Source: Chloroflexota bacterium (GTDB taxonomy: Bacteria > Chloroflexota > Anaerolineae > Aggregatilineales > Aggregatilineaceae). From it: 40,663 nucleotides of DNA. Made by a program: the position numbers and the translations under genes. Under the pieces are notes generated by a model. It searched no databases and was not told the origin of the DNA. It saw nothing but the letters and a program-made list of their open reading frames with translations. The number at the start of each line of letters is the position of its first letter. The stretch's first letter is position 1. The stretch covers positions 1 to 40,663 of the forward strand of contig JAADYV010000181.1 of the NCBI GenBank assembly GCA_010092855.1, written 5' to 3'. This document shows positions 1 to 40,663 of the stretch, piece after piece.

Positions 1-527
1 ATCTGGTCTGTCCGCTGCGGGGGCAATGATCCGATGTATTCACCGAGCTGCGTTTTGGCTACGGTGGATACTTTCGACACCTCGACGACACTTGGCCGGG
101 GCAGGTTCCCATCACCGGCTTCGAGCAGCACATTGCCGGGTAAGTTTGCCCGCTTGGTGTTGGATGTCACCGCACACGTCACGACTGTATCGACGCGGCT
201 GTGGTTCAAGACGTTTTCCTGAATGACCACGTGCGGATGCGGAATACCGGGTTCCGATTCGGTCGGACCGGTTAGCTGTACCCAGTAGACATCCCCTTGA
301 TTGATGACCGGGCGCACACCTGTGACGTGTGTTGTTTTCGCGGTTTCGTGTTCAGACGTTCCTGCTTGCATGTTCGAGCCAAGAGGGTCTTCGTAGCTGC
401 TGACAAAACTTTCAATCGCAAGCTCAACCAACTGGCGGCATGAGATATTGAGGCGCTGCGCCAGGGTTTCTGCCTGTTTGAATAATGTCTCCTGAATGGA
501 TACCGATGTGGTTGGTGTTGTAGTCAC
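1..527 (-). CDS. Single-chain RHH-MazF/PemK-like toxin, C-terminus cut by window edge
   Basis: The ORF track misses this gene because it runs off the window; I translated it by hand. A GTG start at 527 is preceded by GGAAAGG at a good distance; a TTG two codons upstream is too close to that site. Residues ~8-45 (SIQETLFKQAETLAQRLNIS) look like a ribbon-helix-helix antitoxin domain. From about residue 75, GDVYWVQLTGP, HPHVVIQENVLNHSR, VTSNTKRANLPGN and KTQLGEYIGSL match the PemK/MazF endoribonuclease fold. In typical MazF the catalytic Arg sits in a 'RPvlViQ' motif; here that position is His (HPHVVIQ), as I recall for a PemK subfamily, while the catalytic-type Thr in VTSN is kept. No separate antitoxin gene is visible upstream, where an SPFH gene sits. 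It could be a self-inhibited RNase or an inactive regulator. The domain assignment is confident; activity is not known. Confidence 0.8.
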   Translation of the reverse strand, partial: MTTTPTTSVSIQETLFKQAETLAQRLNISCRQLVELAIESFVSSYEDPLGSNMQAGTSEHETAKTTHVTGVRPVINQGDVYWVQLTGPTESEPGIPHPHVVIQENVLNHSRVDTVVTCAVTSNTKRANLPGNVLLEAGDGNLPRPSVVEVSKVSTVAKTQLGEYIGSLPPQRTDQ

Positions 528-557
528 TGGCAAAACCTTTCCGTGCAGAACACAAAC

Positions 558-577
558 GGGCACCCCTGGAGGTGCCC
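558..577 (-). terminator. Hairpin after SPFH gene
   Basis: A perfect 7-bp stem GGGCACC/GGTGCCC with a 6-nt loop lies in the 103-bp gap between the SPFH gene and the MazF-like gene. On the minus strand it is followed by a modestly T-rich run (GTTTGTGTT). It probably ends the SPFH transcript and separates it from the downstream toxin-like gene. Confidence 0.55.
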
Positions 578-630
578 TGGTTGTTTCAAGACCATGTCGC
601 AGCGTGCAGCCGCATCTGGGCGAAAGCCGG

Positions 631-1725
631 TTATCCTTCGAGTTCGTTCAGGCGTGCTTCCCACTTGGCATACAGCCGCTCGTAAATGCGCTCCGAAACC
701 TCGCCCGAAATCAGCTTGGCGTCGAGTTGGTCCAGATAGGCGCGGATTTCGTCCGGGGTTTGCGGGACGGCGGCGGCTTCACCTTCTGGTGCCGCAACCT
801 GGTTGGGCTGGGTCGGTGCGTCGCTCTGGCCCTGGTCCATCATGCGCTGCATCATCTGCATCATCAACATCTGCTGCTGCTGTTGCAGAGCGGATTGCTC
901 CGGGTTGAGCGCAGCGCCGACTTGCTGCCCCACGCCAAGGCCAACCCCTGCGCTGGCCAGCCCGCCCCCCATACCGGGGTTCTGCGCGGCGGCGTCCGCC
1001 ACTTCCAGCCGACGAATGCGCTCGTAGGTCTCGAAATCGACATAATTACGCAGTTCTTCTGTGCCAATGTCTTTTGCAGTGAAGGGCTTGGCCTCGAACG
1101 CCTTGATGCGCATCCCGATCTGTGCGAACTGCTCGTTGAGCCTGGCCAGCGCTGCGCCTTCCAGGTCCGAGAGCAGGCGGTTGGCGTCCATCACGCTTTC
1201 CGCGCCCGACGATGACAGCAGCGTGGCGACTTCGCTGAGCAGCATGGACTGGATACGGTCACGAATATCGCCCAGGCGCAGTAGCGGTTTCCCAACCCCG
1301 TACTGCTTCACAAAGCGCACCGGGTCATCCACGCCAATATCGATCACGCCATGTGTGATCAACAACACCACGCCCACCCCGCGTCCGGGGGTTTCCAGCA
1401 CAATCGGCGGGTTGGTACCCCAGGGCACCTGTGGCATGTCTTTCATGTTCACGAAAAACAGGTCGGCGGTGAATGGGTTGCGTCCGCTGGTGATGAAGCC
1501 CAGCATACCGGACAGAATCGGCAGATTGGCCGTACTCAGCGTGTGCATACCAGGGCCCAGCGCATCCAGCACCTGCCCGCCGCGCACAAAGACTGCCACC
1601 TGGCTTTCCTGCACGATCACCTGCGACCCCATGCGGAAGTCACCACCGCCACCCTGCGGCTCGCGGTAGACTAGCTCATCGTCCATGACGTTGACATGAT
1701 CAACGACATCAATAATTCTCGGCAT
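631..1725 (-). CDS. SPFH/band-7-like protein (virion-core-protein/YdjI type)
   Basis: A 364-residue protein without a signal peptide. The N-terminal ~230 residues match the SPFH-like family once annotated as 'virion core protein' (for example IDVVDHVNVMDDELVYREP, then PWGTNPPIVLETPGRGVGV, and the helical section around EQFAQIGMRIKAFEAKPF). A Gly/Ala/Gln/Met-rich linker follows (QQQQMLMMQMMQRMM, about residues 275-295). The last ~40 residues (TPDEIRAYLDQLDAKLISGE) resemble a short SHOCT-like helical module. Such proteins oligomerise at the inner membrane, often in stress responses; the role here is inferred. AAGGAGAAA lies in front of the ATG. It is the second gene of an operon, 31 bp after the helical protein at 1757-2278. 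Confidence 0.85.
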   Translation of the reverse strand: MPRIIDVVDHVNVMDDELVYREPQGGGGDFRMGSQVIVQESQVAVFVRGGQVLDALGPGMHTLSTANLPILSGMLGFITSGRNPFTADLFFVNMKDMPQVPWGTNPPIVLETPGRGVGVVLLITHGVIDIGVDDPVRFVKQYGVGKPLLRLGDIRDRIQSMLLSEVATLLSSSGAESVMDANRLLSDLEGAALARLNEQFAQIGMRIKAFEAKPFTAKDIGTEELRNYVDFETYERIRRLEVADAAAQNPGMGGGLASAGVGLGVGQQVGAALNPEQSALQQQQQMLMMQMMQRMMDQGQSDAPTQPNQVAAPEGEAAAVPQTPDEIRAYLDQLDAKLISGEVSERIYERLYAKWEARLNELEG

Positions 1726-1756
1726 CAGTTTTTCTCCTTAACCTTGAGCGTAGAAC

Positions 1757-2278
1757 CTACGTGATGCCCTTGAGCACGTTATCGCGCAGGCTGTAGGCAT
1801 CGTTGGCTTCGAGCGTCATCACATCCAATTCCCGGATCACTTCGGTCACACCTTCGCCGCTGAGCGCAGCTTGCTGCAATGCATCGATCTTGCTCCGGAA
1901 CATTTCCATGTAGTTTAGCATGGCCTCGTCAAAAGCGTAGACAACAGCCAGGTCATCGGCATCAACCTTCACCGCGTCAAAAAAGCCCGAATAACCCGGC
2001 GAGTCAGTTGCGATCCGGTCAATCAGGGTCTGGAACTTGGTCTTGATGCTGCGCGTTTTGCTCATGTATTTCAGGCCGCCCTCGTCCAACAGCAGCTTCT
2101 CGACTTCGACCAGCCGGTTGAGCGCCATCTTCATCTGTTCCGCGACATGCTCACGCATCAAACGATCCGCTTGCCGCCGTGCAGTCATTTCCATATAGCC
2201 GCCAAAGCCCGGCAGCCGCTTGAAGAGCTTTTCGGTTGGCCCGCGCTGGCGTATGATCCGGGTGTACAGGTCTTCCAT
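1757..2278 (-). CDS. Small helical protein of unknown function, partner of SPFH gene
   Basis: I choose the ATG at 2278 (MEDLYTRIIRQRGPTEKLFK) rather than the longer ORF at 2521, because AGGAGA lies 9 nt upstream and the extra 81 residues do not look like a coding extension. The 173-residue product has no signal peptide or membrane segment. It is rich in charged amphipathic helices (RREADRL-like section, then LNRLVEVEKLLLDEGGL), suggesting a coiled-coil or helical-bundle protein. I do not recognise the family. Its position 31 bp before the SPFH gene, apparently in one transcript, suggests that the two proteins act together, perhaps as a cytoplasmic partner or cargo of the SPFH assembly. The functional link is inference. 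Confidence 0.75.
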   Translation of the reverse strand: MEDLYTRIIRQRGPTEKLFKRLPGFGGYMEMTARRQADRLMREHVAEQMKMALNRLVEVEKLLLDEGGLKYMSKTRSIKTKFQTLIDRIATDSPGYSGFFDAVKVDADDLAVVYAFDEAMLNYMEMFRSKIDALQQAALSGEGVTEVIRELDVMTLEANDAYSLRDNVLKGIT

Positions 2279-2393
2279 GCTTCGCTTTCTCCTCGCATGT
2301 GATTGATCGAGATTATTCACCATGTGCGTCTGGCTAAAAGCATACAACAGAGCCACACGCTGCACAAACCCATATTTTGGGAGGAATTCCCCG

Positions 2394-2423
2394 CTGACTG
2401 CTGTTCGCGTGGCATGGTATAAT
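2394..2423 (+). promoter_or_regulatory. Sigma70-type promoter of Nudix gene
   Basis: A perfect TATAAT at 2418-2423 has a weak -35 (CTGACT, 2394-2399) 18 bp upstream. Transcription would start near 2430, at the GGAGGG ribosome binding site that precedes the ATG at 2441. The leader would then be only about 10 nt. Confidence 0.6.
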
Positions 2424-2440
2424 CGTGGTGGAGGGAACAT

Positions 2441-2959
2441 ATGGGTGCCAAACAACAAGGCGCAGACGCTACCAATGGACGGTGGTTGGCGATTCCGCGC
2501 ACGCTCTGTTTTATCACGCACGGCGATGATATTCTGCTACTCAAGCGCGGGGAACACAAGCGTGTTTTCCCCGGTGCTTATAACGGCGTGGGGGGGCACC
2601 TCGAACGCGACGAGGACCCGCGCAGTGGCGCGATCCGCGAGATGCGTGAGGAAACCGGCCTGGAGGTGAACGGGGTGCGGTTTTGCGGCGTGATCCATGT
2701 CGATGTTGGGCATACGAACGGCATTCTGGTGTTCGTCTTCACTGCCGAGGCCACCTCCCGCGATTTCACACCCAATGAGGAAGGTACACTGAACTGGGTG
2801 CCGCGTACCCAGGTGCACACCCTGCCGCTGGTCGAAGACCTGCCGTTGCTTATCCCCCTGATCTTCGATGGTATGTTGGAAGGGAAACCGGCAGCGCTGC
2901 CCTTTTTTGCCCACACCCGGTACGATGCCGACGACCGGCTGGTCATGCGCTTCGCATGA
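2441..2959 (+). CDS. Nudix hydrolase
   Basis: A 172-residue protein with a complete Nudix box at residues 52-74. GHLERDED begins the box, and AIREMREETGL ends it, satisfying GX5EX7REUXEEXGU with all metal-binding Glu residues present. It should hydrolyse a nucleoside diphosphate linked to another moiety; the length and the PGAYNGVGGHLE context resemble MutT/8-oxo-dGTP diphosphatase-like enzymes, but the substrate cannot be read from sequence. GGAGGG lies 5 nt before the ATG. The gene is divergent from the SPFH operon and convergent with the kinase at 2972, with only 12 bp between stop codons. Confidence 0.9.
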   Translation: MGAKQQGADATNGRWLAIPRTLCFITHGDDILLLKRGEHKRVFPGAYNGVGGHLERDEDPRSGAIREMREETGLEVNGVRFCGVIHVDVGHTNGILVFVFTAEATSRDFTPNEEGTLNWVPRTQVHTLPLVEDLPLLIPLIFDGMLEGKPAALPFFAHTRYDADDRLVMRFA

Positions 2960-2971
2960 TATACCGCCGTG

Positions 2972-4258
2972 TTACCTGGCGGAGTTGTTGTCGTCGCCAC
3001 CAACATCGACCCATGTGTCACCTGACGCTATTTCCGGTTCGCTGGTTGTGGTAGTTTGAGCACCAATTTCACCCGGTGAACGCAGTTGTGTACGCCCGCC
3101 ATCGTAGGGCAAGTGGATAGTAAAGGTGCTGCCCTGGCCTGCTGTGCTTTGTACCGTAATCGCGCCACCGTGACTCTCGATGATGTGTTTGGCAATGGCC
3201 AGCCCCAGTCCCACTCCATCGAACAGGTGATCGCCAATGCGCTCTGTGCGTTCGAACCGTTTGAACAGGCGCGGCATAAACGCTTCAGAAATACCTACCC
3301 CTTCGTCAATGAAATCCACATCGACACCTTTAGCGAGCTGCCGGGCCATAACCGTCACATCGCCCCCGTCCGGGCTGAACTTGATCGCGTTTTCCAGCAG
3401 TTCGTTGAACGCGCGCACCAGGCCGTCCGGGTCCGCCTGAATAGCAGGCAAGTTGGGTGGCACTTCGATCTTGATGTATGTATTCTGGTCCTCAGCGTCG
3501 TCACGCAGGTCGTCGGCCACCACGTCCAGCAGCGCGCGGACGCTCACCGGGCGCAGCGACGGCTCGATCAGCTCCTGCTCCTGCACAAACAGCAGGTCAT
3601 TCACTAGGCTGATAACCCGGTCTAGGTTGGTGCGGATTTTGCCCAGGCTCATCTGCAGCGCCGGGCCGGTCATCATCCCTTTCTCAACCAGTTGCATATA
3701 GCCACTTGACGATGCCAGTGGTGTACGCAACTCGTGGGCCAGTGTAGTCAGGAACTCGGTGCGCAGTTCTTCCTGGTGCCGCAGCTCATCATAGGCGGCT
3801 TTGATCTCTTCCTTCTGCTGCCGCATTTCTTCCAGCGCCGTGGCATCATTGGCCCGCATCCGCTGGATGAGCGTGCGCACAATATCAAGCATCATCGCCG
3901 GGTTTGACTGGATCGCTTGCTGAAACGAAGCCTTGTCGATCTCCAGCACCGTCACATCGGACAAGGTCCGGACGTTGGCGCTGCGCGCTTCTTCCTGCAA
4001 TAAAGCCATTTCGCCGAAGTATACGCCGGGGCCGCCGGTGCGCAGTTGGCGTTCCTCATCGGCCATGAAGCGCTTGGTAAATTCCACCGTACCCGCGCCA
4101 ATGATGTAAAACTTGTCTTCGAAGGCCCCTTCGCGGCAGATCAACTCCCCACTACCAAACGCGCGTTCCTGTGTCATCTCGGCCAGGGGACGCAACGCCT
4201 CTTCAGCCAGGTCCGGGAAAGCTTGCCGGAGTATTGCCACAGTATCAAATGCCGTCAT
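2972..4258 (-). CDS. Soluble histidine kinase with N-terminal cyclic-nucleotide-binding domain
   Basis: I choose the ATG at 4258 (MTAFDTVAILRQAFP) because GGAGGT lies 7 nt upstream; the track ORF adds 32 residues without a better site. Of 428 residues, ~5-125 form a cNMP-binding/CRP-like sensor (GELICREGAFEDKFYIIGAG, then GVYFGEMALLQEEARSANVR with the phosphate-binding-cassette pattern). A coiled coil (EEMRQQKEEIKAAYDELRHQEE) leads to HisKA with phospho-acceptor His175 (TLAHELRTPLA). The ATPase domain follows (NELLENAIKFSPDGG, DEGVGISE, GVGLGLAIAK). A ~40-residue Thr/Asp-rich tail ends the protein. There is no membrane segment, so it probably senses an internal signal. No response regulator is adjacent. 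Whether it binds cAMP, another ligand or none is not visible. Confidence 0.9.
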   Translation of the reverse strand: MTAFDTVAILRQAFPDLAEEALRPLAEMTQERAFGSGELICREGAFEDKFYIIGAGTVEFTKRFMADEERQLRTGGPGVYFGEMALLQEEARSANVRTLSDVTVLEIDKASFQQAIQSNPAMMLDIVRTLIQRMRANDATALEEMRQQKEEIKAAYDELRHQEELRTEFLTTLAHELRTPLASSSGYMQLVEKGMMTGPALQMSLGKIRTNLDRVISLVNDLLFVQEQELIEPSLRPVSVRALLDVVADDLRDDAEDQNTYIKIEVPPNLPAIQADPDGLVRAFNELLENAIKFSPDGGDVTVMARQLAKGVDVDFIDEGVGISEAFMPRLFKRFERTERIGDHLFDGVGLGLAIAKHIIESHGGAITVQSTAGQGSTFTIHLPYDGGRTQLRSPGEIGAQTTTTSEPEIASGDTWVDVGGDDNNSAR

Positions 4259-4375
4259 TGGTTTCACCTCCAACACGTCTACGGTCATTTGTGGCCCAAA
4301 ATCCACATTCGCGCAAGTTCCCTGGTTTCTGTTCCGTTTAGCTCGTGTGGACAAATCGGCTGTAACGCCAGGAAT

Positions 4376-4405
4376 TTGCTTTTTTTCCCGAAATCAGACT
4401 ACACT
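4376..4405 (+). promoter_or_regulatory. Promoter placing the start site at the ATG of the GH5-like gene
   Basis: TTGCTT (4376-4381) and TACACT (4400-4405) are separated by 18 bp. Transcription would start about 7 nt downstream, essentially at the ATG at 4413, and there is no clear Shine-Dalgarno sequence. This suggests a leaderless or near-leaderless mRNA. Confidence 0.45.
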
Positions 4406-4412
4406 TCTGAGC

Positions 4413-7316
4413 ATGTTGCCGCGTCGAAAGCTCCTTTCCTACCGCTGGTCGCTGGTTCTGGTCATGTTGTCGCTGCTGGCCGGGGTTTTTGCGATCCCGA
4501 TGGCGGCGTTTTCGGCCTTGCAAGACTCGACGTTGTCACCCACACCCGAAGTGACTGCTTCCCCCTTTTCGCCCCCCGCGAACCCGACGCTTACGGCGCG
4601 CACCGTCGAACTATATGGTTTGTTTGAAGTGGTATTCGAGGTACCGGGCAGCTACGATAATCCATACGATCCAGGCGAGATTGACGTTGTAGGCGTTTTT
4701 TCGCCCCCGGACGGTAGTCCCCCGCTGACGGTACCCGCGTTTTATATGCAGCCCTGCCTGGACGGTTCCGGCGTCCCCGTGTCTGGTATGGCGTTCGAAT
4801 GGCACTTGCGCTTCACGCCGAACCAGGTGGGCACCTGGAGTTACACTGTTCAGGTGCGCCAACCGGACGATGAACTGACGATCCTGGCCGATGAGTTCGA
4901 GGTGGTGCCGTCATACCGGCCTGGATTTATCCGCACCAGCGCCAACCCGCGTTATTTTGCCTTCGAAAATGGATTACCCTATTTCCCCGTCGGGCATAAC
5001 CTGGCTTGGTCCTGGAATGGCGTCGACGAATACGAACAGTGGCTGGACGACCTCAGCACAGCGCAGGCGAATTACGCGCGCCTCTATGTCGACGTGCCCT
5101 GGTTTATCGGGCTGGATTGGCCGGGTCCTGCTGGGAATTACGATGCGGCCCAGGGGGCGGCCTGTCGTCTGGACCGGGTCTTGACGCTCGCAGAGGAGCG
5201 CGGCATCTATTTGCAGTTGACGCTGGTCTGGCACCAGTCGTTCGCGCCCGCGCCCGATGCTCCACCGCTTGATATTCCGGCTGGCGCGGCCTTGCCACCT
5301 ATCGAAACTGGTTGGAATGACAATCCATTTAACGAGGCCAACGGCGGCCCGCTGACTGGCCCCTCGGCGCTGTTTTTTGACGCCCATGCGCGCGCTTTGC
5401 TGCAAAACCGGATGCGGTATGTGGTGGGGCGCTGGGGTTACAGCCCCAACGTTTTTGCCTGGGAGATAGTGGACCAGCTCGACAACATGCAGGGCTATAC
5501 GCCAACGCGCGCTGAAACCTGGTTGCAGAATACCATCACCGACCTGCGCGCCATTGACCCCTACGATCACCTGGTGACTGCGGGGACGCGCCAGCCCGTG
5601 CCCGAACTCTGGCAATTGCCCGAACTGGACTTCATCCAGGTGCACTATTACCAAAACCGACCCCAGGAAAACAACGCGGACCAGGTGACTGGCGTGCTAA
5701 ATGCCCTGAGCCAGGCGTTTGCCTACACCGACGGCCCGGTGCTGTTGTCCGAGTTTTCGCTCAATCCCTACTACGCGCCGCTGGACGATGATCCGCTGGG
5801 CGTGCACTTGCGCAACACCATCTGGGCGTCGGCCCTGTCAGGCGCAGCCGGGGGCGCAATGACCTGGTGGTGGGACGCTTACGTTGCCGAAGGTGACCTG
5901 TACCGCATCTATACGCCGCTGAGCATCGTCAGCCGGGGCATTCCCTGGAACTCGCCGGACCTCCAACCTGTGCAGGTGGGTCTGATCGCCGATACCCCTG
6001 TTGCCACCAGCGCGCTGCGGGTCGCAGACTTCAACCGCGAATTTCTGGATACGTCGCCGCCGGATACAATCTATCGCCTGACAGCCGACGGGGCTGTGCC
6101 CTCGACCGGCCAGTTATCGAGCTATCTTTACGGCGCGGCCAACGCTGATCTCAGCCGTCCGCAGACCTTCGTTATCACGCCGCCGGGCGCTGCCCAGCTT
6201 CGGATAGCGGTGCGGCGCGTGTCGTCAGATAACCCCGCCACGTTGGTGATTACCGTCGACGGTATTGAAACCACGCGCGTGGACTTCAGCCCATCCAGCC
6301 GGGACATCGTGGTGACGGTGCCGCTTTCCGCTGGAGAACATACCGTTGTGCTGGACAATCTCGGTGCGGACTGGCTCGAACTAGACTATATCGAGGTAAC
6401 CAACTACCGGACACCGGTGCGCGTATTGGCGCTTGCGGATCGAAGCCGGGGCACGTTCCTGGCTTGGGCACACCACCGCGACTATGTCTGGACACTGGCC
6501 AATGTCGGCGTCCGGCCCGAAGCGCTGAGTTTCAGCCTGTCCGTGCCCGATATGCCGCCGGGTGTCTATCGCGTGACCTTTTGGGATACTACCACTGGGA
6601 TCGCACTGGGTGAAGAAGAGATTACGCTGGACGAAGACAATGGTGGCCCGCTGCGCATTAGCCTGTTGCCGATTTCGTCCCAACTGGCGATCAGCGCACT
6701 GCGCATCGCTGGGCCGCAGATCGAAGCCACGCCTATTGACGGGACACCCGTTGCCACGCGCACGCCGCTGCCCAGCCCGACGCTGACTGCTTCCAGCGCG
6801 CCGGAACCCAGTGCGACTCTGTCGCCATCGCCGTCACTCACGTTGTCGCCGACTGCATCAGCGACTGTTACCCCCTCCCCATCCGCGACATCGTCCCCAA
6901 CGTTGTCTCCGACGCCAACCACTGAGCCAACGGTCACCGAGGAACCCACTGTTGACGAGCCGGAAGCGACTGTGACGCCTTCACCAACCCGGACTCCGCG
7001 TCCCAGCCGGACGCCCTCCCTGACATCGACGAATACTCAGACGCCATCGCGCACGCCTTCCAATACGCGCACCCCACGCCCCTCGCGCACACCGTCCAAT
7101 ACCCCGACGCTGACCAGCACGCGCACGCCGCGTCCTAGCCGGACACTTACGCCAACGCGCACCTCTACTCCGACCCTGACGCGCACGCCTTCCAACACGC
7201 CGACCCCGACCAACACGCTTGTACCTTCCAAAACCCCGGACCGATTGGAAGATCTGCTGGACGAGTACTTCAGTGGCATCGCTACCTATACACCGTCTCC
7301 GCCGCCGCTGCCCTAA
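4413..7316 (+). CDS. Secreted DUF5060/GH5-like protein with Thr/Pro tail; acid/base Glu replaced
   Basis: The real start is taken at 4413 (MLPRRKLLSYRWSLVLVMLS), which gives a signal peptide; the 100 codons before it in the track ORF overlap the divergent kinase. The product has 967 residues. Residues ~65-165 are a DUF5060-like beta domain (TVELYGLFEVVFEVPGSY). Residues ~168-520 are a GH5/DUF4038-like TIM barrel. Two beta-sandwich, CBM-like regions follow (~540-665 and ~666-765). The last ~200 residues are a Thr/Pro/Ser/Arg tail. In clan GH-A the acid/base sits in a 'W(E)xxNE' motif; here it reads FAWEIVDQLDN, with Gln355 in the Glu position. The likely nucleophile, Glu447 (LLSEFSLNP), is kept. 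It is probably exported and displayed at the surface; there is no LPxTG motif. It could be a carbohydrate-binding pseudoenzyme or an atypical glycosidase. Confidence 0.85.
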   Translation: MLPRRKLLSYRWSLVLVMLSLLAGVFAIPMAAFSALQDSTLSPTPEVTASPFSPPANPTLTARTVELYGLFEVVFEVPGSYDNPYDPGEIDVVGVFSPPDGSPPLTVPAFYMQPCLDGSGVPVSGMAFEWHLRFTPNQVGTWSYTVQVRQPDDELTILADEFEVVPSYRPGFIRTSANPRYFAFENGLPYFPVGHNLAWSWNGVDEYEQWLDDLSTAQANYARLYVDVPWFIGLDWPGPAGNYDAAQGAACRLDRVLTLAEERGIYLQLTLVWHQSFAPAPDAPPLDIPAGAALPPIETGWNDNPFNEANGGPLTGPSALFFDAHARALLQNRMRYVVGRWGYSPNVFAWEIVDQLDNMQGYTPTRAETWLQNTITDLRAIDPYDHLVTAGTRQPVPELWQLPELDFIQVHYYQNRPQENNADQVTGVLNALSQAFAYTDGPVLLSEFSLNPYYAPLDDDPLGVHLRNTIWASALSGAAGGAMTWWWDAYVAEGDLYRIYTPLSIVSRGIPWNSPDLQPVQVGLIADTPVATSALRVADFNREFLDTSPPDTIYRLTADGAVPSTGQLSSYLYGAANADLSRPQTFVITPPGAAQLRIAVRRVSSDNPATLVITVDGIETTRVDFSPSSRDIVVTVPLSAGEHTVVLDNLGADWLELDYIEVTNYRTPVRVLALADRSRGTFLAWAHHRDYVWTLANVGVRPEALSFSLSVPDMPPGVYRVTFWDTTTGIALGEEEITLDEDNGGPLRISLLPISSQLAISALRIAGPQIEATPIDGTPVATRTPLPSPTLTASSAPEPSATLSPSPSLTLSPTASATVTPSPSATSSPTLSPTPTTEPTVTEEPTVDEPEATVTPSPTRTPRPSRTPSLTSTNTQTPSRTPSNTRTPRPSRTPSNTPTLTSTRTPRPSRTLTPTRTSTPTLTRTPSNTPTPTNTLVPSKTPDRLEDLLDEYFSGIATYTPSPPPLP
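6720..7311 (+). repeat. Degenerate Thr/Pro/Ser/Arg codon repeats (C-terminal stalk)
   Basis: From about residue 770 the GH5-like protein consists of short degenerate units of the kind TPSPT, then TPRPSRTPS repeated with variation (RTPRPSRTPS occurs several times). Such tails are typical of extended, possibly O-glycosylated linkers. No hydrophobic anchor follows; the protein ends in TYTPSPPPLP. Confidence 0.8.
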
Positions 7317-7340
7317 ACCAGCCCTGGCCGCATGTAACAT

Positions 7341-7365
7341 AAAAAACTCGCCCGGATGGACGAGT
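7341..7365 (-). terminator. Intrinsic terminator of the LysM-GH gene
   Basis: ACTCG/CGAGT arms (7346-7350 and 7361-7365) with an inner CC/GG pair form a hairpin. On the minus strand it is followed directly by TTTTTT. It lies between two convergent genes and fits termination of the minus-strand gene at 7430-9085. Confidence 0.65.
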
Positions 7366-7429
7366 CTGAGGTTTGTTGCAGGGCTTCTTCTTGCGCACAC
7401 ATCAAGTTCTTGCGCGTAGTCGGAAGTGC

Positions 7430-9085
7430 CTATTCTTCTTGCATCATGGCCTGCAGCGCCAGGTATGCCGGGCGTGGATTACCCGCTGGGTCCAGCAGAC
7501 CCCACAGGCATTGCTCGCCCGATACGCCAACCACCTGGCACAGGTTCAGGTTCCAGACAAACATGGGGCCGACGTAGCCTAGCTCGCTGCCCAGTTGGAA
7601 CGCACGCGTCACGTACTGCGCCTGCTCGTCCATGGTGGTGAATTCCACGAAACCCAGGCTTTCTGGCGGCGTGATGTTTAGGCCGTCGTTGGAACCCCAG
7701 CCGAACTCGGTCGCCCAGATGTAGGTGCCGCCGTCGTCGTTCTGCCGCATGATCTCACGGTAGTCGTTGAGCGTCTGCTGGAAGAAGAAGCTGGGGTGAT
7801 CGTCCCAGCCCGGCACCGTCGGGCGCAGGTTACGGCAGCAGGTGCTGTCCGGTGGGTTGGCCCAACCGTTGGGATGTGCGCCGATTGCGTCCGAGAAGTC
7901 CGCCAGGCCTGCTGCGTACATCTGGTGCAAATACACCCGGTCATCAATAGCGCCCACACCATCGTTGACACCGGTGGGGGCCAGCCCTGCCGACACCACG
8001 ATCGCTGCCGGGTCCGCCTGTTTGATGGCGTTGTAGGACAGGCCAAGCAGCGCAACGTAGTCGGCGGCACTCAAACCGCGCGCGGTAGTCCATGAGCGTT
8101 GCAAGTTCGGCTCGTCCCAGATTTCGTAGGCATCGACGACCCCGGCATAGCGCGTAGCTAGTTCGCCCATGAAGTTGGCGAAAGTCTGGTAATCGGTGGG
8201 CGGACCTTTGTCCACGCTGGTGTCACGCGCCCAGGTCGGCGCCCCCGACACCGTCAGCAGAATGTTGAATCCTGCCTCGTCCATCGCGTCAACCATCGCA
8301 TCCAGCGGTTCCCAGTTGATGTTTCCCGCCGAGGGTTCGTACAGGCCCCATTCGATGTCTTGCTTGACCCAGGTGACGTTCAGGTTACCAGCAGACTCCA
8401 ACACCTGTGGCATGTCCTGGTTGGGCAGGTAAATGTGCAGTCCGTAGGCGAACCCAACGGTTTCCGCCTGGCTCTCAACCGGGCCGGTAGGCGCAATCGG
8501 CTCAACCGCGATTGGCGCTGCTTCAGTTTCGGTTCCCGCATCGCTCTCGGTTGTGGCTTGTGCATCGTCTGCAACAGATGCGTCTTCTGGTTGCGTTTCA
8601 GCCTGTGCATCGGGGGGTTGGGTCAGTGGGGCTGTTTGAACCTGGGGCTCCATCACCAGCGCGGTCGGGGGCGGAATGCGAATCTCTTGCCCCACGAAAA
8701 TCAAACTGGGAGTCGTGATGCCGTTATACTGCGCCACAATCGCCGTCAACAGGTTGTATTGCAGCGAAATGCGGAACAGGTTTTCGCCCGGTTGGACAAC
8801 ATGCACGATCTCACCGGTGACCGGGGGCTGAGGTGGCATCTCGTCGGATGAAGGGATGGCCAGCACCTGGCCTGTGCGGATCAGGTTTGGGTTAGAAATA
8901 TTGTTCGCCAGGGCAATGGCCTCAATCGTAGTCCCATATTGCAAAGAAATCCGGTACAAATTCTCTCCGGCCTGTACCGTGTGCTCGGTGCGCTGCCCGT
9001 CGCCATCCTGCGCCAGCGTCGCCAAGCTAGGCACGACCAGCATTACGACCAGAGCCACAATCAACAGTCGCCGTACATGTTGCAT
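7430..9085 (-). CDS. Secreted protein with two LysM domains and a GH39-like (clan GH-A) catalytic domain
   Basis: The ATG at 9085 (MQHVRRLLIVALVVML) is chosen over the track start nine codons upstream because AAGGAGG sits 6 nt before it. The 551-residue product has a signal peptide (~1-25) and LysM domains at ~35-78 (HTVQAGENLYRISLQYG) and ~95-138 (HVVQPGENLFRISLQYN). A Glu/Thr/Ala-rich linker runs to ~214, and a TIM barrel fills ~215-551. The predicted acid/base is Glu325 in YEIWDEPNL and the nucleophile Glu460 in WATEFGW, so unlike the GH5-like neighbour both catalytic Glu are present, though the usual Asn before the acid/base is Asp. LysM should hold the enzyme on peptidoglycan. The substrate is unknown. 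A long structured leader precedes the gene. Confidence 0.9.
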   Translation of the reverse strand: MQHVRRLLIVALVVMLVVPSLATLAQDGDGQRTEHTVQAGENLYRISLQYGTTIEAIALANNISNPNLIRTGQVLAIPSSDEMPPQPPVTGEIVHVVQPGENLFRISLQYNLLTAIVAQYNGITTPSLIFVGQEIRIPPPTALVMEPQVQTAPLTQPPDAQAETQPEDASVADDAQATTESDAGTETEAAPIAVEPIAPTGPVESQAETVGFAYGLHIYLPNQDMPQVLESAGNLNVTWVKQDIEWGLYEPSAGNINWEPLDAMVDAMDEAGFNILLTVSGAPTWARDTSVDKGPPTDYQTFANFMGELATRYAGVVDAYEIWDEPNLQRSWTTARGLSAADYVALLGLSYNAIKQADPAAIVVSAGLAPTGVNDGVGAIDDRVYLHQMYAAGLADFSDAIGAHPNGWANPPDSTCCRNLRPTVPGWDDHPSFFFQQTLNDYREIMRQNDDGGTYIWATEFGWGSNDGLNITPPESLGFVEFTTMDEQAQYVTRAFQLGSELGYVGPMFVWNLNLCQVVGVSGEQCLWGLLDPAGNPRPAYLALQAMMQEE

Positions 9086-9335
9086 AACTAGCCTCCTTAT
9101 GCGTGGTGACATGATGTCTTGGTTATCGTGAGCTACCCAATGCTAAGCAGGTGGGCTTCTAGGCTTCTCAGCAGTCCGCCCAACGGGAGAAGGCTTGGTA
9201 TTCGCCACTAGTCCCTGCGACGGGATTTTACAGCGGCTCTACGCCAACCACCTATCTCGTCCCGTCTGACAACCGCTCCACCTTTGTACTCCTGCGCTCC
9301 ACAGGAGGCGAGTTCAACAGCCTCTCGCAAGTAAG
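9086..9335 (-). ncRNA. Structured 5' leader RNA (possible riboswitch) or independent small RNA
   Basis: The ~245 nt between the predicted promoter and the LysM-GH start codon hold no ORF but many complementary arms. In transcript order I see GCGAG/CTCGC (9324-9328 with 9308-9312), CTCCTG/CAGGAG (9302-9307 with 9289-9294), AGCGG/CCGCT, GACGGGA/TCCCGTC, CTTCTC/GAGAAG around a CCG/CGG hairpin, and CCCA-TGC/GCA-TGGG near 9140. The third and fourth helices interleave, so they form either a pseudoknot or mutually exclusive alternatives. I do not recognise a known class; it does not match the ydaO (c-di-AMP) or c-di-GMP-I cores. The AAGGAGG site follows the last hairpin by several tens of nt. It accounts for most of the 508-bp gap 9086-9593. 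Confidence 0.5.
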
Positions 9336-9339
9336 CATA

Positions 9340-9369
9340 AGTATACTATGGAGCGAGATTAGTGGGCAA
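9340..9369 (-). promoter_or_regulatory. Promoter of leader RNA / LysM-GH gene
   Basis: On the minus strand, TTGCCC (complement of 9364-9369) and TATACT (complement of 9340-9345) are spaced by 18 bp. Transcription would start near 9333, just before the first helix of the structured leader. Confidence 0.5.
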
Positions 9370-9515
9370 AACGCGCTAAAGCATTGGCCAGCCAGCCCTT
9401 TCTATCCTCAATCTAAAGTACGGAGCATTTTATATTACAATAGCAATGCCCCTACTTTCATTGTCGCTGCGTCAATGCACCGTTAGAGTCTCGTTCATAT
9501 TCTACGCCTAATGAC

Positions 9516-9544
9516 TTGCGCAGCGGAATACTATGTACAATACT
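9516..9544 (+). promoter_or_regulatory. Possible promoter of the Tyr/Pro-rich LysM gene
   Basis: TTGCGC (9516-9521), a 17-bp spacer and AATACT (9539-9544) make a weak sigma70-like match about 50 nt before the ATG at 9594. The rest of 9370-9515 is AT-richer than its surroundings and shows nothing I can name. Confidence 0.35.
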
Positions 9545-9593
9545 GATAGACAAAGTAGGCTTAATATTTCGCTTGTGGCGAAAGGGGTCCGGT

Positions 9594-10703
9594 ATGAGAT
9601 TATCTGTTCGCTTGTTGATTGTGATGGCAGTGGTAGCCATCAGCACACTTACACCCGTTATTGGTCGTCACCAGTCCGCCGAGGCGGGCGTTGTTGGCCC
9701 CATCGAAGTTCTTAACCAGTCCTGCTCCGGCGCGACCATCCAGTTCTATTATGATGGGCTAGAAGCCCGTGACCTGTATCTCGACCTGGAACGCGACCAG
9801 TTCCGCATCAAGGTCACCAACAGGACCTGCGCCGGCGTCAACTGCACCGGCCAGGTATCCGTGTTCGACATCGCCGAACACTGGCAGGAAGTCCCCGTTG
9901 GTTTCCAGTTTGTCACCGTATCGTTGACGTGGCCTGCTGTTTCGCAGGGGAACGGCATCGAAATCTCGGTGGCGCAGTATGACATCAATGTCAGTCCATA
10001 TCGTTTGGTCGGTAACGAGATCACGACCTTCTACACTTGCTCCGATGCAGGGCCGTGCGCCAACTGTGGTTCGAGCTACCAGCCATCCCAGCCGTACCAA
10101 CCCTATTATCAACCCTATCAACCATACTACCCGTCCCAACCCGTCTATCCTATCGCCAATCTCTCGATTCAGTGTGCAGGCGATGGCGTGATGGTCACGG
10201 CAGGTGGTGCCACGGTGGTCAGTGCCAGTTCCAGCCAGATTGCCGGCCCGTTGATGACCGCGCGACAATCCGGCCAGAACCAGCCGATTGCCTTTGGCGC
10301 GGGTTATAGTCTGTGGGCCTTGTCATCCGATGAACTCCAGGCCCATATGGACGCCAATCCGGACGCGACCAAAGTCATCGTACCCTCTAATCTTTGCGGT
10401 TCGATCTATACCGCGCCCACCTATCCGACCTATCCGACCTATCCCAGCTATCCGGGCTCCTATCCCTACCAACCGTACCAGCCCTACTACCAGCCCTACC
10501 AGCAGCAGCCGCAGTTCCAGCCGATTTACCAGCCTGCCTCGTACTATCCGCCTACCGGGGGCCGTGTGCACGTGGTCCAACCCGGTGATACCCTGTACAG
10601 CATCTCGATGCATTACGGCGTGTCCATGCAGTCGATTGCGGCGGCTAACGGCATTTACGATTACAGCACCATCTACATCGGCCAGCAGTTGATCATCCCG
10701 TAG
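9594..10703 (+). CDS. Secreted Tyr/Pro/Gln-rich protein with C-terminal LysM
   Basis: Start chosen at 9594 (MRLSVRLLIVMAVVAIST), which gives a signal peptide; the track ORF begins at a TTG 26 codons earlier. A purine stretch (AAAGGGG) lies before the ATG. Of 369 residues, ~30-160 form a beta-rich domain with several Cys (NQSCSGATIQFYYDG; NRTCAGVNCTG). A first Tyr-Pro-Gln region (QPYQPYYQPYQPYYPSQP) follows, then a second small globular section with CAGDGVMVTAGGATVVSASS. A longer second YP region (YPTYPTYPSYPGSYPYQPYQ) leads to a single LysM at the C-terminus (HVVQPGDTLYSISMHYGVSM). It is probably a wall-bound structural or adhesive protein. I do not know the globular domain family. Confidence 0.8.
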   Translation: MRLSVRLLIVMAVVAISTLTPVIGRHQSAEAGVVGPIEVLNQSCSGATIQFYYDGLEARDLYLDLERDQFRIKVTNRTCAGVNCTGQVSVFDIAEHWQEVPVGFQFVTVSLTWPAVSQGNGIEISVAQYDINVSPYRLVGNEITTFYTCSDAGPCANCGSSYQPSQPYQPYYQPYQPYYPSQPVYPIANLSIQCAGDGVMVTAGGATVVSASSSQIAGPLMTARQSGQNQPIAFGAGYSLWALSSDELQAHMDANPDATKVIVPSNLCGSIYTAPTYPTYPTYPSYPGSYPYQPYQPYYQPYQQQPQFQPIYQPASYYPPTGGRVHVVQPGDTLYSISMHYGVSMQSIAAANGIYDYSTIYIGQQLIIP

Positions 10704-10740
10704 GCGCTGCTGCTTCTCAGTTCTCTCCGGTTTTCCGCGA

Positions 10741-10770
10741 GGGCATCGTTTTCTCGGCGGTGCCCTTTTT
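10741..10770 (+). terminator. Intrinsic terminator of the LysM gene
   Basis: GGGCATCG and CGGTGCCC form an 8-bp stem with one G-U pair and a 9-nt loop, followed immediately by TTTTT. It lies 38 bp after the stop codon of the Tyr/Pro-rich LysM gene. Confidence 0.75.
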
Positions 10771-11033
10771 GCTTGTGTGTGAGATGGTGCGCTGCGAGGG
10801 TGTGTAAGCTCCCGGTTGTGCTGTTCCGCGCCAGTTTTTTGCGCCGTTTTGCATTCGCGCCAACGGGTTTCGATGGGTACAATTCGCGCTGGCTGGTTGG
10901 CGATAAGCCAGGTTTGTCTGGTTGTTGTTCAATGAAGCCAGTGGTTTTTGCCAGATACTTTTTGGAATACTGGTACAAAGACAGATACCTATTGCCGCCT
11001 ATTGCAGGGTGTAATCAGGAGGACGTTTCTCGA
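10771..11033 (+). other. Non-coding stretch upstream of DUF1015 gene
   Basis: Together with the terminator just before it, this makes a 330-bp gap. The track ORF that covers it is an N-terminal extension of the DUF1015 frame without plausible protein content. Several short imperfect palindromes built on CTGG/CCAG occur between about 10890 and 10965. I see no convincing promoter; AGGAGG at 11017-11022 is the ribosome binding site of the next gene. Confidence 0.5.
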
Positions 11034-12377
11034 ATGGCTGTTGTAAAACCGTTTCGCGGCGTGCGTTACAATCCCGCTCGCTTCGACTCATTGCAGGTTG
11101 TAGTGGCGCAGCCCTATGACCGGATTACTGAAAAGCTCCAGGAAGAATACTACACGCTCAGTCCCCATAACATCGCTCGCATCATCCAGGGCCAGGCTCA
11201 TGATGGTGACCAACCCACCAACCCGGGCGGCCCTAATGTCTATACACGCGGACGCGCCTATTTCGACGAGTGGCAGGCCGACGGCGCACTGGTTCGTGAG
11301 GACCAGCCCGCTTTTTACGCCTATGAGCTGATCTTCAGCGTTGATGGCCAGCAGTTTTCACGACTGGGCCTGATTGCGGCGGTCCAGTTAGTCGAGTTTG
11401 ACGAGGGCATCATCTTGCCCCACGAGCGCACGCACAGCGGTCCCAAAGAAGACCGTTTGCGCCTGCTGACCGCGCTTGAAGCCAACACCGAACAAATCTT
11501 CATTCTCTATCCAGATGCGGAAAACAAGGTGAATGCTCTGATACGTGGGGCCATTGGAGACCGTGCGCCTGATATCGACGTGCGCGAAATCTGGGAGGAT
11601 GATGTTACCCAGCGTGTATGGATTATCACGGACCCGGATGTGCTGGCGAAGATCGAAGCCAGGTTAGCGCCCATGCGCAACCTGATCATCGCCGACGGCC
11701 ATCACCGCTATGCCACCAGCCTGACCTACGCCAAGCAGCAGCGTGAACAGTATCCCAATGCACCGGACAACGCGGCTTTCAACTTCTTACAGGCCACGCT
11801 GGTCAGCATGGATGATCCTGGCCTGGTGGTGCTGCCCACCCACCGCGAAATCTGCAATTTCACCGGTACCGCGCCCGCCGATATCCTTGCTCGGTCCGCC
11901 GAGCACTTTACTGTTAAGCCAGTAGCTGACCTTACGGCTTGCCTGAACGCGGTCAATGCCGGAGTTAATTCGCACACCTACGGATTCTACGGTGGGGCGG
12001 ATGTCGGCTTCCACGTCCTGACGCTTAAAAGCACGGAGCTGGTTGAACAGCTTATCACCGACGATCACTCGCGGGAGTGGAAATCACTGGCGGTCAGTGT
12101 GTTACATAAGATTTTGCTGGAGCAGGTAGCTGAGGTGCCCGCGCACGGCATCGAAGACAAAACCATGATCCGCTACCACCGTGATCCACAGCTTCCGGTG
12201 GATAACATCAACGCCGGGAACGGCAACTTTGTATTCTTCGTGCGTCCCACGCGCATGGACAACATCAAGGCGGTGGCGGCGCAGGGCGAGAAGATGCCGC
12301 AAAAGAGCACCGACTTTTATCCGAAGGTGATTTCGGGGTTGACGATGCTGCCCCTTAACCCGGACGAAACGCTTTAG
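11034..12377 (+). CDS. DUF1015 family protein
   Basis: The start at 11034 (MAVVKPFRGVRYNPARFDSL) is supported by AGGAGG 11 nt upstream and by the conserved N-terminus of the family; the track ORF is 87 codons too long. The 447-residue product shows the family hallmarks in order: VVAQPYDRI near the N-terminus, EGIILPHERTHSGPKEDR in the middle, IIADGHHRYATSLTYA, and a C-terminal region around MPQKSTDFYPKVISGL. It has no signal peptide or membrane helix. The family is widespread and conserved but, to my knowledge, without a settled biochemical role; the invariant His/Asp/Arg clusters suggest an enzyme. Full length for the family. Confidence 0.9.
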   Translation: MAVVKPFRGVRYNPARFDSLQVVVAQPYDRITEKLQEEYYTLSPHNIARIIQGQAHDGDQPTNPGGPNVYTRGRAYFDEWQADGALVREDQPAFYAYELIFSVDGQQFSRLGLIAAVQLVEFDEGIILPHERTHSGPKEDRLRLLTALEANTEQIFILYPDAENKVNALIRGAIGDRAPDIDVREIWEDDVTQRVWIITDPDVLAKIEARLAPMRNLIIADGHHRYATSLTYAKQQREQYPNAPDNAAFNFLQATLVSMDDPGLVVLPTHREICNFTGTAPADILARSAEHFTVKPVADLTACLNAVNAGVNSHTYGFYGGADVGFHVLTLKSTELVEQLITDDHSREWKSLAVSVLHKILLEQVAEVPAHGIEDKTMIRYHRDPQLPVDNINAGNGNFVFFVRPTRMDNIKAVAAQGEKMPQKSTDFYPKVISGLTMLPLNPDETL

Positions 12378-12397
12378 TTCCATCGTGTAACAATTTC

Positions 12398-12437
12398 CTG
12401 CCGGGCCGGGTTCCTCTTTTTTACACCTGCCCGGCAG
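12398..12437 (+). terminator. Perfect 9-bp inverted repeat after DUF1015, U-rich loop
   Basis: CTGCCGGGC (12398-12406) and GCCCGGCAG (12429-12437) are perfectly complementary and enclose a 22-nt loop containing CTCTTTTTT. The T run is inside the loop rather than after the stem, so this is not a classic terminator. It may attenuate read-through into the ACT gene, whose ATG is 18 bp further on. Confidence 0.45.
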
Positions 12438-12455
12438 TTTGGGGAGAATTTCACT

Positions 12456-12887
12456 ATGTCTGATAATCCTGCTGTCCGCGCATTGGCACAAGCTACGCTC
12501 TATTCAGACGAGAAGCTGTATGTGGTGGTGCACCTGCCACCGCGCGCGATCACGGCGGGTGCGGGTGTCCTGGCCGAGGTCGCAGCTCCATTCAGTGCCC
12601 TGATAGTGGACAAAGACGAGGTTACCCTCGTCGTTAACCAGGACGATTGGGGATTCTTCGCGGACCGATTGCCAGAAAAGCGCGTTGAAACAGACTATCG
12701 CCTGATTACGTTTGATCTACCGCTCGATCTGGCACTGGTGGGGTTTATCGCGCTGGTGGGTCGCATTTTGGCCGAGGCTGGGGTATCATGCCTGCCATTT
12801 GGAGCTTATGAACGCGACCATATTCTCGTCTCTGCGGACCACTTCCAAACAGCTTGGGATGCGCTCATTGCCGCCCAACAAGCATAG
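12456..12887 (+). CDS. ACT-domain protein
   Basis: A 143-residue cytosolic protein with GGGGAGAA before the ATG. The C-terminal half has the look of an ACT-type regulatory fold: YRLITFDLPLDLALVGFIA followed by VGRILAEAGVSCLPFGAYER, then DHILVSADHFQTAWDAL. The phrase FGAYERDHILV is typical of the small stand-alone ACT (ACT_7/CASTOR-like) proteins. These normally dimerise and bind amino acids, but no partner enzyme of amino-acid metabolism is adjacent, so the ligand is unknown. It lies 78 bp after DUF1015 and 22 bp before the SGNH-like gene on the same strand. Confidence 0.75.
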   Translation: MSDNPAVRALAQATLYSDEKLYVVVHLPPRAITAGAGVLAEVAAPFSALIVDKDEVTLVVNQDDWGFFADRLPEKRVETDYRLITFDLPLDLALVGFIALVGRILAEAGVSCLPFGAYERDHILVSADHFQTAWDALIAAQQA

Positions 12888-12909
12888 TAGACCTTTCGCT
12901 GGAGCCAGC

Positions 12910-13986
12910 ATGATGAAACGCCTGATTTTACCACTAGCCGTGCTGTTGATCCTGCTGCCGTTCCTGGCCGCTGCGCCGCACGCTTCCCGTGCTCAGGAGG
13001 ACGCCTTCACCTATCGCTGCACCGTCGGCCCCGAAACCTGGATGCGCGAATGTCCTCACTGGGCGGGCTGCGCGCCGATCTACTGGTATTCGCACAACAC
13101 GATCCTGTTTGTGAAGGACACCGTCACCGGGGATCGCAACGCGGGCACCAATGAGTGGCTACTGATCGAAGACCCGGTGCAACATAACGAAGGATATGTC
13201 CATAGCTCGATGACGACCGAGTGCACGCCCGAAGCCTGGCAACTGCTTCCCGTTGTGCCGGAAGTGACGAACACCGCGCGCGACATCTACCAGCGCGGCC
13301 AGGAGTTGGGCACCGATCCGACACGCTTTTCGAAGGTAGGCGACTGCCAGAACGTTTCGGCCTATTTCCTGTCGTCCTTCGATACCCCGCTGCAATACGA
13401 CCTGGGCGACTATGAGCACCTCCAGTCTACCATTGACCAGTTCGCGGGATCGTTCTCGCGCGACAGCGCCGCTGTTGAAGGCGGGTTTACGGTAGCCTCT
13501 GTTCTGTCGCCGTTGTGGGCGGACCCGGCGCGCTGCGATGATGGGGAAACGCCGCTGGAGTGCGAGGCCCGGCTGCACAACCCCAGCATCGTCATTATCA
13601 GCATGGAAACCTGGAGCCGCGAAACCGCGCAGCCCTCTTCGCTCTACCAGGAATACCTGATGGAAGTGGTCGCGTTCTGGATTGACCGGGGCGTGGTGCC
13701 CATTCTGGCGACTAAGGCTGACAACATCGAAGGCGACCACAGCATCAACCAGGCCATTGTCGAGGTGGCAGCCACGTATGACATCCCGCTGTGGAACTTC
13801 TGGCTCGCGGCGCATACGCTGCCCAAGCACGGCCTCTCCAACCCAGAGCTGGACCAGTTTCATCTGCTATGGGGGCGCAGCTTCTACAACAATCCGGACC
13901 GCCTGCGCGATGGCTGGCCGGTGCGCAACCTGACGGCGCTGCAATCGCTGGATGCGGTGTGGCGCACAGTGACGGCAGATGAGTAG
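12910..13986 (+). CDS. Secreted SGNH-hydrolase-like protein with Cys at the nucleophile position
   Basis: Start at 12910 (MMKRLILPLAVLLILLPFLA) gives a signal peptide and a GGAG site; the track ORF overlaps the ACT gene in another frame. Of 358 residues, ~30-110 form a Cys-containing N-terminal domain resembling a small SH3-like cap (MRECPHWAGCAPIYWY). From ~135 on is an alpha/beta domain of the SGNH/GDSL type. Its first block reads FSKVGDCQNVSAYFL, where Cys146 takes the place of the Ser of 'GDS'. The block V Asp/His pair is likely D315-x-x-H318 (LDQFHLLWG). Asn in ATKADNIEG may supply the N block. It could be a surface esterase/acetylhydrolase with a Cys nucleophile, or a non-catalytic binding protein. 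Confidence 0.65.
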   Translation: MMKRLILPLAVLLILLPFLAAAPHASRAQEDAFTYRCTVGPETWMRECPHWAGCAPIYWYSHNTILFVKDTVTGDRNAGTNEWLLIEDPVQHNEGYVHSSMTTECTPEAWQLLPVVPEVTNTARDIYQRGQELGTDPTRFSKVGDCQNVSAYFLSSFDTPLQYDLGDYEHLQSTIDQFAGSFSRDSAAVEGGFTVASVLSPLWADPARCDDGETPLECEARLHNPSIVIISMETWSRETAQPSSLYQEYLMEVVAFWIDRGVVPILATKADNIEGDHSINQAIVEVAATYDIPLWNFWLAAHTLPKHGLSNPELDQFHLLWGRSFYNNPDRLRDGWPVRNLTALQSLDAVWRTVTADE

Positions 13987-14132
13987 CCTGTCCGTGCATC
14001 GCCCGGCAGTTTCCTGGCGAGATTCACCACGTCTGCGCTAGGTGTTTTGCGCGTCTTTGTGGTACAAATACGAGAGTAGTGCTGTGCACATCGGTTGCCG
14101 GTGGAAACAATCTGTAAATGCTTCACAATGGG

Positions 14133-14161
14133 TGGAAAATGGCCACAGATCGGTATACAAT
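14133..14161 (+). promoter_or_regulatory. Promoter of a probable leaderless mRNA
   Basis: TGGAAA (14133-14138), a 17-bp spacer and TACAAT (14156-14161, part of GGTATACAAT) form a good promoter. The ATG of the next gene is at 14168, six nucleotides after the -10 box, and no ribosome binding site fits in between. Confidence 0.65.
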
Positions 14162-14167
14162 TAAAGT

Positions 14168-14524
14168 ATGAATGTTGAATTGTTTTTGCAAAACAACGAC
14201 AATCTATTGCCGCGCAATGAAGTCAAAATTGAGAGTGTTGCGGCTGATCCATATCCCGACCGGCAGCGTATCAAGATTTCGGTACAGGTTACACCCTTCA
14301 GAGAGCGGCCTAACCTGGAGATCGTGATCCGGGACAGTGACGGCAGCCGGGTGGCCGGTACCAGTGTCATTGAATCGATGGTCTTCAATATGGAATTCGT
14401 GCTGCACTTGCGAAATGTGGCCGATCCTGCCGGAAACTATACTATACAGGTCCTACTCTATTATGATACCATCGAAGAACCCCAGGACACTCACACGGCA
14501 GATTTGCATATCTCGGCTACGTAA
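14168..14524 (+). CDS. Small beta-rich protein of unknown function
   Basis: A 118-residue acidic protein with no signal peptide, membrane helix or Cys. Alternating hydrophobic strands (RIKISVQVTPF, LEIVIRDSDG, MEFVLHLRN, NYTIQVLLYYDT) suggest an Ig-like or other beta-sandwich fold. I do not recognise a named family. The promoter geometry indicates translation of a leaderless transcript. It sits 127 bp upstream of the PknB-like kinase, which has its own promoter, so the two are neighbours rather than a strict operon. It might be a cytoplasmic adaptor of the kinase, but nothing in the sequence proves that. Confidence 0.65.
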   Translation: MNVELFLQNNDNLLPRNEVKIESVAADPYPDRQRIKISVQVTPFRERPNLEIVIRDSDGSRVAGTSVIESMVFNMEFVLHLRNVADPAGNYTIQVLLYYDTIEEPQDTHTADLHISAT

Positions 14525-14590
14525 AGGCCAGACCAGGCCACGTTCCTGGGACGGTTGGCCGCGGTATAGGCGGGAGGAATAGCCCAGCGA

Positions 14591-14619
14591 TTGGGGTCTT
14601 CCCTAACATCCGTTATACT
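14591..14619 (+). promoter_or_regulatory. Promoter of the receptor kinase
   Basis: TTGGGG (14591-14596), 17 bp, TATACT (14614-14619). Transcription should begin near 14626, giving a leader of about 25 nt before the GTG start at 14652, with AAAGG as a short ribosome binding site. The same pair of hexamers recurs before iorA. Confidence 0.6.
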
Positions 14620-14651
14620 ACGAGTTACACTAACCAGCGTAAAGGCGTCTC

Positions 14652-16958
14652 GTGGCCAGAAAAAAACTCGGCAAATACGAAATTACAGATCGAATTGGGC
14701 GCGGCGGCATGGCCGAGGTCTACCGGGGCTACCATGCGTCCCTGGACCGCTACGTCGCAATCAAGCTGTTGCATCCGTTCCTGGCGGACGATCCAGAATT
14801 TAAGGATCGTTTCGAGAACGAAGCCCGCAACGTGGCCAAGCTCAAACACCCCAACATCGTACAGGTGTACGATTTCGAGTACGATGCCGAGGGTGAGAGC
14901 TACTACATGGTCATGGAGTTGATCGACGGTCCTACCCTCAAGGACCGACTGTTCGAGTTAACCAGTGCAGCAGATCAAATCCAGTTGGCCGAGGCCATTC
15001 GTATCACCAAGAGTTCTGCCGAAGCCCTGGCTTATGCCCACCAGCGCGGCATGATTCATCGCGACGTCAAACCTGCCAACCTGATGTTGGACGAAGATAA
15101 CCGCGTCGTGCTGACTGACTTCGGGATTGCCAAAATTGTCACCGGTGCCCAGTTCACGGCCAGCGGCGGCATGGTGGGGACACCCGCGTACATGGCTCCC
15201 GAGCAAGGGCTGGGTGAGGCCGGGGATGAGCGCTCCGACATCTATTCCCTGGGCGTGATCTTGTTCCAGTTGGTGACTGGCCAACTGCCCTACGATGCCG
15301 ACACGCCGCTGGGCATCATTCTCAAACACGTCAATGAACCAATTCCGTCGCCGAAACAGTATGTACCAGAGCTGTCCGACGACCTGGAGCGCATAATCCT
15401 CAAATCGCTGGCCAAAGACCCGGAGGATCGCTACCAGTCGGCGGCTGAGTTTGCGGTGGACCTGGGCGCGCTGGACGAATCCGGACGCTATCGCTCACAC
15501 TTTGACACGCAGGTGCGGCTGGCGGCGGCTTCGAAGCTGGCCCCCACCGAAACCACGCCGACACGTCCGCCCATGTTGGACCGTGTGTTGTTTAATTCAC
15601 CTGACACACCAGTTCCGCCAATAGCGCCGCCCGCAGAACCTGATGGACGGTTACACGTAACCTGGATTCTGGGTGCGATTGCCGTGATCGCCTTCATCAC
15701 CGCGGCGGTTCTGTTCTCACTGGCCAGCGACAGCGGCCCTCTGGCCGATTTGTTTAACGGGGAGGGAGATACGACCTCGGAGTCGAACCCGGACGCCCCG
15801 ATAGCTGTTGCAGGCGCTGATCAAACACCCGACGATGGTTCCGCCGCTGGCACCCCGCCAAACGACTCGTCAGACAATAACGGCAACGGCGGCGATGACG
15901 ATTCCTCAGGCTCGAATACGCCAGGGCAATCGCCCCTTCCACCAGGCGTATCCCCTGAGGGGAGCGAGAACGGGACAGAAAGCTCGGGTTCATTGACGCT
16001 CACGGTAACCACGCCGGATGGTCCCGAAAGCGCGGGCGACGATGATGACTCACCGCTGCCGATTCGGTTCTCGCCCACGCCGGTTTCTCCCACACCTGAA
16101 ACGCCATCAAGCACGCCCATCACGCTTACGCTGATGCCGGAATCGTCAACAAATACGCCGACGCCCATCACACCCACGGTGACGCCGGAGCCGCCGACAG
16201 ACACCCCGACTCCTATCACACCCACGGTGACGCCGGTGCCACCCTCCGACACCCCGACTCCTATCACACCCACGGTGACGCCGGTGCCACCCTCCCACAC
16301 GCCGACACCCATTACGCCGACCTTGACACCCTCGCCAACGGTGCCGACGAATACACCCGCGCCGCCAACATCGACCCCGAATCTGACCGCGACAGCGGGT
16401 ATGTTAACCGCCGAAGCTGAGTTCGCGACCCGGGCCGCCAGCACGCCGACACCTAACGCCACGCAGACCTTGCAAGCGTGTGATTTCGACTACATTATCG
16501 ACTACCCGGACGGCACCGAGTCGGAATATGATGAACCACCGGCATCCAATGATTTTGGCAACGAGCGCCTTAAGAATGCCAGCGACGCACCCTGGTCGAT
16601 TAACATCCAGCTGCGCAATACGGGTACCTGTGCCTGGCCCGAAGGTTCACGCCTGAGCTTCAATGAGGTATTGACTGAAAGCCCGGACGAAACCGTTGAT
16701 CTCGACGCTTATCTTGCCGGGTGCAACGAATCGGAACGGCGGGGTGGCTTGAATTTCGCGTACCAGAACCGGGAGAATTTCCTCCTGGACGGTGAAGTGG
16801 ATATCAACGATAATGCCGAGCCGCTGGAATTCACAATGGAACCGCCTCCCCGCAGTGGCTGTTACTATGGCGTTTGGGACCTGCTGCATCCTGCCAGCAG
16901 TGAGGTCACAATTGGCCGCCCGTTGGTCATCACCATTCGTATCTGGGGCGGCAACTAA
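14652..16958 (+). CDS. PknB-type receptor Ser/Thr kinase with extracellular NBR1-like Ig domain
   Basis: GTG start at 14652; 768 residues. The cytoplasmic kinase domain (~9-280) is complete: glycine loop GRGGMAEVY (16-24), Lys38 (VAIK), catalytic Asp138 in HRDVKPANL, Asp156 of DFG, and APEQ. A single membrane helix spans ~337-358. Outside lie an acidic Ser/Asn/Gly stretch, then a Thr/Pro stalk of 16-residue repeats (~480-600). Residues 610-768 form a C-terminal domain with CDFDY, WSINIQLRNTGTCAWPEGS and ITIRIWGGN, features of the NBR1-like Ig domains common in Chloroflexota surface proteins. The extracytoplasmic ligand is unknown; PASTA domains, usual in PknB, are absent. It is likely a sensor of surface or wall state that phosphorylates cytosolic targets. 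It is convergent with the giant gene. Confidence 0.92.
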   Translation: MARKKLGKYEITDRIGRGGMAEVYRGYHASLDRYVAIKLLHPFLADDPEFKDRFENEARNVAKLKHPNIVQVYDFEYDAEGESYYMVMELIDGPTLKDRLFELTSAADQIQLAEAIRITKSSAEALAYAHQRGMIHRDVKPANLMLDEDNRVVLTDFGIAKIVTGAQFTASGGMVGTPAYMAPEQGLGEAGDERSDIYSLGVILFQLVTGQLPYDADTPLGIILKHVNEPIPSPKQYVPELSDDLERIILKSLAKDPEDRYQSAAEFAVDLGALDESGRYRSHFDTQVRLAAASKLAPTETTPTRPPMLDRVLFNSPDTPVPPIAPPAEPDGRLHVTWILGAIAVIAFITAAVLFSLASDSGPLADLFNGEGDTTSESNPDAPIAVAGADQTPDDGSAAGTPPNDSSDNNGNGGDDDSSGSNTPGQSPLPPGVSPEGSENGTESSGSLTLTVTTPDGPESAGDDDDSPLPIRFSPTPVSPTPETPSSTPITLTLMPESSTNTPTPITPTVTPEPPTDTPTPITPTVTPVPPSDTPTPITPTVTPVPPSHTPTPITPTLTPSPTVPTNTPAPPTSTPNLTATAGMLTAEAEFATRAASTPTPNATQTLQACDFDYIIDYPDGTESEYDEPPASNDFGNERLKNASDAPWSINIQLRNTGTCAWPEGSRLSFNEVLTESPDETVDLDAYLAGCNESERRGGLNFAYQNRENFLLDGEVDINDNAEPLEFTMEPPPRSGCYYGVWDLLHPASSEVTIGRPLVITIRIWGGN
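16153..16312 (+). repeat. 48-bp tandem repeat coding the kinase stalk
   Basis: The unit encodes TPTPITPTVTPVPPSD (16 residues). Copies beginning at 16201 and 16249 agree over about 47 of 48 bases; a degenerate copy precedes them and another follows. The near identity points to recent duplication or gene-conversion upkeep, and copy number may vary between strains. Confidence 0.85.
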
Positions 16959-17041
16959 CTGTCGTCAAATGCTGGCACAGTTTCGCACACTTCTCCACAG
17001 ATCAGCGCACAACCAGCGTCGCCACCATCAAAGGAAAAAGC

Positions 17042-17067
17042 AGCGCCCCACGATGTCGTAGGGCGCT
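17042..17067. terminator. Bidirectional terminator between kinase and giant gene
   Basis: AGCGCCC (17042-17048) pairs with GGGCGCT (17061-17067), and the inner ACGA/TCGT arms can extend the stem. On the minus strand GCTTTTTCC follows, a good U tract; on the plus strand TGTTGTTTCT follows, a weaker one. It sits between convergent genes and can serve both. Confidence 0.8.
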
Positions 17068-17096
17068 TGTTGTTTCTAGCAGTGAAACTGTTGGAG

Positions 17097-17552
17097 TTAG
17101 CCTTGTACCGGGTCGGGAATGCGGATTGCACGCACGACCAGCCGCTCCGAGAACACGCCGTAACTCTGGTCCCAGTTGGTGCACGTGATCAGGGTCAGCG
17201 TTGGGTCGTTCGTCGGCGCGGTGACGGTCCAGTCATCGGGGGAAACGGTGTTTTTCTCCGTAACCATGAAGGTATACGTGCGATACTCACCTTCGCGAAC
17301 GATGATTTCGTCGCCCACCTCCAACTGATCGAGGTTATAGAACGGTCCGGGATCATCGAAGTTGAATTGGAGATGCGCCGCCAGCACGGTATTGCCCCAA
17401 TCCTCCTCCATCCAGGTCGTTCCTTCCAGCCAGCCCACTGCCCAGCGCATCGCGCTGATATCCCAGGTGCCATTTTCGAACGGCAGCGGTTGAATCTGGA
17501 TCTGCTGCTGCCCGAACTCTGGTAGCTTGGGGATTTCCAGGTAGCGCACGCC
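17097..17552 (-). other. C-terminal sortase domain of the giant protein
   Basis: About 150 residues beginning near RYLEIPKLPEFG, the usual start of class D/E/F-like sortase domains. It has the LEGTTWMEEDWGNTVLAAH block with the catalytic His, the strand DEIIVREGEYRTYTFMV, the TLITC motif with the nucleophile, and RLVVRA with the Arg. All three catalytic residues are present, so the domain is predicted to be active. The class within the D/E/F group is not assigned. Confidence 0.9.
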
Positions 17553-20500
17553 ATCCGGTGTTGGCTGGATGTACGGGGTGGCGCTGGGAGGCGAAACGAA
17601 CAGCGAGTCGGAGTCTGCCTGGGGAGTCGCTGTTGCTGTCGCTGGCGGCGGTGGCGTGGTTGGCAACGGTGTCGGCAGCGGTGTTGACTCGGAAGCATCT
17701 GGCCCCTGAGAAGGGTCGGTGGAGGTCTCCGGAGAGACCTCTACCTGTTCTTCTGGTCCATCGGGTTCCTGGTCAGCCACATCCGCTTCTGCACCAGATG
17801 GCGGCTCCAGTTCTTCCTCCCCAGCTTCAGCTTCTTCATCAACTTCCGAAACCGGGGTACCGGTGTCACCATCGTCATCGCTGTCCTGGGTGACCAGCAG
17901 TACAGCGGCCCCGCCGATAGCGATGAGGGCGACGATGACAAACAGCCCTGCCAGCGTTGTCCGCCGATTGGAAGGCTGGCTGCCCATCAACAGCATCAGC
18001 GCTCCCACCAGCAGCACGCCGAACAACCCATCCAGGCGGAAGCCCAGCGGAGCGCGTGGCTCACTACCGGTTGCGGGCAGTTCGCTGGCTTCCGGCCCGA
18101 TGTTGACCGTCGCGTCGTCACAGACTTCTTCACCGCCCTCGCGTGTTGCGCAAAAGGTGTTGGTGATCTGCGCCGGGGGCACCACGTCCGCGTTCACGGT
18201 CGTGGTCACCGTGATGATGATGCTTTCGCCCGGCGCTAACGGCTCGGTGGTGTCAACCGTGTAGACGTTGCCTTCGGGGAAGAGCTGGGTTCCACCCTGC
18301 ACGACCGACACGATGGTCAGCGTGGACGGGAATTCGTCTCGCATGGAGAGGATGCCCATCGGGTTGGTACCACCGTTGCGGACCTCAACCGTCCACGTCA
18401 CGGTGTCACCCGGTAGGGCGGATTCCACGTCCACCGACTTGGTGATCTGCGGCTCAGTGGCATTGGGGTCGAGCGTGGGCGTGATGGTTGCGCTGCCCGA
18501 CGGGGTCGGAGTCAGGTAGTTGGCCGGGGTGATGGTCCGATCGACTGTAGCGTTGATTTGTCCATCGACGTTGACACCGGCAACTGCCACTTCAAGTACA
18601 TAGCGTCCAGTCTGGTCCTCGGTGCGCTGGATAGTGGCCGTGATGCTCAAGCCTGCTCCCAGCGTGACTGGTTCAGTGCCCAGCGAGAAGGACGTCCATC
18701 CGGTCTGCTGTGGGGGCCGTGGACCACCGCTGGTCAACATCCAACTGCTGCTGGAGGTGGTCGCCAGCGGAACGATGCGGTACTGCCCGGCCAGCCCCGT
18801 GATGGGCGTTGTGCCATTGTTCGTGACCCGGACAGCGTAAGAAACGCTTTGGCCAGTCACCGGCGCGTTGGGGATGACTTGCAGGATTTCAACCACCAGG
18901 TCTTGCTGGTCGTCACCCTGGACATCCAGTGTCTCCGAGTCGGTTCCGAAGACTGTGTAGTTGTCTTCATCACCAGGAGTGAACAACGTGCTGTAGTACC
19001 CACCGTCCGCCATGACTTCGATGTCGGTGTTGTCTTCACCTTCGGAGACTGTGTAGTCTACGGTTGTCTCGGTTGCAGATTCTCCTGGCTGTAGCACAGT
19101 ATCTTCGAACAGTGTTTCCAGCGGTGTGAGCACCGCGTTGAGGTCTGTGCTGATCGGGTCGGTGGTAAAGAGTGCACGCAGGTGGCAGGTCGAGTCTGGG
19201 TCTACGCCGGGGTATTCCGTTGTGTTGCACCCAATCGGCGATGCGCCCTCGTTGGTGATGGTGAGCGTCACGTTGATGGCATCATCCGGTTGCACAGGGT
19301 TCTCGCTAAGGGTCAGTTCGACACCCAACCGCAGGTCCACCAGTTCTACAGTAGCGGTACCCTCTGCAATAAGGGTTTCCGTACCAGATTGGCCTGTAGC
19401 GTTTACGGATAGTGTCCGGTTTAGCCCGTTGGTGGTCAGGTAGTCAGGCTCACCGATTGGCGGGACAAACGTGCAAGTCACATTGACGAAATCATCAGGT
19501 TCGAGGGTTATCGGGTTCACATGCCCCGCTGGTTCGAGAATAGGTAAGGCGTCCAGTGCAGGAGTGCACTGGAAGTCTTGGGTTAGGCTGGGTATGGTAG
19601 TGCCGACAGTGGCTTGCAGTCCAGTTATCTGTTCTGCGCCAATATTACGTAGTTCGAAGGTGAGAGTTGCTGATTCGCCGGTTTGGAGCAGATCGGGCAG
19701 ACCAAAGCCAGAAGTCTGTTGAACACTCAAGATGGTCGCCGTCATGCCCGCCGTTGAGATGGTCACGCTGGCGGTGTCGGTGGCTACCGGCGTACCGTCA
19801 ACCTGGACCTCAGCCGTATTGTCATACGTTGGGTTCGTGTAGGGGTCTGGCACATCGTAGAACCCTTGCACCACCGTGTCGCCAGGCTGGACCGTGATCG
19901 GGAAGACCGTATCGAACGAGTCTACTCCCGGATCAACCAGGTTGACATTGGCGATGGGGCTTTGGGTGTGATTGGTGATGGTGAAGTTGTAGGTGATCGT
20001 GCTGCCGGGCACTGTCGTCGATGACGTCGGTGTTTTATCCAGCGAAATGATGTCGATGCTCAGCGGCACACTGGCGGTGTCGGTCGAAACTGTCGTACCA
20101 CTCACCTCCAGGGTCGCCGTGTTGTCCAGCGTTGGGTTCGCGAAGATTGGGTCGCCGGGGTCTGTCGGCAGCGGGAAGGTTGCCACATCAGGACCCCAAC
20201 CTCCCGCGGGTACGCTGAGTGTCCCGAAGGGCAACGGATCGAGCAGCGGGTCAGTTATCGTCACGCCTGTTACCGTGCTGCTGGTGTTGTTGGTGATCTC
20301 GAATGTGTACGTGATGGTGTCACCAGGATACGCGGTGGTCAGGTCTGCGGTTTTGGTCAGGGTCAGGATGTCGGTCTGCAGGGCGACGACGGCTGTGTCT
20401 TCATCTTGCAGCACACCGTCAATTGACACGCCCACCGTCGTATTAAGCGTCGGCGAGTCATAGATCGGGTCGCCAAAGGCTGGTAACTCGTAGAACCCGT

Positions 20501-23500
20501 TGAAATTGTTCGGGCCCGGATTCAGGCTGCTGGGCGGCAAGATGTAGGTAAAATCGCTGGGGTCGAAGTCCAGGGTGAAGTTGGTGATCGTGCTCTGGCC
20601 CAGGTTCGTTATGGTGAAGTTGTAGACGATGGTGTCGCCCGGATATCCAGAATCTGGGGTCGGGGTCACCGTCAGTTGCAGCACTTGCACCGTCACCGTT
20701 GCTGTTGCGGTATCCTGCGAAGTGCCATCCTCGAACACTTCCGCGGTGTTGGTGATCTGCGGTTCAGTCGTCGTATCGGGGATGATCACGTCGTAGGTGT
20801 ACTCCCACGCCTGGCCCGGAGCCAGCGCGGGTACCGTTACTGCCAACGGTGTGCCGGGCGGGTCCTCAATGGTGATGTTGTCCGCGCCTTCGAGGTCGTC
20901 GATGTTCTGGATACGCAGCCGGTAGGTGACCGTGCGGTCGGCATCGCTGCCATTGAGCGGCACCGACAATGGCGAGACTTCTTTCGTCAGTGCCAGGAGT
21001 GTGGTGTCCGAGTCGACAACCGAGACGATGGCCGAGTCGGTGTCCTCGAAGTCAGTTGCCGTGTTGGCACCCACCGCTGTTGCCGTAACCGTGTTGACCA
21101 CCTGGTCGTCAGTAACCTGCACGGTGTAGGTGCCGGTCATGGTGAAGCTGTTGCCCGGATCGAGCGTCGCGGGCGGTGCCGGGCCCAGGACCAGCATCGG
21201 GTCGATAACCGCGATGGTTTGCAGCGGTTCGTCGCCGACATTGGTGACTTCGATGGTATAGTCGATATCTTCGCCCACTTGTGCGGAAATCACGTCGGCG
21301 CTCTTGACAACCAGAATGCCGCCGGTCGTGACGTTCACTTCTGCGGTCGCCGAGTCGGAGAGAGCCGTTGGGCCGGTCGCTTCGACAAATACGGTCGATA
21401 CCACCGGTCCCGGCAGGTCAGCCGTGACAGTGCGGTACACCGTAACGCTGTCGTTGGCGAGCAGTGTCGCCGGGATCGTCAGCGCACCAAAGCTGTCCGA
21501 GAGTGTCAGGCCGGTCAGGTCGGTGTCGCTGAAGTTGGACACGACGTAGGTGAAGGTCACATCTGCGCCATCGAGCACGTAGTTTGCGCTCGGGGTGTTG
21601 GTGACCGCCAGGGTGTCATTCGACAGGATGTTGACGGTCTCTGTTGCCTCGACCATGATATCCTGCAAGCCAACCTGGCCGGTAACGGTCAGGGTGTTGA
21701 TGTAGGGGTCGGGGTCCGCGCCGGTCATGGTGCGGGTCACGGTGCGTGTTTCGATCTCACCGGGGTCCAGTTCCGTGGGCCAGGGCGGGCTAACTGTCAG
21801 ACCGGTGTCGGAGTCGGACACGTTCATGCTGGTGATCGTGGTGTCGCCCGTGTTTTCGATGCGGTAGGTGAAGGTCACCAGGGTCCCAACGGTCACGAAG
21901 TTGTCGTCTGCGGTTTTGGATACCGTCAGGCCGCCGCTCACCACGTTGATGCTGTGCGTGGCCACGTCGCTGACCGGAACGGTATTCTGGATACCTTCGG
22001 CGCGCGCGGTGTTGACCACCGGCGAACCATCTGCGGGCGAGATCGTGTGCGTGAAGGAGCACACTTGCGATTCGCCACCGTTGAGGTCAAACGGCCCGCA
22101 GATCGGGTTCGATGAACCGGTCATCGGGTCGAAGACTTCGATGCCCGTGATCGGCTGTCCGGACGGGTTGGTGTGGGTTACCGTCAGCGTATAGGTAACT
22201 TCTTCGCCGAGCGCAGCCTGGGCTGGTGCATCTTTGGTCAACTCCAGTTCGCCAGAAACCAGGCTGATGCTGGCCGAATCTGTCGCTTCGACATCCAATG
22301 GCGGGTCAGACGGTATCTGGCCCACGACCGTGATCGTGTTTTGCAGCGGGTCCGGGTCGCCAGGTTGGATTGTATAGGGGTACATCAGGCGCTGGATGGC
22401 TTCGCCCGGCCCCAACTCGTTCGGTTCGTCGGGCCACACGATGCCATCGAAGACACCGGCAGGTGCGTTCGGGTCAGAGATGGCGATGTTTTGCAGGTTC
22501 AGCGCACTGGGATTCGAGATGTCGACGTAGTAGGTGATGGTGTCTTCTTCGTCGGTGTCGACGACGGCGGCGCATGGGTTGTTGATCGTAGCCGGATTCC
22601 CGTCGATGTCGGGGCCCCCGCACGCCTGCTTGACGACTATCAGATTTCCGGTCTGGATGTCAACCGTTGCCTGGGCCACGTTGACAATCGTGGTCATGTT
22701 GATCGTATGGCCCGTGACCGTCACCCAATTGACGAACGGATCGTCGTCACCGGCGTCCAGGGTATAGGTGTACGTAGTTTCGTAGGTTTCATTCGGATCG
22801 AGGGTGCCGGCGTCACTGCCTTCGGTGTTCGGGAAGCCATCTTCAACCGTCATCGTGCTGCCGGGCATACTCGCGTCAGCGATCACCAGGCGTTCGAGCG
22901 CGATGCCGCCCACGTTGGTGACGCGCACGGTGTAGATCACACTGGTGCCCACCGGCCCCTGTGTGATCGATGACAGCTTCTCGACATTGATACCCGCGTC
23001 GCGGATGTCAATCGTAGCCGAGGTACGGTCGATCACGGGGCTGAGGGTCGGACCGGATTCGCCGGTCACTTGCACCACATTCGTATATTCGGCACCATCA
23101 TAGGGATCGGGCACCGTGACCGTGAAGCTGCCGATCAGTTGTTCGCCGGGCAGCAGCGGGTCGGTGCCGTTGTAGGTGGTGCCTGCTTTCGGATTCGGGA
23201 CATCTGGCGTCCCTGGGTCCCCGTCGTCGTCCCAGTAGGGCTGCAAGCCATACACAAACGTCGTCAACGGCACGACTTCGAATTCATCCACGTCCAGCAG
23301 TTCCAGGCTGGACAGGTCGTCGCCGGTGCCACCGGTGTTGGTGATGATCACGTTGTAGGTGACAGTCTGGCCCTGGCTGGCGGCCTGGATGGCCGGTGAC
23401 ATGCTCAGCCGGATGCCGGGTTGAATGATGTCAACTGCGACGGTCGCCTCTCCCTCAACCGGGTCGGGCAGCGGGTTGCCATCGGCATCGTTGACGTCAC

Positions 23501-26500
23501 CCAGCACTGTGATCGTGTTGACGAACGGGTCCCAGTTGGGGTTGGCCAGCAAGGTCGCAGCGTCGGGCAACGTTATTTCATAGGTAATGAATCCCGTTTC
23601 ATACGAATCGAGCTCTGGATCGCTGACTTCGCACGTCGCGGGATCACCGGGGTCGGGGCAGTCGTAAACCGTGCCACCCGGTGCGTTCGCGGGATTCACG
23701 TCGGTGCCCCGGATGTTGGAAACACGGCGGCTGCCGATGTTGAGGATGCTGATAGTGTAGCTCACGGTGTCACCGGGGTTAGCGGTCAGCGGCTGGGCAC
23801 TCTTGCGCACCAGTAACTGGCTGGAAGTAACAGCCACGGCAGTGCGCGTGCTGTCAAGGACTTCCGTCCGTTGATCGGGTTCAACATTGTCGTTCAGGAA
23901 GCCGACTGCTACCGCGTAGTTTTCCAGCGGATCGGGATCGTCAGCCTGGATGACGTAGGAATAGGTGTAGGTCGCATACCCGCCATCCTCAGTTGGGCCG
24001 GTCGGAGGAGCCAGTTGGCCCACCGGGTTACCCACCACGCCACTGTTCGACCAATCGAACTGGTCCAGCGGGATTTGCACCGGCGACCCACCGCCAAACG
24101 CATCCGTGATCACGATGTCTTGGATGTCGTAAGTCAGGTTGCGGTTTTCGATGCGGACGACGTAGGTGATCTCCTCGCCAACGTAGGCCAGCGGCTGCGA
24201 GGGCGTCTTGGTGATCATCAGGTCTTGCCCCAGCAGGTCAACGGCCAGCTCGTACTCGTTGTAGACTTCGGTGCCGTTGGATGAGGTGCCCGTCAGCGAG
24301 GCCAGGTTGACGACCGGGTCGCCCATCGTGATCGCATTCAGCGAGATCGGGCCACCGGGCGGCGCGTAGCAGAATATAACCTCTTCACCTGCGTAGAGCA
24401 TGGCTGGCCCGCGCGGACCAACTGCGCCGGGAGGCAGCGTGGGAAGCTGTGCCGCGATGGCGGCTTCGAACTGCTGCTGCAGCGTATTCGGCTCGGTGCC
24501 GATGGGCAACAGCATGGGGTCCACCAGTTGGATGTTTGCGACGTAGGATAGCTCCTCGCCAGGTTGGATATCGGTCGAGGCGGTGTTGGTGATGGTGAAG
24601 CAGTAGTCAACGGTCTGACCGGCGTCTGCTTCTGGCATCCCATCGCCATCCGGCAAGCTAATGGGCAGATTGTCCGGCAGAGGATCCCCGGTTGTACTAT
24701 CTTGCACCGTCTTGACGATGGCGATTTCCGGGTCTTCCAGGTCGACTTCAGCGATGACTTCGTTGGTGATGTCACGGTCCAGGCCATCGGGCACAATTAC
24801 GCGCCCAGCGGCGGTCACAGTGTTCACCAGCGGGTCCGGCGCATTGATCGGAATGGTGTATTCCACACCTTCCACCAGGATGAAGTCGAACGGAGCGAAC
24901 AGCGGAATCGGGTCGGGGATCAGGTCACCAATCAACGAGTCCACCAGCGTCACGTTTTGGATGTCGTAGGGGCTGATGTTGGTCAGGGTGTAGTCATACG
25001 AGATCGTGGTCCCTGGCGTTGCACTGTCAACACTGGGTTCTTTGGTCAGTTGCAGCGGGTTCGACGTGAAGATCATCAGCTCGAACCAGGTGATGAACGT
25101 GACATCTGGATCGGCAGGGTCTGGGAACTCGGCAGTGATGACGTTGACCAGTTCTTCTGGATCGGTAGGCAGCACCGTGCGCGGGACCGCGGTCGTCAGG
25201 ATTTCGCCGGGACCCATGATACCGGTGGTTTCGAAGGGTTCAGGGGGATCCCCGCTCCCATCGTAGTCCAGCGGGATCGGGCTGGGCTGCAGCAGCGAAT
25301 CGTACACGGTGACGGTGTAGTAGTCGTAGGGATCATCGTCGTCTTCGGTTACGTTTTCGACTGTGATGTCATAGGTAACCACGTCTCCGGCAAATGCCAG
25401 GAACATGTCGTTACGCGGCCACTTGAAGACGAAGATCGGACTATAGACGTAGTACCGGAACTCCTGCTGACATTGGTTGGACCCGGCCACTTCGGAGAAT
25501 GTTGCCGTAAGCCGGTCGCCCATGTAGTCCTCACCAGCGCCATAGTACTCGTTGGTGATCAGTTTTTGGAACGATTGCAGAGTTGCGGTCTGTCCCGGTT
25601 CCAGCGTGCCGATGGCCCCCGGCCAGTTGATGACCGGGTCGTTACCAGGCTCGCCCCAGTTGAGGGTTTCATCGATGACGATGTTGTTGATGGTTTGGGT
25701 GCTGACATTGGTGAACCAGATGTCCCATTGCAGGTCTTCACCCAACACATCGTCCGGATCGTCGTCCAGGTTAGTCACAACCAGGTCAAATTCAATAGGG
25801 CACGCGATATCGATTGTATGTTCCGCCTGGCCAGAAACGGTGCTGCCATCAGGCTTTCTACCGCTGACGACAAACACGTTGGTCAGGGGTGTGGGCACAG
25901 CTTCGACAGAAGCGATGGTGAAGCGGCCTACTACCGTGTCGCCTGGTGGCAGGATGCCGGGCTGCCCAGGCCATGTCCCAATCTGGTCGTAGTCGATGCC
26001 GAAGTCGGCATGTGTGATGACTGGGAAGTTGTACGGCGGCTGGTTCAGCACCGTGTCGGTGTAGCTGAGCACGGTCAGCGTCTGGCTGTGCGAGTTGTTC
26101 TTGATCTCGATGTCGTAACTGATGGCTTGTCCGGCATCGGCGGTAGATGGACCAGTTTTGATCACGCCGATCATCGGGATCAGCACTACATCTGCCAGGC
26201 CGTTGCCCTGGAACTCCTGGCCGCTGAATTCAGCCAGCACACGGACGTGCATCGTGAAGACCGTACCGGGCAGCGCGCCGGGTAGGTCGATGGTATGCAG
26301 GAAATTGCCCGAAATCAACCCGCCATCGGGGAACGTGTCGGCGGTGCCGACCAGTTCATAACCATACGGGTCGCCGGAGTCTTCCTGCGCCATGTTGTAG
26401 ATGCGCACGTTGGTCAGTTCAACGCCGGAGTTGTTGTAGACGTTGTAGGTGAACGTTTCTTCATCGCCATTAACGGCGTTCTGTGGGCCACCAACTTCGA

Positions 26501-29033
26501 CGACGATGTCCTCTGTCGCGACCGTGATGCGTGTCGCCGCGCGGATCGAGACTTCCTTACCCTCGGCATCGGTGCCATACATGGTCACTTCCACCACGAA
26601 CGGCGACTCCTCGATGTCCCTGGCCAGGATAGTGTAGTTGAATGTGCCCGATACCGGCTCGAACGGCACAATCGAGCCCGCTGTCAAGTCGTCAATTTCT
26701 TCGCCACAGATAACCGGCTGCGCGTGTGGGATGCAGTACGTGGCTGTTAAGTTGGTCAGCGTGACCGCGCCCACGTTTTGCGCCGCAAAGGTGAAGGTAA
26801 GTTCCTCGTCTTGCATCGCCGCGCCATCCGGCCCCAGGTCTACCAGCAGTTCGGCGTTAACCTGGGCATTGGAGATGTCCAGCGTCCGCACCGTGCTGTC
26901 GCTTAGCGCTCCCAGGTCATCACCAGGGCAGCTATCATCCGCGATCACTTCGAAGATCATGTGCAGTGGATCGGGATCGGACCCGGTCACCAGGTAGGTC
27001 ACGGACGTCGTGGCCGTTTCATCTCCGCTGCCCGTTGCTTCCAGGCGTCCTGGGGTGGCAGTCGGCCAGTTCATGGGAATCGCCATCATCACTGGCACAT
27101 CGGTATCCGTAAGCAAGTCGCGCCGGTATTGGTTAACGACCACGTTGCAGATGGGCGCTGGTGTTTTGTTCTCCACCGTGATCTCGTATACCACGTTACC
27201 CCCGCGCAGCACGGTGGGGCGATCGGGTTCGGTCACGATGACGCTGATCCCGATATCCGGGCTGGCGATATCGATGATGTGATCATCCTGCCCGTACAAT
27301 ACGCGGTTGGTGCCCGACACGCCACGTACTCGCGCAACACTGCTCAGCGGGTCTGGATCAGCACCGGTGATGTCGTATTGCCAGGTCAGCGTTCGCTCCC
27401 CGTTGGGCAGCAGCGTAACGGTGGATAGGTCTGGTGCACTCCCGACTGGTGTAATGACGTACTCCAGGTCGGAAATGATCGTGTCTGAACTCTCGTTTTC
27501 CAACAGCAGTCGGTACTCAACGGTTTGCGGTGGCGTGGCGATATCCACCGGGTCACCGGTGCCTGGATTAACGGCAGTCAGGGTGACCTTCAACGAAGAG
27601 TCGGCCAGGTCCACCGAGGTCGCGGCCACCGCGTCAACGGCTGCGCCGCCAGTGCCAACGCCTTTGGCTGTAACCTCTACCGTATTCACCAGCGGGTCGG
27701 GGTTGGAGGGTATTACCGTGTAGGTGGTTGTCGCCGCGAACTCCTGGCCGGGGTCGAGTGTCGTGCCGAATGGTACGGGCACAACCCCGGTCAAGCTGTC
27801 GACGATCCACAAGTCTTCTAGCTGGATTTCGCCGGTGTTTCGAACAATGATCGCATATGTGATTACATCGCCGGGTTCAGCGGGGGGCGAAACCACGTTA
27901 GGACCGCGCTTGATCTCCGTCACGTTCTTCGAAATCGAGACATCCGGCAGTTCCACTTCCACCGGGGTACTGGTAACCTGCCGTGAAACCTCGATGGAGC
28001 CATCTGATACCCGCAGTTGCCCCGTCAACGAATAGGTTTCTGGGGCGGGATTGCTCGGAATCGGGATATCAAAGATCTCACACTGAGCCTGTTCGCCGGG
28101 GGGCAGATTGCCTGTCCCAAAGACCAGCGGTGTCCCGGTCATGTCCAGCCAGTTTTCGAAGTCGGCACACGCGGTCTGGAACCCTGGCACCGACGAGGTC
28201 ACCGTGATGTCGGTGATGGTGTTGCCGGGGCGCACATTCTCGATCACCAGCGTGAAGTCAACATTCTGGTTGGGGGCAGCAGAGGCCACCGAAGGGTCAA
28301 ACGACACGACCTCGAACCCTGGCCCCAGGATTTCGACCTGGTCATCATCGAAGTCAACTGTGTCGTTGGGGTCAACGCCGATGTCATCCTTGTCGTTTTC
28401 GGCTTCGGCAGCGGCTTTTACGCGGATAGTGAGATCGCCGTTCACGGCTGCGGGCACGTCATACTCCACCACGGCCCAGGCCAGTTCCCCGTCCAACAAA
28501 ACTTTTTCCGGATCAGAGGTGGGGAACTGCAACGGAACGTCAATCACTGCCAGCCCGCTGCCACTGGTATCCCCAAAGACAAGTTGGGCCTCGACCATGT
28601 GGAGTCGTTCTGGGTTGTTGCATTCCGGGTCTCCACCGGTGGAATTCCCAACTACGACCAGCCAGCTCATCGGGTCACCGACTTGCCGTGATACGACTTC
28701 CGGTGTTGGCGTGGTCTCCGTATCTTCGACAGTAGCCCCATAGTTCGGCTGCTCAGGATCAGGCGGTCCGGTGAACGGTGCAGCCAACAAAAAGCCGTTC
28801 ACCGCCAGTTTACACGGGAAGCGGTCATCGTCTGGCAACGCCGGGCGAAGGGGGGCGTCCGGGGTGGTTTCCGCGCGCGGATCGTCTTGCCCATCCGCCG
28901 GGCCGTTTATGTCGTCCTGGACATCCCCTGCATGGGGTTGGTGGTCCAGGGCTAACACTACCTGTACCTGGCTAATCAACAGCGCCAGGACAATCAGTAG
29001 TGTACTCGACCAGGGAACTATCTTCCTTTTCAT
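17097..29033 (-). CDS. Giant DUF11-repeat surface protein fused to its own LPATG signal and sortase domain
   Basis: A 3978-residue reading frame without interruption; AGGAGA precedes the ATG at 29033. A signal peptide (MKRKIVPWSSTLLIVLALLI) is followed by a ~200-residue N-terminal region and about 25 DUF11-type beta-sandwich repeats of ~90-125 residues. The repeats are recognisable by DPLVNTVTV-like strand endings and 'PGDTITYTxxITN' starts. At 3652-3656 is LPATG, after which come a hydrophobic helix (~3670-3684), an RR pair, a second helix (~3694-3714), an acidic then Pro/Thr linker, and a sortase domain (~3828-3978). The sortase carries His3887 (VLAAHLQF), Cys3951 (TLITCTNWD) and Arg3964 (ERLVVRA). 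The topology puts both LPATG and the sortase outside the membrane. Substrate and enzyme are thus one polypeptide. The GT4 genes lie upstream on the same strand across a 150-bp gap. Likely roles are adhesin or surface-layer fibre; the fate of the cleaved product is unknown. Confidence 0.93.
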   Translation of the reverse strand: MKRKIVPWSSTLLIVLALLISQVQVVLALDHQPHAGDVQDDINGPADGQDDPRAETTPDAPLRPALPDDDRFPCKLAVNGFLLAAPFTGPPDPEQPNYGATVEDTETTPTPEVVSRQVGDPMSWLVVVGNSTGGDPECNNPERLHMVEAQLVFGDTSGSGLAVIDVPLQFPTSDPEKVLLDGELAWAVVEYDVPAAVNGDLTIRVKAAAEAENDKDDIGVDPNDTVDFDDDQVEILGPGFEVVSFDPSVASAAPNQNVDFTLVIENVRPGNTITDITVTSSVPGFQTACADFENWLDMTGTPLVFGTGNLPPGEQAQCEIFDIPIPSNPAPETYSLTGQLRVSDGSIEVSRQVTSTPVEVELPDVSISKNVTEIKRGPNVVSPPAEPGDVITYAIIVRNTGEIQLEDLWIVDSLTGVVPVPFGTTLDPGQEFAATTTYTVIPSNPDPLVNTVEVTAKGVGTGGAAVDAVAATSVDLADSSLKVTLTAVNPGTGDPVDIATPPQTVEYRLLLENESSDTIISDLEYVITPVGSAPDLSTVTLLPNGERTLTWQYDITGADPDPLSSVARVRGVSGTNRVLYGQDDHIIDIASPDIGISVIVTEPDRPTVLRGGNVVYEITVENKTPAPICNVVVNQYRRDLLTDTDVPVMMAIPMNWPTATPGRLEATGSGDETATTSVTYLVTGSDPDPLHMIFEVIADDSCPGDDLGALSDSTVRTLDISNAQVNAELLVDLGPDGAAMQDEELTFTFAAQNVGAVTLTNLTATYCIPHAQPVICGEEIDDLTAGSIVPFEPVSGTFNYTILARDIEESPFVVEVTMYGTDAEGKEVSIRAATRITVATEDIVVEVGGPQNAVNGDEETFTYNVYNNSGVELTNVRIYNMAQEDSGDPYGYELVGTADTFPDGGLISGNFLHTIDLPGALPGTVFTMHVRVLAEFSGQEFQGNGLADVVLIPMIGVIKTGPSTADAGQAISYDIEIKNNSHSQTLTVLSYTDTVLNQPPYNFPVITHADFGIDYDQIGTWPGQPGILPPGDTVVGRFTIASVEAVPTPLTNVFVVSGRKPDGSTVSGQAEHTIDIACPIEFDLVVTNLDDDPDDVLGEDLQWDIWFTNVSTQTINNIVIDETLNWGEPGNDPVINWPGAIGTLEPGQTATLQSFQKLITNEYYGAGEDYMGDRLTATFSEVAGSNQCQQEFRYYVYSPIFVFKWPRNDMFLAFAGDVVTYDITVENVTEDDDDPYDYYTVTVYDSLLQPSPIPLDYDGSGDPPEPFETTGIMGPGEILTTAVPRTVLPTDPEELVNVITAEFPDPADPDVTFITWFELMIFTSNPLQLTKEPSVDSATPGTTISYDYTLTNISPYDIQNVTLVDSLIGDLIPDPIPLFAPFDFILVEGVEYTIPINAPDPLVNTVTAAGRVIVPDGLDRDITNEVIAEVDLEDPEIAIVKTVQDSTTGDPLPDNLPISLPDGDGMPEADAGQTVDYCFTITNTASTDIQPGEELSYVANIQLVDPMLLPIGTEPNTLQQQFEAAIAAQLPTLPPGAVGPRGPAMLYAGEEVIFCYAPPGGPISLNAITMGDPVVNLASLTGTSSNGTEVYNEYELAVDLLGQDLMITKTPSQPLAYVGEEITYVVRIENRNLTYDIQDIVITDAFGGGSPVQIPLDQFDWSNSGVVGNPVGQLAPPTGPTEDGGYATYTYSYVIQADDPDPLENYAVAVGFLNDNVEPDQRTEVLDSTRTAVAVTSSQLLVRKSAQPLTANPGDTVSYTISILNIGSRRVSNIRGTDVNPANAPGGTVYDCPDPGDPATCEVSDPELDSYETGFITYEITLPDAATLLANPNWDPFVNTITVLGDVNDADGNPLPDPVEGEATVAVDIIQPGIRLSMSPAIQAASQGQTVTYNVIITNTGGTGDDLSSLELLDVDEFEVVPLTTFVYGLQPYWDDDGDPGTPDVPNPKAGTTYNGTDPLLPGEQLIGSFTVTVPDPYDGAEYTNVVQVTGESGPTLSPVIDRTSATIDIRDAGINVEKLSSITQGPVGTSVIYTVRVTNVGGIALERLVIADASMPGSTMTVEDGFPNTEGSDAGTLDPNETYETTYTYTLDAGDDDPFVNWVTVTGHTINMTTIVNVAQATVDIQTGNLIVVKQACGGPDIDGNPATINNPCAAVVDTDEEDTITYYVDISNPSALNLQNIAISDPNAPAGVFDGIVWPDEPNELGPGEAIQRLMYPYTIQPGDPDPLQNTITVVGQIPSDPPLDVEATDSASISLVSGELELTKDAPAQAALGEEVTYTLTVTHTNPSGQPITGIEVFDPMTGSSNPICGPFDLNGGESQVCSFTHTISPADGSPVVNTARAEGIQNTVPVSDVATHSINVVSGGLTVSKTADDNFVTVGTLVTFTYRIENTGDTTITSMNVSDSDTGLTVSPPWPTELDPGEIETRTVTRTMTGADPDPYINTLTVTGQVGLQDIMVEATETVNILSNDTLAVTNTPSANYVLDGADVTFTYVVSNFSDTDLTGLTLSDSFGALTIPATLLANDSVTVYRTVTADLPGPVVSTVFVEATGPTALSDSATAEVNVTTGGILVVKSADVISAQVGEDIDYTIEVTNVGDEPLQTIAVIDPMLVLGPAPPATLDPGNSFTMTGTYTVQVTDDQVVNTVTATAVGANTATDFEDTDSAIVSVVDSDTTLLALTKEVSPLSVPLNGSDADRTVTYRLRIQNIDDLEGADNITIEDPPGTPLAVTVPALAPGQAWEYTYDVIIPDTTTEPQITNTAEVFEDGTSQDTATATVTVQVLQLTVTPTPDSGYPGDTIVYNFTITNLGQSTITNFTLDFDPSDFTYILPPSSLNPGPNNFNGFYELPAFGDPIYDSPTLNTTVGVSIDGVLQDEDTAVVALQTDILTLTKTADLTTAYPGDTITYTFEITNNTSSTVTGVTITDPLLDPLPFGTLSVPAGGWGPDVATFPLPTDPGDPIFANPTLDNTATLEVSGTTVSTDTASVPLSIDIISLDKTPTSSTTVPGSTITYNFTITNHTQSPIANVNLVDPGVDSFDTVFPITVQPGDTVVQGFYDVPDPYTNPTYDNTAEVQVDGTPVATDTASVTISTAGMTATILSVQQTSGFGLPDLLQTGESATLTFELRNIGAEQITGLQATVGTTIPSLTQDFQCTPALDALPILEPAGHVNPITLEPDDFVNVTCTFVPPIGEPDYLTTNGLNRTLSVNATGQSGTETLIAEGTATVELVDLRLGVELTLSENPVQPDDAINVTLTITNEGASPIGCNTTEYPGVDPDSTCHLRALFTTDPISTDLNAVLTPLETLFEDTVLQPGESATETTVDYTVSEGEDNTDIEVMADGGYYSTLFTPGDEDNYTVFGTDSETLDVQGDDQQDLVVEILQVIPNAPVTGQSVSYAVRVTNNGTTPITGLAGQYRIVPLATTSSSSWMLTSGGPRPPQQTGWTSFSLGTEPVTLGAGLSITATIQRTEDQTGRYVLEVAVAGVNVDGQINATVDRTITPANYLTPTPSGSATITPTLDPNATEPQITKSVDVESALPGDTVTWTVEVRNGGTNPMGILSMRDEFPSTLTIVSVVQGGTQLFPEGNVYTVDTTEPLAPGESIIITVTTTVNADVVPPAQITNTFCATREGGEEVCDDATVNIGPEASELPATGSEPRAPLGFRLDGLFGVLLVGALMLLMGSQPSNRRTTLAGLFVIVALIAIGGAAVLLVTQDSDDDGDTGTPVSEVDEEAEAGEEELEPPSGAEADVADQEPDGPEEQVEVSPETSTDPSQGPDASESTPLPTPLPTTPPPPATATATPQADSDSLFVSPPSATPYIQPTPDGVRYLEIPKLPEFGQQQIQIQPLPFENGTWDISAMRWAVGWLEGTTWMEEDWGNTVLAAHLQFNFDDPGPFYNLDQLEVGDEIIVREGEYRTYTFMVTEKNTVSPDDWTVTAPTNDPTLTLITCTNWDQSYGVFSERLVVRAIRIPDPVQG
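17892..18080 (-). other. Internal sorting signal: LPATG plus two membrane helices
   Basis: The codons 18066-18080 read LPATG. The following helix (LFGVLLVGALMLLMG) and RR look like an ordinary C-terminal sorting signal, but instead of ending the protein crosses back through a second helix (LAGLFVIVALIAIGGAAVLLV). The region is thus a hairpin anchor linking the exported ectodomain to the exported sortase. Confidence 0.9.
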
Positions 29034-29183
29034 AGACGTCTCCTGTACTCAAAAAGATAAGGCCAACTTGCGGAGAGCATAGGAACTGGTATTTTCAGGT
29101 GCGGTGCTATGCTCAAGACGATAAAACTGGGCACATTGCCACATTGTAAAGCTGAGATTCCATTTACGATCTTTATTAGGATA

Positions 29184-30470
29184 TCATGAATACCTGTTTT
29201 CATCCGTGAAATTGGTCCTAAATTCCTCCGAATTATGACAGTTTTTGACACCACTTAAACATGTGTATAGCTGTAATAGGGTGTCAGCCGCGCGCCCCCA
29301 ATGAAATCGGCTTCGACCCAGGCGTTGCGCTTGCCTGGCCAGCGCCAAACGCACCGGTGTGTTTCGAAGCTGTCGCAACGCTTTCAGCGCAGCCTCTGGT
29401 GTGGCGTCTACCAGTACCAAACCACAGCGTTCGCGCTGTACAACTGCGGCTATCTCGCCCACTGGTGTGACCAGCAGCGGACGACCCACGCCCAGCGCGT
29501 AGAATCCCAGGTTAGGCATGAAGTACTGGCTGTTCGGGTTGCGCGCATTAAGCCCATAATATACGACATCCCCGGCTGCCACCACTTCGGGGACCTCGTG
29601 CAAGGGCACCCAACTCAGCAACCGGATGCGTTCACAGTTTTGCGCCGCGCGCTGCAGGTCCACTTTTTGAGGACCGTCCCCACCAATGATCAGCCAGACG
29701 TCCGGTATTTGCCGCACAGCGTCGACCAGCGGCAGCAACAGGCGGTCCGGGTTCAGCCAGCCCACGTATACAACCACTAGCGCACCTTCCGGTATTCCCC
29801 ATTCTTCGCGAAGCACGCGTGCACGTTGGTCAAGTTTCGCGTGATCTGGTAGTGGCTGACTGTTATGTACCACCCACACGCTTCCGCCCATCAGGCGGAA
29901 TCGCGCCGCCAGCCGTTCCCCTACCGTGACCACCGCATCCGTTCGCGGCGTCAACCACCGGTCCAGCCGTTCCAGTCCTCGGGTCAGCCATGAACCGACG
30001 TTGTCACGCACCATGCCGGGATAGTATTCGCGTGCATCGTAGATCACCGGGCACCTCGCCAGCCTGCCATATGCCATCCCCACCGGAAGTGTATCCAGGT
30101 CGTGCGCATGTACAATGTCAGGCTGAAAGCGGCGTAGTTCCTGAAACGCGCGCCACCAGAACACGGGCAGTGTTCGCAGCAGACGGCGTCCCGTCTGGTA
30201 TCCGGCCTGAACCTGGATGTGCGTGACCACAACCGACGTAGGTGCAGTAGCGGGCTGGTTTGACCAATCTGCCAGTGCTGCCGAGAGCGATCCTGGCGTG
30301 TGCTCGATGGTATGCACCGGGTGGCGGCCTTCCCGGTCCCATGCAATGACGTGCATTTGGTAACCGGCCAGGGCCAGCGTATGGGCCTCCTTCTCGACGC
30401 GCACATCTGGCCCGTGCGCTCTAGAAATTAACATTGCTACCCGTTGGCGTGTGCCGCGTGTTTGTAACAT
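29184..30470 (-). CDS. GT4-family glycosyltransferase (distal gene of pair)
   Basis: A 428-residue GT-B fold protein. The N-terminal half shows AMLISRAHGPDVRVEKEAHT and PDIVHAHDLDTLPVG; the C-terminal half shows VVYVGWLNPDRLLLPLVDAV, WLIIGGDGPQK and a donor-binding section around PNLGFYALGVGRPLLVTPVGE. The usual EX7E motif at the end is not well conserved. A nucleotide sugar should be the donor; the acceptor is unknown. Its ATG at 30470 is 5 bp after the stop of the upstream GT4 gene, and the AGGAG site lies inside that gene's end, so the two are translationally linked. The last ~20 residues (CHNSEEFRTNFTDENRYS) are polar and look dispensable. It precedes the giant gene by 150 bp. Confidence 0.87.
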   Translation of the reverse strand: MLQTRGTRQRVAMLISRAHGPDVRVEKEAHTLALAGYQMHVIAWDREGRHPVHTIEHTPGSLSAALADWSNQPATAPTSVVVTHIQVQAGYQTGRRLLRTLPVFWWRAFQELRRFQPDIVHAHDLDTLPVGMAYGRLARCPVIYDAREYYPGMVRDNVGSWLTRGLERLDRWLTPRTDAVVTVGERLAARFRLMGGSVWVVHNSQPLPDHAKLDQRARVLREEWGIPEGALVVVYVGWLNPDRLLLPLVDAVRQIPDVWLIIGGDGPQKVDLQRAAQNCERIRLLSWVPLHEVPEVVAAGDVVYYGLNARNPNSQYFMPNLGFYALGVGRPLLVTPVGEIAAVVQRERCGLVLVDATPEAALKALRQLRNTPVRLALARQAQRLGRSRFHWGRAADTLLQLYTCLSGVKNCHNSEEFRTNFTDENRYS

Positions 30471-30475
30471 AAGAT

Positions 30476-31678
30476 TTACGCCAGAATCTCCTGGTAAAAC
30501 ATCATAAACTTACGCATTTCCGTCTGCCAGTTGAACACTTGCTGCGCTGCGCGCACGTTTTTTCGGAAGACTTCCTGGTTTTCCTCGCTTAGAATCGATT
30601 TCAGCGCGTCTGCAATCGAACCGGGATCGTTGGGGTCGCACACTACGCCAAGCCCGTGCGGTTGAACGAGACGCCGCAGCACGAACATGTCCGAAGCCAC
30701 CACCGGCACCCCTGCGCCAATAGCTTCGTAAAGCTTGTTGGGCTGCCCTGCCCGCGTATTCCACGACTCGGCGCGCATCAGGATCGCGGCGGCATGTGCG
30801 GTACGGATGGTGGCCGCGACTTGCTCCGGTGGGACTGGTGGCAGAAAGAATACACGCTGCGCGATGCCTAGCTGGGCTGCTAATCTTCTGGTCTCTTCGC
30901 ACGATTCGCCTTTGCCCAGGAAGACCAGCGTCACGTCCTCTGGCAGCAGCGCGATGGCCTTCACCAGTTCGCTGACGGCGCGTCGCCGGTTGGTGATCTC
31001 GCCGGTGTGTACGATGATGTGCTGCCCCTCTTCGGCCACTGTTTGTAGGTCAACTGGTGCGCGTGCGTCTTCCGGCACAGGATCGACCGCGTTTTGGATG
31101 ACGACTGGATGCACACCATACCAGCGTGCCATCAACCGGGCACGTCCCTCGGCCAGTCCCAGGACTCCATCTGTGTGTTGTGCTAGCTTGCCTTCCAGCC
31201 ACATGGAAAGTGGTCGATTCACGCGGTGCCACAGGTTGGTGGTGCGTGTCCGGAAAGGAGACTGGAATAAGAACAACTCATGTGCATCGTACACTAGCTT
31301 GGCGCGTGGGTTGAATCGTCTGCGTGCCAGGGTGAGCAAAATTAACGCCGGAAGGTCATGCGCGTGATAAACGCACGTAGGGGTGGCGCTCAGTGCACGT
31401 AGAATCTGCCAGGCTTGCAGCAGGTGTCGGATCCAGCGCCAGGGTTGCCATAGGCTTGCGCCCAAACGCCAATAACGTATCCGCCGCAGCTCGTAGCCAT
31501 CGACTGTTTCCCGATCCGGCAGTGTGCCACCGGATCGTTGAGTGCCCACTACCAGCACGCGCCAGGTGGTGGCCAGTGCTGCCGCTTCGTTACGCACCCG
31601 TCCATCATGGGCGATATCATTGAGCACGAGCATGATAACGTCGTAGGAGGCGGTTGTGGATTTTTGTTGTCTGCGCAT
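30476..31678 (-). CDS. GT4-family glycosyltransferase (first gene of pair)
   Basis: A 400-residue glycosyltransferase with the GT-B pattern: VIMLVLNDIAHDGRVRNEA at the N-terminus, VYHAHDLPALILLTLA, LVYDAHELFLFQSPF, then IIVHTGEITNRRRAVSELVK, LVFLGKGESCEE and the donor site NKLYEAIGAGVPVVASD. Its glycine-rich start (DIAHDGRV) is typical of capsular or exopolysaccharide GT4 enzymes. It has no membrane helix and probably acts on the cytosolic face on a lipid-linked acceptor. It is divergent from the flippase, with 48 bp between start codons, and co-directional with the second GT4 and the giant gene. Together they suggest export of a surface glycan or glycosylation of surface proteins. Confidence 0.88.
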   Translation of the reverse strand: MRRQQKSTTASYDVIMLVLNDIAHDGRVRNEAAALATTWRVLVVGTQRSGGTLPDRETVDGYELRRIRYWRLGASLWQPWRWIRHLLQAWQILRALSATPTCVYHAHDLPALILLTLARRRFNPRAKLVYDAHELFLFQSPFRTRTTNLWHRVNRPLSMWLEGKLAQHTDGVLGLAEGRARLMARWYGVHPVVIQNAVDPVPEDARAPVDLQTVAEEGQHIIVHTGEITNRRRAVSELVKAIALLPEDVTLVFLGKGESCEETRRLAAQLGIAQRVFFLPPVPPEQVAATIRTAHAAAILMRAESWNTRAGQPNKLYEAIGAGVPVVASDMFVLRRLVQPHGLGVVCDPNDPGSIADALKSILSEENQEVFRKNVRAAQQVFNWQTEMRKFMMFYQEILA

Positions 31679-31726
31679 ATACTTCTACCCAGTCGAGTGC
31701 TGGAAACTTGCCTGAGTGGACTTGTT

Positions 31727-33244
31727 ATGAGCGATTCTTTGTCCCCGTTTGTTGCTATCCAAACTGATATGCCTTCCCGTGAGAAAGTAGTGATTGGTGT
31801 GGGGTGGGCGTTGGTTGGTGCTGCCCTGCGCTATGCACTGGCGGGAGCTACAGTACTTGCGCTTACGCGCATTCTCCAGCCCGAGGAGCTTGGCCTCGTG
31901 GCGTTGACCTACGTGGTGCTGGAGTTGGTGGGGCATGTGGCAACGGTTGGTTTTCACGACGCACTCATTCAGAAGCAGGACCTTGACGAGTCCGATCTGG
32001 ATACCGCTTTTTGGAGTATTGTAACGGTGTCTGGTTTTTTTGTTCTGCTTGTTATTGTAGCTGCACCCGTTATTGCGCACGAATTTGGGCATTATCGTCT
32101 GGCTCCACTGATGATCGTAATGGCGCTGGCAGCATTCGTGCACGCGCTGAGTATTGTGCCGCGTGCATTGCTTACGCGTCGTATGGACTTTCGGGTTCCT
32201 GCGTTGGTTCGCGTGGTAGGGATGATATTGGGTGGTGTGTGTGCAGTGACGTTGGCGCTGTTAGGCGCTGGTCCCTGGAGTCGGGTGTTTCAATTTGTGG
32301 TGCTGCATGTAGTTAGTACGGTGTTGATCTGGCGTTTGGTAGGTTGGCGTCCGGGGTGGCGGGTGACGCGGTTGTCGTTGCGGCGATTGTGGCGTTTTGC
32401 GCCAAGTGTGTCTGTGTTTACGGTGTTTGTTTACGTGATGCATAATGCCGATGACCAGTTGGTGGGGTATGTGCTGGGGCCGGAGCAGTTGGGATATTAC
32501 GCGCTGGCGTATAGTTTTATGGCGTGGCCGGTGCGGGATGTGATAGGTAGTGGTCAGGTGGTGTTGTATCCGGTTCTGGCGCGGTATCAGGATGATTTGT
32601 CTCGGTTTCAGGAGGTTTATCTGGAAGGGTTGCAGTTAGCAACGTTGTTTGCTTTTCCGGTGTTGGTGGTCATGATTGTGGCTGCGCCGGTGTTTGTGCC
32701 TTGGTTGGTGGGTGATCGGTGGAGTCCGGCGGTGTTGCCGATGCAGGTGTTGGCGTTTGGGGGGATTCGTGAGGTAACGATGATGTTAAATGGGTCGGTC
32801 TATCGTGCGCTGGGTAGGCCGGAGTTGCATATGATGTTGTCGGTTGCGTCGGTAGTGTGTTATCTGGTGGGGTTTGTTGTTGGATTGGATTATGGGATTG
32901 GTGGGGTCGCGTTTTTTTTTGTTTTTGTTGGTTTTTTGCTGCATGGTGTTTCGCTTTGGATGGTGTTGAGTTGTTTGCGGCTTTCGTTTTTTGGTTGGGC
33001 TCGGGTGTTGGTTGTTCCGTTGGTGCTTTTGGGTTTGGTTGGTTTGGTGGGTTCTGTGGCTTTGTATGTTGTTTTTGGGGATTTTGGTGTGTTTGTTAGG
33101 TTGCTTTTGTTTGGGTTGGTTTGTGTGTTGGTGTATGTTGTTTCGTTGATTGTGTTGGATCCGGGAGTGTTTGTTCGTTTGGGTGGGGTGCTTGGTGGTT
33201 TGGTTCGTTTGTTGGTGAATGACTATGCGAAATCAACTTCGTAA
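31727..33244 (+). CDS. Polysaccharide flippase (Wzx/MOP superfamily)
   Basis: I take the ATG at 31727 (MSDSLSPFVAIQTD); the 63 codons before it in the track ORF overlap the divergent GT4 gene. The 505-residue product has about 12-14 membrane helices, starting with VGWALVGAALRYALAGATVL. It shows MOP-family features: ALTRILQPEELGLVALTYVV, PRALLTRRMDF, DDQLVGYVLGPEQLGYYALAYSF. It should flip lipid-linked oligosaccharides across the membrane, matching the adjacent GT4 pair. The gene is odd in composition: the first ~430 bp use ordinary mixed codons, while from about 32160 nearly every third position is G or T and Leu is almost always TTG. Reading frame and protein motifs remain intact throughout. 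Confidence 0.9.
   Translation: MSDSLSPFVAIQTDMPSREKVVIGVGWALVGAALRYALAGATVLALTRILQPEELGLVALTYVVLELVGHVATVGFHDALIQKQDLDESDLDTAFWSIVTVSGFFVLLVIVAAPVIAHEFGHYRLAPLMIVMALAAFVHALSIVPRALLTRRMDFRVPALVRVVGMILGGVCAVTLALLGAGPWSRVFQFVVLHVVSTVLIWRLVGWRPGWRVTRLSLRRLWRFAPSVSVFTVFVYVMHNADDQLVGYVLGPEQLGYYALAYSFMAWPVRDVIGSGQVVLYPVLARYQDDLSRFQEVYLEGLQLATLFAFPVLVVMIVAAPVFVPWLVGDRWSPAVLPMQVLAFGGIREVTMMLNGSVYRALGRPELHMMLSVASVVCYLVGFVVGLDYGIGGVAFFFVFVGFLLHGVSLWMVLSCLRLSFFGWARVLVVPLVLLGLVGLVGSVALYVVFGDFGVFVRLLLFGLVCVLVYVVSLIVLDPGVFVRLGGVLGGLVRLLVNDYAKSTS
32160..33225 (+). other. Strongly G/T-rich, C/A-poor coding block
   Basis: The plus strand of the last two thirds of the flippase gene is nearly restricted to G and T. 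For example, 33001-33060 contains no A and about six C, and 33061-33120 has one C and three A. The bias stops sharply at the final codons (GACTATGCGAAATCAACTTCG). Neighbouring genes on both sides do not share it. Confidence 0.85.
32912..32920 (+). repeat. T9 homopolymer inside flippase gene
   Basis: Nine consecutive T encode Phe residues in a membrane helix and are followed by further T5 and T6 runs within 25 bp. Slippage here would shift the frame and truncate the flippase, so it is a possible phase-variation tract. It may equally be a by-product of the G/T-rich composition. Confidence 0.6.
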
Positions 33245-33358
33245 GCAGTATTTCCTCACACTGCCCTCTCAATTGCCACACACGCGGAAAACCAGTACAC
33301 TTCATCATGTCGATGGGGGCACGACAACAGGTGATTGGCATTACAGCGGAGAAGAATT

Positions 33359-34573
33359 ATGACATGGGCCACCAAAAAACTGCCGCTTATCCTGGCAGTG
33401 GTATTTATCTTGCTCGCCGCGTTTCCTTCCCCCTCCCCTACCCTGGCACAAGGTCCGGGTACGCATACGGTGCAAGCTGGGGAAAATCTGTTCCGCATTG
33501 CACTGCGCTACAACACCACCGTTGAAGCGCTGAGCGTCGCCAACGGCATCGCCGACCCGACTCGCATTTATCCGGGCCAGGTCCTGGTCATTCCCGCCAC
33601 GGTTACCCCAACAGTAGCAGCTACCAACAGTCCGGCGGTCAACCCTGCCCCAGCAACCGCAGACCCGGCTCCGGCGGCTAATGCCGTGCCTGCCACCAAC
33701 CCTGGCCCGGTGTACTATACGGTCCAGGCCGGCGATAACCTGTCGGCCATTGCGCGTGCTTACGGCGTGCTATGGACCGATATCGCGGTGGCCAACGGCA
33801 TCGCCGACCCCAATACCATCTACCGGGGCCAGCAACTGCTGATTCCTGGGGCAACGGCTCCCGGCACAGCAGCAGTCGCGCCGCCAGTGAACGTGGCTCC
33901 CGCCGCAAACACGGTCCCAGTCACCTCCGACCCGGTCAACGTTGCGCCTCCGGTGCAGGACCCGGTACCAGTGACCAATCCCGTCCCAGCGACGAACACT
34001 GGCACCCGGACACACACCGTGCAAGGCGGCGAACATCTGGCGCAGATCGCGCGGGCGTATAACATAAGCTGGCCCACCATTGCGCGGGCCAATAACATTA
34101 CTGACCCCAACCAGATATATCCCGGCCAGGTGCTGACCATTCCCGCCACCGACGATGGCCAGGGTACCTATATGCAACCAGCAACCTTCAACGCCCCGGC
34201 TGCCCCACCGACGATCACCACCGGCAAGCAGATCGTGGTCGACCTCAGCGACCAGCGCGTCTATGCCTACGAAAACGGCCAACTGCTGCGGTCAGTGTCG
34301 GTCTCCACTGGTCTGGACGTCTACCCCACTGTGCAGGGCGACTTTAATGTGTATCTGAAGTACGACTCGCAGACGATGTCCGGTCCCGGTTATTACCTGC
34401 CCGGCGTGCCTTACGTGATGTACTTCTACCAGGGCTATTCGCTGCACGGCACCTACTGGCACAGCAACTTCGGCACGCAAATGTCACATGGCTGCGTGAA
34501 TATGTACACGCCCGACGCGCAGTGGTTCTATAACTGGGCACCGATTGGAACGCCGGTGCATGTCCAGGCGTAA
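33359..34573 (+). CDS. Three-LysM L,D-transpeptidase (YkuD family)
   Basis: Start at 33359 (MTWATKKLPLILAVVFILLA), with GGAG 7 nt upstream; the track's earlier TTG start is less likely. The 404-residue product has a signal peptide (~1-31) and LysM domains at ~36-79 (HTVQAGENLFRIALRYN), ~119-163 (YTVQAGDNLSAIARAYG) and ~218-262 (HTVQGGEHLAQIARAYN), joined by Pro/Ala/Thr/Val linkers. A YkuD domain covers ~288-404 (QIVVDLSDQRVYAYENGQLL). The catalytic motif is complete: HGTYWHSNFG, then SHGCVNM with nucleophile Cys379. It should form or modify 3-3 peptidoglycan crosslinks, or attach proteins to the wall, outside the membrane. It is a single gene between the flippase and a bidirectional hairpin. 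Confidence 0.94.
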   Translation: MTWATKKLPLILAVVFILLAAFPSPSPTLAQGPGTHTVQAGENLFRIALRYNTTVEALSVANGIADPTRIYPGQVLVIPATVTPTVAATNSPAVNPAPATADPAPAANAVPATNPGPVYYTVQAGDNLSAIARAYGVLWTDIAVANGIADPNTIYRGQQLLIPGATAPGTAAVAPPVNVAPAANTVPVTSDPVNVAPPVQDPVPVTNPVPATNTGTRTHTVQGGEHLAQIARAYNISWPTIARANNITDPNQIYPGQVLTIPATDDGQGTYMQPATFNAPAAPPTITTGKQIVVDLSDQRVYAYENGQLLRSVSVSTGLDVYPTVQGDFNVYLKYDSQTMSGPGYYLPGVPYVMYFYQGYSLHGTYWHSNFGTQMSHGCVNMYTPDAQWFYNWAPIGTPVHVQA

Positions 34574-34596
34574 CTCAGGCAATCTCTTGAAATAGC

Positions 34597-34623
34597 CAGG
34601 GGCCTCCCGCGCGGTGGCCCCTG
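34597..34623. terminator. Strong GC hairpin between convergent genes
   Basis: CAGGGGCC (34597-34604) pairs perfectly with GGCCCCTG (34616-34623) around an 11-nt loop. It lies between the stop codons of the L,D-transpeptidase (plus) and IorB (minus). The flanking T content is low (TTGATAT on one side, GCTATTTC on the other), so termination strength is uncertain. Confidence 0.65.
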
Positions 34624-34680
34624 TTGATATAAACTGAAATCTCTGTTGTTATCTATGCGTGCTTTTCTGACTACACGAAA

Positions 34681-35268
34681 TCAATCTTGGGCGGCTTCGC
34701 GGCCCCGGTGCAGCGCCTCGAGATTCGAAGCGACTACTTTCTCGCCTTTGCGCCCAAACACTTCGCGGATACCGGCCTCAAGCTGCGCCAGTTCCAGCGG
34801 CATATACACCGACGCGGCCCCCAGCAGCACCATGTTTGACGAGCGCGCGGCACGCATGGCCTTTGCAATCCCCTGCGCATCGATCAGTGTCACGTGTGGG
34901 TACTGCTCCAGTGCGCCGTAGACAGTATCAATCTCCGGGTAATCGGGTATGTTGATGAAGGGCGTTTTCTCCGTCACGATCACGCCGTCCGCTGAGAGGA
35001 AGCCCACGTAACGCAGCCCTTCCATCGGCTCCATCGACAGGATCATGTCGGCCTTGCCGTGTGGCACCAGGTCGGAATAGATCGGCCTGCTCCCATAGCG
35101 CAGGTGGCTTTCGACCGCCCCGCCCCGCTGCGACATACCGTGCACTTCCGCCTGTTTGAGATGCAGCCCGCTGTTGACCGCCGCGATCCCAATGATGGCC
35201 GCAATCGACAGCACGCCCTGCCCGCCCACACCGGATAGAATCACGTCGTATTTCACATTATCCGCCAT
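34681..35268 (-). CDS. iorB: Indolepyruvate:ferredoxin oxidoreductase, beta (gamma-type) subunit
   Basis: A 195-residue protein of the 2-oxoacid:ferredoxin oxidoreductase gamma-domain family. The signature YDVILSGVGGQGVLSIAAII is at the N-terminus, followed by AEVHGMSQRGGAVESHLRYG, a very typical IorB stretch. With IorA it converts aryl pyruvates such as indolepyruvate plus CoA to aryl-acetyl-CoA, CO2 and reduced ferredoxin, in aromatic amino-acid catabolism or aryl-acid assimilation. The ATG overlaps the end of iorA by 11 bp (GGCGGATAATG context), so the two are translationally coupled. Full length for the family. Confidence 0.92.
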   Translation of the reverse strand: MADNVKYDVILSGVGGQGVLSIAAIIGIAAVNSGLHLKQAEVHGMSQRGGAVESHLRYGSRPIYSDLVPHGKADMILSMEPMEGLRYVGFLSADGVIVTEKTPFINIPDYPEIDTVYGALEQYPHVTLIDAQGIAKAMRAARSSNMVLLGAASVYMPLELAQLEAGIREVFGRKGEKVVASNLEALHRGREAAQD

Positions 35269-36871
35269 TCTTCGCCGCCTTTTCTGCCTTACGCGAACGC
35301 TTGGCCGTCTCGATGCACTCCCGCCGCGCGATAATCACCGACACGCCCTCATATTCCAGCTCCTCGCGGATCACCTGCACATTCTGCTCATGCTGGCGTG
35401 GCAGCGGCGTGATCACACGGACGTGTTCCTCCGGCACACCGACTCCAACCGCGATGCGTTCCAGGTGTCCCTCCGCCGGAGAAGTCTGGCCGCCGGTCAT
35501 GGCCGTCGTCTCGTTGTCCACGATGACAACCTTTACCGGGGAATTGGCGTTCACGCAGTCCAGCAGGCCCGTCATCCCGGAGTGACTGAAGGTCGAGTCG
35601 CCGATCACGGCCACCGCCGGACGCAAACCGGCATCCGCTGCGCCTTTCGCCATCGTGATCGATGCGCCCATGTCCACACACGAGTTGACCGCGCTGTAAG
35701 GCGGCAGCGCTCCCAGCGTATAGCAGCCAATATCCGAGAATACACGTCCTTTGGAATAGTCCTCCAACGCGGCAGTCAGCGCCGTCAGGCTGTCCCCGTG
35801 TGGGCATCCATCGCACAACTGCGGCGGACGCCCGGTGATAATGTCCGGCGCGGGATAGGATGGCCCCGGCGGCTCAAAACCTAACGCCTGCGCTACCAGC
35901 GAGGGGTTCAATTCCCCGGTTCGTGGCAGCGAGCCGTCCAGTCGTCCGCGCACTTTCCCCGCATCGAACGGGTAACCGCGCAGCTTTTCTTCCACCAGCG
36001 GATACCCATCTTCCAGCACCAGGATTTGGTCACAGCTTTCGACCAGCCGCCCCACCAGCTTCGATGGCAGCGGGTACTGCCCGATCTTGAGCACCGGATG
36101 CGGACAACCATCCGGATAGTTTTCCATCAGGTAATTGTACGCCAGCCCACACGCCAGAATACCCAGGCGCTTGTCTGGACCATTCTCGTAGCGGTTCAGG
36201 AACGACACTTCCGACTCAACCTCGAACTCGCGCTGCTTCTCCACCAGGGCAGCATAATTCCGCCGCGAAATGGCAGGCAGCAGCAGGAATTGCAGCGGAT
36301 TCGCGGGCAGATTCAGTTCCTTTTCTGGGATGCGCGCCCGCGTCTCGATGTCGGCGCGCGAATGTGACAGCCGCGTCGTCAGCCGCACCAGCACCGGAAT
36401 GGCGTATTTCTCCGACAATTCGAAGGCATAAAACGGCAGGTCATAGGCTTCCTGCTGGTTGGCCGGCTCCAACGACGGCACCAGCGCGAACTGGGCGAAA
36501 TAGCGCGAGTCCTGCTCGTTCTGCGAGGAGTGCATTGACGGGTCATCGGCTACGGCCACCAGCAGCCCACCGTGTGCACCGGTGATCGCCGCGTTCATGA
36601 ACGGGTCGGCGGCCACATTCAGCCCAACATGTTTCATGCACGCAATCGCGCGTTTACCGGCGTAGGACATCCCCAGCGCGGCTTCCAGCGCCGTTTTTTC
36701 GTTGGCCGCCCATTCACGGTGCACATCGCGTTCGGCGGCTTCCTGCGAACGTTGAACATATTCCATAATTTCAGTTGACGGCGTCCCCGGATAGGCATAA
36801 CACCCGGACAAACCGGCATCCAACGCCCCCTGGGCCAACGCCTCGTTTCCTAACGGCACAAATTTCCGCAT
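35258..36871 (-). CDS. iorA: Indolepyruvate:ferredoxin oxidoreductase, alpha subunit, without C-terminal ferredoxin domain
   Basis: Start at 36871 (MRKFVPLGNEALAQGALDAG), the conserved N-terminus; the track ORF is 43 codons too long. The 537-residue protein has the pyrimidine-binding domain (CYAYPGTPSTEIMEYVQ, EKTALEAALGMSYAGKRA) and the central domain. The C-terminal TPP-binding domain shows LCDGCPHGDSLTALTAA, GDSTFSHSGMTGLLDCVNAN and VIVDNETTAMTGGQ. It ends at SVIIARRECIETAKRSRKAE. Classical IorA continues after this point with ~60-80 residues holding two [4Fe-4S] clusters; here that module is missing and the stop overlaps iorB. Electrons must therefore leave by another carrier, or the protein is a cluster-less variant. 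It has its own promoter. Confidence 0.92.
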   Translation of the reverse strand: MRKFVPLGNEALAQGALDAGLSGCYAYPGTPSTEIMEYVQRSQEAAERDVHREWAANEKTALEAALGMSYAGKRAIACMKHVGLNVAADPFMNAAITGAHGGLLVAVADDPSMHSSQNEQDSRYFAQFALVPSLEPANQQEAYDLPFYAFELSEKYAIPVLVRLTTRLSHSRADIETRARIPEKELNLPANPLQFLLLPAISRRNYAALVEKQREFEVESEVSFLNRYENGPDKRLGILACGLAYNYLMENYPDGCPHPVLKIGQYPLPSKLVGRLVESCDQILVLEDGYPLVEEKLRGYPFDAGKVRGRLDGSLPRTGELNPSLVAQALGFEPPGPSYPAPDIITGRPPQLCDGCPHGDSLTALTAALEDYSKGRVFSDIGCYTLGALPPYSAVNSCVDMGASITMAKGAADAGLRPAVAVIGDSTFSHSGMTGLLDCVNANSPVKVVIVDNETTAMTGGQTSPAEGHLERIAVGVGVPEEHVRVITPLPRQHEQNVQVIREELEYEGVSVIIARRECIETAKRSRKAEKAAKNGG

Positions 36872-36941
36872 GTACAGTCCCTTCGTCTTCTCGATTAACT
36901 CAAATAATCTACTGATTTTTCTGGGAATACTCCCTGATCGT

Positions 36942-36969
36942 AGTATACGCGCCGACCGCCCCACCCCAA
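36942..36969 (-). promoter_or_regulatory. Promoter of iorAB
   Basis: On the minus strand TTGGGG (complement of 36964-36969), a 16-bp spacer and TATACT (complement of 36942-36947). Transcription would start about 65 nt before the iorA ATG. The hexamers are identical to those of the receptor-kinase promoter at 14591-14619. Confidence 0.55.
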
Positions 36970-37133
36970 CAGGCCATTTCGCCCCTTCCTCCCCTGCCAA
37001 ACGTTACTTCTCCTATGTGACGCCCGACCCGGGTCTACCTCACACGGCCCGAGCTAGACAACTACCCGGAGGTTATCTTAGAATTGGCATATTGAGCACC
37101 CTCTAGTGTTATCATTCACTGTGTGGTGGAAAC

Positions 37134-39500
37134 ATGTCCGATGCCATCCATGAACTAAAAACAAGACTGGCGGCGGTTGAGCGCGACTCGCATACCGATA
37201 TCCGGGAACAGATCGATCTCCTCAACACGCTTGCCAGGAAATTGACGGATATCGACCCCGCCGGCGGCTTAAACTACAGTCATCGTGCCTATGAGCTGTC
37301 GCAGTCCGGGCCCTTTGCCACGCAACCATACGCGCTCGGCTTAGCTACCAGCCTGTTGATGCTGGGGGTCTGCAACTACCAGCTAGGCAACTACGGCAAA
37401 ACGCTCTCACTACTCCTCGAAGGGAAAGCTGTTGCCGAAGCTGGCGGCAATCTCCAGCTCCAGGCAGAACTGCTGCTGAATATCGCCAAAACGTACAACA
37501 TTCTCGGTGACCTGCCGGTGGCGACGGACTACCTGGTTCGAGCTATCGAGCTGTGCGAGGAAACAGCCTTCCAGCAAGGAGAAGCTGAAGCCTATCGCGT
37601 TATGGGTGTCATCCACCACCGGCTTGCCAATCACCAACGGGGCCTGAATGCCTTTCGCAAGGCTTTGAAAATCGAGCGGGACATCGGCAATAAGCCAGGC
37701 GAAGCAGCCCTGCTTAATGACATCGGAGTGCAATACTGCACACTCAAAGACTTCAACAATGCGCTGGACAGTGCCTGTCGTAGTCTCGCACTTTCCCAAG
37801 AATTGCAGCTTGACATGCTCGAAGCAAATGTACTCTGCACCATAGGCGAAATCTACTTCGCACTGGGTGATGGCGATCAGGCGCTGGCGTACTTCGAACA
37901 CAGTATCGTGTTGTCGCGGCGGCTAGGCTTTAAATATGTAGAAATGTTTGCGATGATGATGTCCGGCGAGGTCCATCTACGGCGGGATCGTGTCAACCAG
38001 TCCCTACCCTGCCTGCACCAGGCGTTAGCAATTGCCCACAAAATCGACACCAAAGCAGAACTGTACCGCTGTCACCAACTGCTGGCCAGGGCATACAAAC
38101 GCCAGAGCGACTTTGAAACTGCGTTATTCCATCAAGAACAGTTTCACATGGTATACGAGACAGTATTCAACGAGGAAGCGGATACAAGAGCAAGAAATCT
38201 ACAGATCGCTCACGACACAGAAACCGCTCAAAAAGAAGCCGAAATCTACCGCCTGAAGAACGTGGAACTCGAGCAAGAGATCGCGAAACGGCACAAATTC
38301 GAACAGGAATTGCAGAACTCCCATGACCGTTTGTGGGCCCTGCGTCGTACAGATTTTGAGCTAACGTCCGAATTGGCTGTTAATCATGTGCTGTCGGTCG
38401 CGCTGGAGTCCGCCATGCAACTCAGCGACGCCCAAGCGGGCGGGATTTGGCTGGCCGAAGGGGACAACTTCCGGTTGGTGCAGCCTGCTGGCCATTACCC
38501 GGCAGAGTTGATTGGATCGTGTTTGCCCACTGAAAGCGGAATCTTTGCGCGCGTTATCCTCCAACAACACGCAGAGTTGATACCCAACGTGGCTGCCGAC
38601 TTAGCGACCGTTCCTATCGTGGCTGGCATCTCCGCGATGTTGGCGCTACCTCTGCTGTCGCGCCAGCGGCTGGTGGGCGTGCTGAGCCTGGAAGCCGTTG
38701 AACCAAATGGCTTTGCTTCTGACACTTTCGACACGCTTAGCCTCCTGGCAGCGCGCATTGCGGTTGCCATCGATAATGCCCAGGCACATGAAGAACTGGA
38801 ACACCTCGTCGCAGAACTCGACGCATTCGCGCACACCGTCGCTCACGACCTCAAGAATCCGCTGACCGTAGCCTTCGGTTTCGCGGAGACGTTGCGCACC
38901 ACCGCTTTCGACTGCCTGACCGAAGACGATTTCAATGAGTCGATGGACACGATTTCAGACAGTGTCATCAAAATGAACAGCATTATCGATGCGCTCCTGC
39001 TGCTGGCCAGGGTACGGACGACAGACGAAGTCGACATCGACGTGATCGATACCCCCACCCTGGTGCGCGCCGCCCAGCAGCGTTTGCGCCACCTGGTACA
39101 TCCGTGCAAAGCCGAAATCACGGTTCCGACCAGTTGGCCTGCTGCACGCGGCTATGCGCCGTGGGTCGAGGAAATCTGGTGCAACTACCTCAGCAATGCG
39201 CTGAAGTATGGCGGCCATCCCCCGCGTATCGAATTGGGCGCTGATGTTCAACCCAACGATATGGTCCGTTTTTGGATTCGGGACAATGGACCGGGTCTCA
39301 AACCTGATGAACAGGCGCTGTTGTTCACCCCCTTTTCGCGCCTGAACCGCGTCAAAGTCGAGGGACAGGGCCTCGGTCTGTCCATCGTACAGCGCATAGT
39401 AGAGAAGCTGGGCGGGCAAGTCGGCGTCGACAGTCAGCCCGGTCACGGCAGCGTCTTCAGTTTCACGCTGCCGCTCGCAGAAAGCAAGCAGATACCATGA
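37134..39500 (+). CDS. TPR-GAF soluble histidine kinase
   Basis: A 788-residue cytosolic kinase without membrane helices. Residues ~1-360 are tandem tetratricopeptide repeats (for example LLNDIGVQYCTLKDFNNALD, LCTIGEIYFALGDGDQALAY). A coiled coil (~365-410) and a GAF domain (~415-555; ALESAMQLSDAQAGGIWLAE) follow, then HisKA with phospho-acceptor His571 (TVAHDLKNPLTVAFG). The HATPase domain shows IWCNYLSNALKYGG, RDNGPGLKPDE and GQGLGLSIVQRIVEKLGG. It has no receiver domain, and no response regulator is next to it. Its stop codon overlaps the start of the HAD phosphatase (ATGA), so both are made in coupled fashion. The TPR region suggests that partner proteins, rather than a small ligand alone, control it. 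Confidence 0.92.
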   Translation: MSDAIHELKTRLAAVERDSHTDIREQIDLLNTLARKLTDIDPAGGLNYSHRAYELSQSGPFATQPYALGLATSLLMLGVCNYQLGNYGKTLSLLLEGKAVAEAGGNLQLQAELLLNIAKTYNILGDLPVATDYLVRAIELCEETAFQQGEAEAYRVMGVIHHRLANHQRGLNAFRKALKIERDIGNKPGEAALLNDIGVQYCTLKDFNNALDSACRSLALSQELQLDMLEANVLCTIGEIYFALGDGDQALAYFEHSIVLSRRLGFKYVEMFAMMMSGEVHLRRDRVNQSLPCLHQALAIAHKIDTKAELYRCHQLLARAYKRQSDFETALFHQEQFHMVYETVFNEEADTRARNLQIAHDTETAQKEAEIYRLKNVELEQEIAKRHKFEQELQNSHDRLWALRRTDFELTSELAVNHVLSVALESAMQLSDAQAGGIWLAEGDNFRLVQPAGHYPAELIGSCLPTESGIFARVILQQHAELIPNVAADLATVPIVAGISAMLALPLLSRQRLVGVLSLEAVEPNGFASDTFDTLSLLAARIAVAIDNAQAHEELEHLVAELDAFAHTVAHDLKNPLTVAFGFAETLRTTAFDCLTEDDFNESMDTISDSVIKMNSIIDALLLLARVRTTDEVDIDVIDTPTLVRAAQQRLRHLVHPCKAEITVPTSWPAARGYAPWVEEIWCNYLSNALKYGGHPPRIELGADVQPNDMVRFWIRDNGPGLKPDEQALLFTPFSRLNRVKVEGQGLGLSIVQRIVEKLGGQVGVDSQPGHGSVFSFTLPLAESKQIP

Positions 39501-40288
39501 CACCTCCCCAACCTCCCATCCACGCCGTCCTGCTAGACATCGATGGCACACTGTATTTTGCCGGAGACTGGATCGACTCCGCGCTAGACACAGTCCGCTG
39601 GCTGTTGAACCGCAATCTCCAGGTGCGCTTCCTGACCAACACCACCACCACAAGCCGCCGCGCCGTCTGCCAGCGGTTTGCACCTCACCTCGACGTCCCC
39701 GAAGACTGGTTCTTCACGCCCGCGCGCGCCGCCTATCGCTGGTTCCGTGCGCAAGCCTCACCCCCCACCAGCATCCTGCCTCTCGTCCATTCCGACGTTC
39801 TGCCAGACCTGGGAGACCTGCCCCTTGTCCACGACGAGAACGCCGACGTAGTGTTGCTGGGCGACATGGATGACGAGTGGACTATCGACGCGCTGAACAC
39901 CGGCCTGCGCGCCCTACTGAATGGGGCCACACTGGTGGCGCTGGCCCGCAATCGCCACTGGAAGGCGCGTGACGGCTACCGGCTGGATATCGGCGCGTTT
40001 GTGGCCGCGCTGGAGTACGGCGCGGATGCGCGCTGTGAAACTGTCTTTGGCAAGCCCAACCCGGTCTTCTTTTCTGCACCGCTGAATGAAATGGGCATCG
40101 AACCGGGACACGCGCTGATGGTAGGTGACGACCTGGAAGGAGACGTGATTGGGGCAGTAAACGCTGGTTTGCAGGGGGTGCTGGTCAAGACTGGCAAGTT
40201 CCGCCCTGCCCTGCTGGACAACATCCCAGCTCACATTCCCGCGATCGACTCGATTGCCGTCTTGCCGGACCTGCTCCGCGAGTCGTGA
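39497..40288 (+). CDS. HAD-IIA phosphatase, LHPP-like
   Basis: A 263-residue HAD hydrolase of the C2-capped IIA (NagD/LHPP) branch. Motif I is LLDIDGTLY with nucleophile Asp14 and Asp16; motif II is FLTNTTTTSRR; the motif III Lys is in FGKPNPVFF; motif IV is MVGDDLEGDVIGA. The cap lies between (NADVVLLGDMDDEWTIDALN). The overall layout resembles the LHPP family, which includes phosphohistidine/phospholysine phosphatases, although IIA enzymes also act on nucleotides, phosphoglycolate or pyridoxal phosphate. The ATG overlaps the histidine-kinase stop by 4 nt. A role in removing phosphate from the kinase or its target is a reasoned inference, not shown by the sequence. Confidence 0.88.
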   Translation: MTPPQPPIHAVLLDIDGTLYFAGDWIDSALDTVRWLLNRNLQVRFLTNTTTTSRRAVCQRFAPHLDVPEDWFFTPARAAYRWFRAQASPPTSILPLVHSDVLPDLGDLPLVHDENADVVLLGDMDDEWTIDALNTGLRALLNGATLVALARNRHWKARDGYRLDIGAFVAALEYGADARCETVFGKPNPVFFSAPLNEMGIEPGHALMVGDDLEGDVIGAVNAGLQGVLVKTGKFRPALLDNIPAHIPAIDSIAVLPDLLRES

Positions 40289-40331
40289 AACCCCGCACAA
40301 TTGCATATCCGCGCAACCGTGCAATTTAGGC

Positions 40332-40361
40332 TGGACGGTAAAGCCCATTTAAGGGTATAAT
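40332..40361 (+). promoter_or_regulatory. Promoter of the ABC transporter gene
   Basis: A perfect TATAAT at 40356-40361 has TGGACG (40332-40337) 18 bp upstream. The transcript would have a ~115-nt leader before the ATG at 40482. The intergenic stretch also contains a short AT-rich inverted repeat, GCACAATTGC and GTGCAATTTAG, near 40300-40328. Confidence 0.6.
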
Positions 40362-40481
40362 GCAAATTCTGCCGGGGGACTGTGAAACTGGTTTTACCTT
40401 CAGGGCCGTTAACGTCCGTCAACCGCCAAACCGTCGCCTCAATTTCTATTAGCACGCAAGTAGCCTGCAGGAGAGGCACAT

Positions 40482-40663
40482 ATGAAGATTCTGCTTCGTA
40501 TTCTCCGCTATATGCGCCCCCACTGGCGGATCGCCGTCCTCGTCTATGCCTGCCTTATCGGTGTGACACTGCTCACTCTGGTCGGTCCCTGGCTGATCGG
40601 TGAAGCCGTCGATACAGCGCTGGGCGAGCAGGATAATTTCGCGCTTTTCCCGGATGACTGGTC
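40482..40663 (+). CDS. ABC exporter (fused permease/ATPase), N-terminal fragment
   Basis: The window ends inside this gene; I translated it by hand because the track lists only a shadow frame. AGGAGAGG precedes the ATG. The visible 60 residues (MKILLRILRYMRPHWRIAVL, then CLIGVTLLTLVGPWLIGEAV) are the start of an ABC transmembrane domain of the MdlB/MsbA type: an amphipathic entry helix, TM1 and the characteristic 'P..i...vD' elbow (GPWLIGEAVDTAL). The nucleotide-binding domain would lie beyond the window. Substrate cannot be judged. Confidence 0.85.
   Translation, partial: MKILLRILRYMRPHWRIAVLVYACLIGVTLLTLVGPWLIGEAVDTALGEQDNFALFPDDW

Follow-up and report, generated by a model that had tools for sequence, protein, structure and literature searches.

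A giant Chloroflexota surface protein that joins an LPxTG sorting motif to a sortase domain in one conserved chain

Sortases are generally regarded as stand-alone enzymes that encounter their substrates at the membrane. One gene in a stretch of 40,663 nucleotides from an Aggregatilineaceae bacterium of the Chloroflexota (contig JAADYV010000181.1; here called the window, at its full length) encodes a sorting motif and a sortase domain in a single polypeptide, and it raises the question of whether such an enzyme processes its own chain or that of a neighboring copy. A sequence-only reading of this DNA had described an uninterrupted 3,978-residue frame with a DUF11 ectodomain, an LPATG motif, two helices separated by RR and a sortase domain, and had proposed a self-anchoring surface protein. 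The frame is confirmed: it runs from 29033 to 17097 on the minus strand (the reading gave no strand), contains no internal stops, and begins six bases downstream of an AGGAG at 29040-29044. The residue numbers it had assigned to LPATG, His3887, Cys3951 and Arg3964 are exact in every case, and RR lies where it had described it. The parts of the giant protein are laid out as follows.

17097..29033, minus strand: whole gene of the 3,978-residue substrate-sortase fusion, from the uninterrupted frame and the AGGAG
28947..29033, minus strand: predicted signal peptide, roughly residues 1-29 with an approximate end, from MKRK and the hydrophobic peak (residues 5-31) that follows it
18084..28946, minus strand: extracellular part, a tandem DUF7507/DUF11 (CLIPPER) stalk, about residues 30-3650, from Pfam
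18066..18080, minus strand: sorting motif LPATG, residues 3652-3656, from the sequence and an LPxTG in 8/8 giants of the family
17970..18047, minus strand: first membrane helix, about residues 3663-3688, from hydropathy and an AlphaFold2 helix at 3668-3683
17961..17966, minus strand: RR, residues 3690-3691, presumed cytoplasmic, from the sequence and invariant in six modules of the same type
17880..17960, minus strand: second membrane helix, about residues 3692-3718, from hydropathy and an AlphaFold2 helix at 3689-3718
17553..17879, minus strand: acidic, Pro/Thr-rich linker, about residues 3719-3827 (some 110 residues), a low-confidence coil in AlphaFold2
17112..17552, minus strand: sortase domain, about residues 3828-3974, from PF04203 and PDB sequence and fold matches
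17373..17375, minus strand: catalytic His3887, kept in all homologues
17181..17183, minus strand: catalytic Cys3951, within LTLITC, kept in all homologues
17142..17144, minus strand: catalytic Arg3964, kept in all homologues

The ectodomain is recognized by Pfam as both DUF7507 (PF24346, 15 stretches, E 3e-103) and DUF11 (PF01345, 11 stretches, E 5e-59), in agreement with the DUF11 assignment made earlier, and the sortase match (E 3e-23) covers residues 3859-3969. These stalk domains, renamed CLIPPER_2 and CLIPPER, build the stalks of fibrillar adhesins and frequently contain intramolecular isopeptide bonds (PMC12617251). Great length, tandem stalk domains and a signal peptide, the features of a fibrillar-adhesin stalk protein, are all found in the giant, and its N-terminus resembles those of its homologues; the Pfam search shows no known adhesive domain. 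LPATG is the sole LPxTG of the protein and is followed, as in a sorting signal, by a hydrophobic helix and positive residues, with 322 residues coming after the motif. The helix-RR-helix arrangement noted previously is reproduced by hydropathy peaks at about 3663-3688 and 3691-3718 and by the helices of the AlphaFold2 model. The linker that follows varies in length among homologues and is unconserved in sequence, and His3887 is the only histidine beyond residue 3560.

On sequence and modeled fold, the C-terminal domain is a real sortase domain with predicted transpeptidase activity, as the sequence-only reading had supposed. It scores 82.3 bits against PF04203 (cut-off 26.6) and narrowly exceeds the generic TIGR01076 model (39.5 bits, cut-off 39.35). 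The NCBIfam models for sortase classes C, D, E and F give 27-40 bits against cut-offs of 140-166, so that none is reached, and no class A or B model stands among the matches listed up to E 1. A PDB sequence search returned sortases, the best being 4d7w (E 1.5e-8), and the catalytic trio of His, Cys (in TLxTC) and Arg is present and invariant in homologues. Structure prediction, suggested earlier as a check, had a favorable outcome at modest confidence: the AlphaFold2 model of the whole module contains two helices and a sortase core (mean pLDDT 58), and that of the sortase alone reaches a mean pLDDT of 63 and a pTM of 0.66, modest values because the alignment was limited to nine sequences. Among the 50 PDB matches listed in a fold search with the sortase-only model, every one is a sortase, the top match having E 1e-7 and probability 1.00. 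The model, at this modest confidence, does not put LPATG into the active site. A phage protein library was also searched, with no match. The giant's enzyme thus shares its fold and His/Cys/Arg with the class A-F sortases (NCBIfam; PDB 4d7w, 4d70, 8t28) but falls below the cut-off of each matching class model (C, D, E, F), and differs from them in having its presumed substrate close by in one chain.

A fusion seen in one fragmented assembly (662 contigs) could be an artifact in which two genes were joined through a missing stop. The probability of this explanation is practically nil, since the same order of parts occurs free of stops in many independent assemblies, including one of five contigs (G001), and a related form occurs in single-contig genomes; the homologues refute it. 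Eight giant sortase frames were recovered from 18 genomes of the same family, one of them from the five-contig assembly and another truncated at the end of its contig. All eight carry LPxTG, a helix, R or RR, a second helix, a linker and a sortase with His, Cys and Arg. A contig search with the alignment detected eight loci, five on contigs equal in length to those of giants already seen and three being contig ends; the window sequence alone retrieved no loci in the same kind of search. Three further families of the order, f2, f3 and f4, have giants of this kind as well, so that the DUF11-LPxTG-TM-TM-sortase relatives for which a search had been proposed do exist in the family and beyond it. 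The LPxTG-sortase fusion is a real arrangement, conserved in many genera of this Chloroflexota class.

Conservation within the module bears on the question of self-processing. The window's giant and the five sequences closest to it share 45-52% identity over the module, and in these six modules of the same type the L, P, T and G of the motif, the RR and the catalytic residues are invariant, whereas the linker and the residues directly after LPxTG diverge; retention of the motif against this background of divergence supports self-processing. The position of LPxTG is likewise constant across homologous giants. Such strict retention at a conserved position is unexpected if the giant serves, at full length, as a membrane scaffold that presents an active sortase at the surface to other substrates while its own LPxTG is cut rarely or never. 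A C-terminal, membrane-tethered sortase as in ordinary sortases, together with the trans substrates that exist in the genome, would suit a scaffold, and we consider this explanation quite unlikely.

A second architecture lacks the membrane helices. In families f32, f56, f59, f22 and f16, large proteins (type 2, as distinct from the membrane-hairpin type 1 of the window) have LPxTG joined to a sortase with no membrane helix, the motif lying 70-78 residues, about 72, before the catalytic GNxxxxxH. Phe follows LPxTG directly in 26/27 cases, and the 27th has an extra motif closer to the active site besides the usual one. Several such proteins occur per genome in places, with four from the single-contig genome G269 in the census alignment. 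The fixed spacing between motif and active site is a further point in support of self-processing. It could also be read as a sign that LPxTG is no cleavage site and acts as a built-in lid or pseudo-substrate, occupying and regulating the active site in the manner of class C sortase lids. The conserved Phe and Pro after the type-2 motif fit a lid, as do the class C sortases among the sequence and fold matches of the giant's domain. However, in the window's type two helices and a length-variable linker stand between motif and sortase, and the motif is the full cleavable consensus including Thr-Gly; we regard a lid as very unlikely. In three single-contig type-2 genomes, 6/8 LPxTGF sites in plausible surface proteins are the fusions themselves, which again supports self-processing, and the remaining 2/8 are small classical LPNTGF-helix proteins. 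Apart from these types, a 529-residue protein of G001 (L045, contig C2, frame from about 3135) combines LPNTG with a sortase domain, the two not separated by any clear membrane helix, and is apparently another kind of fusion.

The association of motif with large sortase proteins was measured against short sortases. In a first census, [LI]PxTG was found no more than 420 residues before the active-site His motif in 33/36 large sortase proteins (480 aa or more) and in 0/30 short ones, three of the latter being cut by contig ends and possibly belonging to giants. This difference supports self-processing, and the short-sortase control (0/30) rules out a chance occurrence of LPxTG. The first census is the least biased count: the search profile has LPxTG at its positions 1-5, and the type-2 proteins were found through the sortase part alone, all their profile matches starting at position 80 or later. 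An enlarged census, run later with [LIVM]PxTG, gave 40/42 large against 0/30 complete short proteins (Fisher p 3e-18), a count that is partly biased in that some loci were fetched with an LPxTG-containing profile and in that related sequences are not independent. One 505-residue protein (L119, G268 contig C23) has WD40-looking repeats followed by a sortase domain, without LPxTG. In a scan of 350 genomes of the phylum, the listed matches that cover the LPxTG part of the profile occur only in this class; outside it, the sortase matches listed start later in the profile, and their frames are almost all shorter than 550 aa. A tree of 66 sortase domains contains three fused groups: type 1a, which includes the window's giant (support 100/98), type 1b (100/99) and type 2 (99/100). 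Because these groups are well supported, yet the AU test does not reject a common origin for all fused forms (p 0.17; 0.079 for type 1 alone), one to three fusion events are possible.

These observations lead to a mechanism to which we assign somewhat better than even chances: the sortase would cleave the LPxTG of its own or a neighboring chain and transfer the stalk to an amine of the envelope. The chain would be exported by its signal peptide, with the DUF7507/DUF11 stalk folding outside. The helix after LPATG would stop transfer, RR would remain cytoplasmic and the second helix would lead back out, a topology with stalk, LPATG and sortase outside and RR inside that follows from the positive-inside rule. 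The earlier proposal that LPATG and active site lie on the same outer face fits well here, since two helices with RR between them should bring both to one side. From outside, on its flexible linker, the sortase could reach LPATG in its own or a neighboring chain, where Cys3951 would attack between Thr3655 and Gly3656. The stalk would be held as a thioacyl intermediate and then passed to the amine, and the hairpin with its sortase would remain in the membrane and may act again. The acceptor would most likely be a peptidoglycan precursor, the most plausible candidate because the genome has penicillin-binding proteins, which are peptidoglycan enzymes, and a LysM-L,D-transpeptidase gene lies nearby. 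Self-cleavage is plausible in that engineered sortase-LPETG fusions have been shown experimentally to cleave themselves (PMC2901362).

Extending this proposal to both forms, the hairpin and helix-free proteins may be a class-wide natural family of self-processing surface proteins, each substrate having a dedicated sortase. A secreted helix-free protein would activate its own Thr as an acyl-enzyme and ligate itself to a surface acceptor, a course resembling that of an intein, except that the final ligation is to a different molecule. We advance this broader reading tentatively, at somewhat less than even chances.

The main competitor to processing by the giant's own sortase comes from the rest of the genome, in which the giant may be a classical LPxTG substrate cut in trans by another sortase; the attached sortase would then be set free in the membrane to act on other substrates, and the fusion would deliver both together. 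Four sortase genes are present besides the giant, and one encodes a PLD-like and LysM protein (L006, minus strand of contig C237, 1-2757, truncated where the contig stops) whose C-terminal sortase is closely similar to the giant's, with neither LPxTG nor helix ahead of it. An initial view that the genome has no other LPxTG substrate was dropped when a DNA-pattern search found at least four further LPxTG proteins; their number is probably higher because about 70/137 CTG-coded sites were inspected. A generic LPxTG profile and a giant-specific profile had shown no further LPxTG protein in the genome, both being insensitive: the former misses the window's own motif and the latter misses other giants. 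Two of the proteins found are classical, ending LPSTGYPPDE..helix..RRGQ and LPATGYPQDDD..helix..RRKNA. Two large, secreted-type proteins, L176 (C70, about 6153) and L187 (C135, about 10089; its end resembles DUF11), terminate directly behind LPATGYPPDEE and lack both helix and positive tail, and so have sorting motifs without an anchor. Trans processing is thus possible given the four sortase genes and at least four LPxTG proteins. However, the other LPxTG proteins found share LPxTGYP against LPATGSEP in the giant, which suggests separate specificities; other genomes manage with stand-alone sortases and no fusion; and in G269 the type-2 pairing of enzyme and motif recurs several times. Trans processing is rated rather unlikely. 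The single-gene system with one enzyme per substrate envisaged in the sequence-only reading stands in so far as the intact one-gene arrangement recurs in many genera, and is weakened in so far as the other sortases and LPxTG proteins allow sharing in trans.

The genes adjoining the giant recur at some homologous loci, where they were identified by N-terminal sequences, the window copies being identified by Pfam.

29184..30470, minus strand: glycosyltransferase upstream of the giant, a possible partner (Pfam glycosyltransferase 4 / group 1)
30476..31678, minus strand: second upstream glycosyltransferase, a possible partner (Pfam)
14652..16958, plus strand: Ser/Thr protein kinase, convergent with and adjoining the giant (Pfam PF00069)

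The two glycosyltransferases are also found at L041, L042 and L043, and the convergent kinase at L039, L041, L042, L043 and L099, in several genera. The window's kinase includes a stretch rich in Thr and Pro and, at its C-terminus, a weak Ig-like match (N_BRCA1_IG) that stays below the cut-off. Apparent envelope or secreted proteins around the giant lie at 4113-7316 (plus), 7430-9112 (minus), 9516-10703 (plus) and 33335-34573 (plus), three of the four having LysM-like repeats; Pfam identified three LysM and a YkuD L,D-transpeptidase in the last.

Each part of the giant is known from other systems. With classical LPxTG proteins, which have a separate sortase, it shares a signal peptide, a long repetitive ectodomain, LPxTG, a helix and positive residues, but its signal is not C-terminal, the same chain continuing with another helix and a sortase. 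With the DUF11/DUF7507 (CLIPPER) fibrillar adhesins (PMC12617251, PMC9210967, PMC8286594) it shares great length, a tandem stalk and a sorting motif, but the motif lies 323 residues from the end with an enzyme after it. Surveys of fibrillar adhesins sought LPxTG only within the last 50 residues (PMC9210967, PMC8286594) and therefore miss the LPxTG-sortase architecture. The engineered fusions (PMC2901362) also combine enzyme and motif in one chain but are soluble, artificial constructs in which the sortase precedes the motif; the natural fusion has the opposite order. No description of a natural LPxTG-sortase fusion was found in the open-access literature searched, subscription papers and preprints being outside its scope. 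Sortase, LPxTG signal and DUF11 stalk are thus known parts, and it is their coupling in one natural chain that was not found described in that literature.

A conserved fusion of substrate and enzyme, if true, would imply a different logic for the cell surface, in which the two are made in equal numbers with little cross-talk and perhaps a single turnover. Such proteins would offer natural models of self-cleaving and self-ligating sortases for protein engineering. Few members of the Chloroflexota have been cultured, and the mechanism, if true, would explain how members of this phylum attach giant stalks.
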